Shown piece by piece: positions 1-64,000 of a DNA stretch of 64,000 bases (position 1 is its first letter; each line of letters begins with the position of its first letter). The notes beneath the pieces are model-generated. The model saw only the letters and a list, made by a program, of their open reading frames with translations. It searched no databases and was not told the DNA's origin. A program made the position numbers and the translations under genes. The DNA is from Aureibaculum luteum (lineage in GTDB: Bacteria > Bacteroidota > Bacteroidia > Flavobacteriales > Flavobacteriaceae): NCBI RefSeq assembly GCF_003449015.1, contig NZ_QRGD01000001.1:620001-684000 (forward strand). The letters run 5' to 3'.

Positions 1-873
1 AAACTGGCTGCTACTAAAAAAATAAAGATTGCCATATTAACACCGAAAAGCAGTACAAAATGGAGCTATTGGAAACTACCCAAAAAAGGAATTACAAAAG
101 CAATTGATGAGCTCACAGAACTCGGTGTTATGGCCTATTTTTACGATTTTACGGATTCATCAACATATAAAACACAAGTCAAAAATATTTTCCTTAAAAA
201 TTATGACGCCATAGTTACCGTTCCTTTTTTCAAGAACGCGAGCAATTCTTTATTAAATCTTGCCGAATCAATAAACATTCCAGTTGTTTTTTTAGACACA
301 GAAATACCATTACATGCTACTGCAAATTTTATTCGTCAAAACTCAGAAAAAGCGGGTATGGTTGCAGGTAGATTACTACACGGCTTAGTGGGAAACGATG
401 GTCACTATTTTATAGTTAATATTAGTAACGACAAAGGAATACACGCCAATGGAAAACAAAGAGAAAACGGCTTTAGAACCTTTTTAAAATCCATCGATAC
501 AGACATAAATATTAAAACGATAACCCACGCTGTAGATAGTAATTTTACATTTACGGAAGAATTGGAAAAGTTATTTAAAAACAACAACACTAAAGGGATT
601 TTTGTAACAAACTCTAGATCTCATATGATTCCCCCAATTCTTAAAAAACACAATATTAAAAATACATTTGTAATTGGTTTTGACATGAATAAAGAGAACA
701 TTGAGTGTTTAAAAAATGATAAAATAAACTTTATTCTTGATCAAAATCCAAAATATCAAGGTTATGCTGCCATAAAAGGGTTGTATAAATACATTACAGA
801 ACAAGATGCTTCAGATTTAAATATTGAAATACCAATAGACATCATCGTAAAGGAAAATATTATTGAAGTGTAA
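1..873 (+). CDS. LacI-family transcriptional regulator, 3' part (partial)
   Basis: The reading frame is open from base 1, so the gene begins outside the window and the Met at 130 is internal. The visible 290 residues form the periplasmic-binding-protein-like effector domain of LacI-type repressors: an IKIAIL strand at the start, a strand reading DAIVTVPFF, the segment SEKAGMVAGRLLHGL, the ligand-pocket strand HYFIVN, and QRENGFRTFL. The N-terminal helix-turn-helix is not in view. The gene converges on the hexuronate block with only 18 bases between stop codons, so it is the natural candidate to control that block; a CG-centred palindrome in the uxuB promoter (7381-7406) is of the kind LacI proteins bind. 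Regulation of this block is inference. The family assignment is fairly secure; the effector (a hexuronate or KDG-type sugar) is not shown by the sequence. Confidence 0.8.
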   Translation, partial: KLAATKKIKIAILTPKSSTKWSYWKLPKKGITKAIDELTELGVMAYFYDFTDSSTYKTQVKNIFLKNYDAIVTVPFFKNASNSLLNLAESINIPVVFLDTEIPLHATANFIRQNSEKAGMVAGRLLHGLVGNDGHYFIVNISNDKGIHANGKQRENGFRTFLKSIDTDINIKTITHAVDSNFTFTEELEKLFKNNNTKGIFVTNSRSHMIPPILKKHNIKNTFVIGFDMNKENIECLKNDKINFILDQNPKYQGYAAIKGLYKYITEQDASDLNIEIPIDIIVKENIIEV

Positions 874-891
874 ACAAAGAAAATCAGCTTT

Positions 892-2196
892 TTACAAACC
901 AAATAATCTAGGTAAAAACATTGATATTTCAGGAATGTAACTAATCAACATTAATACAGCTACCATTATCGCTAAAAACGGCAATAGCGGTTTTATTACT
1001 TGCGTGACTGAAACTTTTGCGACACCACTACCTACAAAGAGCAAGGTACCCACAGGAGGTGTACAAATACCTATACAAAGGTTTAACACAATCACTATTC
1101 CAAAATGCACTGGATCCATCCCTAATGCAGTAACTACTGGTAAAAATATTGGCGTAAATATTAGAACAGCAGGGGTCATATCCATAAATGTTCCAACAAC
1201 AAGTAGAATAATATTAATTGCTAAAAAGATGGCAAATTTATTATTTAAAGAATCTAATAAAAACGTGCTTATCATTTCAGGAATTCCTTCAAAAGAAAAC
1301 AACCAAGACATAGCCATAGAAGTACAGATTAAAAACATAACCACAGCAGTTGTTTTTGCACTCGTTAGTAATACATCAGGAAAGTCCTTTGTTTTCATAT
1401 CTCCATAAATCAGAGACAAGACTGCGGCATATAACACAGCAATTACTGACGCTTCTGTTGCTGTAAAAATACCAGCCACAATTCCGCCAACTACAATTAC
1501 CAATAATAATAAACTAAAAAAGGCTTTTCTAAAGAAAGTCCAAACTTCAAAAAGAGTTGCTCGCTTCCCTCTAGCGTACCCTTTACTTATGGCGATAAAA
1601 GCAACATAACCCATAATAGCAAAACCTAACAAAATTCCCGGAATGTATCCAGCAATAAATAATGCTGCAACAGAAGCTGTTCCTCCACTTGCTAAAGCAT
1701 AAACGATAAGAATATTACTCGGTGGAATTAATAAGCCTGTTGTTGATGCTGTAATATTAATTGAAGCACTTAATGTTCTTGGGTATCCTTCTTCTTCCAT
1801 CCTATCCGTCATAATAGATCCAATAGCAGAAGCAGCAGCTAAAGCAGAACCTGATATAGCACCAAACAGCATTGATGCCAATATGTTTACATAAGCCAAA
1901 CCTCCTGGAAGACTAGACACTAACGATTTTGCAAAATTTATTAATCTATTCGCTATCCCTCCTCGTTTCATTATTTCACCTGCAAGTACAAAAAATGGAA
2001 TGGCGAGTAAGGCAAAGCTATCAATACCTGTTGTCATTCGCTGAGCAATTGTAGTTATACCTGGCATTTTATCTATATTCAACAAAAGGCTTAAGGTTGT
2101 TGCGATACCAATACTATAAGCAACAGGAACTTTTAATAACAAAAGTCCAAAGAAACTTACAAACAAAACGATAATACTAATAACTTCTATGCTCAT
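892..2196 (-). CDS. dctM: TRAP transporter large permease (DctM family)
   Basis: This is the large membrane subunit of a tripartite ATP-independent periplasmic (TRAP) transporter, which uses an ion gradient to import organic acids handed over by the DctP binding protein. The 434 residues are almost wholly hydrophobic, with about 12 membrane segments. Family motifs include PFFVLAGEIM near residue 88, ASMLFGAISGSALAAASAIG near 107-127, and VGTFMDMTPAVLIFTPIFLP near 336. The length is normal for DctM. The start lies two bases after the dctQ stop, and dctP-dctQ-dctM run as one tight unit. The company of uxaC and uxuA suggests a hexuronate such as glucuronate or galacturonate as substrate; this is inference from context. 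Confidence 0.93.
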   Translation of the reverse strand: MSIEVISIIVLFVSFFGLLLLKVPVAYSIGIATTLSLLLNIDKMPGITTIAQRMTTGIDSFALLAIPFFVLAGEIMKRGGIANRLINFAKSLVSSLPGGLAYVNILASMLFGAISGSALAAASAIGSIMTDRMEEEGYPRTLSASINITASTTGLLIPPSNILIVYALASGGTASVAALFIAGYIPGILLGFAIMGYVAFIAISKGYARGKRATLFEVWTFFRKAFFSLLLLVIVVGGIVAGIFTATEASVIAVLYAAVLSLIYGDMKTKDFPDVLLTSAKTTAVVMFLICTSMAMSWLFSFEGIPEMISTFLLDSLNNKFAIFLAINIILLVVGTFMDMTPAVLIFTPIFLPVVTALGMDPVHFGIVIVLNLCIGICTPPVGTLLFVGSGVAKVSVTQVIKPLLPFLAIMVAVLMLISYIPEISMFLPRLFGL

Positions 2197-2198
2197 AA

Positions 2199-2690
2199 TT
2201 AATTACTTATTTTGTTGGTATAAATTCTTGTGATATGATATATCGAAAAGATCATGATTAACAACCCGCTAAAAGGCATAATTGCATATACATAACCTAA
2301 AGGAATTCGAAGCGTACCTGACAATTGTTCTAAGTGTAAGGTTGTATACACCAAATTACCACCACCAACAACCATAACAATAAATGCAAAAAGAAAAATA
2401 AAAAGCTCAATTAGAATAGATGCTTTTCTTTTATTGGCTGGTGAAAGTTTTTCATATACAAAATCCATTGACAAATGCTCTCTTTTAGCATTGAGATATG
2501 CAGCCCCCAAAACGGTCATCCAAATTAATGAAAAACGAGCAAATTCTTCTGTCCAAGTAAAAGACCTTCCTATTATATATCTTGAAAATACTTGAAACAA
2601 AACATCTAATACTAAAAGTGCAAAAATTAAAATCAAGAACCATTCTAGAATTCGATTAACTTTATTAAAAACAAGCTCAGATTTACTCAT
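2199..2690 (-). CDS. dctQ: TRAP transporter small permease (DctQ family)
   Basis: This is the small membrane subunit of the TRAP transporter. Its 163 residues contain four hydrophobic segments, at about 14-34, 54-70, 91-112 and 130-152. The DctQ signature region is visible as FSRYIIGRSFTWTEEFARF followed by WMTVLGAAYLNAKREHL. The length is typical. It lies two bases after dctP and two before dctM, so translation is probably coupled across all three genes. Confidence 0.92.
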   Translation of the reverse strand: MSKSELVFNKVNRILEWFLILIFALLVLDVLFQVFSRYIIGRSFTWTEEFARFSLIWMTVLGAAYLNAKREHLSMDFVYEKLSPANKRKASILIELFIFLFAFIVMVVGGGNLVYTTLHLEQLSGTLRIPLGYVYAIMPFSGLLIMIFSIYHITRIYTNKISN

Positions 2691-2692
2691 AA

Positions 2693-3667
2693 TTATTGAT
2701 TTTTAATTTGTTCTACAATTGAAGCCATTTCTGGATGTTCTTTTACAAACTCTTCAACAACAGATTTAGATTTTTCAGCAAATAAAGATTTGTCTGGTAT
2801 AATAATTTCAACTCCTGCTTCTTTCGCTATTTTCATAGACTCTTCAACAGAATTGTTCCAAAAAACCTTTTCCGCTTGTGCAGATTCATCAGCTGCTTCT
2901 TGAACCCATATTTTTTCCTCTTCAGATAATTTATCCCAGTATTTAGTACCGATTAAAAGCACATCTGGTACTGAAGAATGCTGATCTAACGTATAGTATT
3001 TACTAATTTCATAATGATTGGAAGACACAAATGATGGAGGATTATTTTCCGCACCATCTACAACTCCCTGTTGAATGGCAGTGTAAAGTTCTCCATAAGC
3101 CAACGGAGTAGCTGAACCTCCCATGGAATTAACCATGTTAATCGCCATTTGATTGTTCATTACCCTAATTTTAAGTCCTTTTAAATCATCAGGAGTTCTA
3201 ATAGCCTTAGTACTGGTATAAAAACTTCTACTTCCGGCATCATAATAGCAAAGACCTCGTAACCAAAACTTAGATCCTTTTTCTAATATGGATTTGCCAA
3301 TTGGACCTTCCAATACTTCAAATTGATGTTTTTTATCTTTAAACAAATAAGGTATACCTAAAATATGATATTCAGGGACAAAATTAGACAGCGTGGCTGC
3401 ACTCACTTTAGTGGCTGCTACGCTACCAATTTGCAATAATTCTAGTACTTCTCTTTCTGAACCCAATTGGGCATCAGGAAAAATTTTAACTTTTAGAGTT
3501 CCACCTGATTTTATTTCTAGTGCTTTTTTAAATTCTAATATCCCTTTGTGCACAGGATGTGTTTGCGGTAAACCATGTGCTAAATACAACATCTTTGTGT
3601 CATCTACTTTTTCACAAGAAATAATACTTGCGATAAGAATTGCGATAAGTATAAATTTATAATTCAT
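2693..3667 (-). CDS. dctP: TRAP transporter solute-binding lipoprotein (DctP family)
   Basis: This is the extracytoplasmic solute receptor that captures the substrate for the DctQM permease. It has 324 residues. The N-terminus is a lipoprotein signal with lipobox IISC and acylated Cys18, so the receptor is membrane-anchored rather than free in the periplasm. DctP hallmarks are present: HPVHKGILEFKKALE, FPDAQLGSEREVLELLQIG, DLKGLKIRVMNN (contains the conserved Arg that binds the substrate carboxylate) and AIQQGVVDGAENNP. It is the first gene of the dctPQM unit and has its own promoter-like sequence and palindrome in the 186-base gap behind uxaC. Uronate as ligand is inferred from the neighbours; DctP proteins of this type bind many sugar acids. 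Confidence 0.93.
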   Translation of the reverse strand: MNYKFILIAILIASIISCEKVDDTKMLYLAHGLPQTHPVHKGILEFKKALEIKSGGTLKVKIFPDAQLGSEREVLELLQIGSVAATKVSAATLSNFVPEYHILGIPYLFKDKKHQFEVLEGPIGKSILEKGSKFWLRGLCYYDAGSRSFYTSTKAIRTPDDLKGLKIRVMNNQMAINMVNSMGGSATPLAYGELYTAIQQGVVDGAENNPPSFVSSNHYEISKYYTLDQHSSVPDVLLIGTKYWDKLSEEEKIWVQEAADESAQAEKVFWNNSVEESMKIAKEAGVEIIIPDKSLFAEKSKSVVEEFVKEHPEMASIVEQIKNQ

Positions 3668-3805
3668 CGGTAACTATTTATTGTTATTTAATGGTCAGAT
3701 AGAATGTCATAATTAATAATTTATAGGTATCCGAATCTGGGTTGTTGTATTTCATTTTCATTGCGTTAAAATAATAAATTCTCTAATTTAACGCATGAAA
3801 TTTTA

Positions 3806-3813
3806 CAAATATA
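3806..3813 (-). promoter_or_regulatory. Bacteroidota -7 box in front of dctPQM
   Basis: The minus strand reads TATATTTG here, a full match to the Bacteroidota -7 consensus TAnnTTTG, 139 bases before the dctP start codon. It suggests the transporter genes can be transcribed independently of uxuB-uxuA-uxaC. Confidence 0.55.
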
Positions 3814-3818
3814 ACAAA

Positions 3819-3834
3819 ATACAATCGATTGCAT
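3819..3834. promoter_or_regulatory. Operator-like palindrome ATACAATCGATTGCAT before dctP
   Basis: Sixteen bases form an inverted repeat with one mismatched pair, centred on the CG at 3826/3827. The centre is 13.5 bases upstream of the edge of the -7 box at 3806-3813, where a -33 element would lie. CG-centred palindromes of this size are typical LacI-family operators. A second inverted repeat (tgcgttaaa at 3762-3770, tttaacgca at 3787-3795) lies just downstream in the likely leader. No regulator is proven. Confidence 0.45.
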
Positions 3835-3853
3835 CTATTTATTAAACTTAATT

Positions 3854-5266
3854 CTACTTATTAAACTTAAAATAGTTCACTGCATTATGATAACAGATGT
3901 CTTGTATCATTTTACCCACAAAAGGAAGATCATTTGGAATTAATCCTTTTCTAATATCTTCAGCCATTAAATTAGATAAAATTCTTCTAAAATACTCATG
4001 TCTCGGATAAGACAATAAACTACGACTGTCCGTTAACATCCCCACAAAGCGACTTAAAAGTCCCATATTTGAAAGCGTATTTATTTGTTTTTCCATTCCA
4101 TCTTTCTGATCTAAAAACCACCAGCCTGATCCCCATTGCATTTTACCTATAACACCACCTTCACTATAATTACCCATCATGGTTGCAAAAACTTCATTTT
4201 GAGATGGGTTCAGATTATAAGTAATTGTTTTACTTAAACATTTTTCAGAATCTAACCTATTAAACAATTTTGACATCGCTTCAGCTTGACTAAAATCTCC
4301 TATAGAGTCACAACCAACATCAGCACCAACCTCTTTAAGTAGACGACTATTATTGTTACGCAAAGCTCCTAAATGAAACTGTTGCACCCACCCTTTAGCA
4401 TGATACATTTTACATAATTTATATAAAATAAAAGACATGTATAAATTAGACTCACCCTTTGTAATTACTTTATTGGCCAATCGTTTTTTTAATATAGAAT
4501 CAGCTTCCTTTTCAGTAAAGTCGTAGGCGAAAATTTGCTCTAATCCATAATCTGAAAGCCTACAACCCTGTGTATCAAAAAAATCAATTCTACTCTGAAC
4601 TGCTTTTAATAATTCATTCAAATTATTAATTGAATACCCAACACACGCACTTAATTTTTTAATATAATCAGAAAAATTTTCCGCATCAATTTGAAGTAAC
4701 CCATCTGGTCTAAAAGTAGGTAAAACCTTGGTAAATATATTTCTTTTAGCGATAGCTATATGATATTCTAAGCTATCAATTGGATCGTCTGTAGTACAGA
4801 TAACCTCAACATTCATATCTTCCAACAAGTCCGCAGGTGTTTTTGTTGCCAAAACGGAATTTGCTTTTTTATATATTTCAGATGCCGTTGATGGTTGAAG
4901 AATATCATCAATATCAAAATACCTTTTTAACTCTAACTGCGTCCAATGAAATAATGGATTTCTTAATGTATACGGCACTGTTTCAGCCCACTTATTAAAT
5001 TTATCCTCTTTTAAAGTATTTCCCGTTATGTATTTTTCATCAATACCATTGGCTCGCATTCCACGCCACTTATAATGATCACCGCCCAACCAAGCGTCTG
5101 TAATATTTCCGATAGGTAAATTCTCCGCTATTTGCTTTGGAGATAAATGATTGTGATAATCAATTATCGGCATATATTTAGCATAGTCGTGATATAAAAT
5201 TTCTGCTTCTTTTGAATTTAAAAGAAAATTTTCAGTAATAAATGTTTTAGAATTTATTTGATGCAT
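3854..5266 (-). CDS. uxaC: Glucuronate isomerase (uronate isomerase)
   Basis: The enzyme isomerises D-glucuronate to D-fructuronate (and D-galacturonate to D-tagaturonate), the first cytoplasmic step of hexuronate catabolism. It has 470 residues, the same length as Escherichia coli UxaC. The amidohydrolase-fold HxH metal motif is seen in IIDYHNHLSP near residue 36, followed by the family segment LGGDHYKWRGMRANG near 80; the segment MLTDSRSLLSYPRHEYFRR near residue 428 is equally typical. Its ATG overlaps the uxuA stop by one base (TAATG), which implies translational coupling. The product feeds the uxuB-like reductase two genes upstream. Confidence 0.97.
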   Translation of the reverse strand: MHQINSKTFITENFLLNSKEAEILYHDYAKYMPIIDYHNHLSPKQIAENLPIGNITDAWLGGDHYKWRGMRANGIDEKYITGNTLKEDKFNKWAETVPYTLRNPLFHWTQLELKRYFDIDDILQPSTASEIYKKANSVLATKTPADLLEDMNVEVICTTDDPIDSLEYHIAIAKRNIFTKVLPTFRPDGLLQIDAENFSDYIKKLSACVGYSINNLNELLKAVQSRIDFFDTQGCRLSDYGLEQIFAYDFTEKEADSILKKRLANKVITKGESNLYMSFILYKLCKMYHAKGWVQQFHLGALRNNNSRLLKEVGADVGCDSIGDFSQAEAMSKLFNRLDSEKCLSKTITYNLNPSQNEVFATMMGNYSEGGVIGKMQWGSGWWFLDQKDGMEKQINTLSNMGLLSRFVGMLTDSRSLLSYPRHEYFRRILSNLMAEDIRKGLIPNDLPFVGKMIQDICYHNAVNYFKFNK

Positions 5267-6456
5267 TAGTTTATACTTTTAGAAATTCCATATTCCAATC
5301 CCCTTAATTCGGCCAAACCTCTTAATCGTCCGATACCTGAATATCCAGGGTTCGTTTTTTTACTTAGATCATCTAACATTTGATGACCATGATCAGGACG
5401 CATTGGCATTCTTAGATCAGCTCTTCCTGCCGCTTTTCTTTTTCTTTGTTCAAGAATAAGAGCTTTCATTACCCCATACATATCTACATCACCTTCTAAA
5501 TGATTGGCTTCATAAAAATTACCTAATTCATCACGTTGGGTGGCTCTTAAATGGATAAAATGAATTCTATCTCCCAAACGCTCAACCATTCCTGGCAAAT
5601 CATTATCAGGACGAACTCCAAATGAACCCGTACAAAAAGTTAATCCGTTGTTTGGACTATCCACTGCTTTATACAAATCGAGAATATCTTGTTCTGTACT
5701 AACAACACGTGGTAAACCTAAAATTGGAAACGGAGGATCATCTGGATGAATACACATTAACACGCCTGCTTTTTCAGCTGCTGGTATAATTTGTTCTAGA
5801 AAATTAAAAAGATGCTTTTTTAGTTCTTTTGGACCAATACTATTATACGTTGCAAGAATAGCATTGAATTCTTCTAATGTATATCCCTCTTCTGCACCAG
5901 GTAATCCTGCAATAATATTTTTAATCAATAACTTTTTATCAGCATCACTCATTCGACCAAACATAGCTTCCGCATTAGCGATTTGCTCTGTAGAATAACT
6001 TTCTTTTGCTCCAGGTCTTTGTAATAAAAACACTTCAAAAACAGTAAATGCCGTGGCATCAAAACGTAAGGCTCTAGAGCCATCTGACACTTCATAATCT
6101 AAACTAGTTCTGGTCCAATCTAACACTGGCATAAAATTATAACATACTGTATCAATACCACAAGCACCTAAATTAGAAAGTGTTTGTTTGTAATTATTGA
6201 TATAGGTATGAAAATCACCATTCTGAGTTTTTATATCTTCATGAATAGGAACACTCTCTACTACAGACCATGTTAGCCCAACCTCTTCAATGATTGCTTT
6301 TCTTTTCTTTATTTCTTCGACTGGCCATACTTCACCATTCGGAATTTGATGTAATGCAGAAACAATACCTGTTGCACCTGCCTGTTTTATATCTGATAGA
6401 GAAACGGGGTCATTTGGCCCATACCACCTCCATGTTTGTTCTAATTTTAAGCTCAT
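5266..6456 (-). CDS. uxuA: Mannonate dehydratase
   Basis: The enzyme dehydrates D-mannonate to 2-keto-3-deoxygluconate (KDG). Its 396 residues match the usual UxuA length of about 394. Diagnostic segments are the N-terminal [11 protein letters not shown], the metal-site region [17 protein letters not shown] near residue 234, [19 protein letters not shown] near 273, [20 protein letters not shown] near 299 and [14 protein letters not shown] near 350. It sits 11 bases after the uxuB-like gene and overlaps the uxaC start by one base. KDG kinase and KDPG aldolase, which would finish the pathway, are not in the window and are presumably upstream of base 1 or elsewhere. Confidence 0.97.
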
Positions 6457-6467
6457 ATCTATTTATT

Positions 6468-7295
6468 TTAAACTCCGCTATATGCGGCAAATCCACCATC
6501 AATTGGCACAACTACTCCAGTAACAAATTTTGATCCTTCTCCACACAACCATAATGTCGTTCCTACTAAATCTTCAGGTACTCCATAACGCCCCATTGGG
6601 GTTTGATCTATAATTTGCTGACCTCTCTGTGTTAAACTTCCATCAGTTTCTGTTAATAAAGTTCTATTCTGATCTGTTAAGAAAAACCCAGGTGCCAATG
6701 CATTAACCCGAATACCAACTTTAGAAAAATGTACAGCCAGCCATTGTGTAAAATTTGAAACGGCAGCCTTTGCACCACTGTAAGCAGGAATTTTTGTTAA
6801 GGGTGTAAAAGCATTCATTGATGAAATGTTTAACACACTACAACCTGTTTTTCCAACCATATCTTTGGCAAATACCTGTGTTGGAAGTAAAGTACCAATA
6901 AAATTTAAATCAAATACAAATTTAATACCCTCTGGATCTAATTCGAAAAATGTTTTAAACCCATCTGTTTTATTGAGAAGATCTTCCTCTTGTAAAAAAG
7001 GATTAGAAGTTGTTCCTAATGGATGGTTACCACCAGCTCCATTGATTAATATATCACAAGTTCCTAGCTTTTCATTTACTACTTTTCTTGCTACCTCCAA
7101 CGATTTTTTTTCAAGTACATTAGCAGCAATACCAATAGCCGTTCCTCCAGCTGCATTTATCTCATCTGCTACTTTATTTGCGGCATCGATTCGTAAATCT
7201 AATACAGCTATCTTATTACCTTGTTTGGCAAGTGCTATTGCCAAGGTGCTACAAAGCACACCTCCTGCACCAGTTAAAACGATTACTTTACCCAT
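6468..7295 (-). CDS. uxuB: SDR-family D-mannonate oxidoreductase / fructuronate reductase
   Basis: This short-chain dehydrogenase most likely reduces D-fructuronate to D-mannonate with NAD(P)H, bridging UxaC and UxuA. It has 275 residues, like the SDR-type UxuB of Bacillus subtilis and unlike the longer polyol-dehydrogenase-type UxuB of E. coli. The Rossmann motif is TGAGGVLC at residues 8-15, with Cys where the last glycine is usual. LDLR follows at the end of strand 2, INGAGG takes the place of NNAG, LNISSMNAF carries the catalytic serine and YSGAK gives the YxxxK pair. It is the first gene of the uxuB-uxuA-uxaC operon. A gluconate 5-dehydrogenase-like activity is the main alternative; the operon argues for fructuronate. 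Confidence 0.88.
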   Translation of the reverse strand: MGKVIVLTGAGGVLCSTLAIALAKQGNKIAVLDLRIDAANKVADEINAAGGTAIGIAANVLEKKSLEVARKVVNEKLGTCDILINGAGGNHPLGTTSNPFLQEEDLLNKTDGFKTFFELDPEGIKFVFDLNFIGTLLPTQVFAKDMVGKTGCSVLNISSMNAFTPLTKIPAYSGAKAAVSNFTQWLAVHFSKVGIRVNALAPGFFLTDQNRTLLTETDGSLTQRGQQIIDQTPMGRYGVPEDLVGTTLWLCGEGSKFVTGVVVPIDGGFAAYSGV

Positions 7296-7366
7296 TTTTT
7301 ATGTAAATTTTATATTTGTAAATCGATTTCAGAAATGAATTATTCCGCAATCAAACTATTGAAATT

Positions 7367-7374
7367 CAAATATA
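7367..7374 (-). promoter_or_regulatory. Bacteroidota -7 box of the uxuB-uxuA-uxaC operon
   Basis: The minus strand reads TATATTTG, matching TAnnTTTG, 72 bases before the uxuB start codon. The -33 position falls inside the perfect palindrome just upstream, so a protein bound there would exclude RNA polymerase. Confidence 0.6.
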
Positions 7375-7380
7375 ATAAAA

Positions 7381-7406
7381 ATTTTCCGTGTACGTACACG
7401 GAAAAT
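7381..7406. promoter_or_regulatory. Perfect 26-bp palindromic operator upstream of uxuB
   Basis: All 26 bases are self-complementary; the core reads CCGTGTACGTACACGG with AT-rich TTTT/AAAA flanks, and the centre is CG. It begins seven bases upstream of the -7 box of the hexuronate operon and so covers the -33 region. Placement and symmetry indicate an operator for a dimeric repressor. The LacI-family gene at the window start is the obvious candidate, but a GntR-type regulator outside the window cannot be excluded. Confidence 0.75.
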
Positions 7407-7528
7407 AATAAAATTTTAGAATTATAGAATCAAATTATATTCTTAATACTCAAAATAAGTAATTGGAAAAAATATTTTTCTATTCACTTATCACTAATCT
7501 GATTGCATTAGATTATGCAAAACAAAAA

Positions 7529-7548
7529 AGCCCACTCTTCAGTGGGCT
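7529..7548. terminator. Bidirectional rho-independent terminator without an adjacent gene
   Basis: AGCCCACT (7529-7536), loop CTTC, AGTGGGCT (7541-7548) form a perfect eight-base stem, flanked by six A residues on the left and a run of T on the right. It can therefore stop transcripts on both strands. The nearest gene end is more than 2 kb away on the plus side; on the minus side the next gene, beginning at 8207, is divergent. Confidence 0.8.
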
Positions 7549-7619
7549 ATTTTTTTCTAACTAAACTATCAACTTAAACTCTTTTAATACTCTCTTAATG
7601 AGTGTTTTTTTAGGGAAGC

Positions 7620-7648
7620 GAATTTGCCTAAACCTGTCAGGCAAATTC
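7620..7648. repeat. Inverted repeat (10-base stem, 9-base loop)
   Basis: GAATTTGCCT at 7620-7629 pairs with AGGCAAATTC at 7639-7648 around the loop AAACCTGTC. No T-run follows on either strand, so this is probably not an intrinsic terminator. Function unknown; it could belong to a small RNA or be a protein-binding site. Confidence 0.6.
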
Positions 7649-8206
7649 ACAAAAATATTATAGCAATTTTCCCATTTCGCTTTTATACTATGAATGACTT
7701 TAAATACTGTAATAAATGTTTCTTTTTAGGGACTACTAAAAGTTTACTTTATGTTTCACTTATTAAATTTCAGTCAAGCGTATTAAAAGTTATATTTCTT
7801 TTTACTAATTAGTTTCAACTCTTCATGTATAAAACAACAACCGTGCTAGAATTCCTACCCTATAAAATAAAAATTATTAAAAAATATATAACTATCTTAT
7901 TTTCAATATAATAAATTGTATAAAAAAATTAACATTTTTGTAATTTCCCAATTATTGTAAATAATATTCTTATTTAAAATCAATTGATATTGTATAAAAA
8001 TGTGAGTCAATACATACTGTTACCAATTACCACACTGTTTAAATCATATATTTCTAGCACCTAAAAGCAATAATTTATACCAATTCGCAGTTATTATGAT
8101 GATAATAAATGGAAATACTTTAAGAAAGTACAAAACTAATTGTTGCTCCGTTTACTATTTATAAGAACCACAAATAAACCTATACTAAATAAATTTTATC
8201 AACCAT

Positions 8207-8722
8207 ATGGTACAATCTTTAAATTCAAATGTTTGCGAAGAGCGTATATTTTCTAATATATTTAAAACTCTTTCTAAAGATGTGCATAATTTTTTACGTT
8301 ATAAATACGGAGATAATTTAAATCCAAAAGATAAAGTTCAAGAAGCTTTTATTAAACTTTGGGACAATTGTAAAAATGTTTCTCCAGAAAAAGCGAAATC
8401 TTTTTTATTTACAACGGCAAATAACATGATGCTTAATGAAGTAAAACATCAAAAAGTAGTTTTAAAACATCAACAAGTTAAACCCAAACACTATACGAAC
8501 GAGACTCCTGAATTTATTATGGAAGAATCTGAGTATATGAAAAAATACCAACGAGCATTAGGTAATTTGACTGAGGCTCAGCGTGAAGCTTTTCTAATGA
8601 ATAGAATAGAAGGTAAAAAACATAAAGAGATTGCTGCCGAGTTGGGCATCTCTAGAAAGGGTGTAGAAAAGCGAATTTATGGTGCTTTAGAAAAATTAAG
8701 AAAAGAAATTGACGGAATTTAA
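8207..8722 (+). CDS. RNA polymerase ECF sigma factor (FecI-like)
   Basis: This is an extracytoplasmic-function sigma factor of 171 residues. Region 2 is visible as LNPKDKVQEAFIKLWDN (about residues 43-59) followed by KAKSFLFTTANNMMLNEVKHQ. Region 4 is LGNLTEAQREAFLMNRIEG, then the helix-turn-helix HKEIAAELGISRKGVEKRIY (about 145-164). The next two genes encode a FecR-type anti-sigma factor and a TonB receptor with an STN signalling domain, so this sigma should direct transcription of the receptor when its ligand is transported. A 131-base gap separates it from fecR; auto-regulation is likely but no promoter motif for it can be read. Confidence 0.93.
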   Translation: MVQSLNSNVCEERIFSNIFKTLSKDVHNFLRYKYGDNLNPKDKVQEAFIKLWDNCKNVSPEKAKSFLFTTANNMMLNEVKHQKVVLKHQQVKPKHYTNETPEFIMEESEYMKKYQRALGNLTEAQREAFLMNRIEGKKHKEIAAELGISRKGVEKRIYGALEKLRKEIDGI

Positions 8723-8853
8723 CATATATTAGTAGGAATTTATGAGTTGTAATTGTTACATAAGTGAAGTACCTCTAAAAAGAATTGAAAAAAATTCTAT
8801 ACTTAGGGTAGGAAAAACCAAACTTCAATTGTTATGTAATAAGAAACATTGAT

Positions 8854-9774
8854 ATGAAAAAAGAACTTTTAATACAAAAATGGTTAGATGGCGAGATAAA
8901 CGATGCCGAGCTTACTGCCTTTAAGGCATTGCCCGAGTACGCGTCTTATGCTAAACTATCCGAAAAAGCCAAGCTTTTTGAAGACACATCTTATGATGTT
9001 GATTTTGAATATGGTAAATTAAATACTATAATTAGTGAGCGTCGACAAAAAACAGCGACTCCTGTAAAAACATTAAATTGGTTAAAACCATTAATGAGAG
9101 TAGCAGCTATACTTTTAGTTGGTTTAGCTATTTATTATGCACCCTTATATGGAGATACCACAACGGTTAAAACTTTAGCTAGTAATCAAACAACGATTCA
9201 ATTACCAGACAATTCTAATGTAAAGTTAAACGCCTCTTCTTCCCTTCAATACAAAAAAGGGGATTGGGAAAACAATAGAGAAGTAAATTTAGTTGGTGAA
9301 GCTTATTTTGATGTTGCCAAAGGATCACAGTTTGACGTAAACACTTGGTTAGGCAAAGTAAGTGTGCTAGGTACACAATTTAACGTAAAACAACGCGTTA
9401 ATTATTTTGAAGTTACTTGTTATGAAGGCTTAGTAAGTCTAAAATATAAAGGGAAGGAAATAAAACTTCCTGCAGGTAAGTCCTTCAAAGTAATTGGAAA
9501 TGAAATTATAGTAGACGAAACTAAGGACTCATTACCTTCATGGTCAAACAAAAACATGAGTAGTTTTAAAAGTGTTCCGTATAGCGAAGTGATCCAAGAG
9601 TTTGAGAGACAATACAATATTAAAGTGGAAACAAATAATGTAGACATGACTCAATTATTTACAGGTAGTTTTGCATTAAACGATCAAGAATTAGCTTTAA
9701 AAGCTATAACATTACCATTAGAATTGAAGTACAACAAAGAAAATAAAAACAAAATAGTTTTAACCAAAGAGTGA
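8854..9774 (+). CDS. FecR-family anti-sigma factor
   Basis: This inner-membrane protein holds the sigma factor and relays the signal from the receptor. It has 306 residues. A cytoplasmic N-terminal domain of about 80 residues starts with ELLIQKWLDGEINDAEL. One membrane helix follows at about 84-104 (LMRVAAILLVGLAIYY). The periplasmic FecR domain at about 110-210 contains TTIQLPDNSNVKLNASSSL, GEAYFDVAKG and VLGTQFNVK. The C-terminal DUF4974-like domain at about 235-306 contains YSEVIQEFERQYNIKVE. Its TGA overlaps the GTG start of the receptor by four bases, so the two are translated together. Confidence 0.94.
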   Translation: MKKELLIQKWLDGEINDAELTAFKALPEYASYAKLSEKAKLFEDTSYDVDFEYGKLNTIISERRQKTATPVKTLNWLKPLMRVAAILLVGLAIYYAPLYGDTTTVKTLASNQTTIQLPDNSNVKLNASSSLQYKKGDWENNREVNLVGEAYFDVAKGSQFDVNTWLGKVSVLGTQFNVKQRVNYFEVTCYEGLVSLKYKGKEIKLPAGKSFKVIGNEIIVDETKDSLPSWSNKNMSSFKSVPYSEVIQEFERQYNIKVETNNVDMTQLFTGSFALNDQELALKAITLPLELKYNKENKNKIVLTKE

Positions 9775-12296
9775 TAAAAAAGCAATTACTTCTATGTATA
9801 TTCTTTTTATCTTTTATTTGTTTAACTTCAATTACAGCACAAACCAAAAAAGATAAGCAATCACTTATCAAAATTTTAGAAAAATTAGAGTCACGTTTTG
9901 ACTCTAATTTTTCATTTATAGATAAGGATATTAGAAACGTCTCTATTGAACCTCCCGCAGATTCGCTTAATCTGAAAGCGTCAATTTCTTATTTACAAAA
10001 CAGCACCCCATTAGTATTTACAATAATTGGAAGTAATTACATTACCATTACAAAAAACAAAGCCAATCTATTTTCTATTTGTGGCTATTTAATGGACGGT
10101 ACTACAAATTTTCCAATTAAGGGAGCTGTAGTACAAACAGATGGCGTATCTATTATTAGTAATGATAATGGCTACTTTATACTAGAAGATTTGTCTGAAC
10201 ACGATATTATTACGATTAGGCATATTAGCTATGATGTATTTACTGACTATGCAAAAAATTTAAACCCGAACGATTGTGATGTGATTTTTCTAGACTCTAA
10301 AATAGAAAACTTATCTGAAATAATTCTGAAAGATTATATCACAGAAGGTATTAACAAAGTGATGGATGGTAGTATTAGTGTAAACTATAAAAACTTCGGT
10401 ATTGTACCAGGTCTTATAGAAACCGATGTCTTACAAACCATACAAGTAATTCCCGGAATACAAAGCATTGATGAAACCGTATCGAACATTAACGTGAGAG
10501 GTGGCACGCACGATCAAAATCTTATTCAATGGGATGGCATTAAGCTCTATCAATCTGGGCATTTTTTCGGATTGATTTCTGCAGTAAACCCACGCATTAC
10601 TAAAAAAGTAAAACTCTATAAAAACGGAACACCCTCAAATTATGCAGACGGAATTTCAGGAACCATTGACATGGAATCTGATCGTGTTGTGAATAAAGTT
10701 TTAAATGCCGAAGTAGGTTTGAATTTTATAAATTTAGATGCCTTTGTTGATATCCCTATACATAAAAGCTCATCATTACAAATTGCCTCTAGAACATCTG
10801 TAAATGAGTTTTTAAACACTCCAACATATACACAGTATTTTGATAGAGCTTTTCAAAATACAGATGTTGTCTCAAGTACAAACAACACCAATAGTACAGA
10901 TGAAAAATTCGATTTTTATGATGTGAGCCTAAGGTGGATATACAAGATATCTAAAAAAGATAACATTAGACTCAACTTTTTACACTTAAAAAACAACTTA
11001 ACCATAAGTGAAAATGCTTTTGGCGGCGGCCAATCTGCCTCACGAGAAAGCTCATTGGATCAAAGTAATATTGCCAGTGGTTTAGAATATAAAAGAAGGT
11101 GGAATGATAAATTTAAGACTACTGCACAAATTTACACTACCGCCTATGAACTTAAAGGCACCAACTTTGATGTTATTAATGAACTGATTTTAAATCAAAA
11201 AAATAAAATTGTAGAAGTTGGATTAGATTTGAATTCGAGGCTAGAACTAAATGATTATTTTACATTACATAACGGTTATCATTTTAAACAAACAGAAATA
11301 ACAAATGCCGATAAATTAAATGCTCCTGTATTAGATACTATAGATAAAAGAATGGTTCAATCTCATGCCATATCATCAACTGCGGCGTATAGATCTGAAG
11401 ATGGAAACACCAATGTTAATTTAGGTGTACGTGTTAATTATCTAAATACTTTTGACAAATTTATCATTGAACCTAGACTAAATTTTAATTACAGAATAAA
11501 TGACAAAATTACTTTTGAAATTTTGGGAGAATTCAAAAGTCAAACCACAACTCTAGTAAACGATTTTAGAAATAATTTTTTGGGTATTGAAAGTAGAAGG
11601 TGGACCTTAGCAAATGACAATTCAATCCCTATTTTAAAAAGTAAGCAACTGTCTTTCGGGTCCAATTATAGTTATGATAGACTATTAATAAATGCAGAAG
11701 TTTACTACAAGCATGTTAATGGCATTACTACCCAAAGTCAAGGATTCCGCAATCAGTATGAATTCATAAATACAATAGGTAATTACGATGTGAAAGGTTT
11801 TGATTTTATGGTAAACAATAAAATTGGAAAACTAAACACTTGGTTAGGCTATTCTTTCGCAGATAACAATTATAAATTTAAGGAATTAGACAACAATCAT
11901 TTTCCTAGTAATTACGACATAAGCCATACTGTTTCTGTAGCTGGTGGTTATACCTTCGATAATTTAAAACTTTCTTTAGGAGGTAATTGGCGTACAGGAA
12001 AACCAATAACAAAACCCGTTGATGGCAATGAGATTACAAGTAATAAAATAAATTATCAATCGGCAAATAGTAGTAATTTAAAATCTTATTTCCGAGTAGA
12101 TGCCTCAGCAATTTATGATTTCAAATTCTCTAAACGGATTAAAGCTCAAGCTGGAGTATCTGTATTGAACTTATTAGATAAAAAGAACATCTTAAACACC
12201 TATTATTATAACGATGAAAATAACAGTACGGTTAAAGAAATAAATACCTATTCTTTAGGTTTCACTCCAAACGTAGCATTTAGAGTGTTTTTTTAG
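9771..12296 (+). CDS. TonB-dependent receptor with STN signalling domain (FecA-like transducer)
   Basis: This outer-membrane receptor of 841 residues starts with GTG, chosen because it overlaps the fecR stop as GTGA and is followed directly by a signal peptide (LLLCIFFLSFICLTSITAQ). A secretin/TonB short N-terminal domain spans about 30-95 (LEKLESRFDSNFSFIDKDI). A carboxypeptidase-like regulatory domain spans about 105-185. The plug starts near ETDVLQTIQVIPGIQSIDE and contains NVRGGTHDQNLIQWDGI. The barrel ends with the terminal aromatic pattern NVAFRVFF. With its sigma and FecR genes it forms a cell-surface signalling triplet. No SusD partner follows, so the substrate is not necessarily a glycan; a siderophore or other ligand is possible. 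The stop overlaps that of the convergent ABC gene by four bases. Confidence 0.9.
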   Translation: MIKKQLLLCIFFLSFICLTSITAQTKKDKQSLIKILEKLESRFDSNFSFIDKDIRNVSIEPPADSLNLKASISYLQNSTPLVFTIIGSNYITITKNKANLFSICGYLMDGTTNFPIKGAVVQTDGVSIISNDNGYFILEDLSEHDIITIRHISYDVFTDYAKNLNPNDCDVIFLDSKIENLSEIILKDYITEGINKVMDGSISVNYKNFGIVPGLIETDVLQTIQVIPGIQSIDETVSNINVRGGTHDQNLIQWDGIKLYQSGHFFGLISAVNPRITKKVKLYKNGTPSNYADGISGTIDMESDRVVNKVLNAEVGLNFINLDAFVDIPIHKSSSLQIASRTSVNEFLNTPTYTQYFDRAFQNTDVVSSTNNTNSTDEKFDFYDVSLRWIYKISKKDNIRLNFLHLKNNLTISENAFGGGQSASRESSLDQSNIASGLEYKRRWNDKFKTTAQIYTTAYELKGTNFDVINELILNQKNKIVEVGLDLNSRLELNDYFTLHNGYHFKQTEITNADKLNAPVLDTIDKRMVQSHAISSTAAYRSEDGNTNVNLGVRVNYLNTFDKFIIEPRLNFNYRINDKITFEILGEFKSQTTTLVNDFRNNFLGIESRRWTLANDNSIPILKSKQLSFGSNYSYDRLLINAEVYYKHVNGITTQSQGFRNQYEFINTIGNYDVKGFDFMVNNKIGKLNTWLGYSFADNNYKFKELDNNHFPSNYDISHTVSVAGGYTFDNLKLSLGGNWRTGKPITKPVDGNEITSNKINYQSANSSNLKSYFRVDASAIYDFKFSKRIKAQAGVSVLNLLDKKNILNTYYYNDENNSTVKEINTYSLGFTPNVAFRVFF

Positions 12297-12973
12297 TAGA
12301 TGTTTAACTGATCAATACGATTACCAATTGTAAAATATTTCATTTCAGCTTCAAGCGACGAAAACTCTTCTTTTAGTACTTTTCTTACAAATTGACCATT
12401 TTTCAGTAAATGAATTTCATCGCAAGTTTCAGCCAACGTTGAAAAAATATGAGAAGAAATAACAACCGTTTTTTCAGCTGTTTTTAATTTCTTAATAAGT
12501 TCCGATATGATCATATTACTTTGAATATCCACTCCATTAAAGGGTTCATCAAGAATAAAGCACTCATTTTTTTGTAATAATATAGCCGTCAATGCTAATT
12601 TCTTTTTCATTCCAGTAGAATAGGTAGAAGCATATTGTTTTAATGGTAAATCAAAGATATTTTGTGTGTCTAAGTTTTCAAGTTGAACATTTCTAGCATT
12701 GCACATTAATTGCAAATATTCTCTTGCGGTAATTTTATCAAAAAAGTAAGGCTCAGTTAACAATAGTCCTATATGGTTTTTAAGCACACTATAATCTGAC
12801 GTAATTTTTCCGTTATATTTTTCAAGTCCAGAAATACATCTAAAAAGAGTGGTTTTACCCGAACCATTGTCACCTACAATACCATAGACTTTTCCTTTTT
12901 CAAAAGATAGATTTATGCCATTTAAAACCTCATTTTTACCATAAAATTTAGAAAGTTGTTGAATCTTGATCAT
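12293..12973 (-). CDS. ABC transporter ATP-binding protein
   Basis: This is the ATPase subunit of an ABC transporter, 226 residues. Walker A is GDNGSGKTTLF (about 34-44). The signature is the degenerate YSTGMKKKL (about 118-126), as in ABC-2-type exporters. Walker B is ECFILDEP (about 136-143), followed by the H-loop VISSHIFSTLAETCDEIH. The start overlaps the end of the upstream permease gene by four bases, so the two make one complex. The substrate is unknown. The stop codon overlaps the TonB-receptor stop on the opposite strand. Confidence 0.9.
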   Translation of the reverse strand: MIKIQQLSKFYGKNEVLNGINLSFEKGKVYGIVGDNGSGKTTLFRCISGLEKYNGKITSDYSVLKNHIGLLLTEPYFFDKITAREYLQLMCNARNVQLENLDTQNIFDLPLKQYASTYSTGMKKKLALTAILLQKNECFILDEPFNGVDIQSNMIISELIKKLKTAEKTVVISSHIFSTLAETCDEIHLLKNGQFVRKVLKEEFSSLEAEMKYFTIGNRIDQLNIY

Positions 12974-13887
12974 TCTAAAATAGTTTTTAATCGTTTGACA
13001 GATTGTGAATAAAAATAAGGTATTATACCAATTAATAATGGCGGAAAAACGAGGCTCACCGCTATTAATACACCTTGCGGAATATTTATTTCATAAGGAT
13101 AGATTGAATATTTGGCCAAAATCACAGTTACCAAATAAGCATAACCTAAGATCCAGAAAATTAGAAGCGTTTCTAATTCAGAATGAAAAAATAGTATTAA
13201 AAAAATTACAATTGGCAAACTTAAAAAGGTTGAAAACAGGAGTGCTGTTCTTATTTTCTTGATTAAAAATACTTTTGAAGAATCGCTAAAAGACCAAACA
13301 TAATATTCATTTTCAAGCTTAGCGTAATAAGAAAGTGTAACAATAAAAATGAGTAACATTGAAAAAACACCAAGATTAAAATTATTGACGTTAACAGAAA
13401 TATAGGTTATAATATAGGCTATAGGAAAAACAAAAAAGGTGTTTCTAAATCCACTTGAAAATTCAAAAGGTCTTTTACCAAAAGGAGTTGGAATGGTAAA
13501 ATTTGTTGTCGTTTTTAAATTAAAAAAAGCAAATAGATTCACGAATAAGAATAAGACTACAGCGGGTAAAAAACGTTCCTCCACAATCAAATAAATTACA
13601 AAGGGTAGTGCAATTAAACTATTTTCAACGATTCTAATTTTAAAATAGTCGGTGGTTTTAAAACACATCTTCAAAAAATCGATTCGCTTTTTTTCACTGA
13701 GCTTTATTGATAACCCTAGAGCAACTACAATATATAAATAGGGTGCATATTCAGATTTAGAAAATAAATAATTAGACAACCCAAAAAATGCTATTATAAG
13801 TAATATGTACGCTAGTAATGGATACAATCCGAATGCGTCAAGTTTCCTATTAGTCATTCTTAATTGAAGTCTAAAATAGGCTAACAT
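12970..13887 (-). CDS. ABC transporter permease-like integral membrane protein
   Basis: The 305 residues contain about eight hydrophobic segments with short loops, for example LLAYILLIIAFFGLSNYLF, LIALPFVIYLIVEERFLPAVVLFLF (written here only in part) and LLIFWILGYAYLVTVILA. No enzyme motif is visible. The four-base overlap with the ATPase gene shows it is the membrane partner of that protein. It resembles the poorly characterised ABC-2 permeases of Bacteroidota; substrate and direction of transport cannot be told from sequence. Confidence 0.75.
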   Translation of the reverse strand: MLAYFRLQLRMTNRKLDAFGLYPLLAYILLIIAFFGLSNYLFSKSEYAPYLYIVVALGLSIKLSEKKRIDFLKMCFKTTDYFKIRIVENSLIALPFVIYLIVEERFLPAVVLFLFVNLFAFFNLKTTTNFTIPTPFGKRPFEFSSGFRNTFFVFPIAYIITYISVNVNNFNLGVFSMLLIFIVTLSYYAKLENEYYVWSFSDSSKVFLIKKIRTALLFSTFLSLPIVIFLILFFHSELETLLIFWILGYAYLVTVILAKYSIYPYEINIPQGVLIAVSLVFPPLLIGIIPYFYSQSVKRLKTILE

Positions 13888-13990
13888 TTACAGGGTAAGA
13901 TTTCAAAATTCATAAACATTTTCTATATTCAATAATAGCACTTTTAAAATAAATAGGATTAAGACTTAACTATTGACTCATTTAATTAAA

Positions 13991-14023
13991 AAACCCTACA
14001 AATCTTAAAGACTTGTAGGGTTT
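13991..14023 (-). terminator. Rho-independent terminator of acn
   Basis: AAACCCTACAA (13991-14001) pairs with TTGTAGGGTTT (14013-14023), an 11-base stem. On the minus strand it is followed by TTTTTTAATT. It lies 42 bases past the aconitase stop codon. Confidence 0.85.
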
Positions 14024-14064
14024 GTTTTATAGATCTGACGAAATATTAAAAATCGTCTACAATC

Positions 14065-16332
14065 TTATTTTACGTTCTCCTTTTTAATTAAGTTTAATGC
14101 AGAACCTTCTCTAAACCATTGTATTTGACTTTCATTATATGTATGATTTGCAATTATAGTATCTTCACTACCGTCTGCATGTTTCACCAAAATAGCTAAT
14201 GGTTTTTCTGGAGCAAAATCAACTAAATCAATAAAATCAAATGTATCATTTTCTTTAATTTTATCATAATCAGCTTCATTTGCAAAAGTTAACCCTAACA
14301 TCCCTTGTTTTTTAAGGTTGGTTTCGTGAATTCTAGCAAAAGATTTTACCAAAACAGCAATAACACCTAAATGCCTTGGTTGCATCGCAGCATGCTCACG
14401 AGAAGAACCTTCACCATAATTATGATCACCAACAACTATGGATTGAATTCCAGATTTTTTATAAGCTCTTGCTGTATCTGGTACTGCACCATATTCACCC
14501 GTCAATTGGTTTTTAACCATATTGGTTTGCTTGTTGTAAGCATTTACCGCCCCAATTAATGTGTTATTAGAAATATTATCTAAATGACCTCTATAACGCA
14601 ACCAAGGACCTGCCATAGAAATATGGTCAGTTGTACATTTCCCAAAAGCCTTTATCAATAATTTCGCTCCTGTAATGTTTTTACCATCCCAAGGTTTAAA
14701 AGGAGTTAACAACTCCAATCGTTCAGATTCTGGACTCACTTTAATTTCAACACCACTTCCGTCTGCATCTGGTGCTAAAAAACCATTATCATCAACAGCA
14801 AATCCTTCTGGTGGTAATTCAATACCTCTAGGCTCGTCCAATTTCACTTCTTGACCATCTTCGTTAAGCAATGTATCATTCATCGGATCAAAATCCAATT
14901 TACCCGAAATTGCAATTGCTGCTACCATCTCAGGAGAACCAACAAAAGCATGGGTATTTGGATTACCATCTGCACGTTTAGAAAAGTTTCTATTGAATGA
15001 GTGTACAATCGTATTTTTCTTATCTCCTTGAGCATCACTTCTATCCCATTGACCGATACACGGCCCACAAGCATTCGTAAATATTGTAGCTCCTAAATTT
15101 TCAAAAACGCTTAATAATCCGTCGCGTTCAGCAGTAAATCTAATTTGCTCAGACCCTGGATTGATACCAAAATCACTTTTCGGTTTTAATTTTTTATCAA
15201 TAGCTTGTTGAGCAATTGATGCTGCACGCGTTAAATCTTCGTAAGAAGAATTGGTACAAGAACCTATCAATCCCCAATCTACTTTTATAGGCCATCCATT
15301 TTTTCTTGCTTTTTCACCTAATTCACCTACTGGCGTAGCTAAATCTGGCGTAAAAGGTCCGTTTAGGTGAGGACGCAAAGTATTTAGATCAATTTCTATT
15401 ACCTGATCAAAGTATTTTTCAGGTGCCGCATAAACTTCTGCATCACCTGTTAAATGTTCTCTAATTTTATTAGCTTCATCCGCAATATCATTTCTATCTG
15501 TAGCACGTAAAAAACGTTCCATAGAATCATCATAACCAAAAGTTGATGTGGTTGCTCCAATTTCCGCACCCATATTACAGATTGTTCCTTTACCCGTACA
15601 AGATAAATTTTTAGCTCCTTCGCCAAAATATTCAACAATTGCACCAGTTCCACCCTTTACAGTAAGAATTCCTGCTACTTTTAAAATAACATCTTTGGAG
15701 GCTGTCCATCCATTTAACTTTCCAGTCAACTTAACACCAATCAATTTAGGAAATTTCAATTCCCATGGCATTCCTGCCATTACATCTACAGCATCAGCAC
15801 CACCAACACCTATAGCAACCATACCTAATCCTCCTGCATTTACAGTATGAGAATCGGTACCAATCATCATTCCACCAGGAAAAGCATAATTTTCCAATAC
15901 TACTTGGTGAATAATACCAGCACCTGGTTTCCAAAAACCAATTCCATATTTATTAGAAACTGATTCTAGAAAATCAAAAACTTCATGACTAGTTTTATTT
16001 GCTCTTATTAAATCTTTTTTAGCACCTTGTTTGGCCTGAATTAAGTGATCACAATGCACAGTAGTTGGCACTGCAACCTTAGGCTTACCTGCTTGCATAA
16101 ATTGCAATAAAGCCATTTGTGCAGTAGCATCTTGACAAGCAATTCTATCCGGCTTAAAGTCAACATAAGATTTACCTCTTTTGAAAACTTGAGTTGGCAT
16201 ACCTTCATCTAAATGAGAATATAATATTTTTTCTGCCAAAGTTAACGGCTTACCGGTTAAAGACCTAGCTTTATCAATACGCTCACCCATTGTTTTGTAA
16301 ACGCCTTTTATCATTTCAATATCAAATGCCAT
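14065..16332 (-). CDS. acn: Aconitate hydratase (mitochondrial-type aconitase)
   Basis: The enzyme interconverts citrate and isocitrate in the TCA cycle with a [4Fe-4S] cluster. It has 755 residues, the length of mitochondrial (ACO2-like) aconitases rather than the roughly 890 residues of AcnA. The N-terminal active-site segment is [13 protein letters not shown], then [19 protein letters not shown]. Cluster cysteines are in [13 protein letters not shown] and [12 protein letters not shown]. The C-terminal swivel domain shows [17 protein letters not shown], with the substrate-binding Ser-Arg, and [17 protein letters not shown]. It is a single-gene unit with its own promoter-like box (16365-16372) and a strong terminator. 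Confidence 0.97.
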
Positions 16333-16364
16333 AATAATTATATATTTCTTAAAATTAATGCTTA

Positions 16365-16372
16365 CAAATGTA
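16365..16372 (-). promoter_or_regulatory. -7 box of acn
   Basis: The minus strand reads TACATTTG, matching TAnnTTTG, 33 bases before the acn start. No clear -33 TTG at the usual distance is seen. Confidence 0.5.
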
Positions 16373-16533
16373 CTTAATAATTAAAACTTTTTAAAATATT
16401 CCCAATATAAAATAGAGCAAATCAGCTCGTATTAGTGAATACTCAATAAAAATGATTATTAATTACAGAAAAGAGTAAATCTACGAAGTATTTTTACGAT
16501 TTAAAAGAAGGTATTAACACAAAAACGTCCATT

Positions 16534-16809
16534 TCAAACGATTTCGGCAGACAGTCCTAAATTTAATAATCTCGTACAACGTGGTTTCAGCTCGTCGTAT
16601 TCTCCAGTTTTTACAGCACATTTACCTTTATAATGTACTAAAAAGGCACATTGTTCTGCCTGTACAGAAGAATGGTTACAAACATCTACCAATGATTCAA
16701 TAACGTGTTCAAAAGTATTAACATCGTCATTAAAAAGGATAATTTCATGTAGATTTAGTTCTTGTTCAAGAACGTCAAAATCTTCCTGTTTTTTATGTTG
16801 TTCGCTCAT
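16534..16809 (-). CDS. clpS: ATP-dependent Clp protease adaptor ClpS
   Basis: ClpS binds the ClpA/ClpC unfoldase and delivers N-degron substrates to ClpP. The protein has 91 residues. After a short flexible N-terminus the ClpS core reads EIILFNDDVNTFEHVIESL, with the NDD and downstream region forming the N-degron pocket, then AFLVHYKGKCAVKTG. It follows prmA by about 50 bases on the same strand, a pairing common in Bacteroidota. Confidence 0.93.
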   Translation of the reverse strand: MSEQHKKQEDFDVLEQELNLHEIILFNDDVNTFEHVIESLVDVCNHSSVQAEQCAFLVHYKGKCAVKTGEYDELKPRCTRLLNLGLSAEIV

Positions 16810-16860
16810 AATGGGTATAAAAATAAAGAAAAGATTCTTATTTTGAAATAATTTAACAGT

Positions 16861-17697
16861 TTAGCTTTTTAAATATTTTAAAGCTACCCAATTGTTTCTT
16901 TCTATAAATTCCTCTAATTTCAAACTATATTTAGAGGTCTCCACATCAATAATTGGTATATCTTCCTCATAAAAACCACTCAATAATAAAACGCCATTAT
17001 CATTTAAACAATCAGCATATATTTTAATATCATTCAGTAAAATATTCCTGTTGATATTGGCAATAATAACATCATATTTTTTATTAATTAACAGTGATGC
17101 ATCACCTTCACAAACACTTATATGCTTACAGTTGTTACGTTCTACATTTTCTAATGAATTTTCATAACACCAAGCATCAATATCAATAGCGTCTAACGGA
17201 TTGGCACCTTTCATTTCAGCTAGAATTGCTAAAATACCAGTACCACAACCCATATCTAACACTTTCTTACCTTGCAAATCTAGTTTAAGAATATGTTGTA
17301 CCATCATGTGCGTAGTTTCATGATGACCTGTACCAAAACTCATTTTTGGTTCAATAACAATATCATATTTCAGATTGGGATTGGGATGAAAAGGAGCTCT
17401 AATACTAACCAAATCATCTACTTGAATTGGATTAAAATTCTTCTCCCACTCACTATTCCAGTTTACTTGTTCTATTTCTTCTTTTGTATATGAAATTTCA
17501 AACTCATCACCTTGAAGCACATAAATTTCATTTAAAATAGTCTCAGAATCATCTTCCTTTTGGATATAGGCGATAAAACCATTTTCGTTTTCTACAAAAC
17601 TTTCAAAACCCACATACCCGAGTTCTGCAATTAGTATCTCAGTTGTAGGTTGTAATGGCGAAACGGTAAAGTTGTAAGCGATATAGGTGTTTGACAT
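16861..17697 (-). CDS. prmA: Ribosomal protein L11 methyltransferase
   Basis: PrmA trimethylates ribosomal protein L11 using S-adenosylmethionine. The start was set at the Met at 17697 (MSNTYIAYNF), because the eight residues upstream of it in the open frame are not family-like; this gives 278 residues. The substrate-recognition N-terminal domain occupies about 1-110. The methyltransferase core has SFGTGHHETTHMMVQ and the SAM-binding loop VLDMGCGTGILAILAEMKGA. The NxxR-like active segment is VIIANINRNILL. It forms an operon with clpS downstream. Confidence 0.94.
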   Translation of the reverse strand: MSNTYIAYNFTVSPLQPTTEILIAELGYVGFESFVENENGFIAYIQKEDDSETILNEIYVLQGDEFEISYTKEEIEQVNWNSEWEKNFNPIQVDDLVSIRAPFHPNPNLKYDIVIEPKMSFGTGHHETTHMMVQHILKLDLQGKKVLDMGCGTGILAILAEMKGANPLDAIDIDAWCYENSLENVERNNCKHISVCEGDASLLINKKYDVIIANINRNILLNDIKIYADCLNDNGVLLLSGFYEEDIPIIDVETSKYSLKLEEFIERNNWVALKYLKS

Positions 17698-17749
17698 TTG
17701 GTGTAAAATTTGGAAGTGCAAATGTAATATTATTTCGTTTTACAGAAGC

Positions 17750-17882
17750 TTCTCGATACATTTTCTTTTCGACTATCATCTCTAAGAAAATACTCGAAAT
17801 GACAATGTGTTATTCATTAAACTACCGTTGTAAGTTCGAGTGTTTTTTGTGAAATGAAATGGAACAAAAAGTGTATCGAGAA
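17750..17882. repeat. REPIN-like nested inverted-repeat element
   Basis: The outer arms TTCTCGATACA (17750-17760) and TGTATCGAGAA (17872-17882) are perfectly complementary. A second, inner pair, ACTCGAA (17792-17798) and TTCGAGT (17835-17841), is nested inside. The 133-base unit has no coding capacity of its own and lies between prmA and the response regulator. The arrangement resembles REP doublets (REPINs) or a small MITE. Confidence 0.6.
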
Positions 17883-17896
17883 TCGTTTGATGCTTA

Positions 17897-18535
17897 TCAA
17901 TCCAACAATCCTTGCTCAATCGCGGTCTTAATAATGCCCACACTATTTTTAGCACCTAATTTGCTCATCAAATTCATACGATGGGTTTCAACAGTTTTGC
18001 TACTGATAAAAAGTTTATCAGCTATTTCTTGGGTAGTTAGCTCTTCTGCAATGGCGTTTAGCACTTCTTTTTCTCTTCGGGTAAGCTTTGTAAATAAAGA
18101 GCTTTTCTTCTTTTGCCCTAAGGTTTGACTTAATAATTTTCTTTGAATATCTTTTTGTAGATACTGGCCGTCAGAGAGTACCGTTTTAAATGCTTCCAAT
18201 AATTCCAATTTATCAGTATTCTTTAGCAAATAGCCACTAGCTCCATTATTTAGCATGCGTTTTACAAATGAAATTTCATCAAAGTTTGAAATGGCAATAA
18301 TCTTTAATTTTTCGTTAGTGTTTTTTATTTTTTTACAAAGATCAATACCATTCATATCAGGTAAATTAATATCTAACAACAATACATCTGGTTTGTCTTT
18401 ATCAATATTTTGAATAGTTTCCATTGCATTATTGTATATGCCAACAACTTCAATCTCTTTGGTGTCTTTTAGCATTGATTGGATACCTTTTAAGACTATT
18501 TTATGATCGTCGGTTATTGAAATTTTTGTAATCAT
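17897..18535 (-). CDS. LuxR/NarL-family response regulator
   Basis: This is a two-component response regulator of 212 residues. The receiver domain occupies about 1-120 with acidic pocket DD (9-10), phosphoacceptor Asp55 in VLLLDINLPDMNG, and the signalling Lys in GYLLKNTDKLE. The LuxR-type helix-turn-helix is LTRREKEVLNAIAEE, then TTQEIADKLFISSKTVETHR (about 165-184). It overlaps the kinase gene by four bases and is certainly its partner. Targets are unknown; the two outer-membrane genes upstream share a hairpin motif (21664-21712 and 22997-23044) that could be its binding site. Confidence 0.93.
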   Translation of the reverse strand: MITKISITDDHKIVLKGIQSMLKDTKEIEVVGIYNNAMETIQNIDKDKPDVLLLDINLPDMNGIDLCKKIKNTNEKLKIIAISNFDEISFVKRMLNNGASGYLLKNTDKLELLEAFKTVLSDGQYLQKDIQRKLLSQTLGQKKKSSLFTKLTRREKEVLNAIAEELTTQEIADKLFISSKTVETHRMNLMSKLGAKNSVGIIKTAIEQGLLD

Positions 18536-20466
18536 GTTAATGCTTCGATATTGATATCAATTATATATGATGTTCCTTTTTCATTAGAGCTAAAATCTAA
18601 TTTGGCGGATAAATAATCTACTCTAGATTGAATATTTTTCAACCCAATACCGTTACTTTTTATTTCTTCTTTATTAAATCCTTTACCATTATCTTCTACT
18701 GTTAGTTGAATGTTATTGTTATGATTGCTTAACTGAACATTAATTTCGGTGGCCTCTGCATGTTTAATACTATTATTAACCAATTCTTGCACAATTCTAA
18801 AGATATTGACCTCGGCTTTTTTAGAAATAGAAATGGATTCACCTATATAGGTAAATGTAATTTCTGAATTGTGAATGCTATTTGCAGTGGTACAAAAATC
18901 TTCTATGGTTTCTACCAAACTAAAATCTTTTAGTGATGGAGGCACCAAATTATGCGAAATAGCACGGACCTGTTCGCAAGATTTATCAATCATGGTTACC
19001 ACTTCATTAATAACTTCATTATTTTTTTCCAACATAGAAGTAAGCTTATATTTGATAGCTGATAAATCCACATTTACACCATCGTGTAATTCTTTAGAAA
19101 TACGGATGCGTTCATTTTCTTCTCCTTCCATTAAAGATTCTAAAGTTTGTACTTGTTGTTCTCTTTTTAATGATAAAATTTCTTGATTTTTACGTTTTTG
19201 ACGTTGCTGGTTAATAAACCAAAGTGATGTTAACCCTATTAATAATATCAATGCCGCCCCAGTCATATAACTATATTGTGTTTTCTTTTTTTGGAATTCT
19301 TTTTCATTTTGTACTAATTGTAAATTTTGCTGAGCAATTTCTTTATCTTTTTTTTCAGAATCGAATTGTGATTGTAATAAATTCAACCCTCTAGTGTTTT
19401 CTATATTAAATATAGAATCTTTTACTATTATATATTTTGATTGATAGTTATATGCTTTTTGAAATTGCTTTTTACTTTCATAAATAAAAGATAATCCTTC
19501 TAAGATTTCTTCTTTTGGAGGTAACTCGCCTAATTCTTCAGATAATGCTAATCCTTTGTTATAATAAATTAGTGCTTTTTCATAGTTATACTTTCTATAA
19601 TAATGCCCTAAATCTCTATACACTTTAAGTTTTAAAGAATTATATTGTATTTTTTCTAAAATAGACTCCGATTCTTTAAAATACTCTAAAGATTTTTTGG
19701 GATGAGATCGTAAATAAGTTCTCCCCAAACCAAATAATGCATTTGCTTTTGCATACGGTTCATTTATATCTTCAGCAATTAATAAAGATTTTTTCATGTT
19801 ATCTTGTGCTGCAATTGTGTCTTTTTTACGTATATATATTTCACCAATATTTTGATAAGCATTAGACATATCACGTTTTTTATCCTTTTTTATAAATATC
19901 CCATTAGCTCTACTATAATTTTCAATTGCTTTATCATATTTATCCATTTCACCATAAATATTGCCAATACTATTTAGTGTTGAGGCCATTGCAAATGAAT
20001 CTTTTTTATGCTCAAATATTTTTAATATTTCAAAATAAGTACTTAAACTTTTTTTATAGTCTCCTCTTAAACGATGAATCACCCCAACTTGAAATAAAGC
20101 ATAAGATTTATTGGTTGAATCGTTTTTATAATAATTAATATTTTTATCTAAATGCTCTAAAGCAACTTCATAATTTCCACCAATTCTTTCAAGCAAACCA
20201 TATAAAAAATGACATTTTGCTTCAGAATCAGAAAACTTTGATTTTTGTGAATAAAACATTGCACTATCTAAATATATATGACTTAATTTTAAATCATTTA
20301 GATTTTGTAATGCATAAGTGGAGGCCTTGTAATATTTCTTAGCTCTTAAACTATCAGAAACTATCTGTTGTATTTCTATTTTAATACTATCCTGATAAAA
20401 ATCTGATGTTTGAGCTACTAGTGAAATTGTAATTAAAAAAATAAAAATGCTTATTTTATTTTTCAA
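18532..20466 (-). CDS. TPR-containing sensor histidine kinase (HisKA_3 type)
   Basis: This 644-residue kinase has a signal peptide, then about 350 periplasmic residues of tetratricopeptide repeats (for example SYALFQVGVIHRLRGDYKKS and MASTLNSIGNIYGEMDKYDK). A coiled coil follows, then one membrane helix near 398-417 (YMTGAALILLIGLTSLWFI). The cytoplasmic HisKA_3 domain has the phosphorylated His461 in ERIRISKELHDGVNVDL. The HATPase_c domain shows FRIVQELVNNSIKHA and EDNGKGFN. It is coupled to the response regulator by a four-base overlap. The signal is unknown; periplasmic TPRs suggest a protein or peptide partner. Confidence 0.93.
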   Translation of the reverse strand: MKNKISIFIFLITISLVAQTSDFYQDSIKIEIQQIVSDSLRAKKYYKASTYALQNLNDLKLSHIYLDSAMFYSQKSKFSDSEAKCHFLYGLLERIGGNYEVALEHLDKNINYYKNDSTNKSYALFQVGVIHRLRGDYKKSLSTYFEILKIFEHKKDSFAMASTLNSIGNIYGEMDKYDKAIENYSRANGIFIKKDKKRDMSNAYQNIGEIYIRKKDTIAAQDNMKKSLLIAEDINEPYAKANALFGLGRTYLRSHPKKSLEYFKESESILEKIQYNSLKLKVYRDLGHYYRKYNYEKALIYYNKGLALSEELGELPPKEEILEGLSFIYESKKQFQKAYNYQSKYIIVKDSIFNIENTRGLNLLQSQFDSEKKDKEIAQQNLQLVQNEKEFQKKKTQYSYMTGAALILLIGLTSLWFINQQRQKRKNQEILSLKREQQVQTLESLMEGEENERIRISKELHDGVNVDLSAIKYKLTSMLEKNNEVINEVVTMIDKSCEQVRAISHNLVPPSLKDFSLVETIEDFCTTANSIHNSEITFTYIGESISISKKAEVNIFRIVQELVNNSIKHAEATEINVQLSNHNNNIQLTVEDNGKGFNKEEIKSNGIGLKNIQSRVDYLSAKLDFSSNEKGTSYIIDINIEALT

Positions 20467-20970
20467 AGTATTGGTTTTTAGTTTGTTTAAAAATAGATAA
20501 ATTTTATGAGTTAGAACGAATGAACTACTCTAACAACCACTTTACTGTTATTAATATCGGGAGTAGATGTGTTATCTTACAAATAATATTCCCATACTTC
20601 AGTTTATGAATACTGATTTGTACACAAAATATTTTCCTACGACAACTCTTCATAACTAAAATTTTGAATTTTTAACGTGTATTTATCTACTGTTGGGTAT
20701 GGATACATCGAGTATTCCAACTTAATCTGATTAAAATTATTAATTGCAAAAGTTGAAATTTCATAAACCAGTCATACTCCATGTGCTAAAAATTATTAGC
20801 TCCGTTATTAATGGTGTAAACTAATTGGACTAGTATAACTTATTGAACCTCCTTCACCAGATTCTTCAATTCCTGTGGCAGGTATTGTTTGTTGTGCATA
20901 AGTTAAAACACCAGGCTTAACACAAACAATATTTTCAATTTAATTTAATTTGTTCTTAAATCATTTTAAT
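20467..20970. other. 503-base intergenic region
   Basis: It contains the decayed T9SS cargo gene described separately (20637-20940). The roughly 170 bases nearest the kinase gene show nothing recognisable apart from the presumed kinase promoter region; no full TAnnTTTG box was found. Confidence 0.6.
20637..20940 (-). pseudogene. Decayed gene for a small T9SS-sorted secreted protein
   Basis: Three fragments in different minus-strand frames line up in order. First, a signal-peptide-like LKILFVLSLVF that ends in a stop. Second, after a one-base shift, LTYAQQTIPATGIEESGEGG continuing ...SISYT. A VQLVYTINNGANN piece follows in the first frame. Third, YEIS, then LEYSMYPYPTVDKYTLKI and QNFSYEELS, followed by a TAG. 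The last piece is a type A T9SS C-terminal sorting domain start (normally YPNPTVD). A family of short flavobacterial proteins runs in just this order: signal peptide, AQQ..PATG..ASGEGGS.SYTVGQ..YT, then the sorting domain. At least two frameshifts and in-frame stops, and loss of the middle, show it is dead. It lies 30 bases behind the outer-membrane protein gene. Confidence 0.75.
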
Positions 20971-21573
20971 TTATTTTTTAGAATCAAACTTATAAGTTAC
21001 ACCTACTTGAAAGCTATTCAGTTTAAAATAATTATCACTATCACCACCATCTAATAAATTTGTTTGACCCCAGTCGTATCTTGTTTCTACTGAGAATTTT
21101 TCTGTAATATCATAAGATAGTCCAAAGTCCAGTGCAACATTAAATGAATCAATACCTTCAGGTCTATCTAATAGGAAACCAAAACTTGGACCAGCGTAAG
21201 CACTAAATTTATCAACAATATTATACTTCAATAAAATTGGAGTCTGAATTTGATTAAAATTTTTAATTGCTATAAAATTAAGTTCTGGTTGAAATTCTAA
21301 TTTATCGGTTAAAGAAATTTCCAAAAAAGAAATACCCACATAAACCCCAGTGCTATTATTTGAAAATTCGTTATTTAATGCTTTTTTATCAAAAGCTTTT
21401 ACTTTTGTAATGGCAAGATCCGTATTCGTGTCAGTATTAGTATCTTCATTCGAATCAGAATACCCTGACGTGTTATTTTGAAAATGAGCACCTATTCTTG
21501 CCTTAAACAGACCACATGAATTCATTAATAATGTAGCTGTCAGTAAAAGAAAAATTGAAAGTAACTTTTTCAT
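20971..21573 (-). CDS. Outer-membrane beta-barrel lipoprotein-like protein (PorT-like)
   Basis: The 200 residues start with a lipoprotein signal, lipobox LLMNSC with Cys20. An Asn/Asp/Thr-rich linker (about 32-52) leads into a small beta-barrel with alternating strands: TGVYVGISFLEISL, LEFQPELNFIAI, FSAYAGPSFGFLL, FNVALDFGLSYDI, FSVETRYDWGQTNL and SFQVGVTYKF. It resembles the PorT / OMP_b-brl family in layout but is not clearly a member. Having both a lipobox and a barrel is somewhat unusual; the signal could also be cleaved by signal peptidase I. It shares a near-identical upstream hairpin with the next gene, so both may be controlled together. Confidence 0.6.
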   Translation of the reverse strand: MKKLLSIFLLLTATLLMNSCGLFKARIGAHFQNNTSGYSDSNEDTNTDTNTDLAITKVKAFDKKALNNEFSNNSTGVYVGISFLEISLTDKLEFQPELNFIAIKNFNQIQTPILLKYNIVDKFSAYAGPSFGFLLDRPEGIDSFNVALDFGLSYDITEKFSVETRYDWGQTNLLDGGDSDNYFKLNSFQVGVTYKFDSKK

Positions 21574-21663
21574 AATATTATTTTTTAAGATTAGTTATTA
21601 TTCGCCTTGACATATTTATTCAAGACTTTGTTAATGACGGCAAGCTACTTTCACTTTATAAAA

Positions 21664-21712
21664 AAAAAGTAAGGGTATTCTCTGATTTTACATAATTCAG
21701 GGTTTACCCTTA
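21664..21712 (-). terminator. Hairpin with T-run between two outer-membrane genes
   Basis: TAAGGGTA (21670-21677) pairs with TACCCTTA (21705-21712), and CTGA (21682-21685) pairs with TCAG (21697-21700), with two mismatches between. On the minus strand nine T residues follow. It lies about 70 bases past the DUF3187-like gene and 90 bases before the lipoprotein gene. Bases 21664-21685 match 22997-23018 in 20 of 22 positions, more than terminator function requires; a regulatory role is possible. Confidence 0.7.
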
Positions 21713-21781
21713 AAATTGAATTGAGTATAACCATTTAAAACAGGATGCTAAACCAGCAAAAAAAGCGGTAAGAAATAATTA

Positions 21782-22933
21782 TTAATGAATTATATATTGA
21801 ATCCCCAAAAAAACACCAAAGTCTTCGGAATTTCTTCCCCAAAAAGTGTTGTTAATTGATTTAATATTAAGATCCTCGCGAAAAGTCAATTCAACTTTTA
21901 AAACATTATTGTTCTTAAAATGAATTGAGTAGTTACTTCCAAATTCTAAATACTCATTACCTCCAGTTGCCGCATCTAAAGCTTGCTGATTTAACATATT
22001 GCCTTGAGTTGTATAATCATGAGCCTTTAATCTCGAAGAAGTTTTTGTTAATGTAGTAAAAATAGAATAGGTATTATCGCTTTTTCTACTGTGCATATTG
22101 ATTCCTAATAGACCCGACAACTTATATGTTATTTTTCTTTTGCTTAAAACATATCCTTTATTTTTACTATTTTTATGAAAATAAGCACTTCCATGAAAAG
22201 AAGAGGTTAAACTTTTATTACCTCTTATATTTTTTGTTTTATTAATACCTATTCCTAAACTCGTTTCTGCCTTTTGCCGCATAGAAAAAGGTTTTAAAGG
22301 AACTTTTAAAGAAAGTGTTGTATTTATAGATATTATTTTATTTTTATTTTGAAAAAGCATTAGATAGTAATTAGCTCCAATAACAAATCGTATTGAAAAA
22401 ATTATATTCGCTTCTATTTTAGAAATATTTCCTTCTTCATCCATAGACTTATAACTAAACTTATCAAAACCAATTTCCTTTCTTTTAAAAGGGTCCGATT
22501 TTCCTAAAGCCTCATGAACTTTCTCTATGAAAGTATCTTGAACAATCCAATTCATTGGATTATACTTCCCTTTCCTACTTGCCGAATTCAGACCAATTTC
22601 CATAAAAGCTTCTATTTTTTCATGAAAAGGATATGAAAAATATATAGCATCTTTTTCAATAACGGCATTATATTCAATTTCTCTATAACCACCATTTTTA
22701 TTGGTTAAAATGGTTTTATGAATCATTGTATTTCCAGAATTACTTTTTAGTATTAAAGACAAAGAAGGTTGTATACTTGTGTTTATAGGGATTTGATTTT
22801 GATTAATAGTAAATGGATTTACAGACTGACTGCCTAGATAAGATGTATGCTGTTGATTCGTTTCAAACGAATCAATTAATTGTTGTGAGTTCAAATCAAA
22901 TGAAACCAAACAGATGATTAGTATTAGCTTCAT
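21782..22933 (-). CDS. Putative outer-membrane protein, DUF3187-like
   Basis: The 383 residues have a signal peptide (LILIICLVSFDLNSQQ) and a C-terminus ending in an aromatic-rich strand (FGVFLGIQYII) typical of outer-membrane barrels. The segment TFIEKVHEALGKSDPFKR near residue 135 and the closing EYLEFGSNYSIHF / FREDL / DFGVFLGIQY pattern recall the DUF3187 family; this is recognition by eye and tentative. No enzyme motif is visible. Near-identical hairpins stand in front of this gene and the next one downstream, suggesting shared control with the two-component genes beyond. Confidence 0.5.
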   Translation of the reverse strand: MKLILIICLVSFDLNSQQLIDSFETNQQHTSYLGSQSVNPFTINQNQIPINTSIQPSLSLILKSNSGNTMIHKTILTNKNGGYREIEYNAVIEKDAIYFSYPFHEKIEAFMEIGLNSASRKGKYNPMNWIVQDTFIEKVHEALGKSDPFKRKEIGFDKFSYKSMDEEGNISKIEANIIFSIRFVIGANYYLMLFQNKNKIISINTTLSLKVPLKPFSMRQKAETSLGIGINKTKNIRGNKSLTSSFHGSAYFHKNSKNKGYVLSKRKITYKLSGLLGINMHSRKSDNTYSIFTTLTKTSSRLKAHDYTTQGNMLNQQALDAATGGNEYLEFGSNYSIHFKNNNVLKVELTFREDLNIKSINNTFWGRNSEDFGVFLGIQYIIH

Positions 22934-22996
22934 AACCTTTTAATTTGATGATTTAGTCTTGATTTATTGTCTGCAATTTAGATTCAATCAACATCA

Positions 22997-23044
22997 AAAA
23001 AGTAGGGGTATTCACTGAAATATTTAATTTCAGTGAATACCCCT
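22997..23044 (-). terminator. Long perfect hairpin behind tpiA (terminator and/or operator)
   Basis: AGGGGTATTCACTGAAA (23004-23020) and its complement (23028-23044) form a perfect 17-base stem, extendable by one outer pair. On the minus strand it is followed by ACTTTTTT. It lies about 60 bases past the tpiA stop codon and about 65 bases before the DUF3187-like gene. The 5' arm is almost identical to the hairpin at 21664-21685. Confidence 0.75.
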
Positions 23045-23105
23045 AGTAAAATCTACTTTGTAAAAATTTCCTATTTAAAGAAAATCATAGAACATTTAAG
23101 TATTA

Positions 23106-23864
23106 CTAAATAGCATCAATTAGTGCTACAAAATCTTCAGTTTTTAATGCTGCACCTCCAATAAGACCACCATCAACATCTTGTTTAGAGAAAATTTCTT
23201 TTGCATTAGCTGGTTTTACACTACCACCATATAAAATAGAAACGTTGTCTGCTACTTTAGCATCATATTTATTAGCAACTAAATTTCTAATAAAAGCATG
23301 CATTTCTTGAGCTTGTTCAGGACTTGCAGTTTCACCTGTACCAATTGCCCAAACAGGCTCATAGGCTAAAACTATATTTTTCCATGCCTTAGCATCTAAA
23401 TGAAATAAAGCATTTTTTATTTGAGACTCCACAACTTTAAAATGATTATCATTTTTTCTATCTTCTAAAACCTCACCAAAACAAAATATTATTTCTAATT
23501 TATTTTTTAATGCTTGGTCTACTTTTTCAGCCAATAAAGCATCTGTTTCACCAAAATACTCTCTTCGTTCTGAATGTCCTAAAATAACTATTTTAACACC
23601 AACACTTTTTAGCATATCTGCAGAAATCTCACCCGTATAAGCTCCGTTATCCGCTTGATGCATATTTTGTGCCGCCACTTCTATTGCAGATTTTTTAGCT
23701 TTTTTAACCACAGCACTTAAACTAACATAAGTTGGAGAAACAATTACCCTTGTATTCTTCAGTTCTTTCTTTTTAATTGCTTTTTTTATTCCTTTAACTA
23801 ACTTTTTAGACTCTGAAAGGTCATTATTCATTTTCCAGTTTCCAGCAACTATATTTTTTCTCAT
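23106..23864 (-). CDS. tpiA: Triosephosphate isomerase
   Basis: The glycolytic enzyme interconverts dihydroxyacetone phosphate and glyceraldehyde 3-phosphate. It has 252 residues, the normal length. Motifs in order are GNWKMN (substrate-binding Lys), ILGHSERREYFGE (electrophilic His), AYEPVWAIGTGETASPEQA (catalytic Glu and flexible loop) and LYGGSVKPAN with GGLIGGAAL (phosphate site). The gene ends in a strong hairpin. Confidence 0.98.
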   Translation of the reverse strand: MRKNIVAGNWKMNNDLSESKKLVKGIKKAIKKKELKNTRVIVSPTYVSLSAVVKKAKKSAIEVAAQNMHQADNGAYTGEISADMLKSVGVKIVILGHSERREYFGETDALLAEKVDQALKNKLEIIFCFGEVLEDRKNDNHFKVVESQIKNALFHLDAKAWKNIVLAYEPVWAIGTGETASPEQAQEMHAFIRNLVANKYDAKVADNVSILYGGSVKPANAKEIFSKQDVDGGLIGGAALKTEDFVALIDAI

Positions 23865-23898
23865 TTTGTGGTATTTAATATTAACATTATTTAAAGTA

Positions 23899-23906
23899 CA
23901 AATATA
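23899..23906 (-). promoter_or_regulatory. -7 box of tpiA
   Basis: The minus strand reads TATATTTG (TAnnTTTG), 35 bases before the tpiA start, in the short region shared with the divergent pyrF. Confidence 0.55.
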
Positions 23907-23964
23907 AGAACTCCTCGTGACATTTTGTTTTATAAACAGAAAAGAATAATCTATTATTAATCCT

Positions 23965-23972
23965 TATTTTTG
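23965..23972 (+). promoter_or_regulatory. -7 box of pyrF
   Basis: The plus strand reads TATTTTTG (TAnnTTTG), 20 bases before the pyrF ATG. A short leader of about a dozen bases would follow. Confidence 0.5.
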
Positions 23973-23991
23973 TAAAAATTTATTGATTTTT

Positions 23992-24810
23992 ATGACAAAA
24001 GAGCAACTTATTGAGCAGATTAGATTAAAAAAGTCTTTTTTATGTATTGGTTTAGATGTGGATTTGGACAAAATTCCTGAACATTTAAAAGAGCTAGAAG
24101 ACCCTATATTTGAATTTAACAAACAAATTATTGACGCTACTCATCATTTAACTGTTGCTTATAAACCCAATATTGCTTTCTACGAAGCTTATGGTATCAA
24201 GGGATGGCAATCTCTTGAAAAAACGATAAATTATTTAAACCAAAATTATCCTAAAATATTTACAATTGCCGATGCCAAACGTGGTGATATCGGAAATACA
24301 TCAACACGTTATGCTAAAGCTTATTTTGAAGATTTAAGTTTCGACTCTATAACTGTTGCTCCATATATGGGTAGAGATTCTGTAGAGCCTTTTTTAGCGT
24401 TTAAAGATAAATTCACAATACTTCTAGCCTTAACGTCTAATGCTGGTGGATTAGACTTTCAAACCTTAGAATATGACGATGAGCAGCTGTACCAACGTGT
24501 CTTAAAAACTTCTTTAAACTATAAAAATTCAGAAAACTTAATGTACGTGGTTGGTGCAACACGACCTGAATATTTTCAAAAAATTAGAAAAATTGTTCCC
24601 AATCACTTTTTACTTGTACCAGGCGTTGGTGCACAAGGAGGAAGCTTACAAGATGTATGTAAATACGGATTAACAGATGATATTGGACTATTGGTAAATT
24701 CTAGTCGTGGAATTATTTACGCATCTAACGGTACTGACTTTGCTAAAAAAGCAAGTGATAAGTCGTTGGAGTTACAACAAGAAATGAAAGCAATACTTGA
24801 TGCTCAATAA
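23992..24810 (+). CDS. pyrF: Orotidine 5'-phosphate decarboxylase
   Basis: The enzyme makes UMP, the last step of de novo pyrimidine synthesis. The ATG at 23992 was chosen over a TTG nine bases upstream because it gives the family-like N-terminus [14 protein letters not shown] and 272 residues, the size of the longer (subfamily 2) PyrF proteins. Key segments are [17 protein letters not shown], the catalytic [19 protein letters not shown] (Asp-Lys-Asp array), [14 protein letters not shown], and the C-terminal phosphate site [12 protein letters not shown] and [11 protein letters not shown]. Confidence 0.96.
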
Positions 24811-24843
24811 GCAGTCACGAAAGGTAACTCAAAATGATAAAAA

Positions 24844-25365
24844 TTACTGAATACTAGAACCTAGTATGTCTTTTACATATGCATCTAATGCAATCATTTG
24901 GCTATAGCCTTTCTTTTTACCTAATTGCCCAAAAACGTAAAAAAGAATCCAAAGTATAGGCATAGCAATGCACATATACATAGAAAATTGATAATCTTGC
25001 TTTAAACTATACTTGGTATATGCCATAATTAAAAACACTATAAAAGCGAATGCAACTGCAAAATGAAAAAACATAAACATGGTCCAAACTTGAGGTTTTG
25101 GACCAAATAAACCTTTCAATATCGTTTTATCATCTTCCGTAATAATTTCGATTTGCAATTGTGGAGACCAAAAATGATCTTCCTCATCAGGAACATCAAT
25201 AACTATATGGCTATCAGCTGTTTTTGTTCTAAACTTTGAATCATTTTGCTTAAAATGATCTTCAAACTTTTTTAAAATAGCACTTTTATCTTCTAATAAC
25301 TCCTCCTTAAAACGAGGTTTTAAAAGGATTTTATTAAGATTATCTTCAAGAATTGGTTCGCTCAT
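24844..25365 (-). CDS. Hypothetical membrane protein with two C-terminal helices
   Basis: The start was set at the ATG at 25365 (MSEPILEDNL), not the upstream TTG, giving 173 residues. The first 90 residues are polar and charged (LLKPRFKEELLEDKSAIL, then VIDVPDEEDHFWSPQLQIE). Two membrane helices follow at about 93-113 (MFMFFHFAVAFAFIVFLIM) and 126-144 (FSMYMCIAMPILWILFYVF), and a short charged tail ends in AYVKDIL. I do not recognise the family. The gene converges on pyrF and is divergent from der; nothing in the context shows its function. Confidence 0.7.
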   Translation of the reverse strand: MSEPILEDNLNKILLKPRFKEELLEDKSAILKKFEDHFKQNDSKFRTKTADSHIVIDVPDEEDHFWSPQLQIEIITEDDKTILKGLFGPKPQVWTMFMFFHFAVAFAFIVFLIMAYTKYSLKQDYQFSMYMCIAMPILWILFYVFGQLGKKKGYSQMIALDAYVKDILGSSIQ

Positions 25366-25497
25366 AAGTGGAAAATACAAAGATAAAATTACTATTTTTT
25401 CAGTTATAATTTTTAATATTTTATACTTTTAATTTCTAATATTACCAACCGACTTTTAACTTATACCCTCTAACTCGTGTCTTCCGACTATTTAACT

Positions 25498-25505
25498 TAT
25501 CTTTG
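25498..25505 (+). promoter_or_regulatory. -7 box of der
   Basis: TATCTTTG matches TAnnTTTG and lies 17 bases before the der start codon. Confidence 0.5.
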
Positions 25506-25522
25506 CAAACAATTTTGAAGTT

Positions 25523-26824
25523 ATGAGTATAGTTGCTATTGTTGGAAGACCTAATGTAGGAAAATCCACTTTTTTTAATCGTTTAATTCAACGCCGTGAG
25601 GCTATTGTTGACGCCACTAGTGGTGTTACACGTGATAGACATTATGGAAAAAGTGAATGGAACGGGCGTGAATTTACCTTAATTGATACCGGTGGTTATG
25701 TTAAGGGTTCTGATGATGTTTTTGAAGCTGAAATCGATAAACAAGTTGAATTGGCCATTGACGAGGCTGATGTTATCCTTTTTATGGTTGATGTGGAAAC
25801 TGGTGTTACTGGGATGGATGAAGATGTATCAAAATTACTTCGAAAGGTCAAAAAACCAGTATTATTAGTTATTAATAAGGTTGACAATAGTAAACGAAAT
25901 GCTGATGCAGTAGAATTCTACGCATTAGGATTAGGTGAATATTATACCATTGCCAGTATAAATGGTAGTGGTACAGGTGACTTGCTGGACGCTCTAGTAA
26001 AAGTTTTACCTGAAAGGGAAGAAGAAAACAATGATGACTTACCTCGTTTTGCTGTTGTTGGTAGACCCAACGCAGGGAAATCATCTTTTATTAATGCCTT
26101 AATTGGAGAAGACAGATATATTGTAACTGATATTGCAGGTACAACTAGAGATTCCATAGATACAAAATACAATCGTTTTGGGTTTGAATTCAATTTGGTT
26201 GATACCGCAGGAATTAGACGTAAAAGTAAGGTTAAAGAAGATTTAGAGTTTTACTCTGTAATGCGTTCAGTTAGAGCGATAGAACATTCTGATGTTATTA
26301 TTTTAGTGCTAGATGCTACCCGTGGCTTTGAAGGACAAGATCAGAACATTTTCTGGCTAGCTGAAAAAAACAAAAAAGGCGTCATTATTCTTGTTAATAA
26401 ATGGGACTTGGTTGAGAAAGAAACCAAAACTACTAAAGAGTATGAAGCTAAAATAAGAAGAGAAATTGAACCATTTACTGATGTGCCTATTCTCTTTGTT
26501 TCTGTACTTACTAAACAACGTATTTTTAAAGCTATTGAAACTGCGGTTGAAGTTTTTGAAAGACGTAAAAACAGAATATCTACAAGTAAATTAAATGATA
26601 CCATGTTAGATATTATAGAACGAAACCCACCACCTGCAAACAAAGGTAAATTTGTGAAAATTAAGTATTGTATGCAATTGCCTACACCGACACCACAATT
26701 TGTGTTTTTCTGTAATTTACCTCAATATGTAAAGGAAGCTTATAAGCGATTTTTAGAAAATAAAATGCGAGATATTTTCGACTTCCATGGTGTACCTATT
26801 ATAATTTATTTTAGACAGAAATAA
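25523..26824 (+). CDS. der: Ribosome-associated GTPase Der (EngA)
   Basis: Der is an essential GTPase acting in 50S ribosomal subunit assembly. Its 433 residues contain two tandem G domains and a C-terminal KH-like domain. G domain 1 has [18 protein letters not shown] and NKVD. G domain 2 (from about 175) has [25 protein letters not shown] and NKWD. The KH-like part (from about 355) contains [18 protein letters not shown] and ends in [11 protein letters not shown]. Length and order are standard. Confidence 0.98.
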
Positions 26825-26911
26825 AAAACTGGTGGTATTCAGTAGTTAATACTGCGTGTTATCATATATCAAAATCTAAATCCAATTTGATTTCTTCATA
26901 AAACTTGTAGT

Positions 26912-27499
26912 ATGAATAATAATTTATATCCGGTATTTTTAAAAGTTAAAAATCTGAATGTACTCATTGTTGGTGGAGGTAATGTTGCAGAAGAAAAATT
27001 AACATTCTTGCTAAAATCTAGTCCAGACGCTAATGTAACCATGGTTTCAACTATGTTTAGAGAAGCAACCGTTGCGTTGGCAAATAAATTTGGCGTAGAA
27101 ATGATTACCGATAAATACCATAAACGTTTTTTAAAAAAGAAACATATTGTTATCGCTACTACTGATAACCCTAAAGTAAATATTAAAGTTTATAATGATT
27201 GTCGCAAAAAAAGTAAATTAGTAAATGTAGCCGACAACCCACCTTATTGCGATTTTTATATGGGAGGAATTGTTACGAAAGGAAATGTAAAAATAGCCAT
27301 TTCCACAAATGGAAAGTCACCTACTACTGCAAAACGTCTTCGTCAATTTTTTGAAGAAGTTATACCTGAAGATGTAAACGAGTTTGTTGAAAACTTGAAT
27401 ACGTATAGAAAAACAATCAAAGGAGATTTTGAAGAAAAAGTAAAAGTACTGAACGAGATTACAAAAACATTGGTTGAAAAAAAAGATCCTAAAAATTAA
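26912..27499 (+). CDS. Precorrin-2 dehydrogenase / sirohydrochlorin ferrochelatase (CysG-B/Met8-like)
   Basis: This protein oxidises precorrin-2 with NAD+ to sirohydrochlorin and probably inserts iron to give siroheme, the cofactor of nitrite and sulfite reductases. It has 195 residues, the size of stand-alone Met8p/SirC-type proteins. The NAD site is LNVLIVGGGNVAEEKL (about 13-28). The catalytic segment is LVNVADNPPYCDFYMGGIV, and the dimerisation segment is IAISTNGKSPTTAKRLRQFF. Together with cobA at 36.4 kb it makes a complete uroporphyrinogen III to siroheme route for NirB, replacing a fused CysG. It is convergent with the rubredoxin gene and shares four bases with it. Confidence 0.92.
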   Translation: MNNNLYPVFLKVKNLNVLIVGGGNVAEEKLTFLLKSSPDANVTMVSTMFREATVALANKFGVEMITDKYHKRFLKKKHIVIATTDNPKVNIKVYNDCRKKSKLVNVADNPPYCDFYMGGIVTKGNVKIAISTNGKSPTTAKRLRQFFEEVIPEDVNEFVENLNTYRKTIKGDFEEKVKVLNEITKTLVEKKDPKN

Positions 27500-28917
27500 A
27501 TTTCAATCAATTTAAAAGTCGTTTTAGGCGAATCGCATACAGAACAACTATATGAACTGTTTAAATCTTCAAAAGCTGTTCCTGGATCAACATTAGCTTT
27601 TTTATCACCACAGACAGCACTATAAACTGAAAGACAATCTACACACTGATATACGGCTTCCTTCTCTTTTACATCAATCTTTTCTTTATCATCACTAACT
27701 ATTTCATTACCAAACCCCTCAAAATACTTTTTACTTAATTCCATAAGCAGACCTGATAATTCAATTTTATCAACATCTTGGGCATATACATTATACTTTT
27801 GAGTATTAGGATCAAATTTATCGCAATACAGTACATTATAAGTTGGTCTAATATCAAAATCTTTTACAATACTAGGTACAATATTCTTCTCAATAACTAT
27901 TGAAGTAAAATAAATATTACCTGCACCCCGATTTGCTATTGAAAAGGTTAAACCATAGGTACTAATATCATTTTGGTCAAAATCCATTACAATGAATTTT
28001 TTAAGCGACAACGCTTCTTCGTCATTTACAGGAATATGCCAATTCAATTCCAACAAAGAATGCCTAACATTAATTCCTGATTTACCTAAAAGTTTCTCTA
28101 ACATTAATTTACTTGCTTTTGGAATACCTTTTACAATAATTGATTTCCAAGGAGTAATACATAATTTACCCACCTTATTGTCTAGACAAAAATCACAAAA
28201 TTCTCTTAGAAAGTCTAAGTAATATTTATTATTTCTCCAATACAAACCAAGCCAATAGTGAGATGTACCTATTTTATTCATACCTTCATAATAAGGAAAA
28301 GGATGAAATTCTAATTCTAATTTAGAGTCAATGGTTCTACTATTCGTTTCAATACTATCATTTACAAGCTCAAAAAGTTCATCTACATTTTTTGTTTTTA
28401 AATACAACGCTTCAATTGTTTCAGAAATACTAGGAATATCCCAACTATTGATTAACACCTTATAATAAACTGACTCTGTCCAATTTGGTAATCTAAGATT
28501 TAGATACCAGTAATCTTCATGTTCAGATGCAATGAAATTTAATTGACCACTAAATAATGGAACCAATTGTTGTTTTGGGTCTGTAATATTAATTTTTAGC
28601 GACGGTTTATATTTAAAAGCTTCTAGTATATAAAGGTAGGTTACCCCACTCAACCATCTAGTTGATGGAAAAATATCTGAAGAGACGTAAGAACAAACTA
28701 TATTTTGGTAATTAGAATCAGAAACGATAGTGGAGTTTAAAGCTAGTGCATCATCTTCAAAATTAGCATCCGATACATATTCTGGAAATATTATATCTTG
28801 CCGTGACCCTAAATGTAAGGTGTCAAGCCCTAGAGATTCCGCATAATTAATAATCTGTTTTAACTCACTTGGAGATATAATTCCACCTTTTATTGATACT
28901 CCTTTTAAATCTTTCAT
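27496..28917 (-). CDS. Rubredoxin fused to a siroheme-less nitrite/sulfite-reductase-like protein
   Basis: In the 473 residues, the N-terminal 20-70 region (SIKGGIISPSELKQIINYAE, then LHLGSRQDIIFP) is a nitrite/sulfite reductase ferredoxin-like half-domain. A second such half follows from about 225 (SHYWLGLYW, then LCITPWKSIIVKGIP). The paired CxxxxxC/CxxxC motif that binds the [4Fe-4S]-siroheme centre is absent, so it should not be a reductase. The last 53 residues are a rubredoxin: C425xxC428 (YQCVDC) and C458xxC461 (YSCSVCDSP) bind one iron. The gene follows nitrate reductase by 54 bases on the same strand. It probably carries electrons to nitrate or nitrite reductase, or helps assemble one; that is inference. 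Confidence 0.8.
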   Translation of the reverse strand: MKDLKGVSIKGGIISPSELKQIINYAESLGLDTLHLGSRQDIIFPEYVSDANFEDDALALNSTIVSDSNYQNIVCSYVSSDIFPSTRWLSGVTYLYILEAFKYKPSLKINITDPKQQLVPLFSGQLNFIASEHEDYWYLNLRLPNWTESVYYKVLINSWDIPSISETIEALYLKTKNVDELFELVNDSIETNSRTIDSKLELEFHPFPYYEGMNKIGTSHYWLGLYWRNNKYYLDFLREFCDFCLDNKVGKLCITPWKSIIVKGIPKASKLMLEKLLGKSGINVRHSLLELNWHIPVNDEEALSLKKFIVMDFDQNDISTYGLTFSIANRGAGNIYFTSIVIEKNIVPSIVKDFDIRPTYNVLYCDKFDPNTQKYNVYAQDVDKIELSGLLMELSKKYFEGFGNEIVSDDKEKIDVKEKEAVYQCVDCLSVYSAVCGDKKANVDPGTAFEDLNSSYSCSVCDSPKTTFKLIEI

Positions 28918-28971
28918 CTCCTAAAATATAATTTTTTAATACTTAAATTTTGATTCTCTTCTATTTTCGTA

Positions 28972-31900
28972 TTAAACCTTAACTGTATTTAGTTTTAAGG
29001 TTTCTGAAAGAAAATGCTTTACCTCTGGCTTACAGCTCCCACATCCCATACCTGCTCCGGTGGTTTTACACAATTCTGTAAAATCTGTACATCCTTCTAA
29101 GATGGTATCTTCTAAATTACCCGTTCCTATTTGACTGCAAGAGCATACCAACTTACCTTTTACAGGAACAGATGAGCTATTTGACCTCAGAATTTCAGAC
29201 CTTTTATCTGATAATTCTATTTCATCTTCAATTAAAACTTTAAACTCGGCAAATTCATTTTTATCTCCCATTAATATTACCCCTACTAATTTATCATCTT
29301 TGATGATGCATTTTTTATAATACCTCTGAGAGATATCCATAAAAATTACTTCTTCATAAGACTTGTCATTAACTGGAGCTTTTACCATACCAATACTACA
29401 CAAATCTAAATCTTCAAATTTTAGTATATTCATTAGCACAGAACCTGAATAGATACTACTTAGATCTCCAAGTAAATACTTAACAACAACATCTGCTTGC
29501 TGTTCAGCTGCCGATGTTATTCCGTACAAATTATTATTAAATTCTGCAATTTCACCAATGGCATAAATATGTTCATCACTTGTTTGCAAATATTGATTTA
29601 CAATTACACCTCTTCGAGATTCTAATTTAGCTTGTTTTGCTAATTCTATATTTGGTAACGTACCAATAGCATAAACTAAAGCATTACAATTAATAATCTT
29701 ACCTGTTTTTAATGTAACCGACAATCCATCACCAACTTCATCGTCAAAAACAGTACTTACTTCATTGTCAAAATAAATTTGAATACCGCGTTCAGAAACG
29801 TCATCAGCCAAAAGCCTACTTGCAGTATTATCTAATTGACGCTCCATCAACCTTGAAGCTCTTTGTATTATGGTAACAGGGATGTTCTTTTTATTTAAAG
29901 TTGCTGCAAGCTCTAAACCTAACAGACCACCACCAACGACCACAACATGTTTGTCTTCATCTGGAAGCAGCGTTTTATCTAAATGTCGTTTTAAATTATC
30001 TGCATCTTGCCTACTTCTTAACGTAAACCGACCTGGCAGTTCTAAATTGGCATTAGTTGGAACAAAAGCCCTACTACCAGTTGCCAATATAAGCACATCA
30101 TAAGAATGCTCATCTCCATTACTATCAGTAATAACTTTATTCTCCTTATCAAGTTTATCAATTAGTACACCTGGAAACAACTTTAATTTAAGCTTTGCTA
30201 CTTCTCCTTTTTTTAGTTTTTCTAATTCTTTCCAACTAAGTTCATCACTTACATATTCTGGAAGTAAAACCCTATTATAAAAAATATCATCTTCCTTTGA
30301 AAATACTAAAATTTCATCATCTAAATTCCGTTCCCTATAACTTTGAATAAACCTATAGGCTGCTGCTCCTGCTCCAACAATACAAATTTTTTGTTTTTCT
30401 TTTTTGTACTTAGAAACCTCAACAGCACTATATTTATAATCGGGTTCTTTTGAGACAGGATCTATTAAATTACTAGTTAAATTATTTGCTCTACCAAAGT
30501 CTTCTCCTAAAATTCTGCCCCAGTGCATTGGCATAAAAACCACACCTTTTCTGATATCAAAACTCAACTTAACTTTAACTCTAACTTCCCCTCTATTATT
30601 TTTTATTATCGCTACATCTCCATCTTTTATCTTTCTCAAAAAAGCATCGACATTATTCATTTCTAAGTAAGGCGATGGAATATGCGTATTTAACCTATTA
30701 ACCGCACCTGTTTTAGTTCTTGTATGCCATTGATCTCTTATACGACCTGTTGTTAAAATTAGAGGAAGTTCTTCTGATAATTTTTCCGATTGATTTAATG
30801 TATGAACCGGAACATTAAACTGAGCGTTACCTGATGGTGTAAAAAACTTTTTATCAGTAAAAAGTCTTGGTGTACCATTATGAGTACTGTTAGGCACTGG
30901 CCATTGAAAACTACCTTCTCCTTTTAATCTTTGATACGACAAGCCTGAAATATCTATAGCAGTACCTTTAGTCATTAAACTATATTCATCAAAAACCTCA
31001 CTTGCATTTTCATAATCAAAACCATTAAAACCCATTTTTTGAGCAAATTTCAATAGAATTTCAAGGTCTGGTAACGCTTCCCCTGGCGGATCAATAACTT
31101 TATTTAAATAACTTATTCTTCTCTCTGAATTTGTCATTGTTCCTTCTTTTTCTGCCCATCCAGCCGCAGGCAACAACAGGTCTGCATATTTTGTGGTATC
31201 AGAGTTATGAGAGATGTCTTGAACAACAACAAAGTTTGCTTTTTTAAGAGCTTCCTCTACTTGCAGAGAGTCGGGTAAACTCACAACAGGGTTGGTACAG
31301 ACAATCCATATTGCTTTTAATTTCCCCGAATTTAACCCTTCAAACATTTCTGTTGCCGTTAAACCAGGATTTTCTGAAATCTCTTGACATCCCCAAAAGT
31401 TTGACACTTCTTTTCTATGTACTGGATTCGCCAAATCTTTATGTGCTGCTAACAAATTGGCCATTCCTCCAACTTCTCTGCCTCCCATAGCATTGGGCTG
31501 ACCTGTTAAAGAAAAAGGACCCGCTCCAGGTTTACCTATCTGACCTGTTAGCAGTGAAATATTAATTAACGATACATTTTTATCTACACCAATAACACTC
31601 TGGTTTAAACCCATAGTCCACATACTAATAAAAGCTTTTGACAAGCCTATATATTGCGATGCTTTTTTAATATCATTTACAGAAATGCCACATATTTTAG
31701 CAGCCTCAGAAAAAGAGGTTTTACACGCTTTTTCTTTAAGCTCTTCAAAATTATCAGTATGAATTTTTATGAATTTTTTGTCGATTAACTTTTTCTCTAT
31801 TAACCTTTTTGCAATGGCATTGTACAGTACAACATCAGTACCCGGTATAATTTGCAAATGCAAATCTGCAATGGCACATGTTTGTGTTTTACGCGGATCA

Positions 31901-32508
31901 ACAACAACAATTTTTACATTTGGATTTTCTTCTTTATGTTTTTCTAAACGTCTGAATAATATTGGATGACACCATGCAGGATTAGCTCCTGCTATTAGAA
32001 AACAATCAGCCAATTCTATATCTTCATAAGATATTGGTACTGCATCATCACCAACAGACTTCTTATAACCAACTACGGCTGAACTCATGCACAAACGTGA
32101 GTTTGTATCTATATTATTAGTTCCTAGAAACCCTTTAGTAAGTTTATTGGCTATGTAATATTCTTCCGTTAAACATTGACCAGAAACATAAAAACCAACA
32201 CTATCTGGACCATGTCTTTTTATTATTGATTTAAAAACAGCTGCAGCTCTTTCCATGGCCACATCCCAAGTCGTTTTTTGCAAGGGCAAATCTCTACTCC
32301 AACGCATTTCTGGATGTAAGATTCTATCAGAAGTATCTTGAACAACGTAGTTGAGATTCATACCTTTTGAACAAAGCATCCCTTTGTTTACAGAATACGC
32401 TTTATCTCCCTCAACTTTAAGTCCTCCTTTTGAATCTTTATGAACAACGATACCACAGCCTACACCGCAATAAGAACAAATTGTTTTATATGAATTACTG
32501 ATAGCCAT
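28972..32508 (-). CDS. nasA: Assimilatory nitrate reductase fused to FAD/NAD(P) reductase and BFD-like [2Fe-2S] domain
   Basis: This is an 1178-residue cytoplasmic enzyme reducing nitrate to nitrite. Residues 1-700 are a NasA/NarB-type molybdopterin subunit. The [4Fe-4S] cysteines are C11, C14, C18 and C46, the Mo ligand is Cys140 in NSRLC, and the cofactor C-terminal domain ends near FMPMHWG. From about 715 a FAD/NAD(P) reductase follows, as in NasC or NirB, with ICIVGAGAAAYRF and VVVVGGGLLGLELAATL. The end (about 1125-1175) is a BFD-like [2Fe-2S] domain with LVCSCSQIG and MGCGSCKPE. Flavin reductase and catalytic subunit, usually separate proteins, are thus one chain, so NAD(P)H can serve directly as donor. 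A palindromic NarL-like site and a -7 box stand in front. Confidence 0.93.
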   Translation of the reverse strand: MAISNSYKTICSYCGVGCGIVVHKDSKGGLKVEGDKAYSVNKGMLCSKGMNLNYVVQDTSDRILHPEMRWSRDLPLQKTTWDVAMERAAAVFKSIIKRHGPDSVGFYVSGQCLTEEYYIANKLTKGFLGTNNIDTNSRLCMSSAVVGYKKSVGDDAVPISYEDIELADCFLIAGANPAWCHPILFRRLEKHKEENPNVKIVVVDPRKTQTCAIADLHLQIIPGTDVVLYNAIAKRLIEKKLIDKKFIKIHTDNFEELKEKACKTSFSEAAKICGISVNDIKKASQYIGLSKAFISMWTMGLNQSVIGVDKNVSLINISLLTGQIGKPGAGPFSLTGQPNAMGGREVGGMANLLAAHKDLANPVHRKEVSNFWGCQEISENPGLTATEMFEGLNSGKLKAIWIVCTNPVVSLPDSLQVEEALKKANFVVVQDISHNSDTTKYADLLLPAAGWAEKEGTMTNSERRISYLNKVIDPPGEALPDLEILLKFAQKMGFNGFDYENASEVFDEYSLMTKGTAIDISGLSYQRLKGEGSFQWPVPNSTHNGTPRLFTDKKFFTPSGNAQFNVPVHTLNQSEKLSEELPLILTTGRIRDQWHTRTKTGAVNRLNTHIPSPYLEMNNVDAFLRKIKDGDVAIIKNNRGEVRVKVKLSFDIRKGVVFMPMHWGRILGEDFGRANNLTSNLIDPVSKEPDYKYSAVEVSKYKKEKQKICIVGAGAAAYRFIQSYRERNLDDEILVFSKEDDIFYNRVLLPEYVSDELSWKELEKLKKGEVAKLKLKLFPGVLIDKLDKENKVITDSNGDEHSYDVLILATGSRAFVPTNANLELPGRFTLRSRQDADNLKRHLDKTLLPDEDKHVVVVGGGLLGLELAATLNKKNIPVTIIQRASRLMERQLDNTASRLLADDVSERGIQIYFDNEVSTVFDDEVGDGLSVTLKTGKIINCNALVYAIGTLPNIELAKQAKLESRRGVIVNQYLQTSDEHIYAIGEIAEFNNNLYGITSAAEQQADVVVKYLLGDLSSIYSGSVLMNILKFEDLDLCSIGMVKAPVNDKSYEEVIFMDISQRYYKKCIIKDDKLVGVILMGDKNEFAEFKVLIEDEIELSDKRSEILRSNSSSVPVKGKLVCSCSQIGTGNLEDTILEGCTDFTELCKTTGAGMGCGSCKPEVKHFLSETLKLNTVKV

Positions 32509-32541
32509 AAATAGTTAGCATTAGTTAGAAATAATATTTAC

Positions 32542-32549
32542 CAAAGATA
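32542..32549 (-). promoter_or_regulatory. -7 box of nitrate reductase operon
   Basis: The minus strand reads TATCTTTG (TAnnTTTG), 34 bases before the start codon. No TTG -33 element is present; the NarL-like palindrome takes that place, as expected for an activator-dependent promoter. Confidence 0.6.
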
Positions 32550-32550
32550 A

Positions 32551-32576
32551 AAAATTACGTATTAATACGTAATTTT
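32551..32576. promoter_or_regulatory. Perfect 26-bp palindrome: 7-2-7 NarL-like site before nitrate reductase
   Basis: The core TACGTAT-TA-ATACGTA (32556-32571) is two inverted heptamers with a two-base spacer, the geometry NarL and NarP of E. coli use (TACYNMT, 7-2-7). Only position 4 (G) departs from that consensus. AT flanks extend the symmetry to 26 bases. The centre is 14.5 bases upstream of the -7 box edge, the same as at narK. Confidence 0.75.
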
Positions 32577-32665
32577 AAAGGTGTTATATATCGCTAAAAA
32601 TGAGCCTTTAATTTTAATGAATTACCAGAGAATAGCAGTTTATTAAACCGAATAAGTAATAAATA

Positions 32666-33346
32666 CTAGTTTAGACCTAGTTTTGAAGCTTTTACTGAAA
32701 GTTCTATTAAATTCTTCACATTCATTTTTTTCATCAAATTAAACCTATGTGTTTCAATAGTTCTCTTACTTTTATCTAGCTCTAGAGAAATTTCTTTATT
32801 GGTTTTACCCAATAAAATTAGTCGTAGAATTTCAATTTCCTTTTTTGTTAAGTGAAATTCATCAGTTACAACAGTAGCAGTATTACTTGAAACTTCAGCT
32901 GATATTATTGGTGAAGATTTTTTAAGCAGATTATTTACAATTACAGTACTAATATCTCCACTAAAATATTTTCCACCATTACCAACAGTATGAATAGCTT
33001 TTAAAACTTCCTCTTTACTGGCATCTTTTAGCAGATACCCCATAGCTTTTGCTTCAATAGATTTTAAAATATACTCTTCAGAATCATGCATTGACAACAC
33101 AATTGCTTTCGTTTTTGTTGGCTTTTGATTTAATATACTAACAGCATCAATACCATTCATTTCTGGCATTCTTACATCTATTATTAACAAATCTGGTTTA
33201 AATTTTTCAACCAATTGTAATGCTTCCTTACCGTTAGCAGCTTCGCCAACCACCTCTAAATCTTTTTCGTCTTCTAATAAATATTTCACACCATCTCTTA
33301 CAATGGCATGATCATCTGCTAAAACTATCCTGATTTTTTCCTTCAA
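32666..33346 (-). CDS. NarL-like response regulator of the nitrate island
   Basis: The 226 residues form a receiver domain (about 1-125; acidic pair DD 11-12, phosphoacceptor Asp57 in DLLIIDVRMPEMNG, signalling Lys in GYLLKDASKEE), a linker of about 35 residues, and a LuxR-type DNA-binding domain (LTKKEIEILRLILLG, then TNKEISLELDKSKRTIETHR, about 185-204). It stands alone between the porin and nitrate reductase genes; the only kinase in the island is the NarX/PilJ-like one at 40826-42643. It is the best candidate to bind the TACGTAT repeats. A -7 box (TATATTTG at 33367-33374) and a weak heptamer pair (33374-33389, AAGCTAT-TA-ATACTTA) in front suggest possible auto-regulation. Confidence 0.92.
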   Translation of the reverse strand: MKEKIRIVLADDHAIVRDGVKYLLEDEKDLEVVGEAANGKEALQLVEKFKPDLLIIDVRMPEMNGIDAVSILNQKPTKTKAIVLSMHDSEEYILKSIEAKAMGYLLKDASKEEVLKAIHTVGNGGKYFSGDISTVIVNNLLKKSSPIISAEVSSNTATVVTDEFHLTKKEIEILRLILLGKTNKEISLELDKSKRTIETHRFNLMKKMNVKNLIELSVKASKLGLN

Positions 33347-33366
33347 AATTATTCTGTTTGGGTCAT

Positions 33367-33374
33367 CAAATATA
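33367..33374 (-). promoter_or_regulatory. -7 box of the NarL-like regulator gene
   Basis: The minus strand reads TATATTTG, 20 bases before the start codon. A weak inverted heptamer pair overlaps its upstream side, with one arm matching ATACGTA in six of seven bases. Confidence 0.45.
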
Positions 33375-33497
33375 AGCTATTAATACTTAAATTTAAAAAT
33401 ATAACTAAGTACAAACACTCAATTACTATTTAAGTATTTTACTATTGAGAAAACCCTTCTTACAGCATAACAGTGTTTTAATTTTTAATAGATTCAT

Positions 33498-34763
33498 TTA
33501 CAAAAATTTTGGTTTGATAACCAACATTAACCAAACCCAATTTTGACCATTTGCAGCCAATGACTCATCCAATCCTTTCAACTCATACATACCATCTGAA
33601 GCAAACATTTGAGAGTAACCTGCTTTTAGTGTATATCCTTTAAATGAATGAGAAAAAACTAAATCCAATTCTGTTCCTAAGTTTTTTTCACCACTAGGTA
33701 GTTTTTGTTCTCCTGAAAAGTTTAATGCTTTTACTAAAAGACTTGATTTTTCTCCTAATTTGAAATTTGCACTCACATGCACATCCACCAATCCGATTGA
33801 GTTAGCATGATTACCAACATAAAAATAATCCATAAATCCGTTAAATTTATGATTTGTTCCATACAATGGAAAGAAAGCTCCTGTTTCACCAGCACCTCCA
33901 TCATTACCACTAATAACCTCGACTCCTAACCCCAAACTTACTTTATTACCTGCTTTTAAACTTAAATCTAAGCTGGCCAAATACGCTCCCTTTACATCAA
34001 CTTCACCTTGCCTTTTACCTGTTTGAAAATATAGGTTTCCTGCCAATCCAAATTTCCCTTTCTTATACTCTAAATGGGTACCAAAAGTTTGTAAATTACT
34101 AACCCCATCTCCTGTTTCTCCATCTTCATCAAATTCTTGAAATCCATTATTTAATGCTAAGAAACTTCCTGAAATTGACTTTCCTGATTTTTTCAGATAT
34201 AGATACTGCATTGATTTATACGAAAAATATCCTTTTGTATTATAGACATTTCCGGTTGATATAAATCCTGACGGGTTGTCATAATCTTGATTAAAAGCCA
34301 ACCCAAGGTCAAACATAAAACTTCCTTTTTTATATTTTAACAACGCGGCATCATGGTTACGCCCTTGTTGAGCCCAATCAAGCCCCCCCATTATTCTTTG
34401 ATCATCATATGCAATTGACTGGCGACCAAATTTAGTGGATACATTTTCACCCAATTTTAAATCAGCCCAAGCTTGAAATATTGCAAATGAATTATTATCA
34501 TCATCCGGTAAAATTTGCCTATTTTCACCCCAAACCATAACATCTTGAAGACTGATAAAAAGGTTTAACCCATCTGTTTTATACCCAAATTTTAACCTTG
34601 CCCTAGTTGACACACCAAAACCTGGCTCCGCATCTTTAGCGATTAAACTTCCAAAACCATTTCTAAATTCAGTTCGAGGTCTTAACTCACCTTCGAGTGA
34701 AAATTGTGCTGACATACACGATGTAAAAAACAACCCTAAAATTATTATTATAGATTTATTCAT
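33498..34763 (-). CDS. Outer-membrane porin, alginate-export-like family
   Basis: The 421 residues begin with a signal peptide (IIIILGLFFTSCMSAQ) and form a barrel of many short amphipathic strands. Family-like segments are FSLEGELRPRTEFRNGFGS, STRARLKFGYKTDGLNLFI, VSTKFGRQSIAYDDQRIMGG and DWAQQGRNHDAALLKY. These match the alginate-export (AlgE-like) porin family of Bacteroidota. The SCMS sequence could instead be read as a lipobox, but barrel proteins are not normally lipidated. The start follows narK by nine bases, so in this operon it most likely lets nitrate or nitrite cross the outer membrane; this role is inference. Confidence 0.82.
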   Translation of the reverse strand: MNKSIIIILGLFFTSCMSAQFSLEGELRPRTEFRNGFGSLIAKDAEPGFGVSTRARLKFGYKTDGLNLFISLQDVMVWGENRQILPDDDNNSFAIFQAWADLKLGENVSTKFGRQSIAYDDQRIMGGLDWAQQGRNHDAALLKYKKGSFMFDLGLAFNQDYDNPSGFISTGNVYNTKGYFSYKSMQYLYLKKSGKSISGSFLALNNGFQEFDEDGETGDGVSNLQTFGTHLEYKKGKFGLAGNLYFQTGKRQGEVDVKGAYLASLDLSLKAGNKVSLGLGVEVISGNDGGAGETGAFFPLYGTNHKFNGFMDYFYVGNHANSIGLVDVHVSANFKLGEKSSLLVKALNFSGEQKLPSGEKNLGTELDLVFSHSFKGYTLKAGYSQMFASDGMYELKGLDESLAANGQNWVWLMLVIKPKFL

Positions 34764-34772
34764 ATCTTTTTA

Positions 34773-36179
34773 TTATTTATCGGCCAATGCCACTCTTATT
34801 GGTTCAACTTCATCTGTACTCTCTTCTGTTGCAAACTTAATAGCCAATGAGGATACCGCTGCCAAAACAATTAATAAACTAATAATAAAATAACCACTAG
34901 AAACTGCGAAAGAAGAGGCTTGCCCTTGTGCAATTTCAATAACCTCAGCACCCATTCCTTGGTTAGAAGCTATAGCAGTTTGTTCGGCTACCGCTGATTT
35001 TGACTTCAATAACATGGCAGCTAAGAAAGCACCTACATTACCTCCTGCCCCGACTATTCCAGATATTGAACCTATCGCTTTTTTATTGATAAATGGGACT
35101 ACAGAAAAAGTAGCTCCTTCGGCCATTTGTACTGTTAAACTAAAAGCAATTAGAAATAAGATACCGAGAGGTAAATAAGTTATTGTAGAAAATATGGAAA
35201 GCATTACTCCTTCTAACGCCAAGATAAATGATAAAAACAACACCCTTCCTCTAAGCCCTCTTGACTTACCAAACATATCGCCAAAATAGCCACCTAATGT
35301 TCTTGCAAAAATATTCATCAAGGCAAAAGACAGCACAATATTCCCTGCCATAGACCTAGTTAAACCAAAGGTATTTTGAAGATAATCATCCATAGTACCA
35401 TATACCGTTAATTCAATTCCAAAACAGGCCGCATAAACAAAAAATAAAATCCACACTCTATAATCAGATAAAACTTCTTTAAAACCTACTTGATCTTTTT
35501 TAGAGGCTACAAACTCCCCTTTAGCCTTTAGTTCTTTAAAATTTCCAGCAGGCGTATCTTTCGTAAAAAAGAAATAAACAATCCCCATTAGAAAACATAC
35601 AAGACCAGCAATTACCATTGAATACCTCCATGCATTAGCTTCATCTGCCAAACCAAAACTAATTACAGCAGCCGCAATAATTGGCATCCCTAATCTATTA
35701 GCTCCACCACCTAAATTACCCCAACCTGCAGAAGTTGCATTTGCAGTACCAACAATGTTTGATGCAAACATTATAGAAGTATGAACCTGTGTTATAACAA
35801 AGGAAGCTCCAATAAAACCAATAAATAATCTACAGATTAAAAATTGTAGTGGAGTTTGTACAAAACCAATTAAGATTACGGGAATTGCTCCTAACATTAA
35901 CAACCATGTATAACAGAGTCTTGGTCCATATTTATCACATAATTTACCAATTACCAATCTAGCAAACACCGTTCCGGTTACCGCCAAGATAATTGAATTC
36001 CATTTTTGTTCAGGACTTAAACCTAAATCTTTAACCACATCTGGCATAAAGGGTACAATGCCAAACCAAGCAAAGAAACAAAGGAAAAAGGCAACGGAGG
36101 TAATCCAGAATGTTCTGGTTGAAATACTTTTGAAGTTTAATAATTCTAATTTACTAGCTTTTGGATAATTCGTAGTCAT
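34773..36179 (-). CDS. narK: Nitrate/nitrite MFS transporter (NarK/NasA family)
   Basis: This inner-membrane protein of 468 residues has about 12 helices and imports nitrate. The two nitrate-signature stretches are present as SAGWGNLGGGANRLGMPII (about 150-168, helix 5) and SGIVGAGGNVGAFLAAML (about 374-391, helix 11). The MFS loop motif is RLVIGKLCDKYGPR (about 74-87). It heads a two-gene operon with the porin. The promoter has a TACATTTG -7 box and a TACGTAT-TT-ATACGCA site at the same spacing as in the nitrate reductase promoter, so both should respond to the same regulator. Confidence 0.95.
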   Translation of the reverse strand: MTTNYPKASKLELLNFKSISTRTFWITSVAFFLCFFAWFGIVPFMPDVVKDLGLSPEQKWNSIILAVTGTVFARLVIGKLCDKYGPRLCYTWLLMLGAIPVILIGFVQTPLQFLICRLFIGFIGASFVITQVHTSIMFASNIVGTANATSAGWGNLGGGANRLGMPIIAAAVISFGLADEANAWRYSMVIAGLVCFLMGIVYFFFTKDTPAGNFKELKAKGEFVASKKDQVGFKEVLSDYRVWILFFVYAACFGIELTVYGTMDDYLQNTFGLTRSMAGNIVLSFALMNIFARTLGGYFGDMFGKSRGLRGRVLFLSFILALEGVMLSIFSTITYLPLGILFLIAFSLTVQMAEGATFSVVPFINKKAIGSISGIVGAGGNVGAFLAAMLLKSKSAVAEQTAIASNQGMGAEVIEIAQGQASSFAVSSGYFIISLLIVLAAVSSLAIKFATEESTDEVEPIRVALADK

Positions 36180-36216
36180 AGTTAAATATTTACAAGATTA
36201 ATAACAAATCATGTTA

Positions 36217-36224
36217 CAAATGTA
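36217..36224 (-). promoter_or_regulatory. -7 box of narK
   Basis: The minus strand reads TACATTTG (TAnnTTTG), 38 bases before the narK start. The NarL-like site occupies the -33 position. Confidence 0.6.
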
Positions 36225-36230
36225 AATATC

Positions 36231-36246
36231 TACGTATTTATACGCA
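36231..36246. promoter_or_regulatory. NarL-like 7-2-7 site before narK
   Basis: TACGTAT-TT-ATACGCA has one mismatched arm base against the perfect nitrate-reductase site. Its centre (36238.5) is 14.5 bases from the -7 box edge, identical to the other promoter. A weaker second site (TACGTAT-TT-TTACTAA, 36265-36280) lies 34 bases further upstream. Confidence 0.65.
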
Positions 36247-36366
36247 ATTTAATATATAAAATATTACGTATTTTTACTAATTTTTATACTATTCTATATT
36301 TAAGTGTGATTAAAATAAGTATTTAATAAAATCTAATTGCTCAACTTAGCAATATGAAATTATTAA

Positions 36367-37143
36367 TTATAAAGATAACTCTAGCACTCTTTGAATTTCC
36401 TCATCCATAAAAGAAGTACTTTCAGAGACAACATCACCAAAAACAATAATTCCAGGAACGGTCACATCTATTTCTTTAGCAATATTAGTAGCATTATTGA
36501 TTGTACCTGTCATTATTTTTTCATCGGCACAAGTACCATTCTGAATTACCGCAAAAGGCGTATACCCCTGTCTATATTTCTGTACCTCATTTATAAGTAA
36601 TGAAAATTTACGCAACCCCATTAACACTACTATTGTTGTGGAAGACTGTGCCGCAAGGGCAAAGTCTTTAGGTAAACTTCCATCAGAAACGGTCGCTGTA
36701 ATGACCCAAAAACTATTACTAATACCTCTCTTAGTCAAGGGTATACCCTGAGAGGCTGGTACGGAAATAGCACTAGTTACGCCAGGTACTAACTCCGTTT
36801 CTATACCACGACTTTCCACATAATCAATTTCTTCACTACCTCTGCCAAACACAAATGGATCACCTCCCTTTAACCGAACAACAGTACCATATTCAATAGC
36901 ATTGGTTACCAGCATTTCATTAATATCATCTTGAGAATACTTGTGATTATTATTTCTTTTACCGACATATATACAGGGTACATTTTTATTTGCATAACTA
37001 AGTATTTCTTTATTAACGAGTGCATCATATAATATGATATTGGCCTGCTTAATGGCATTATATCCTTTTATAGTTAACAAATCTTTATCCCCTGGTCCCG
37101 CACCAACTAATATAACTTTCGAATTTATTTTATCATTTTTCAT
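36367..37143 (-). CDS. cobA: Uroporphyrinogen-III C-methyltransferase
   Basis: The enzyme adds two methyl groups to uroporphyrinogen III to make precorrin-2, the entry to siroheme. The open frame extends 49 codons upstream, but those residues are unlike the family and run through the regulatory region. The ATG at 37143 (MKNDKINSKV) gives 258 residues, the normal size. Motifs are KVILVGAGPGDKDLLTIKG, VRLKGGDPFVFGRGSEE (SAM and active-site loop), ELVPGVTSAISVPASQGIPLT (catalytic region) and STTIVVLMGL. It is divergent from nirB and supplies the precursor that the CysG-B-like enzyme at 26.9 kb completes to siroheme. Confidence 0.95.
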   Translation of the reverse strand: MKNDKINSKVILVGAGPGDKDLLTIKGYNAIKQANIILYDALVNKEILSYANKNVPCIYVGKRNNNHKYSQDDINEMLVTNAIEYGTVVRLKGGDPFVFGRGSEEIDYVESRGIETELVPGVTSAISVPASQGIPLTKRGISNSFWVITATVSDGSLPKDFALAAQSSTTIVVLMGLRKFSLLINEVQKYRQGYTPFAVIQNGTCADEKIMTGTINNATNIAKEIDVTVPGIIVFGDVVSESTSFMDEEIQRVLELSL

Positions 37144-37187
37144 ATATATGTATAATTTAAGTGGGTAAAACTTATTATTCCACAATA

Positions 37188-37252
37188 ATACGTAATTGAA
37201 CCCAAATATTACGTATATTTTTCTAATAATTACGTATTTATACTTATTTTTG
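37188..37252. promoter_or_regulatory. Cluster of TACGTAT heptamers between cobA and nirB, with a nirB -7 box
   Basis: Three exact heptamers lie in the divergent region: ATACGTA (37188-37194), TACGTAT (37210-37216) and TACGTAT (37231-37237). The last is followed at two-base spacing by ATACTTA (37240-37246), an imperfect 7-2-7 site. A TATTTTTG -7 match (37245-37252) for nirB overlaps that arm; a second, weaker box is TTGCTTTG (37250-37257). Spacing thus differs from the nitrate reductase and narK promoters. Confidence 0.55.
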
Positions 37253-37279
37253 CTTTGTATAAATTGAAAATTATTAAGT

Positions 37280-39790
37280 ATGAAAACCATAATAGTTGTT
37301 GGAAATGGAATGGTAGGTTACAAATTTTGCGAAAAACTTGTAGCCAATGAAGAAAGTAAAGCCTTTAAAATAATTGTTTTTGGAGAAGAACCAAGACCTG
37401 CTTATGACAGAGTTCATTTGAGCGAGTTTTTTGCAAACCAAGATGCAAAAGCATTAGAAATGGCACCTGTAGAATGGTATATTGAAAATAACATTGAACT
37501 GATCATTAGTGAAAGAATAACGGACATTCAAAGAGCTAATAAAAAAATATCTACTGTTAAAAATCGTGAGTTTTCATACGACTATTTAGTACTAGCCACT
37601 GGGTCTTCAGCTTTTGTCCCTCCTATAAAAGGAGTAGAAAAAGAAGGTGTCTTTGTATATAGAACAATTGAAGACTTAGAAGGAATGCTTGCTTATGCTG
37701 CAAAATTAAAAGATAAGAATCCAAATGCGAGAGCCGCAGTTCTTGGTGGTGGGTTGTTAGGTTTGGAAGCTGGTAAAGCAGTTATGGATATGGGTTTAGA
37801 ACCACATATTGTTGAGTTTGCCCCAAAACTAATGCCAAGGCAACTAGATTCTAGAAGTAGTCAGGTATTGCAATTAAAATTAGAGTCTATTGGTTTAAAC
37901 ATACATTTAAGTAAAGCTACCAATCAAATATTAGGAGAACATGCCATCACAGGAATGGAGTTTGGAGAAGATGATGTGTTGGATGTTGAAATGCTAGTAA
38001 TTTCTGCAGGTATTCGCCCAAGAGATGAACTCGGAAAATCATGTGATTTAGAAATGGGAGTTCGTGGCGGAATTGTGGTTGACAATAAAATGCAAACTTC
38101 AGATGAAAACATCTATGCTATTGGTGAGGTTGCTCTTTACAACCAGATGATTTATGGATTAGTAGCTCCGGGCTATGAAATGGCAAATGTTGCTGTAGCT
38201 CAAATTTTAGGAAAACAAGAAACCTTAATGGCGGCAGAAATAGACATGTCTACCAAACTAAAATTAATTGGAGTAGATGTTGCCAGTTTTGGAGAACCAT
38301 TTATGCCTGCTGCCAAAGGACACTCTGTTATTTTTGAAAATAAAACACAACACCTTTATAAAAGAATTAACGTTAGCCTTGATGGCAAAAAGCTATTGGG
38401 CGGAATTCTTGTAGGAGATGCATCTGATTATAATATGCTTCACCAAGTGTATTTAAATAGTATGCCTATTCCTGAAGACCCATCTCAACTAATATTACCT
38501 GCAAGTGAAGGCGGAGCTTTTGGTAGTGCAATGGATTTACCAGATAACGCTGTAGTATGTTCTTGTGAGAATGTTACGAAAGGTCAAATTTGCTGTTCTG
38601 TATCTGATGATGGTAATGAAACACTTAAAGATGTAGCTCAGGCAACTAAGGCCAGTACCAGTTGTGGTGGCTGTAAACCCATGGTTGACGATTTGGTTAA
38701 AGAGACTTTAAAGTCTTTAGGTAAAGTTGTAAAAGAACGTATTTGTGAACATTTTGATTATTCGCGTCAAGAATTGTACGACATCGTTAAAATGAAAGAG
38801 ATTAAAGATTTTGACCTGCTCTTAGATACACATGGAACAGGAAATGGATGTGAAACATGTAAACCATTAGCAGCCTCATTATTTGCAAGTATTTTCAATG
38901 AAACTGCCAACAAGCAGGAAACTATTCAAGATTCTAATGATAGATATTTAGCCAATATTCAGCGTAATGGAACCTATTCTGTAGTACCACGTGTTGCAGG
39001 GGGAGAGATTAGCCCAAAACAACTAATTGCCATGGGGAGGATTGGCAACAAATATGATTTATACACTAAAATAACCGGAGGTCAACGTATTGTTATGTTC
39101 GGAGCACAATTACATGAACTTCCATTAATATGGGAAGAACTAATAGCCGAAGGTTTTGAAACGGGACAAGCCTATGGAAAATCATTACGAACTGTAAAAA
39201 GTTGTGTGGGATCTACATGGTGTAGATATGGTTTAGATGAAAGCGTAAGTTTTGCTATTGAAATTGAAAACAGATATAAAGGGATACGTTCTCCGCATAA
39301 ATTTAAAGGTGGTGTGTCTGGCTGTATCCGTGAATGTGCGGAAGCTAGAGGAAAAGATTTTGGTTTTATCGCTGTAGAAGGGGGTTGGAACATCTATATC
39401 GGTGGTAATGGAGGTGCAAATCCGAAACATGCCGTATTACTAGCAGAAAAAGTTGACAAAGAGACTGCGATTAAATATGCAGATCGTTATTTAATGTTTT
39501 ATATACGAACAGCACAGCCTTTAATGCGAACTGCCGCTTGGTTAGACAAGCTTGAAGGGGGTATTGACTATGTAAAAGATGTAGTAATAAATGACTGCTT
39601 AGGTATCGTAAAACAATTGGATGAAGAAATGCAATTTATGGTAGACACCTATAAATGCGAATGGACTGAAGCAGTAGAAAACCCAGAGATAAGAGCGAGA
39701 TACACTCATTTTGTCAATTCTGACGAAGAAGATAAAAATATAGAATTTGTTAACCTAAGAGAACAAAAAATGCCAACTCCTTGGGCATAA
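37280..39790 (+). CDS. nirB: NAD(P)H nitrite reductase large subunit
   Basis: This cytoplasmic enzyme reduces nitrite to ammonium with six electrons. Its 836 residues hold an FAD/NAD(P) module (IIVVGNGMVGYKFCEKL; AAVLGGGLLGLEAGKAV). Two BFD-like [2Fe-2S] segments follow (VVCSCENVTKG with SCGGCKP; CEHFDYSRQEL with GCETCKP). After the ferredoxin-like half-domain comes the siroheme-[4Fe-4S] site: C642 and C648 (SCVGSTWCRYG), C682 and C686 (GCIRECAEA). The length is near that of E. coli NirB (847). It heads an operon with nirD, a DUF4202 gene and a sensor kinase, and its promoter region carries several NarL-like heptamers. Confidence 0.97.
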   Translation: MKTIIVVGNGMVGYKFCEKLVANEESKAFKIIVFGEEPRPAYDRVHLSEFFANQDAKALEMAPVEWYIENNIELIISERITDIQRANKKISTVKNREFSYDYLVLATGSSAFVPPIKGVEKEGVFVYRTIEDLEGMLAYAAKLKDKNPNARAAVLGGGLLGLEAGKAVMDMGLEPHIVEFAPKLMPRQLDSRSSQVLQLKLESIGLNIHLSKATNQILGEHAITGMEFGEDDVLDVEMLVISAGIRPRDELGKSCDLEMGVRGGIVVDNKMQTSDENIYAIGEVALYNQMIYGLVAPGYEMANVAVAQILGKQETLMAAEIDMSTKLKLIGVDVASFGEPFMPAAKGHSVIFENKTQHLYKRINVSLDGKKLLGGILVGDASDYNMLHQVYLNSMPIPEDPSQLILPASEGGAFGSAMDLPDNAVVCSCENVTKGQICCSVSDDGNETLKDVAQATKASTSCGGCKPMVDDLVKETLKSLGKVVKERICEHFDYSRQELYDIVKMKEIKDFDLLLDTHGTGNGCETCKPLAASLFASIFNETANKQETIQDSNDRYLANIQRNGTYSVVPRVAGGEISPKQLIAMGRIGNKYDLYTKITGGQRIVMFGAQLHELPLIWEELIAEGFETGQAYGKSLRTVKSCVGSTWCRYGLDESVSFAIEIENRYKGIRSPHKFKGGVSGCIRECAEARGKDFGFIAVEGGWNIYIGGNGGANPKHAVLLAEKVDKETAIKYADRYLMFYIRTAQPLMRTAAWLDKLEGGIDYVKDVVINDCLGIVKQLDEEMQFMVDTYKCEWTEAVENPEIRARYTHFVNSDEEDKNIEFVNLREQKMPTPWA

Positions 39791-39813
39791 GTTTTCTTAT
39801 AAAAAATAATACA

Positions 39814-40194
39814 ATGTTAGATACACTATTAAAAGATTATAGCACGGTACAATTAGAAAGTGTTACCGTATGGTTTAAGGCTGCAGAAATTAGCAAATTT
39901 CCAAAAAACGGCGGTGCTTGCGTAAAGTATAAAGAAAAACAAATTGCTGTTTTTAATTTTTCTAGGCAAGACAAATGGTATGCGTGTCAAAATCTATCAC
40001 CAGAAAAAAAAGAAATGGTACTATCTAGAGGAATGATTGGAGATGATAATGGAATTCCTAAAATTGCTTGCCCTTTGCATAAAAAAACATTCTCATTAGA
40101 AACAGGTGAGAATTTAAATGGCGATTTAGATCCAATTGCAATATATCCAGTGAAAATTGAGGATAACTTTGTGTATATCGGATTTTCTGAATAA
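39814..40194 (+). CDS. nirD: Nitrite reductase small subunit
   Basis: This is the Rieske-fold partner of NirB. The ATG at 39814 (MLDTLLKDY) was preferred to an upstream TTG that overlaps nirB, giving 126 residues. The fold is seen in VTVWFKAAEISKFPKNGGAC, QIAVFNFSRQDKWYACQN, EMVLSRGMIGDDNGIPKIAC and PLHKKTFSLETGENL. As in other NirD proteins, the full set of Rieske [2Fe-2S] ligands is missing: CPLH survives at the second site but the first CxH is replaced by CQN. It is placed 23 bases after nirB. Confidence 0.92.
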   Translation: MLDTLLKDYSTVQLESVTVWFKAAEISKFPKNGGACVKYKEKQIAVFNFSRQDKWYACQNLSPEKKEMVLSRGMIGDDNGIPKIACPLHKKTFSLETGENLNGDLDPIAIYPVKIEDNFVYIGFSE

Positions 40195-40223
40195 GTTTGA
40201 AGTACAATCATTGCCTATAAACT

Positions 40224-40805
40224 GTGAATACAAAATACGAAAACGCGATAGCATTATTTGACAAAGCAAATTCAGATGATCCTAATAAAGAAATTTGGAA
40301 CGGCACAACGTACCCTAAAGAATTACTTTATGCTCAAAGAATGACTGAAAAATTAGATCTTTTTGAGCCAAATGCATCTTATGCTTTAAAATTGGCCGTT
40401 AGATGTCAACATATTTGTAGATGGCAAATACCAAGAGATTCTTATGAAATGAATAGAAAAGGTTATTTAACTTGGAGAAGTGACCTCTCTGTATTTCATG
40501 CTAAAACAGCATCAGAAATTCTAAAAACAGTTGGTTTTGATGAGGAATTCATAAATTCAGTCACTTTTCTTTTAAAGAAGAAACAACTTAAAAAAAATAA
40601 AGATACTCAGATATTAGAAGATGTAATCTGTTTGGTATTTTTAGACTATTATTTTGAGACTTTTTCAGGAAAATATTCTGAAGAAAAACTGATTGACATC
40701 TTAAAAAAAACATGGGCAAAAATGTCTGAAAAAGGTCATGATGAAGCAATGAAAATTAACTTCTCAAAAAATTCAATACAACTCATACAAAAAGCCTTAG
40801 CTTAA
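40224..40805 (+). CDS. DUF4202 domain-containing protein
   Basis: The 193-residue protein starts at GTG ([15 protein letters not shown]). It matches the DUF4202 family: [19 protein letters not shown], then [19 protein letters not shown] and [20 protein letters not shown]. Repeated His residues ([17 protein letters not shown]) in an all-helical protein recall HD-domain-like metal sites, but no activity is known to me. Its position between nirD and the sensor kinase ties it to nitrite assimilation or its control; function is not assigned. Confidence 0.85.
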
Positions 40806-40825
40806 TTCACCATAAATTTAACTTT

Positions 40826-42643
40826 GTGTCTAAACCTAAAAATAACAACATACTCGATAGTGTTATTTTCAAAAAATTAAGAAAGTTATATTTGCTTGCC
40901 TTTTTGGCAATAGCCATTACCATTTTAATTTCCCAATTATTAATTCAGAATCATATTAGTACTCAAATAAATGATTCAAGAGTAATAAATATTGCTGGTA
41001 GACAACGTATGTTAAGCCAGAAACTCACTAAGGAGATCCTATTCTTAAACGACAGTGACATTTCAGATGAAAGAACAGAAAAAATTAATCAAATAAAAAA
41101 AACGTATCAACTTTGGTCATCTTCTCACGATGGTTTAATTGATGGAAACCAAAAATTAAGTTTACCCAAAGAAAGCAATAAAGAAATACTAACCATGTTT
41201 TCTGAGGTTGCTCTTTATTTCTTACCTATAAAAAAAGCGGTTGAAAATTTACTTTTAAAATTAGAAAAGGAACCCAACACATCAATTACTTTACTTAAAA
41301 ATGAAACCAATACTATCTTAACAAATGAAACTGAGTTTTTAAAAGCGATGGATATTCTTGTTTTTAAATATGACGACATCAGTAAAGCCAAAGTAACTCA
41401 ACTAAAATATTTAGAGACACTTTTATTGGTATTTGCCTTAGTAATTCTAACTCTTGAAATTCTTTTACTTTTTAGACCATTTTCATTAAAAATTAAAGAT
41501 ACCATTAACGATTTATTGAAGACTAAAGAGGAAGCTGTTTTAAAAACCGAACAGTTAAATGAAATGTACATTGCTAAGGAAGAATCATTATTAGAACTAC
41601 AGCAATTAAATTACGCTATTGATAATACCGTATTGTTTGTGAGTACTAATTCAGAAGGTTCTATCTTACATATGAGCAAGAAGCTACAAAATCTATTAGG
41701 ACTTTCTACCAATACTTTAAAAGGAGCCATAGAAGAGCTACTTACCACTGATCTTGGGCAACAAATGTATTTAAAAGAACTTTTAAAAAACAAAGGTAGA
41801 ATATGGACAGGTGAGGTTCAGGTAAAAACTAAAGACGACACAGAGCTTTGGTTAGACATGTCTATTATTCCGCTAAAAAGAGTCAGTTTAAAACAAAAAA
41901 CGCTGATTTTATGTACGGATATTACACAACGAAAACATAATGAAACGGAACTAGAACGGATTTCACAAGAAAAATATCAAGAGGAAATAGAATCACAAAA
42001 GATTCTTTCTAGTAAAATTATTGAAGCTCAAGAAGAAGAACGTAAAAGAATAGCCAAAGACATTCATGATGGGATAGGCCAAATGTTAACCGCATTAAAA
42101 TTTAATGCAGAATCTATCAATTTGAATAATATTGAAGTTTCTCTTAAAAAAATTGAAAACCTAAAAGCCCTTTCTAAAGAAATTATTCAAGGTGTTAGAA
42201 TGGCAACTTTTAATTTGGTTCCACCGGAATTGACGGAGTTAGGTATTTCTTCTGCACTACAAACATTAACTGTTCAACTCTCAAAACTAACAGGGAAAAA
42301 CATTGTATTTCAAAATAAAACGGACTTTGATATTAAATTAGATTCTCTCACAGAGACAAATTTGTATAGAATTACTCAGGAAGCCGTAAATAATGCTATT
42401 AAATACGCAAAAGCTAATTATATTTTTGTTTCAATTAATCATAGCTCAGATATCATGAGCATAACCATAGCAGATGACGGTATTGGTTTTGACATTGATC
42501 AAGTTAAAACAAACACAGAAAAAGGTATGGGTTTATTATTTATGGAAGAACGCATTAAATATATAAATGGTAGGATATTTATTAACTCTGTAATTGGTGA
42601 AGGCACAAATATCACTCTAAATATTAAGTTAGATAAAATTTAA
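40826..42643 (+). CDS. NarX/PilJ-like nitrate-sensing histidine kinase with PAS domain
   Basis: This 605-residue kinase starts at GTG. Membrane helix 1 is about residues 21-40. The periplasmic domain carries [18 protein letters not shown] (53-70), the PilJ/NarX-type sensor motif whose NarX counterpart (P-box) binds nitrate. Membrane helix 2 is about 194-215. A short signalling helix leads to a PAS domain (about 255-375), then HisKA_3 with His414 in [15 protein letters not shown], and HATPase_c with [13 protein letters not shown] and DDGIGFD. It closes the nirBD operon, while the NarL-like regulator lies 7.5 kb away on the other strand; as the only kinase and regulator of the island they are probably partners. 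Direct nitrate binding is inference. Confidence 0.88.
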
Positions 42644-42723
42644 ACTTACAGTACAAATCTAATATCCATAAAAGGTTGTTTCCAAATGCTGCTCGTATTC
42701 TGAATTTCTTCTTTTCCTAACAA

Positions 42724-43911
42724 TTACACCTCTCCTGGTTTCCCTATATACAATCCTGAAAACAATTTCAATACAGATACGACTAACAACAAAATAAGTG
42801 CATACACCCAACTTCCTGTAAAATCAAAAATACTGGCAAAAATAAAGGGTCCTGTGGCAGCAATTATATACCCAATTGATTGTGCCATACCAGATAATTC
42901 GGTTGCCGATGCGGTATCATGCGATCGCAAAACGATAAAAAGTAACGACAACCCAAAAGAACCACCCAATACGAATCCTATTAAAGAAACCCATATGGCA
43001 ACGCCACCAAATTGAGGTAGCATAAGCCCTATAATTCCAACTATTTCCATCAGAATCAATACCAATACAATACTCCGTTGATCTTTTCTTTTACCTGCAA
43101 TAATGGGCACAATTAATGAAGCCAAAATTCCCGTTGCTTGTGACAAAGAAAGCATCCAGCCCGCATAATCAGCATCAAATCCTCTACTAATTAAAATAGC
43201 CGGTAACCAAGCTAAAATTACATAAAAGGTTAATGACTGTAACCCCATAAAAATGGCCACTTGCCAAGCCAATCTAGACTTGGTGAGTGATTTCATTGCT
43301 TTTATAAAATCATTCTTTATTGGAGGCTTTTTTAATCTGTTAACTTGAGGAAACCAAATGAGTGCCGCAATAAAAGCCAAGAGTGCCCAAACTACTAGTG
43401 ACCCTCTCCAGCCAACACCTTTTATATGCGTCAAAGGCACACTTACACCAGCGGCCAATGAAGCACCTACAGCCATTACTGCAGAATACAAACTGGTAAC
43501 TAATCCTGAATTTTCAGAGAAATTACGCTTTGTTATACCCGGCAATAACACATTACCAAAAGCGATGGAGATTCCAAATAGTAATGTTCCGAAATAAAGA
43601 AAAAAATTGCCTTCAATGTACCGTATCAAAATCCCGATTATTAAGAGTATCATGGCTCCAAATAAGGTTTTACCAATACCAAAACGATTTGTAAATAAGG
43701 GGGTCAGCATTGAAATGACACCAAAAGCAATAAGAGGTAATGTAGTTAACAAACCTAACATCGCATTTGAAAGCCCTGTGTCCAATTTAATATCATCAAC
43801 CAAGGGACCAACTCCAGCAATAGCAGGACGCAAATTTATGGCAATACACAGAATACCAATTAGCAATAAAATATTGGTTGATTTGGATGTAGTATTCATT
43901 GAATCTGTCAT
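42724..43911 (-). CDS. MFS transporter, CynX/NimT family
   Basis: This inner-membrane carrier has 395 residues and 12 hydrophobic segments. The N-terminal part reads GILCIAINLRPAIAGVGPLV, the hallmark of CynX/NimT (cyanate / 2-nitroimidazole) transporters, followed by GLLTTLPLIAFGVISML. It converges on the nitrate island with 80 bases between stop codons. A nitrogen compound such as cyanate would suit the location, but the family also exports drugs, no cyanase gene is present, and the substrate is unknown. Confidence 0.85.
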   Translation of the reverse strand: MTDSMNTTSKSTNILLLIGILCIAINLRPAIAGVGPLVDDIKLDTGLSNAMLGLLTTLPLIAFGVISMLTPLFTNRFGIGKTLFGAMILLIIGILIRYIEGNFFLYFGTLLFGISIAFGNVLLPGITKRNFSENSGLVTSLYSAVMAVGASLAAGVSVPLTHIKGVGWRGSLVVWALLAFIAALIWFPQVNRLKKPPIKNDFIKAMKSLTKSRLAWQVAIFMGLQSLTFYVILAWLPAILISRGFDADYAGWMLSLSQATGILASLIVPIIAGKRKDQRSIVLVLILMEIVGIIGLMLPQFGGVAIWVSLIGFVLGGSFGLSLLFIVLRSHDTASATELSGMAQSIGYIIAATGPFIFASIFDFTGSWVYALILLLVVSVLKLFSGLYIGKPGEV

Positions 43912-44094
43912 TGACGTAGTATTCTAAAAAATAGAAGTGCGAAAGTATTAAACCTTAACGACAATTAATCATACATATCTACATAACTATCAAAACCACT
44001 TTTAAGATTTTTTTAACAAAACTTTAAACTAATAATTTAGTTCACTGAAGTGAATTTACGTTTATTTGTTTTTGAATCCATTGTCAACCCAATA

Positions 44095-46881
44095 ATGAAA
44101 AATCTTATTACCTGTATAGTACTGCTATGCACTGTCGCTATTTTTGCACAATCCAAACCTTATCAAATTTCAGGAACTATTATTTCCGAAACTGACAATA
44201 CGCCTCTAGAATCAGCCACTGTATATTTAGAGCGAGCAAAAGACAGTACTCTCGTCACTTACACTATTACAGATGAAAATGGTCAATTTAAATTAGAAGG
44301 AAAATCTTCATGGAAAAAATTCAGAATCAATGTTTCCTTTATTGGATCTAAAACGTATACCAAACTCATTAACTATCAAAATACGCCAATAAATTTGCAA
44401 ACTATTAAATTAGCTGATGCTAATTTATTAGATGAAGTGCTTATTAAATCCAGATCACCAATTACCATAAAAAAGGATACCTTAGAATTTAACGTAAGTT
44501 CTTTTAAAACTAAAAAGGATGCAAATGTTGAAGACTTGTTAAAGGAACTGCCAGGTGTAGAAGTTGATGAAAATGGAAAAATAACGGTGAACGGAAAAGA
44601 GGTGAGCAAAATACTAGTAAATGGTAAACCCTTTTTTGGTGATGACCCAACCATTACCACCAGAAGCTTAACCAAAGATATTATTGAAAAAATTCAAATC
44701 ACAGACACTAAAACAAAATCGCAAGCCTTTACTGGAGAGGAAAGTACTGGTGATGATAAGACTATTAATTTAACCATATCCAAAGAAAATAATAAGGGTG
44801 TTTTCGGACGCATTTCCGCTGGTGGCGGTACGGATAAACGTTGGGAAGGTGCTGGTATGTTTAATTATTTTAATAACGATAGGCGAATTAGTGTCCTTGC
44901 AGGTGGTAATAATATAAATTCATTAGGGTTTAGTTTTGGAGAAATTGAAAAAATGTTTGGTGGCGGAAATGCTTCTTACCAGATGGGCCCTGGTGGACAA
45001 GTTTCTTATTCCATCGGTGGTAGATCTTTTGGTGGTGGACAAGGAATTACAACATCAAAAAATACAGGTTTTAACTATGCCGATAAAATCGGAAAAAAGA
45101 TAGACATATCCACTGACTACTTTTACTCTAACAGTAATTCAGATGATAAAAGCTCTAAAGAAAGGGAAAATATTTTACCCGATGAAAGGTATTTTACGCG
45201 TTCAGAATCCACATCATCCAATCAATCAGAAAATCATAAAGCAAATCTAGAATTTGAAATAAATATTGACACTACATTATATATTAGCATTCAACCATCA
45301 ATCGGCTATTCAACAAATAAAAGGGAATATGATGAATACGAAAATTCCAGTGATGACAATAGCGTTTTAACGAATGAATCCACTACAGAATCTTTCGTCG
45401 AAAGCACCGCTAAAAGTTTTGAAAATGAATTTAGTATTACCAAAAAATTTGGTAATAAAGGTTCCTTTCTAAAATTTGAATTAAACAACGAATTTCGCTC
45501 TAATACTAGCGACGACTTTCTAAATTCTCAAACTGAAATTTATGGAAATACCCCTGAAACGATAACAAGAGATCAGTACACTGACGGTAAAAATGATAAT
45601 AATAGTTTTGATACAGAACTCACTTATCGAATACCCATAATAGGTAAAGAATTTTATATCGATTTACAACATGAGTATAGCAGAGATAAAAATGAGAATA
45701 TTAAAAGTACTTATGACTTTAACGATACTGCACAAGATTTTACCGATTTTAATACTGATTTAAGTACAAACTATGAATATCTAAACAAAACGAGCGATCA
45801 AGGTATTCGATTAAATTATAGAAAAGATAAAATTTATTTTAATTTGAGAGGTTCTCATGTATATCGAGTGTTGGAAAACAAAGACGTTTTAAGACCAGAG
45901 CTTGATTTAAAACGAAATTTCAATACGTTTTCAGCTTCATCTCGATTTAGATACCAATTCAGTTCTAAGAAATCATTTGGCTTTCGTTATAGCCTCAGAA
46001 GCAGAGTACCACAGCTAAGTCAATTACAACCCTTTACAGACATCTCAAATCCGTTAAATATTAGAATAGGAAATCCGAATCTAGTTCCATCTAACGAACA
46101 TAGTATCAATATGAATTTTAATAGTTTTGATTTTCAAAAAGGATCTGGATTTTACAGCTATTTATGGTCAGGTTTAACTAATAATCAAGTTATCGCCAAA
46201 ACCACAATCGATGAAAATTTTTTAAGGTCAACTACCTACGCCAATGTTAACGGCACCTATCAATTAGGTATTGGTAGTGGTTTTAACAAATCAATAAAAA
46301 TAGATTCTGTAAAGACGATTAAACTTCGACTAGGCCTAAATGTGAATACAAATAAAAATATAAATTTTAATAATGAAGTAAAATATGCTTCTAAAAACAC
46401 AACTATTACACCTAATATGTCTCTTACATTTGAATGGAAAGACCTCTTCGAAATAAGACCTAATTATCGGTTGTCTTTTGCCAACAACACTTTTGATATT
46501 GATCAATTTAATGATACAAAATTTGTAACGCATTGGTTAGGTATTGAAACAACTACAACTATACCTAAACAATTGGAATGGAATAATAATATAACCTATA
46601 CTTACAATCCTAATATTGCTGATGGTTTTCAGAAAAGTGCTTGGTTTTGGAACTCCACAGTATCCTATTCTATTATGAAAGATAAGGGTATGATTAGTTT
46701 AAAAGCTTATGATTTACTAAATCAGAACACCAATGCAAGAAGAGTTACCAACGAAAACTACATTGAAGATTCACAGAGTACTGTTTTACAACAATATTTT
46801 ATGATTGGGTTTAGTTACAAATTTAATACACTTGGCAAAGCAGGTGAAGTAAGAAAAGGTCGGAGATTTAGACGATTCTAG
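44095..46881 (+). CDS. TonB-receptor-like outer-membrane beta-barrel protein (OMP_b-brl_3 type)
   Basis: The ATG at 44095 was chosen because it is followed at once by a signal peptide (NLITCIVLLCTVAIFAQ); the open frame extends 15 codons further to a GTG. The mature protein begins with a carboxypeptidase-like regulatory domain (YQISGTIISETDNTPLESAT, about 20-100). A plug-like region follows (DANVEDLLKELPGVEVDENG, ITVNGKEVSKILVNGKPFF), then a long barrel ending RRFRRF. This is the OMP_b-brl_3 group, related to TonB receptors but of unknown cargo. A Gly-rich stretch near 300-325 (GGGNASYQMGPGGQ, then GGRSFGGGQG) is in the barrel region. No SusD, sigma or FecR gene is adjacent. Confidence 0.85.
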   Translation: MKNLITCIVLLCTVAIFAQSKPYQISGTIISETDNTPLESATVYLERAKDSTLVTYTITDENGQFKLEGKSSWKKFRINVSFIGSKTYTKLINYQNTPINLQTIKLADANLLDEVLIKSRSPITIKKDTLEFNVSSFKTKKDANVEDLLKELPGVEVDENGKITVNGKEVSKILVNGKPFFGDDPTITTRSLTKDIIEKIQITDTKTKSQAFTGEESTGDDKTINLTISKENNKGVFGRISAGGGTDKRWEGAGMFNYFNNDRRISVLAGGNNINSLGFSFGEIEKMFGGGNASYQMGPGGQVSYSIGGRSFGGGQGITTSKNTGFNYADKIGKKIDISTDYFYSNSNSDDKSSKERENILPDERYFTRSESTSSNQSENHKANLEFEINIDTTLYISIQPSIGYSTNKREYDEYENSSDDNSVLTNESTTESFVESTAKSFENEFSITKKFGNKGSFLKFELNNEFRSNTSDDFLNSQTEIYGNTPETITRDQYTDGKNDNNSFDTELTYRIPIIGKEFYIDLQHEYSRDKNENIKSTYDFNDTAQDFTDFNTDLSTNYEYLNKTSDQGIRLNYRKDKIYFNLRGSHVYRVLENKDVLRPELDLKRNFNTFSASSRFRYQFSSKKSFGFRYSLRSRVPQLSQLQPFTDISNPLNIRIGNPNLVPSNEHSINMNFNSFDFQKGSGFYSYLWSGLTNNQVIAKTTIDENFLRSTTYANVNGTYQLGIGSGFNKSIKIDSVKTIKLRLGLNVNTNKNINFNNEVKYASKNTTITPNMSLTFEWKDLFEIRPNYRLSFANNTFDIDQFNDTKFVTHWLGIETTTTIPKQLEWNNNITYTYNPNIADGFQKSAWFWNSTVSYSIMKDKGMISLKAYDLLNQNTNARRVTNENYIEDSQSTVLQQYFMIGFSYKFNTLGKAGEVRKGRRFRRF

Positions 46882-46892
46882 ATTTCATTTAT

Positions 46893-49109
46893 TTACTTAA
46901 AAAGTGCATTAAGCTCACCTTCTGTAAATTCTGATCCACTCTTTGATTTCTGGTTACGAAGTTTCTTTATTTTTTCAATACTTAAAGAACTTGGTTTTTT
47001 AGTAAAAGCACTGGTTATATAATTAATAATATCGTGTAGATCGTTGTCAGAAATATTCGTGTTATCAATTAAGCCAGGCATTGTGCCATTAAAATTATAA
47101 ACGGTATTATTAATAGTAACGGGACCTTCTAATCCATGAAGTAAAACAAGTCCCAATTTTTCCATACTTGATTTTAAATACTCTGAATCTAACAACGGAG
47201 GAGCTAAACCTTCAATTCCTTCACCACCAGAACTATGACAAGCAGCACAAATTTGTTGATACAAATGGGCCCCATTTGTTCGTGCATCTTTTGTTGGACC
47301 TATTTTAACATACAATGCATTCATCTTTTTATCTTCAAACTGTTTTATATTCTTGGTTAATACCTCCGCTAAAAAAGTATTTTTAATATTCTCCTTTTCA
47401 ATCAATTCCTTTTGCAAATCAACATTAGCGTCAGAAAATCCACTCACTAATACTTCTTGAAAAATTTTGTGATTTTTATATTTTGCAGATAATATTTCAA
47501 TAAAAGGTATAAAGGTTTCTTTATTTACAGTAGCCCAATTACCAATTACAGCACTTAAATAAAAGTCAAGCGTAATGCTATTTTTACCAATTAGCTCTTT
47601 AAAGAGCATTGAAACAGCATCTGTATTTTCTTTCTTAACATAATCTTCTAATAAAATAACAGTATGTGCCCCAACTTCACTATTTCCATTTTTAGCGATA
47701 TCTACAAGTGTTTCAAAACTCAAGGCATCTAAACCCTGTAATGCATACATGGCATGAAGCTGAGCCAATGGAGATTGTACTTCTTGCACTACATCATTCA
47801 ATAAGGTTATAGTACTCTTATCTCCTTTTAAAATAATTAATTGTTGCACTCGATCTCTTAACCAGCCGTTTTCACTTTTTAACAAATTCACCAACGCTTC
47901 ATTTGACAAACTATTTAAGTCAGGTACTATTTGGTTTTGAACTCCGGCTTTTGAAACTTTTAAAATACGCCCAAAATCTACTAAGGAGTCCAACTTTTCT
48001 TCTTTAGATTTCTTTTTTAAATATGGGCTTAAGTACACATGATGTTGGATAACACCTCGGTGCATATCTACAATGTACATATTTCCATCAGGACCATTAC
48101 TTAAATTAACAGGTCTAAACCCTTCATCTGTTGATGCTAAAAATTCTTTATCTTGGTAAGCCTGATTGGCCTCCGTATATACACCATTAAAGGTTAGAAT
48201 ATTTCTTTTCACCAAATTGGCAGCAGGTTCACAAACAAAAACATTCTGGTTATAATTATCAGAAAAATTATTACCACGATATACCAAAGGTCCACAAGCA
48301 GCAGTGAAATGAACAAGTAGACTGTCCTTATCTAAAACCCCTTTTACATAACCACGATTTACGGGTGTCGGATATAACGGATATACACGTTGATTATCTG
48401 TCAACACTTTATTTAGCCCTTCTTTTGGGGTATAAAATTTATTTCTAATTAACAAATTTGGCAATACATAATCACCTAATAGCTGCCGTGAATTATCATT
48501 AAAATAAAGCCGTCCGAAATCATCTTTTGTAATCCCCCATTGCCCGCGAAAAGATGTTGGTTCTTTTATCCATTTACCATGTTTTTTCTGATATCTAAAA
48601 TTAGATTTAGCACTATAAATCCAATTGTCAATATTCATTATTAAACCATTGGGTTGATGTTCTGGATTTCCATCAGGAGCGTAGAGAGAATCAACTAGTA
48701 TTTTATTTTTTACTTGATCATTCTCAATTTCAGCAAACCATAAATTAGGGGGTTCAGCATATAATAATCCCCCATAAACCAAAGCTAAAGCCCTTGGCAT
48801 AACTAAACTGTCTACAACAATTTTGGCATGATCAGCTACTCCATCATTATCTAAATCTTCTAAAATTTTAATAGAAGCAATAGGATCTGTTTCTCCGTTC
48901 ATAAACCCAGGCATATCCACCACCCAAATGCGACCCTTATTATCAAAATCAATAGCAACTGGAGCATCTAATAAGGGTTCGGAAGCTACTAATTCTAAAG
49001 TAAAGCCTTCCTCTATTTTATAAGCATCTAATGCAATAACTGGTTCCTCAAATACAGGTTTACAACTTAATAAAACAAGACAGGAAATAAGACAGGATAA
49101 AAATTTCAT
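46893..49109 (-). CDS. PVC-type heme-binding lipoprotein (propeller, HEAT, cytochrome c)
   Basis: The 738 residues start with a lipoprotein signal (lipobox LLSC, Cys16). A propeller of the membrane-bound-dehydrogenase type comes first (about 25-370): VAIDFDNKGRIWVVDMPGFM, LEDLDNDGVADHAKI, SNGPDGNMYIVDMHRGVIQH. A HEAT-like helical region follows (about 395-600). The cytochrome c domain has the heme site C621xxC624H625 in ICAACHSSGGEGIEG, with a likely Met ligand in NFNGTMPGL. Such proteins are thought to oxidise sugars or alcohols in the periplasm, but substrates are unknown. The next gene downstream of the 49.3-kb repeat is a PqqB-like lipoprotein, which hints at quinone chemistry. Confidence 0.85.
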   Translation of the reverse strand: MKFLSCLISCLVLLSCKPVFEEPVIALDAYKIEEGFTLELVASEPLLDAPVAIDFDNKGRIWVVDMPGFMNGETDPIASIKILEDLDNDGVADHAKIVVDSLVMPRALALVYGGLLYAEPPNLWFAEIENDQVKNKILVDSLYAPDGNPEHQPNGLIMNIDNWIYSAKSNFRYQKKHGKWIKEPTSFRGQWGITKDDFGRLYFNDNSRQLLGDYVLPNLLIRNKFYTPKEGLNKVLTDNQRVYPLYPTPVNRGYVKGVLDKDSLLVHFTAACGPLVYRGNNFSDNYNQNVFVCEPAANLVKRNILTFNGVYTEANQAYQDKEFLASTDEGFRPVNLSNGPDGNMYIVDMHRGVIQHHVYLSPYLKKKSKEEKLDSLVDFGRILKVSKAGVQNQIVPDLNSLSNEALVNLLKSENGWLRDRVQQLIILKGDKSTITLLNDVVQEVQSPLAQLHAMYALQGLDALSFETLVDIAKNGNSEVGAHTVILLEDYVKKENTDAVSMLFKELIGKNSITLDFYLSAVIGNWATVNKETFIPFIEILSAKYKNHKIFQEVLVSGFSDANVDLQKELIEKENIKNTFLAEVLTKNIKQFEDKKMNALYVKIGPTKDARTNGAHLYQQICAACHSSGGEGIEGLAPPLLDSEYLKSSMEKLGLVLLHGLEGPVTINNTVYNFNGTMPGLIDNTNISDNDLHDIINYITSAFTKKPSSLSIEKIKKLRNQKSKSGSEFTEGELNALFK

Positions 49110-49208
49110 TTATTAAACAGAGTGAGTTAATAGGACTTTTACAATTGTAATACAAATTAATAGAAATACTTCGACTTATACGATAATGCAGCGTCTAAAT
49201 TTGGACGG

Positions 49209-49355
49209 ACACCCCTAAGGTCTCCTCAAGGGGACAATCGTAATCGATTATATTTTGAATAAACTCAACCTACTTTAAGTTTTTATAAACTAAGTTCATT
49301 GTTTTTGTGAATTCTAATTGCGAAAATTATCGCCCTAAAGGGACCTTAGGGGTGT
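49209..49355. repeat. REPIN/MITE-like element with long imperfect terminal inverted repeats
   Basis: ACACCCCTAAGGTC (49209-49222) is perfectly complementary to GACCTTAGGGGTGT (49342-49355). The similarity continues inward for about 40 bases: each end carries its own small hairpin (CTCCTCAAGGGGA on the left, CCCTAAAGGG on the right) followed by ACAATCGTAAT or its counterpart ATAATTTTCGCAAT. The 147-base unit has no gene and fills most of the gap between the PVC-type and PqqB-like genes. Confidence 0.65.
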
Positions 49356-49386
49356 TTTATCTTGTGATTTTAATATTATGGAGAAA

Positions 49387-50337
49387 TTAAAACGAAACTA
49401 CTAAACCCTGTTTTGTAATATTAAAGCCTTTATTTTGAACCAACTTCTGAGCATCGCTACCTTCAATTAATAATGGATTTGTATGGTTAAAATGAATAAA
49501 AAAGACTTTCCTTTTGTCGCCTTCAGATAGGTTTTCAAACAAAGCCATACTTTCTTCAACAAAAGGATGTGGCACTTCGCTCATATCTCTATTAATTTCT
49601 CCATCTTTAAAAAAGGTGGCATCTACTATAGCGAGATCAACTTCTTTTATGTAATCTGTTATTTTTCTATTCCATTTTTCCCACTTATCAATATCAGGAA
49701 TATAAAGAGCCTTTTTATGCTGATTATTAATGATAAAACCGACCGTTTCAGAAAATTCATCACGATGCGGAACTTGAATAGGCATTACTGAAATTCTGCT
49801 ATTCAATATGATAATGGAGTCTTGCTTTAATGGCTGTATTTTAATATTTTCTAGCTCTATTAATTGACTCCAAGGACCATTTTCTGTCAAAAAACGTTGC
49901 ATTTTCGGCATTGCAAAAACGGGCATTTTTTTCGCTCCAAGAGCTTCTCTACCTAAGAACATTAACCCTGTATAATGCCCAATATGAGCATGAGTCAAAA
50001 AGATACCATCAGGCAAGGGCTTATCCTTTACATATTTTGATAAAAGTTTAGTTTGGGCAGTAAAATCGGGTGTAGCATCAAAAATCCAACTTTCATTAGA
50101 AATAGGGTCAACAACAGCTATAGAACTCACAAATCTTTTTAATTCTGGGTTTAGACTTACCCGATTACAGCATTCTTTTTGACACGCAATTTGCGGATAA
50201 CCGGCATCTTGAGCATTCCCTAAGACTAAAATATAAGGATCATTTGATTTCGCAGAAACTGTCGACTTTTTATCAACTTTATCCTGACAGGAAAAAAGAG
50301 AAATCAAAACAATTACAGAAATGATGCCTTTTTTCAT
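49387..50337 (-). CDS. PqqB-like metallo-beta-lactamase-fold lipoprotein
   Basis: The 316 residues have a lipoprotein signal (lipobox LFSC, Cys17). The first strand, YILVLGNAQDAGYPQ then CQKECC, resembles the GxAAGGGxPQxNC.C..C start of PqqB. The metal motif is THAHIGHYTGL (His116, His118, His121), and VPHRDEFSETVGFII, YIPDIDKW and VFFIHFNHTNPL supply further ligands. PqqB makes part of the cofactor pyrroloquinoline quinone in the cytoplasm. This protein is exported, HxHxGH replaces HxHxDH (Gly120 for Asp), and no other pqq gene is in view, so it is more likely a related hydrolase. Confidence 0.8.
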   Translation of the reverse strand: MKKGIISVIVLISLFSCQDKVDKKSTVSAKSNDPYILVLGNAQDAGYPQIACQKECCNRVSLNPELKRFVSSIAVVDPISNESWIFDATPDFTAQTKLLSKYVKDKPLPDGIFLTHAHIGHYTGLMFLGREALGAKKMPVFAMPKMQRFLTENGPWSQLIELENIKIQPLKQDSIIILNSRISVMPIQVPHRDEFSETVGFIINNQHKKALYIPDIDKWEKWNRKITDYIKEVDLAIVDATFFKDGEINRDMSEVPHPFVEESMALFENLSEGDKRKVFFIHFNHTNPLLIEGSDAQKLVQNKGFNITKQGLVVSF

Positions 50338-50362
50338 AAGTTAATTTGTAACAATTCGTTTC

Positions 50363-51163
50363 TTACCAACTACCGCCAGCTCCGCCACCACCGAAACCGC
50401 CGCCGCCGCCAAAACCACCGAAACCGCCTCCACTAGAACCACCACCAAATCCACCGCCACCAAAACCGCCACGGCCAGCACGACTTAAAATAATAGCTTC
50501 TAATATTGATTGCGTAGCTCCACTTCGTTTATTCCCACCATTTCCGCCATTTCGTTTATTTCGACCCGAAAGTATAATCAGCAAAACAATAACAAAAATG
50601 ATAATAAATACAACAGGAATTCCACCTCCACCATCACCTTGTGGAGTACCTTTATATTCACCATTGAGGATTTGCATAATTGCAGAAGTAGCTCTATCTA
50701 ATCCCTCATAATAATTTCCTTGTTTAAATTGAGGCGTTATAATCTGCTCTACAATTCTTTTGGAAAGTGCATCCGTTAATAAATGTTCAACTCCATAACC
50801 TGTAGCAATCCATAATTTTCTATCTTCTTTTGCTACTAAAACAACAACCCCATTATCCTTTCCTTTTCCTCCAATTTCCCATTTATGTCCTAAATTTATT
50901 GCATACATTGCAATATCTTCGCCATAAGTGCTATTTTTAATCATCACCAATATCTCTGTTGAAGTGGTGTCATTGTAGATCTTCAACTTATCGTATAATG
51001 CTTTTTTTTCATAACTTGATAGTGTGTTTGTACTATCAATAACTGGGGGAATAAATGATGGTTTAGGAGGAATATCCGTTTGCGAATATGAGTTGTCAAT
51101 TACAACAAATATAAAAATACATGTAATTAAAAAAAGTAACTGTTTTTTCTGAATTATTCGCAT
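50363..51163 (-). CDS. TPM-domain protein with Gly-rich tail (YgcG family)
   Basis: The 266 residues have a signal peptide (LLFLITCIFIFVVIDNSYSQ) and a TPM (DUF477) domain at about 35-165 with STEILVMIKNSTYGEDI, KDNGVVVLVAKEDRKLWIA and GYGVEHLLTDALSKRI. One membrane helix lies near 184-199 (VVFIIIFVIVLLIILSG). The last 40 residues are an almost pure Gly/Phe/Ser tail (GRGGFGGGGFGGGSSGGG). TPM proteins are implicated in photosystem II repair in plants and membrane processes in bacteria; here the role is unknown. It is 25 bases upstream of the PqqB-like gene. Confidence 0.87.
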   Translation of the reverse strand: MRIIQKKQLLFLITCIFIFVVIDNSYSQTDIPPKPSFIPPVIDSTNTLSSYEKKALYDKLKIYNDTTSTEILVMIKNSTYGEDIAMYAINLGHKWEIGGKGKDNGVVVLVAKEDRKLWIATGYGVEHLLTDALSKRIVEQIITPQFKQGNYYEGLDRATSAIMQILNGEYKGTPQGDGGGGIPVVFIIIFVIVLLIILSGRNKRNGGNGGNKRSGATQSILEAIILSRAGRGGFGGGGFGGGSSGGGFGGFGGGGGFGGGGAGGSW

Positions 51164-51313
51164 ATTCTTCTTGTGGAGAACAAAAATTATTGAACCTGCA
51201 ATATACTAAAAAGTACTCACATTATTTGAGTAAATGCAGCAGGGTTCTTTTATGAAAATTGTATTTCATAAAAATAACAATTACTTTAGTAGTCTTTATA
51301 ACTAACCTTCAAT

Positions 51314-54300
51314 ATGAAAAAACTTACCCTTCTTGTATTCTTTATTTCCATGTTATTAAATGCACAACAATTAGATTTAGAAAAACTAAAAAGCATGAAA
51401 CCTCGTAATATTGGCCCTGCGGGTATGAGTGGTCGCATTACTTCAATTGATGCAGTACATAGTAATCCTGATATTATCTATGTTGGAGCCGCTTCTGGTG
51501 GCGTTTGGAAATCGGAAAGTGGTGGCATTGACTGGAAACCCATTTTTGATAAACAACCTATTCAAGGTATTGGTGCTATTGCCATTCAACAGAGTAATAC
51601 AGATGTTATTTGGGTTGGAACCGGAGAAGGGAACCCAAGAAATAGCCTAAATGGCGGATATGGAATTTACAAAAGCCTTGATGCTGGAGTTACTTGGAAA
51701 CTTATGGGCTTAGAAAAAACGCGGAATATCCATAGAATAATTATTGACAAAGACAATCCCAATACCATTTATGTAGCGGCTATCGGTTCTCCTTGGGGTG
51801 AGCATCCTGAACGTGGTGTTTTTAAAACTACGGATGGTGGTAAAACATGGACAAAATCACTTTTTGTAAATAATAAAACAGGGGCTGCCGATTTGGTAGT
51901 TGATGCTAATAATCCGAATAAATTAATCGCAGCCATGTGGGAACACAGGCGTAAACCATGGACTTTTAATTCAGGTGGTGAAGGTTCGGGATTATACATC
52001 ACCTATGATGGTGGTGAAAATTGGACAAAAAAAACAGATAAAGACGGACTTCCAGAAGGCAATTTAGGCCGGATTGGATTAGCCATTTCTCAAAGCAACC
52101 CGAAAGTGGTTTATGCCTTAATAGAATCAAAGAAAAATGCCTTATACAAATCAGAAGATGGAGGTATTAAATGGACAAAAATAAATGACAAACCCGAAAT
52201 TGGTAATCGTCCTTTTTATTATTCCGATTTGTTTGTTGATTCTAAAAATGAAAACAGATTGTACACAGTTTATACCTATGTTAATGTAAGTGATGATGGC
52301 GGAAAATCTTTTAAAGAATTAATGCCTGCGTACAATTCAGATTCAGGTATTCATCCTGATCATCATGCTTGGTATATCAATCCTAATGATCCAAGTTTTA
52401 TGATTGATGGTAATGATGGTGGTCTAAACATAACGCGAGATAAAGGTAAAACGTGGCGTTTTGTAGAAAACCTGCCTGTTGGGCAGTTCTATCATATCAA
52501 TTACGATATGGATTATCCGTATAACCTTTACGGCGGTATGCAAGATAACGGTTCATGGATTGGACCAGCTTATGTATTAAAAGCTCAAGGAATCAGAAAT
52601 TCGTATTGGCAAGAACTAATGTTTGGTGATGGTTTTGATGTAATTCCAGATCCAAAAAATTCTCGTTACGGGTACGGAATGTCTCAACAAGGTTCTGTTG
52701 GTCGATATGATCGGTTAACTGGAAACACGAAAATGATTCGTCCTACGCATCCTGACCCAAATGTAAAACTTCGATTTAATTGGAACTCAGCGATTGCTAT
52801 GGACCCATTTGATAGTGAAACCCTATATTTTGGAAGTCAATTTGTACATAAAACAACCAATAAGGGACATGAATGGGATGTAATTTCTCCTGATTTAACG
52901 ACTAACAATCCTGAAAAGCAAAAACAACACGAAAGTGGTGGAATTACGATGGATGCCACCGGAGCTGAAAATCATACCACTATTTTAGCCATAACCCCAA
53001 GCATTTTAGAGAAAGGATTACTTTGGGTGGGCACGGATGATGGACAAATACAACTGACTAGAAATGGAGGTGAAACATGGACTAATGTTACACCTTTAAA
53101 ACATAAAAAATTCCCTAAAGAAAGTTGGATAACGCAAATTAAGGCTTCAACATTTAATGCTGGTGAAGCGTATGCTGTAATCAATAATTATAGAAATTTC
53201 GATTTTAAACCCTATTTATTTAGAACCAAAGATTATGGCAAAACTTGGGAAAGTTTGTTAGATAATAAGGATGAAACGTTTGGGTATTCTCTTGCTTTAA
53301 TTCAAGATCCGATAGAAAAGAAATTGATTTTTCTGGGTACAGAAAACGGATTATATGTAAGTTTAGATGAGGCCAACACATGGACCAAATGGACCAATGA
53401 TTACCCAAGCGTATCTACAATGGATTTAGGTATTCACCCACGTGAACACGATTTAGTCATTGCTACTTTTGGTCGTTCTATGTATGTATTAGATGATATT
53501 AGACCATTACGAACCTTAGCTAAAGAAGGGAGTCAAGTTTTAAATGACACCTTAAAAGTGTACGATTCACCCGATGCATTTATAAAACTCATCCAGCAAC
53601 CATCAGGTACTCGTTTTGGTGGTAACGCACTTTTTAATGGTGAAAACAGATCACTTAGAGGAGCAAAAATCAATTACAGCATAAATAAACCAACAGATAC
53701 GGCAAAAAGTAAAAAATCAGATTCCATTACGTTACACGTCTACAATTCCAAAAATGAACTGATTAGAACGTTAAAACAAAAAGCACCAAAAGAAAGTGGA
53801 CTGCAAAAAGCCAGTTGGAATTTAGATGAAAAAGGTGTTAGAGGTCCTTCTAGAAAAATTGCCAAAAAAGATAGTCCTGAACCCCGTGGCGTAGGTGTAT
53901 TACCTGGCAATTACAAAGTAGTAGTTCATTATGGTAATCATAAAGATTCTACTACCATAAAAGTAGCTTACGACCCACGTATTGAAATGCATTATGATGT
54001 TTTAAAAAGTAAATATGACTTACAAAAACAATTAGAAAAACAGATGGAATTAACAGGAAAAGCAGTTGCTCAACTGAACGAATCTAAAGAAATTGCAACC
54101 ACGTATAAAAAGCAGTTTAAAGATGTAGATGCCAAAAAATATAAAGAGGTCATTAAAAAAAGTGATTCTATTGTTACGTCTATTAATAATCTGATTGATG
54201 CAATGATAGGTAAAGAAGACAAGCGACAAGGTATTACACGGAACCCAGAACCAACCCCAATGAACTTTTTAAATACCGCCAGAAGGTATGTGGGCAGTTT

Positions 54301-54457
54301 ACAAGAAGAGCCAGGAAAAACGCAACTACAATTGATAAAAAATGCCAATGAAAAAGTTACTGAAGTAATGACAAAAATAGATAATTTCTTTGCGACTGAA
54401 TGGCCAGCATATAGAAAGGAAATTGAGGGGATTGATTTTTCGTTGTTTAAAGATTAA
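51314..54457 (+). CDS. VPS10/BNR-repeat propeller protein (secreted)
   Basis: This exported protein of 1047 residues has a signal peptide (LTLLVFFISMLLNAQQ) and two or more beta-propellers built of sortilin/BNR repeats. The Asp-box recurs as SLDAGVTW, TTDGGKTW, TYDGGENW, SEDGGIKW, SDDGGKSF, TRDKGKTW, TRNGGETW and TKDYGKTW. The start KPRNIGPAGMSGRI, then VGAASGGVWKS, is typical of the large VPS10-domain proteins of Bacteroidota. The C-terminal 300 residues are a beta domain followed by a helical, Lys-rich segment. No T9SS sorting domain is seen at the end. Sialidase activity is not indicated; function is unknown, perhaps protein or peptide binding. Confidence 0.85.
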   Translation: MKKLTLLVFFISMLLNAQQLDLEKLKSMKPRNIGPAGMSGRITSIDAVHSNPDIIYVGAASGGVWKSESGGIDWKPIFDKQPIQGIGAIAIQQSNTDVIWVGTGEGNPRNSLNGGYGIYKSLDAGVTWKLMGLEKTRNIHRIIIDKDNPNTIYVAAIGSPWGEHPERGVFKTTDGGKTWTKSLFVNNKTGAADLVVDANNPNKLIAAMWEHRRKPWTFNSGGEGSGLYITYDGGENWTKKTDKDGLPEGNLGRIGLAISQSNPKVVYALIESKKNALYKSEDGGIKWTKINDKPEIGNRPFYYSDLFVDSKNENRLYTVYTYVNVSDDGGKSFKELMPAYNSDSGIHPDHHAWYINPNDPSFMIDGNDGGLNITRDKGKTWRFVENLPVGQFYHINYDMDYPYNLYGGMQDNGSWIGPAYVLKAQGIRNSYWQELMFGDGFDVIPDPKNSRYGYGMSQQGSVGRYDRLTGNTKMIRPTHPDPNVKLRFNWNSAIAMDPFDSETLYFGSQFVHKTTNKGHEWDVISPDLTTNNPEKQKQHESGGITMDATGAENHTTILAITPSILEKGLLWVGTDDGQIQLTRNGGETWTNVTPLKHKKFPKESWITQIKASTFNAGEAYAVINNYRNFDFKPYLFRTKDYGKTWESLLDNKDETFGYSLALIQDPIEKKLIFLGTENGLYVSLDEANTWTKWTNDYPSVSTMDLGIHPREHDLVIATFGRSMYVLDDIRPLRTLAKEGSQVLNDTLKVYDSPDAFIKLIQQPSGTRFGGNALFNGENRSLRGAKINYSINKPTDTAKSKKSDSITLHVYNSKNELIRTLKQKAPKESGLQKASWNLDEKGVRGPSRKIAKKDSPEPRGVGVLPGNYKVVVHYGNHKDSTTIKVAYDPRIEMHYDVLKSKYDLQKQLEKQMELTGKAVAQLNESKEIATTYKKQFKDVDAKKYKEVIKKSDSIVTSINNLIDAMIGKEDKRQGITRNPEPTPMNFLNTARRYVGSLQEEPGKTQLQLIKNANEKVTEVMTKIDNFFATEWPAYRKEIEGIDFSLFKD

Positions 54458-54556
54458 GCATTATTTTAGGTAATTTTCTAATAAATAGAATATCTAATTA
54501 GCATAAAATTAAAATCTGATTGTATTATAATTACACACCATCAATAAAAAAAATTA

Positions 54557-55051
54557 ATGAACCTATTAGAAATTAAAATACTCCAAACATTAATCGCAAT
54601 TGTTCTATTCTTTTTACTCCGGTTGCTAATGAATAAGCTAATTGAGAGAACTGTTTCTAAAAATGTTTTGCAAAAAACGAGAGGTAAGATCATTAAAAAA
54701 ATTGTTTTTATTGTACTTGTAACAATTACAATCATTTTTGTGCTAACCGTTTGGGGTATTGATCAAGCTGAGCTATTTCTATTTATGGCTTCTGTATTAA
54801 CCGTTATTGGGATAGCACTATTTGCTCAATGGTCACATTTATCAAATCTAACTTCCGGCCTGATTATCTTTTTCAATCATTCAGCAAAATTAGACGACAC
54901 AATTATCATCATTGATAAAGACTTTGAGGTAGAAGGAAGAATAAGTGATATTGGGCTTTTTTTTATTAAATTAAAAACAAAAGAAGGGGAAGAAGTTTTA
55001 TTACCTAATAATATATTCTTACAAAAGATGATAAAAAAGAAAATCACTTAG
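54557..55051 (+). CDS. Small MscS-type mechanosensitive channel
   Basis: The 164 residues have two to three membrane helices (QTLIAIVLFFLLRLLMNKLI; KKIVFIVLVTITIIFVLTV; LFMASVLTVIGIALFAQWS). The MscS pore-lining and beta domain follows: LSNLTSGLIIFFNHSAKLDD, then DKDFEVEGRISDIGLFFIKL and LLPNNIFLQKMI. The C-terminal alpha-beta vestibule of classical MscS is missing, which gives a minimal channel. It probably releases solutes at hypo-osmotic shock. The stop overlaps that of the convergent antiporter gene by four bases. Confidence 0.88.
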   Translation: MNLLEIKILQTLIAIVLFFLLRLLMNKLIERTVSKNVLQKTRGKIIKKIVFIVLVTITIIFVLTVWGIDQAELFLFMASVLTVIGIALFAQWSHLSNLTSGLIIFFNHSAKLDDTIIIIDKDFEVEGRISDIGLFFIKLKTKEGEEVLLPNNIFLQKMIKKKIT

Positions 55052-57030
55052 TTCACATACTTCCTGAAATTCTCAATATTTTCCGAGCTCCCTTGAATAT
55101 ATAATAAATCGTTTTGGTAAATTTTTTGGTCAGGACGAATGTCGTCTATTATCTTGCCATCGTGAGATATTGCCAAAATACTGATACCATATTTAGCTCT
55201 AATATTAGCTTCTTTAATTGTTTTACCATTAATTTTACTACTATCGCAAGTTACATTTACACAGGTAATATTAAAGTCAGGTATTTGAGCATTTGTAAAA
55301 GTCTTAGGCAGTTTCTTCTTCATTTGAAAAATGTCATAATTATTAGAACGTACATAATCGATTAGATTATCTATCGTACTTTCTGGCACTAAAAAGTTAT
55401 GCATTACCCTTGAAAATATTTCAATTGACGTCTCAAATTCTTCTGGGATTACATCATCAGCACCTAAGGCTAATAATTCGCTAATTTCTCGCACATACCT
55501 TGTTCTTACCAAAATATGAACTGACTTTGAAATAGAACGTATATTTTTTATTACGATTTTGGTATCATCTTTATCTGCAATCGCTATGACAACAGACCGT
55601 GCTTTTACAATATTTACCGTATCTAAAATATGAGGTAACGAACCATCTCCAAAAATAATAGGAATACCCTCTTCTTTTGCTTTTTTAACTTTTGCCGCAT
55701 CCATTTCAATAACCACATAGGGAATATTAGCATACTTTGCTGCTTTCGCTAAATTTGAACCATTAATTCCATACCCAATAATTATTAAATGATTTGTCAT
55801 ATCATTATCTATAACACTTTCATTGTCTTGTTGCCCAACAAGATTTTTATCCATTCTTTTACCCCATTTCGTCTTTAAAATTCCATTTGCAAACGTATGG
55901 GAAAACATAATTACAAAAGGGGTTAAAATCATAGATATAATAGACACTGATAAAAAATACTGATTCGTTTCTACACTTAATAGATTGTATTGCACACCAA
56001 CTTTAGACAGAATAAAAGCAAATTCTCCAATTTGAAACAATGATAAAGCAGTAAGTATAACCGTTTTTGGCGGATATCTTAAAACAGCAACCGCAACCGT
56101 AATAGCAAAAGTTTTTATTGCAAATACAACAGCTACAAGTAATAAGACAATACCAATATGATTCAGAAAAAATGTAACATCTAACAGCATGCCAATAGAG
56201 ATAAAAAAGATACTGGTAAATAATTCTCTAAATGGTAAAATAATACTGGTTGCTTGATGCGAATATTCGGATTCTGATATAATTAATCCCGCTAAAAAGG
56301 CACCTAAAGCTAAGGATAAGCCTGCTTCTGAAGTTAAATAGGCTACCGCAAAACAAATGGTAATTGTCGTTAATAAAAAAAGTTCTTTACTTTTTGTTTT
56401 TGCTACTTCAAACATCAATTTAGGTACAATATATCTTGCACTTACTATGGTAACCAATACTACAATAATTGATTTTACAACTAAAGTAATCACACTCATT
56501 GTCACATTTTCAGAAGCTCCTGATAGAATAGGCGTCACTAACATCATCGGTACCACAATAATATCTTGAAATATAAGTATGGCCAATGCATTACGGCCAT
56601 GGGCTGTCTTCATTTCGTTTCTATCTTGTAATATTTTTAAGACAATTGCAGTACTGGAAAGTGAAAATAGAAACCCTACAAAAACAGATTCTTCAATCGT
56701 ATTTCCTAAAAAGTAATAGGCAAGTCCTGAAATTAAAATGGTAAGCCCCACCTGTAATGAACCTCCAATAAAAACCGTATTTTTAATGGATGCCAATTGT
56801 TTTAATGAAAGCTCCATACCAATCACAAACATCAATAAAATGACCCCTATTTCTGAAATCACTTCAATTTGATCACTAGCGGCTATTAAGCTAAATCCGT
56901 GAGGACCAATTATAATTCCTGTAATTAAAAAACCTAAAATAGAAGGTAACTTTAGGCGTTGCAATAAAAAAACAATCAGAATAGAAAACCCTAATAGAAT
57001 TACAAAGTCTTGTAAAAGTGGTAAATGCAT
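55048..57030 (-). CDS. Kef-type CPA2 cation/proton antiporter with TrkA domains
   Basis: The 660 residues begin with a Na+/H+ exchanger domain of about 12 helices (1-390), including LGFLITGIIIGPHGFSLI and GFLFSLSSTAIVLKILQDR. A TrkA-N (RCK) domain comes next at about 412-530 with HLIIIGYGINGSNLAKAA (nucleotide-binding loop) and VIEMDAAK. A TrkA-C domain spans about 575-658. It resembles KefB/KefC and the larger YbaL-type proteins. The nucleotide-binding domain suggests gating by NAD(H) or nucleotides. Ion (K+ or Na+) is not determined. Confidence 0.93.
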   Translation of the reverse strand: MHLPLLQDFVILLGFSILIVFLLQRLKLPSILGFLITGIIIGPHGFSLIAASDQIEVISEIGVILLMFVIGMELSLKQLASIKNTVFIGGSLQVGLTILISGLAYYFLGNTIEESVFVGFLFSLSSTAIVLKILQDRNEMKTAHGRNALAILIFQDIIVVPMMLVTPILSGASENVTMSVITLVVKSIIVVLVTIVSARYIVPKLMFEVAKTKSKELFLLTTITICFAVAYLTSEAGLSLALGAFLAGLIISESEYSHQATSIILPFRELFTSIFFISIGMLLDVTFFLNHIGIVLLLVAVVFAIKTFAITVAVAVLRYPPKTVILTALSLFQIGEFAFILSKVGVQYNLLSVETNQYFLSVSIISMILTPFVIMFSHTFANGILKTKWGKRMDKNLVGQQDNESVIDNDMTNHLIIIGYGINGSNLAKAAKYANIPYVVIEMDAAKVKKAKEEGIPIIFGDGSLPHILDTVNIVKARSVVIAIADKDDTKIVIKNIRSISKSVHILVRTRYVREISELLALGADDVIPEEFETSIEIFSRVMHNFLVPESTIDNLIDYVRSNNYDIFQMKKKLPKTFTNAQIPDFNITCVNVTCDSSKINGKTIKEANIRAKYGISILAISHDGKIIDDIRPDQKIYQNDLLYIQGSSENIENFRKYVN

Positions 57031-57117
57031 AATAAGTTTGGTTAAAAAGGTGTAATAGCTCCTACAAAAATTCTAAGCGAAAGTATAAAAAACAGGACTA
57101 AACTACAGCATGTTAAG

Positions 57118-57750
57118 TCATAATTTATGGGTAGGTATCAGACATTTATTATTTTCCCAATTCCCTTTTAGAGCTTCAATTGAAAGAATTTGCCCTTGAC
57201 AATCCAAAAAATTACCTGCAGCATCTTTTTTTAGCATCTTTAGTTTACCGTCAAGGATAGCGTCTAACAAATAATTTATAAGCGTACTTTTTGAAGCTGT
57301 TTTATACTTTTTACCCAATTCAGCTCCCACTTCATTATTGAATAAATCCATATCTGAAGCTGGCTTATCAGGTAAAATCCCATCTTCTAATTGTCTTTTT
57401 TTGTAGGAAAGATAATTACCCTTTTCATGAGCTTTTCCTAAACCTAATGCTGCACTTTTTCCAATATACTGTGCAGACCTTGCCATCCAAAAACTATGTT
57501 TAAATGCATCTAATTGTCCGCCATTAATATCGTTGCCAATTGTATTTGTATTAGCAATAGAATCCGTGGTAATTAGTGCCTCTTTTGAAATTTGATATGC
57601 TTTTTTTGCTTTAAAGGGATGAAAAACAACCCAGGATCTTTCAGGTTTTGACAATTTTGAAAATGATTCTTTTAACCGTGGTGAACAATTTAAAAATAGA
57701 GCAAACAATAAAAAAGAAACTAGTATTTTTTTCGCAATAGTAAATAGCAT
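57118..57750 (-). CDS. DUF6973-like lipoprotein
   Basis: The 210 residues have a lipoprotein signal (lipobox FLNC, Cys22). The conserved core is NTIGNDINGGQLDAFKHSFW with MARSAQYIGKSAALGLGKAH, then SDMDLFNNEVGAELGKKY. The DAFKH motif and the following helices fit the DUF6973 family, whose function is unknown to me. The gene follows the M28 peptidase gene by one base on the same strand, so the two are co-transcribed. Confidence 0.75.
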   Translation of the reverse strand: MLFTIAKKILVSFLLFALFLNCSPRLKESFSKLSKPERSWVVFHPFKAKKAYQISKEALITTDSIANTNTIGNDINGGQLDAFKHSFWMARSAQYIGKSAALGLGKAHEKGNYLSYKKRQLEDGILPDKPASDMDLFNNEVGAELGKKYKTASKSTLINYLLDAILDGKLKMLKKDAAGNFLDCQGQILSIEALKGNWENNKCLIPTHKL

Positions 57751-57751
57751 T

Positions 57752-59461
57752 TTATTTCAATGATTTGATATAATTTTCGGTTTGCTTTTTCAGTTGTTCT
57801 TTACTCTTATGTATGGCGTTCTTTAGATCTCCTTTTGAATCAGATGCCATATCATTTAATGAGTCCATTGTTTTTTGATACCAATCATTCCAAGCGGTAA
57901 GAATTTCGACTTCCGTTTCAATATTATTACCATCCGCTAAGGATTTTTGAGACAATAAAAACTCATCTTTCAATCTTTTTTCAGCTCTTAAAGTAATATT
58001 TTCTAATTCTGCTAACGCTGTTTCGGAATCTGAATTTAACAGAACAAAAGCACTTACTAAGGCTCCGGTACCCACATTTTTTAACGTTTCTTGAGATACC
58101 TTATCTATTCTATCATTATCCGTATGGTAAAACTGATCTGTAAAATGCCACAATAGCAATCCTGGGATATCGGCTTTTAAAAAGGGTGTATGATCGCTAC
58201 CACCTTCAAACGGGTTGGTATGCACTTCCCATTTTGCAAATTTACCTTGTTCTTCAAAAACATTAAGAATAAAGTCATTCAAATAATGTGGTTTCATGTC
58301 TTTTAACTTCAAAGGTCTTCCTCCCCACTCTGTATGGCTATCATTTCCACGAGTCCAAATTGCACTCGGGTCTGGCATCTTTTCAATTAAAAAAGTACCT
58401 CCCGTCAAGGCCGTATTTTCGCCCACCATATCTAGGCTTATTCCCCATTTTATATGAGAAGCTCTTAGACTATCTTCTTCAATATATCTTCGGGTAGAAA
58501 CAATTTCATCTCCCCATAAAAAAGTTAAAGTTCTATCTAAATTTGCACTTTTATCACTAACAAATTTAGCAGCTATTTGTGCCATTTCTAACTGAACACC
58601 AACCCCAGAAGCATTATCGTTCGCACCTGGCTCCTGAATATGAGCACTAAAAACAAATCTTTCTTTAGGTTTAAGAGCTCCCTTTATTTCAGCAACAACG
58701 GTCAATTCTTCTGAAGGATATATCTTTGTATTTATTTCAGCATGTACCTTTACATTGCCTTTACTTAAAACCTTTTTCAAGGTCTCTTTCGCTTGATAAG
58801 ACAAAGCCATACCCCAAAGATTATTTTCGTTATACGGAATACTTCTAAACTGGATAGAGGTCACATTCTTTTCTGGTTGTAAATAATCAGGCATATTATA
58901 GGTTAGCATTCCTAAAACTCCTTTTTCCATAGCCAGTTTATAAACAGCGTATGGACTCATTTCTGCAAAAATTATTTTACCCTTTACATCCGTTTTATCT
59001 AAGTCTTTTTTATCTTTTATATAAACTACCTCTCCAATAACTCCACCTTTTGGTGTTGAAGGAGAATTTAAATAGGTCATATTTATATTGGAAGTCGATT
59101 CTAGCAATGGCAATTTTTCTCCTTCAATAGTTAAACGAGCATCAACAGGTTCCCAAGTAGGGTTTTTAAGTGGTCTTTTTTCAACTCTGTAGATTAACCT
59201 ATCCATTTCATTGGCATCTTCTTCTAAAACATAACCTGCTTTTTCCAACATTTTGGCAATATGATAAACACTTTCATTGAACCCTTTATTACCAACCACA
59301 CGCCAATATTGCTCTACAAAAGCAGTGGTTTTATAGGCTTGATCGCCAGTAAATTCAGCCCTCACCAATGAGAAATATTCTAAACTCTTATCATTTGAAT
59401 TTTGAGCAGTACTAATTGCAAAGACCAATACAGCAACATAAAAAATAATTTTTTTAAACAT
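57752..59461 (-). CDS. Secreted M28-family metallopeptidase with PA domain
   Basis: The 569 residues begin with a signal peptide (IIFYVAVLVFAISTAQ). A protease-associated domain lies at about 120-230 (GGVIGEVVYIKDKKDLDK, VKGKIIFAEMSPYAVYK). The M28 zinc aminopeptidase-like domain starts near 270. The first metal motif is degenerate, FVFSAHIQEPGANDNASG (HxxEPGANDNASG), where many M28 enzymes have HxD; LTFLWGDEIV replaces the usual EE pair with DE. Later ligands look intact (LDMVGE; GGSDHTPF; WHFTDQFYHTDND). It is probably an active exported peptidase, but the altered first ligand makes this less sure. Confidence 0.87.
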   Translation of the reverse strand: MFKKIIFYVAVLVFAISTAQNSNDKSLEYFSLVRAEFTGDQAYKTTAFVEQYWRVVGNKGFNESVYHIAKMLEKAGYVLEEDANEMDRLIYRVEKRPLKNPTWEPVDARLTIEGEKLPLLESTSNINMTYLNSPSTPKGGVIGEVVYIKDKKDLDKTDVKGKIIFAEMSPYAVYKLAMEKGVLGMLTYNMPDYLQPEKNVTSIQFRSIPYNENNLWGMALSYQAKETLKKVLSKGNVKVHAEINTKIYPSEELTVVAEIKGALKPKERFVFSAHIQEPGANDNASGVGVQLEMAQIAAKFVSDKSANLDRTLTFLWGDEIVSTRRYIEEDSLRASHIKWGISLDMVGENTALTGGTFLIEKMPDPSAIWTRGNDSHTEWGGRPLKLKDMKPHYLNDFILNVFEEQGKFAKWEVHTNPFEGGSDHTPFLKADIPGLLLWHFTDQFYHTDNDRIDKVSQETLKNVGTGALVSAFVLLNSDSETALAELENITLRAEKRLKDEFLLSQKSLADGNNIETEVEILTAWNDWYQKTMDSLNDMASDSKGDLKNAIHKSKEQLKKQTENYIKSLK

Positions 59462-59530
59462 AATATAAATTAATAACCGAAAACTACTAAATAAATATGA
59501 ATTCTACAGCTAATACTCTCTAAGATTTAA

Positions 59531-59538
59531 TAAATTTG
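59531..59538 (+). promoter_or_regulatory. -7 box of the Xaa-Pro aminopeptidase gene
   Basis: TAAATTTG matches TAnnTTTG and lies 26 bases before the start codon. Confidence 0.5.
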
Positions 59539-59564
59539 TAAGACTAATGTGAAAAAACAAGACC

Positions 59565-60857
59565 ATGAAATACCATCTTATTGACAGTACTCTTTTTATA
59601 AAAAACCGTAAAAATTTCATGGCTCAAATGAGGCCGAGTAGTTTAGCCGTATTTAATTCTAATGATATTTATCCGATAAGTGCAGATAGTACAATTCCTT
59701 TTGAACAACATCGTGATATTTTCTACTTAAGTGGAGTAGATCAAGAAGAAAGTATTTTAGTACTGTTTCCTGATTGCCCGAAAGAAAAACATAGAGAAAT
59801 TCTCTTTTTAAAAGAAACGAATGAACATATTGCCATTTGGGAAGGTGAAAAACTAACCAAAGAAGCCGCTTTTAAAACAAGCGGCATTAAAACAGTTTAC
59901 TGGTTGCAAGACATGGAAAAAGTGCTCTTTGAATTAATGACTCAATGTGATACCGTTTATATTAACACCAATGAGCATTATCGTGCTTCTGTTGAAACCG
60001 AAACACGTGAAGACCGCTTTACAAAATGGTTAAAAGATAAATACCCAGCTCATAGTGTAGCTAAGAGCAACCCTATTTTACAACGCTTACGCTCTGTAAA
60101 AGACCAAATTGAAATAGACTTAATTCAGCAAGCTTGTGATATTACGAATAAAGGATTTAGACGCGTACTAAATTTTGTAAATTCTGGTGTTTGGGAATAT
60201 GAAATTGAGGCTGAATTTATGCACGAATTTTTAATAAACAGATCTAAAGGTTTTGCCTATACACCAATTATTGGTTCTGGAAATAATGCAAACGTATTGC
60301 ATTATATTGAAAACAACCAACAGTGTAAAGCGGGCGAATTAATCTTAATTGATGCCGGTGCTGAATATGCAAATTACGCTAGTGACATGACACGTACCAT
60401 ACCTGTTTCTGGAAGATTTAGCAAAAGACAAAAAGAAGTTTATAACGCGGTAAATCGTGTTAAAAATGCAGCCACAAAAATGTTAATCCCAGGAACTGAC
60501 TGGGCCGAATATCATGTAGAAGTAGGTAAAATTATGACGTCAGAATTACTTGGTTTAAACTTATTGGACAAAGCTGATGTTCAAAATGAAGATCCAGACT
60601 GGCCTGCTTATAAAAAATATTTTATGCATGGTACTTCTCATCATATGGGATTAGACACGCATGATTATGGTATTTTAACAGAACCCATGCAAGCCAATAT
60701 GGTTTTTACGGTAGAGCCAGGTATTTATATTCCTGATGAAGGTTTTGGTATTAGAATAGAAGATGATGTCGTAATTCAAGAAAAAGGCGAACCTTTTAAT
60801 TTAATGAAAAATATCCCTGTTGAAGTTGATGAAATTGAAGCGTTGATGAATAAATAG
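59565..60857 (+). CDS. pepP: Xaa-Pro aminopeptidase (aminopeptidase P)
   Basis: This cytoplasmic dimetal peptidase removes N-terminal residues preceding proline. It has 430 residues. The N-terminal creatinase-like domain (about 1-175) contains FEQHRDIFYLSGVDQEESIL. The pita-bread catalytic domain (about 180-425) has metal ligands in LILIDAGAEYANYASDMTRT (two Asp), MHGTSHHMGLDTHD (His), VFTVEPGIYIPDEGFGIRIE (Glu) and the final IEDDVVI (Glu). No signal peptide. It is divergent from the M28 peptidase gene. Confidence 0.95.
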   Translation: MKYHLIDSTLFIKNRKNFMAQMRPSSLAVFNSNDIYPISADSTIPFEQHRDIFYLSGVDQEESILVLFPDCPKEKHREILFLKETNEHIAIWEGEKLTKEAAFKTSGIKTVYWLQDMEKVLFELMTQCDTVYINTNEHYRASVETETREDRFTKWLKDKYPAHSVAKSNPILQRLRSVKDQIEIDLIQQACDITNKGFRRVLNFVNSGVWEYEIEAEFMHEFLINRSKGFAYTPIIGSGNNANVLHYIENNQQCKAGELILIDAGAEYANYASDMTRTIPVSGRFSKRQKEVYNAVNRVKNAATKMLIPGTDWAEYHVEVGKIMTSELLGLNLLDKADVQNEDPDWPAYKKYFMHGTSHHMGLDTHDYGILTEPMQANMVFTVEPGIYIPDEGFGIRIEDDVVIQEKGEPFNLMKNIPVEVDEIEALMNK

Positions 60858-60979
60858 GAAGCTTATACATACCTTTTTGGTTGTACCATAACTATTTAAA
60901 ATTATAGCTTAGTTTTTTTGTAGTGAATTATAACTGATGAAATAGAGTAAAACCTCTTTCTAAGAAAAAATTCTTAACC

Positions 60980-63415
60980 ATGAGTAAAACCCTGATTTCA
61001 CTTATTTTAATATGCCTTTATATTCCTATTTCAACAGCACAATCTCGCTCTGTAATAGCACTCGACAAAGGTTGGAAATTCCAAAAAGGAGAAAACAGCC
61101 AAGCCTATCAAAAGGACTTTAACGACGCTAAGTGGCAAGATGTAACTGTACCTCATGATTGGGCAATTTACGGTCCATTTGATAAAGAAGTTGACAAACA
61201 AACTGTTGCAATTGAACAGAACGGTGAAAAAGTAGCTACTGAAAAAACGGGTAGAACGGGAGCCTTACCATATGTAGGGACAGCCTGGTATAGAAACCAT
61301 TTTACACTTCCTCAATATAAATTAGGACAGAAAGTTCTCATTGCTTTTGAAGGAGCTATGAGTGAACCCAACGTCTTTATAAATGGTAAAAAGATAGGTG
61401 AATGGGCGTATGGTTATAGCTATTTTTACTTTGATATAACTGATGACATCATCGCTAACCAAACGAATGTATTAGCAGTTGAATTATCAAATCTAGGTTC
61501 ATCTTCCAGATGGTATCCCGGAGCTGGTTTATATCGTAAAGTGCAACTTATTGTTAAAAATGAACAAAGTATTAATCAATGGGGCACTAATATAACCACA
61601 CCTGTTATTTCAGAAGAAATGGCTAAGGTTAACATTAAAACAAAGGTCACAGGTAAAAATTTAAACGTAGTTACTTATATTTTAAACGCCAATAAAGATA
61701 CCGTTGCTACCAATAAAACGAATTCTATTTTCGGCAATGAATTTGAACAAAATATAGCCATAATAAATCCTAAATTATGGAGTCCTGAAAGTCCTTATTT
61801 ATATTCAGCCATTTCACAATTATACGAAGGCAAGTCCCTTAAAGATGAAATTGAAACCCGTTTTGGTATTCGTGAAATAAAATACGAAGCCAACAAAGGA
61901 TTTAGCTTAAATGGCAAGGTCAGAAAATTTAAAGGGGTTTGTTTACATCATGACTTAGGACCATTAGGAACCGCAGTGAACAAATCTGCTTTACGCAGAC
62001 AATTACAGATTCTGAAGGATATGGGTGTTGATGCAATCCGTAGTTCGCACAACATGCCATCTATAGAACAATTGGAATTATGTGATGAAATGGGACTTAT
62101 GTTCTTAGCAGAAAGTTTCGATGAATGGGCAAAACCAAAAGTTGAAAATGGATACAACCGTTTTTTCGAAGCATATGCTGAAAAAGATGTAGTCAATTTA
62201 ATTCACGCTACACGTAATCATCCTAGTATTATCATGTGGAGTGCAGGTAACGAAGTGCCAGATCAATGGGGTTCAGAAGGCGTAAAAAGAGCGAAATGGC
62301 TACAAGACATATTTCATAGAGAAGATCCTACACGACCTGTTACGGTTGGGATGGACCAAGTGCAATCTGTTATGGAAAATGGATTTGGAGCTTTATTAGA
62401 TATCCCAGGACTTAATTATAGATTACCATTATATGAAGAAGCCTATGAAAAATTTCCACAGGGTTTTATTTTAGGTTCCGAAACGGCTTCGACTGTAAGT
62501 TCAAGGGGAATTTACAAATTTCCGGTTGTACAAGCTAAAATGAAACAGTATGACGATTTTCAAAGCTCGTCTTATGATTTAGAAGCTTGCAGTTGGTCCA
62601 ATATTCCTGATTTAGATTTTGAATTACAAGACGATAAACCTTGGGTTATTGGTGAATTTGTTTGGACAGGATTTGATTATTTAGGAGAACCTACGCCTTA
62701 TGACGACAAATGGCCTTCACGCAGTTCTTATTTTGGAATTTGTGATTTAGCGGGTATTCCGAAGGACAGATACTATCTTTATAGAAGCCGATGGAATACA
62801 GAAGACGAAACCTTACATATTTTACCTCATTGGAATTGGAAAGGACGTGAAGGTGAAACTACACCCGTATTTGTTTACACCAATTACGACAGTGCTGAAC
62901 TATTTGTTAATGGAAAAAGTATGGGCATTCAAAAAAAGAATAAGACTACACCTCAAAATCGGTACAGATTAATGTGGATGGATGTTACCTATGAACCTGG
63001 CACCTTAAAAGTTGTCGCTTTTGACAAAAATGGAAATTCCGTAGCAGAAAAAGAAGTCCATACCGCAGAAAAGCCTTATAAAATTGTTTTGGATACTGAT
63101 AGAAAAACATTAAAATCCAATGGTAAAGATTTGGCTTTTATTACCGTTTCCGTAGAAGACAAAAATGGTATTCCATGTCCTACTGCCACCAATCAATTAA
63201 ACTTTAAGGTGAAAGGTAAAGGTTTTTACAAAGCAGCTGCCAATGGTGATGCCACTTCATTAGAGCTATTTCACTTACCAACCATGAAATTATTTAGTGG
63301 TAAATTGGTTGTAATCGTCTCCTCTAAAGAAGAAGCCGGTGCAATTAAATTATCCGTTAGTGGTAAAGGTTTAAAAAGTGGAACAATTGAATTGAAATCC
63401 ATTGATTCACTTTAA
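60980..63415 (+). CDS. Glycoside hydrolase family 2 protein (beta-galactosidase-like), exported
   Basis: The 811 residues begin with a signal peptide (LISLILICLYIPISTAQ). In order: a sugar-binding jelly roll (about 30-200: WQDVTVPHDWAIYGPF, GTAWYRNHFTLP), an Ig-like domain, and the TIM barrel (about 300-620) with KGVCLHHDLGPLGTAV, the acid/base in IIMWSAGNEVPDQWG and the nucleophile in WVIGEFVWTGFDYLGEPTPY. C-terminal DUF4982-like (ETLHILPHWNWKGREGE) and Ig-like domains follow. This is the layout of Bacteroidota GH2 enzymes active on beta-galactosides or beta-glucuronides. No SusCD pair is adjacent, so polysaccharide target is open. Confidence 0.92.
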   Translation: MSKTLISLILICLYIPISTAQSRSVIALDKGWKFQKGENSQAYQKDFNDAKWQDVTVPHDWAIYGPFDKEVDKQTVAIEQNGEKVATEKTGRTGALPYVGTAWYRNHFTLPQYKLGQKVLIAFEGAMSEPNVFINGKKIGEWAYGYSYFYFDITDDIIANQTNVLAVELSNLGSSSRWYPGAGLYRKVQLIVKNEQSINQWGTNITTPVISEEMAKVNIKTKVTGKNLNVVTYILNANKDTVATNKTNSIFGNEFEQNIAIINPKLWSPESPYLYSAISQLYEGKSLKDEIETRFGIREIKYEANKGFSLNGKVRKFKGVCLHHDLGPLGTAVNKSALRRQLQILKDMGVDAIRSSHNMPSIEQLELCDEMGLMFLAESFDEWAKPKVENGYNRFFEAYAEKDVVNLIHATRNHPSIIMWSAGNEVPDQWGSEGVKRAKWLQDIFHREDPTRPVTVGMDQVQSVMENGFGALLDIPGLNYRLPLYEEAYEKFPQGFILGSETASTVSSRGIYKFPVVQAKMKQYDDFQSSSYDLEACSWSNIPDLDFELQDDKPWVIGEFVWTGFDYLGEPTPYDDKWPSRSSYFGICDLAGIPKDRYYLYRSRWNTEDETLHILPHWNWKGREGETTPVFVYTNYDSAELFVNGKSMGIQKKNKTTPQNRYRLMWMDVTYEPGTLKVVAFDKNGNSVAEKEVHTAEKPYKIVLDTDRKTLKSNGKDLAFITVSVEDKNGIPCPTATNQLNFKVKGKGFYKAAANGDATSLELFHLPTMKLFSGKLVVIVSSKEEAGAIKLSVSGKGLKSGTIELKSIDSL

Positions 63416-63427
63416 GTAAAAACGTAC

Positions 63428-64000
63428 TTAAACCTCCCCATAAACACGCTTAATAAATGCACCATTTAAAAAGGTTTTAGATTCTAACTCACTTTGGAGC
63501 GTAATGCCTTTTGTTTTATTTTCTAACAACCATTGAATAGATTGCACCAAAGGTGCAGCTGTGGTCGTTTGAATTGCTCTAAGCAAATGTTTACCTACCT
63601 TTTGAGGTTTTATATTTTTAGCAACTTCATGACGACGTAAAACACCGTTTGCGTCTTTACCTTCTACTGCGGCATAAATTATGATCTGATCATCTTCCAT
63701 ATTAGGGATTGTAGCTAACATAATTTCTTGCAAATCAGCAATTAAAGTATCCTTGTTTTTTAGCTCTTTCAATTGTGTATCTACCCAATGGTAATGCCCT
63801 GGATGACGTAAGGTTTTATAATCTAATTTACGTACTTTTCCACTTAGGGCATCTGGTAAATCAGCAGCTCCCCCAGAAGTCAAATCTTCCTCATAGGAAA
63901 TGCCATCAATAATGATCGTTGCTCGTTCTGATAAAGCAGGAATTGTAGCCTTTTTATAATCACGAATTACAACACAATCTTTTATGTATTCTGTAGCTAC
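63428..64000 (-). CDS. Saccharopine dehydrogenase family protein, 3' part (partial)
   Basis: The gene runs off the right edge: the frame is open to base 64000, and the TTG at 63883 is internal. The visible 190 residues are the C-terminal part of a saccharopine-dehydrogenase-family protein. They start VATEYIKDCVVIRDYKKATI, continue IIIDGISYEEDLTSGGAADL and LDYKTLRHPGHYHWVDTQL, and end with LLENKTKGITLQSELESKTF. In this family the C-terminal domain closes over the substrate; the nucleotide-binding N-terminus is outside. Lysine metabolism or a carboxy-polyamine reaction are both possible. Confidence 0.85.
   Translation of the reverse strand, partial: VATEYIKDCVVIRDYKKATIPALSERATIIIDGISYEEDLTSGGAADLPDALSGKVRKLDYKTLRHPGHYHWVDTQLKELKNKDTLIADLQEIMLATIPNMEDDQIIIYAAVEGKDANGVLRRHEVAKNIKPQKVGKHLLRAIQTTTAAPLVQSIQWLLENKTKGITLQSELESKTFLNGAFIKRVYGEV

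Follow-up and report, generated by a model that had tools for sequence, protein, structure and literature searches.

An inverted repeat of 16 bp, written TAMGTAT-N2-ATACKTA in full, is probably the switch of flavobacterial nitrate-assimilation genes, because it stands before nitrate genes in many flavobacteria, co-occurs with a candidate nitrate-sensing two-component system and lies at fixed distances from the -7 box. Sequence comparison between genomes established its conservation, its gene specificity, its tie to one regulator/kinase pair and these fixed distances. The window, a stretch of 64,000 nucleotides from Aureibaculum luteum, holds predicted operators upstream of nasA, narK and nirB (Table 1), and the last of these also lies upstream of cobA, which is divergent to nirB. 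All positions that a preliminary description had given for these three paired sites and for three single heptamers were confirmed, mismatch counts included.

Table 1. Predicted regulatory sites and genes in the window (positions within the 64,000 nucleotides).
Feature	Position	Strand	Remarks
Gene with C-terminal rubredoxin domain, after nasA	27496..28917	-	control without operator
nasA, assimilatory-type nitrate reductase fused to NirB-like FAD/NAD(P)H and BFD-type half	28972..32508	-	
-7 box of nasA, TATCTTTG	32542..32549	-	TAnnTTTG type
Predicted nasA operator, TACGTATTAATACGTA	32556..32571	-	perfect palindrome; class B; with the box at -12 to -5, centre about -26.5
Response regulator (Response_reg and LuxR-type HTH)	32666..33346	-	TTG start as called; candidate binder
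Alginate_exp-type outer membrane protein	33498..34763	-	operator in 2 of 19 relatives, none in the window
narK, nitrate/nitrite MFS transporter	34773..36179	-	
-7 box of narK, TACATTTG	36217..36224	-	TAnnTTTG type
Predicted narK operator	36231..36246	-	one mismatch; class B
Single heptamer	36265..36271	+	upstream of narK
cobA, uroporphyrinogen-III C-methyltransferase	36367..37143	-	start 37143 chosen; mechanical ORF begins at 37290
Single heptamer	37188..37194	-	cobA-nirB intergenic region
Single heptamer	37210..37216	+	cobA-nirB intergenic region
Predicted nirB operator, TACGTATTTATACTTA	37231..37246	+	one mismatch; class A; centre about -18.5
-7 box of nirB, TATTTTTG	37245..37252	+	last TA of the operator common to both
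nirB, nitrite reductase large subunit	37280..39790	+	
nirD	39781..40194	+	control without operator
DUF4202 gene	40224..40805	+	control without operator
Sensor histidine kinase, PilJ-type sensor and PAS	40826..42643	+	candidate nitrate sensor

Counting palindromes within the window or the genome alone was uninformative as evidence. The window holds five matches with up to 3 mismatches, a count reached or exceeded in 19 of 100 shuffles. When two mismatches were tolerated, the whole genome yielded 15 matches, and the reversed-pattern control exceeded this with 27. With no more than one mismatch, the 5.1-Mb genome (32% GC) gave three matches, all in the nitrate cluster, and one match to the reversed pattern; about three were expected by our own arithmetic, so that the number is unremarkable and only the placement is of note. 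A strict palindrome was also discarded as a search motif, since half-sites are either TACGTA or TAAGTA and many sites were missed. The refined operator, TAMGTA-N4-TACKTA, was used in its place.

The case for the operator comes from its conservation across genomes, which by these sequence counts is far beyond chance. Within 300 bp upstream of the gene, an exact refined operator was found for nirB in 42 of 42 genomes, for narK in 24 of 31, for cobA in 11 of 13, for nasA in 22 of 45 and for the regulator gene in 24 of 43; five neighbouring control genes of the 46-genome set had none in 173 upstream regions. The reversed pattern had no exact match in any upstream region scanned in this set, and 1.64 Mb of loci from the 46 genomes contained 157 exact operators and a single reversed pattern. 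Among the nasA genes without an operator, 18 of 23 directly follow a narK that bears one (intergenic here meaning outside ORFs longer than 450 bases). In 80 named loci, exact operators preceded nirB (26/27), cobA (20/21), narK (24/29), nasA (70/80) and the regulator gene (19/65) and none of 147 control regions, with 216 exact sites against one reversed pattern. The two sets have species in common and are therefore not independent, and all counts were made regardless of kinship. Gene totals fall below 46 (nasA 45, regulator 43, nirB 42, kinase 41, with one kinase upstream region too short) because some clusters leave the fetched stretches or sit on other contigs; the named loci were cut at 10 kb from nasA, with lower gene totals as a result. 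Genome G067, with a partial NasA (43%), was excluded from the nasA-positive group, and the nasA of G071, interrupted by a stop, was entered as lacking a site.

These comparisons refute the reading that the sites are chance palindromes of AT-rich promoters, to which we give next to no credence: unremarkable as the counts in the window and genome are, the excess over the reversed pattern and the empty control regions in both sets contradict it, as does a locus of 61% GC with ten TACGTA in two promoters, where 0.42 would be expected. The scan of relatives thus found the motif kept before orthologous nas, nir and narK genes, and the nitrate-assimilation regulon proposed in the preliminary description stood, with operators before nirB, narK, cobA and nasA.

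The LuxR-type regulator named in that description is the best candidate binder on sequence grounds, because motif and regulator/kinase pair occur together. A close match to the kinase sensor (E below 1e-30) was present in 42 of 46 nasA-positive family genomes and in 0 of 153 nasA-negative ones. The sensor part had no close match in G002, G082 and G030; G180 has operators and carries the regulator on a separate contig, with no close kinase sensor among the matches listed, and in G051 and G036 the regulator was not within the stretches fetched. G379 and G437 carry divergent sensor/regulator pairs. By Pfam, the kinase contains PilJ (PF13675, E 2e-12), PAS, HisKA_3 and HATPase_c domains, and the same search found neither HAMP nor GAF. 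By sequence, its sensor matched no solved nitrate sensor below E 0.02 (PilJ 0.028; the chemotaxis transducer 6gcv 0.086). The full-length regulator is closest to NarL and its recognition helix, whose positions are invariant across 107 regulators, resembles that of FixJ; it falls short of the curated models for NarL (151 bits, cut-off 250), NarP (119, cut-off 343) and FixJ (80, cut-off 255), and its partner kinase is of the PilJ-PAS type. In the window genome, the region before the regulator gene itself contained no site with 3 or fewer mismatches to the palindrome.

The site might instead be read by another transcription factor, such as a CRP/FNR-type protein whose gene lies near some clusters; this gene is tied to the regulon by its occurrence in 16 of 46 clusters, with an operator before it in 8. 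We regard this as improbable, given that the gene is absent from the other fetched stretches, including the window, where the operator is nonetheless present. Furthermore, TAMGTA corresponds to a FixJ/LuxR-type half-site in the passages of PMC4999443, paralogous LuxR-type regulators adjoin TACGTA-N4-TACGTA sites, and among gene families shared by 30 or more of the 46 genomes only the regulator has a DNA-binding domain.

Outside the family, 18 nas clusters were inspected. The two that contain both regulator and kinase carry operators or closely packed half-sites, and the 16 without the pair have none (0/16). In 50 upstream regions of these 16, no TACGTA occurred, which indicates an absence of enrichment only, because simulation predicts just about 1.6. 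Where the pair is present, G498 has one TACGTA, a number reached in 6.4% of simulations, and G368 has half-sites only and no exact operator. The promoter architecture suggested as shared by Bacteroidota is thus not Bacteroidota-wide, 16 of these 18 clusters lacking both pair and motif. The core TACGTA-N4-TACGTA also occurs in nasA-negative genomes, in up to 19 copies and in at least 2 copies in 58 of 153, sometimes beside other LuxR-type regulators, so the motif is not exclusive to nitrate genes.

The -7 box (TAnnTTTG) falls at three discrete, roughly helix-phased distances from the operator, with almost none between; its position relative to the transcription start was taken over from F. psychrophilum. 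In class A (nirB and most narK), box and operator have the last TA in common and the operator centre lies at about -18.5. In class B, which includes nasA and narK of the window, the box is 8-12 bp further on and the centre lies at about -26.5 to -30.5. In class C, found at nitrate ABC transporter promoters, the box precedes the operator. The equal spacing claimed for nasA and narK is correct because both TAnnTTTG boxes start 6 bp past the operator. The spacing at nirB had been suggested as a possible sign of a different box or mode; the 6.5-bp alternative offered for it is the box at 37245-37252 that overlaps the operator's last TA, and it is no oddity, class A being the commonest spacing across genera (72 sites in the 46-genome set, 101 in the named set).

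As had been proposed, the nasA and narK operators of the window occupy the place where a -33 element would be. The -33 element is weak in flavobacteria in any case, and the passages of PMC7366714 state that it was not identified in F. johnsoniae. In our data, a -33 TTG at offsets 22-24 preceded 7 of 165 class-A promoters compared with 46 of 221 controls, which were themselves predicted boxes, and no conserved -33 column was seen ahead of nirB or narK. Retention of a normal -33 at promoters with a downstream operator (7/31) was considered and dropped: 5 of the 7 belong to another gene group, and among the 25 ABC-transporter promoters a -33 TTG was present in only 2. An RNA family was considered for the sequence conserved ahead of the ABC-transporter gene, which had no Rfam match at the gathering threshold in five loci.

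Taking these observations together, we consider it likely that the regulator and the kinase act via the predicted operators on the nitrate-assimilation regulon. That the regulator is the binder, that nitrate would control its phosphorylation and what the sign of control would be, we infer. The PilJ-PAS kinase would be its partner, and a regulator dimer would bind the 16-bp inverted repeat. Targets in the window would be nasA, narK, nirBD and cobA, joined in other genera by the nitrate-type ABC transporter and often by the regulator's own gene. At class-B promoters the dimer would replace the missing -33 contact, at class A it would abut the -7 box, and at class C it would repress from a site after the box.

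Activation from upstream sites is the leading reading of the sign, to which we give an even chance, and the depletion of the -33 TTG at class A argues for it. Class-A operators overlap the box where DNA melts and class-C operators come after the box, observations that speak against activation, as does the general weakness of the -33 element in flavobacteria. The same regulator and operator may also form a pure repressor, whose dimer would cover the -7 box without nitrate and be released by nitrate, a possibility that we place short of probable. Class-A operators end within the -7 box, those of class C lie just past the presumed transcription start, and many nirB and narK promoters have further half-sites past the box. 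In addition, at the ABC-transporter gene the operator may stand to one side of the box or the other, being of class A, B or C depending on the genome (11, 4 and 25 sites), which suits a repressor. A pure repressor is at odds, however, with positions limited to discrete helical distances and with the -33 depletion at class A, and it requires a kinase active without nitrate, the opposite of NarX/NarQ. At ABC-transporter promoters, if nowhere else, the downstream operator speaks for repression. More specifically, and only tentatively, the LuxR/FixJ-type regulator may activate from operators placed one or two helical turns before the -7 box and may repress from about two turns downstream. In class A it would share the box's TA and substitute for the -33 contact, in a manner closer to MerR than to NarL.

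To our knowledge, few Bacteroidota transcription factors have a known operator. How regulators contact the Bacteroidota sigma-A promoter, with its TAnnTTTG -7 box and weak -33, is poorly known. The candidate operator described here occurs in many natural instances, has a candidate regulator and a candidate kinase, is backed by negative controls that are clean, and shows box positions in discrete classes. A few reporter constructs could thereby test how marine flavobacteria respond to nitrate and by which rules a Bacteroidota promoter is activated or repressed.

The sensor pair itself was already known from sequence. In the passages of PMC8199190, the kinase of Bacteroidetes narHK/narRR is a nitrate-type sensor that lacks HAMP and GAF-like domains and, in Flavobacteriales, has PAS; it is encoded together with a response regulator among nitrate genes. 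The window pair fits this description. For the Bacteroidetes pair, those passages name neither a DNA site nor target promoters, nor the sign of control. Among the matches listed, titles, abstract openings and passages of PMC8510549, PMC1274295, PMC8199190 and PMC4999443 contained no nitrate operator for Bacteroidota or narHK/narRR, and the matches listed for flavobacterial nitrate expression data held nothing useful.

The window kinase has the PilJ-type periplasmic nitrate sensor in common with NarXL/NarQP and lacks the HAMP and GAF-like domains of the NarXL type. In the passages of PMC7419079 and PMC2718512, E. coli NarL/NarP operators are 7-base inverted repeats with a 2-bp spacer and extra single elements at nitrate genes including nirB, and NarL activates ogt from -44.5 and -77.5. 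The predicted operators share the 7-2-7 inverted repeat, the extra single elements and the presumed control of nitrate genes including nirB, whereas their centres, as given above for classes A and B, differ from those at ogt. The NarL heptamer is TACYNMT. The half-site departs from it, with G in place of Y and A allowed at position 3: left half-sites at nirB have G at position 4 in all 42 cases and A at position 3 in 22 of the 42. The proposal of a NarL-style operator therefore survives in its geometry and not in its heptamer.

For FixJ, the passages of PMC4999443 give the SELEX consensus GTAMGTAG, a 16-bp fixK site (TAAGTAATTTCCCTTA), an oxygen signal via FixL, the targets fixK and nifA, and footprints at -69 to -44 and -57 to -31 of the S. 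meliloti fixK promoter. FixJ is alike in being a LuxR-type response regulator with a similar recognition helix and a consensus that contains TAMGTA; it differs in signal, targets and upstream footprints, and the window regulator is overall closest to NarL. By sequence, the half-site resembles that of FixJ more than that of NarL.

MerR-type activators bind a dyad operator that sits within the promoter spacer, immediately before the -10-like box, at promoters that keep the -35 element. MerR belongs to an unrelated protein family; the likeness to the predicted sites lies in the dyad operator directly ahead of the box.

On re-examination of the window, all three inverted repeats and every single heptamer proved to lie at the positions given in the preliminary description. 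The window annotation places them in a nitrate-assimilation cluster of nasA, a LuxR-type response regulator, an Alginate_exp-type outer membrane protein, narK, cobA, nirB, nirD, a DUF4202 gene and a sensor kinase. The nasA product combines a nitrate reductase with a NirB-like half in a single fused protein, and its best named match is from Aureibaculum flavum (97%). Pfam assigned PilJ-type sensor, PAS, HisKA_3 and HATPase_c domains, and no HAMP domain, to the kinase. For cobA, placing the start at 37143 agrees better with the protein family than does the mechanical frame, and leaves an intergenic region of 136 bp before nirB. Allowing up to one mismatch, the 5.1-Mb genome contains just three sites, all within this cluster; by our own arithmetic chance alone predicts about three genome-wide, and the case therefore rests on conservation.

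Coordinates of features in the window and in related genomes (G, genome; C, contig; L, locus)
Feature	Location	Strand	Remark
LuxR-type response regulator	window 32666-33346	-
Sensor kinase	window 40826-42643	+
cobA	window 36367-37290		mechanical frame, overlaps nirB
TACGTA-N4-TACGTA directly 3' of paralogous LuxR-type regulator gene	L138:866-1516		no nasA; very short possible membrane-protein frame after the site
Same arrangement	G195:C23:13729-14183		no nasA; three copies in ~450 bp
Same arrangement	G107:C8:1081142-1081459		three copies in ~450 bp
Flavo-1 RNA match	L081:12846-12924		relative's locus
Conserved stretch upstream of ABC-transporter gene	L072 ~4200-4350		example
Distant sensor/regulator pair	G379:C23:64023-66069
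Distant sensor/regulator pair	G437:C1:6812412-6814537		adjoins nirB

A full-length NasA-type enzyme (65-100% identity) was found in 46 of 199 family genomes, own genome counted, each from a different genus. In the 15-40 kb fetched around each nasA, the 300 bp upstream of each gene were scored for the refined operator, TAMGTA-N4-TACKTA. Exact matches preceded nirB (42/42), narK (24/31), cobA (11/13), nasA (22/45), the regulator gene (24/43) and the outer membrane gene (2/19), and none preceded nirD (n=42), DUF4202 (42), the kinase (40), a rubredoxin-domain gene (43) or cysG-N (6). Among the 23 nasA genes lacking the operator, 18 lay directly 3' of an operator-bearing narK, two followed a narK without an exact site and three were unexplained. 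Altogether, 157 exact sites were identified in 1.64 Mb (117 upstream of identified cluster genes, 39 elsewhere intergenic and one within nirB), versus one occurrence of the reversed pattern, which matched exactly in no scored upstream region.

A second set, overlapping the first in species, comprised 80 named loci, including Polaribacter, Arenibacter, Flavicella, Lutibacter, Maribacter, Cellulophaga, Zobellia, Aquimarina and Tamlana. All 80 carried at least one operator, located upstream of nirB (26/27), cobA (20/21), narK (24/29), nasA (70/80), the regulator (19/65) and the outer membrane gene (7/50), versus 0/147 control upstream regions; exact sites numbered 216 against one for the reversed pattern. 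Both sets agree that the motif is conserved before orthologous nas, nir and narK genes and absent upstream of control genes, as the nitrate regulon originally proposed would imply.

The operator was also detected upstream of the gene for an NMT1_2-type binding protein, presumably part of a nitrate ABC transporter (17/19 genomes), a CRP/FNR-type regulator gene (8/16), a second MFS transporter gene (5/6) and moeA (3/11). Whole-genome exact counts, uncorrected for kinship, gave at least two copies in 46/46 genomes with nasA (mean 7.2) versus 58/153 without (mean 2.3). The core is not exclusive, being present at least once in 90 of these 153 genomes, with up to 19 copies in some, and several such copies adjoin other LuxR-type regulators.

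The candidate reader of the operator is the regulator, with the kinase as its partner. Close matches to the kinase sensor half (E < 1e-30) were found in 42/46 genomes with nasA versus 0/153 without, 11 of the latter having weaker matches. No close match was found in G180, G002, G082 or G030, the last three of which retain the remaining part of the kinase in the cluster. The regulator, at 45% identity or more, lay inside the fetched stretches of 43/46 genomes; in G180 it is on another contig, and the stretches fetched for G051 and G036 did not contain it. Recognition-helix positions R-T-x-E-x-H-R-F-N-x-M were invariant across 107 aligned regulators.

Genomes from outside the family provide the best test of which protein reads the operator. 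Of those drawn, 18 encode a NasA-type enzyme, and two, G383 and G368, have the regulator (54-57%) together with the kinase (36-43%). Four exact operators are present in G383, including one before narK and one before nirB; the G368 locus (61% GC) has no exact operator, and TACGTA occurs ten times ahead of its nasA and nirB versus 0.42 expected. In the other 16, the best genome-wide regulator match was at most 43%, and neither an operator in the fetched stretches nor TACGTA in the nas promoters examined was found. Two of these, G379 and G437, also without TACGTA there, possess a more distant pair (regulator 35-43% identity) that may read another site, making them candidates for a changed operator. 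From these comparisons, the predicted regulator-operator link is well supported.

The -7 box TAnnTTTG was scanned in both orientations around operators, with offsets measured from operator start to box start and reported where at least four sites occurred. Boxes concentrated at +14 (class A; 72 sites in the 46-genome set, 101 in the named set), +22 to +26 (class B; 35 and 36) and -15 to -17 (class C; 12 and 15); the other offsets averaged 0.3-0.5 sites each, with +47 slightly raised (4 and 6). Class A served mostly nirB (56/169), narK (33) and nasA (28); class B the regulator (23/73), nasA (17) and narK (17). Most class-C sites (25/32) belonged to the ABC-transporter gene. Centre-to-centre distances of 10, 18-22 and -19 to -21 bp are near whole helical turns. 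With the box borrowed from Flavobacterium psychrophilum (-12 to -5 in the available text of PMC9723704), operator centres would fall at about -18.5 (A), -26.5 to -30.5 (B) and about +11 to +13 (C). TTG was present at offsets 22-24, the -33 place, in 7/165 class-A versus 46/221 control promoters, and in 0/86 versus 21/199 in a smaller earlier comparison, controls in both being predicted boxes; in class B the operator covers this place.

Many nirB promoters (e.g., loci L073 and L101) carry an extra ATACGTA half-site just 5' of the start codon and 3' of the -7 box. A long stretch, like TATGTTTTAAAAAGAGG ... CATA, is conserved among the nitrate ABC-transporter promoters and lies ~40-75 bp 5' of the operator; it had no Rfam match at the gathering threshold in five loci and is perhaps another regulator's site.

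Unlike the regulator-operator link, the sign of regulation is not well supported. Activation at upstream sites has roughly an even chance of being correct, and NarX-type sensor logic favours it. Pure repression by the regulator at its operators, a possible but less probable reading, would suit the overlap of class-A operators with the region of DNA melting, the half-sites downstream of the box in nirB and narK promoters, the existence of class C and the ABC-transporter gene being class A, B or C depending on genome; the restricted, phased positions and missing -33 element argue against it and would support activation. A dual mode, activation plus repression, would fit all of the evidence, and NarL acts in this way in Escherichia coli according to the available text of PMC8199190.

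The same text already treats the Bacteroidetes nitrate sensors as a group, with narHK and narRR as the gene names, and the sensor/regulator pair is therefore not new; among the literature matches listed, none gave an operator or regulon for it. The preliminary description had termed the operator NarL-style, which holds for its inverted-repeat geometry, the same as that of NarL (PMC7419079, PMC2718512), but not for its half-site, which is instead that of FixJ (PMC4999443). FixJ likeness is clear for the half-site and appears modest for the regulator protein, because its helix-turn-helix alone scores best with EsrB (45 bits; FixJ domain entry 36.5, NarL 31, full-length FixJ 29) and NarL ranks first over the full length. 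The promoter position of the operator is unlike that of either NarL or FixJ, as far as these are described in the available portions of the three sources.
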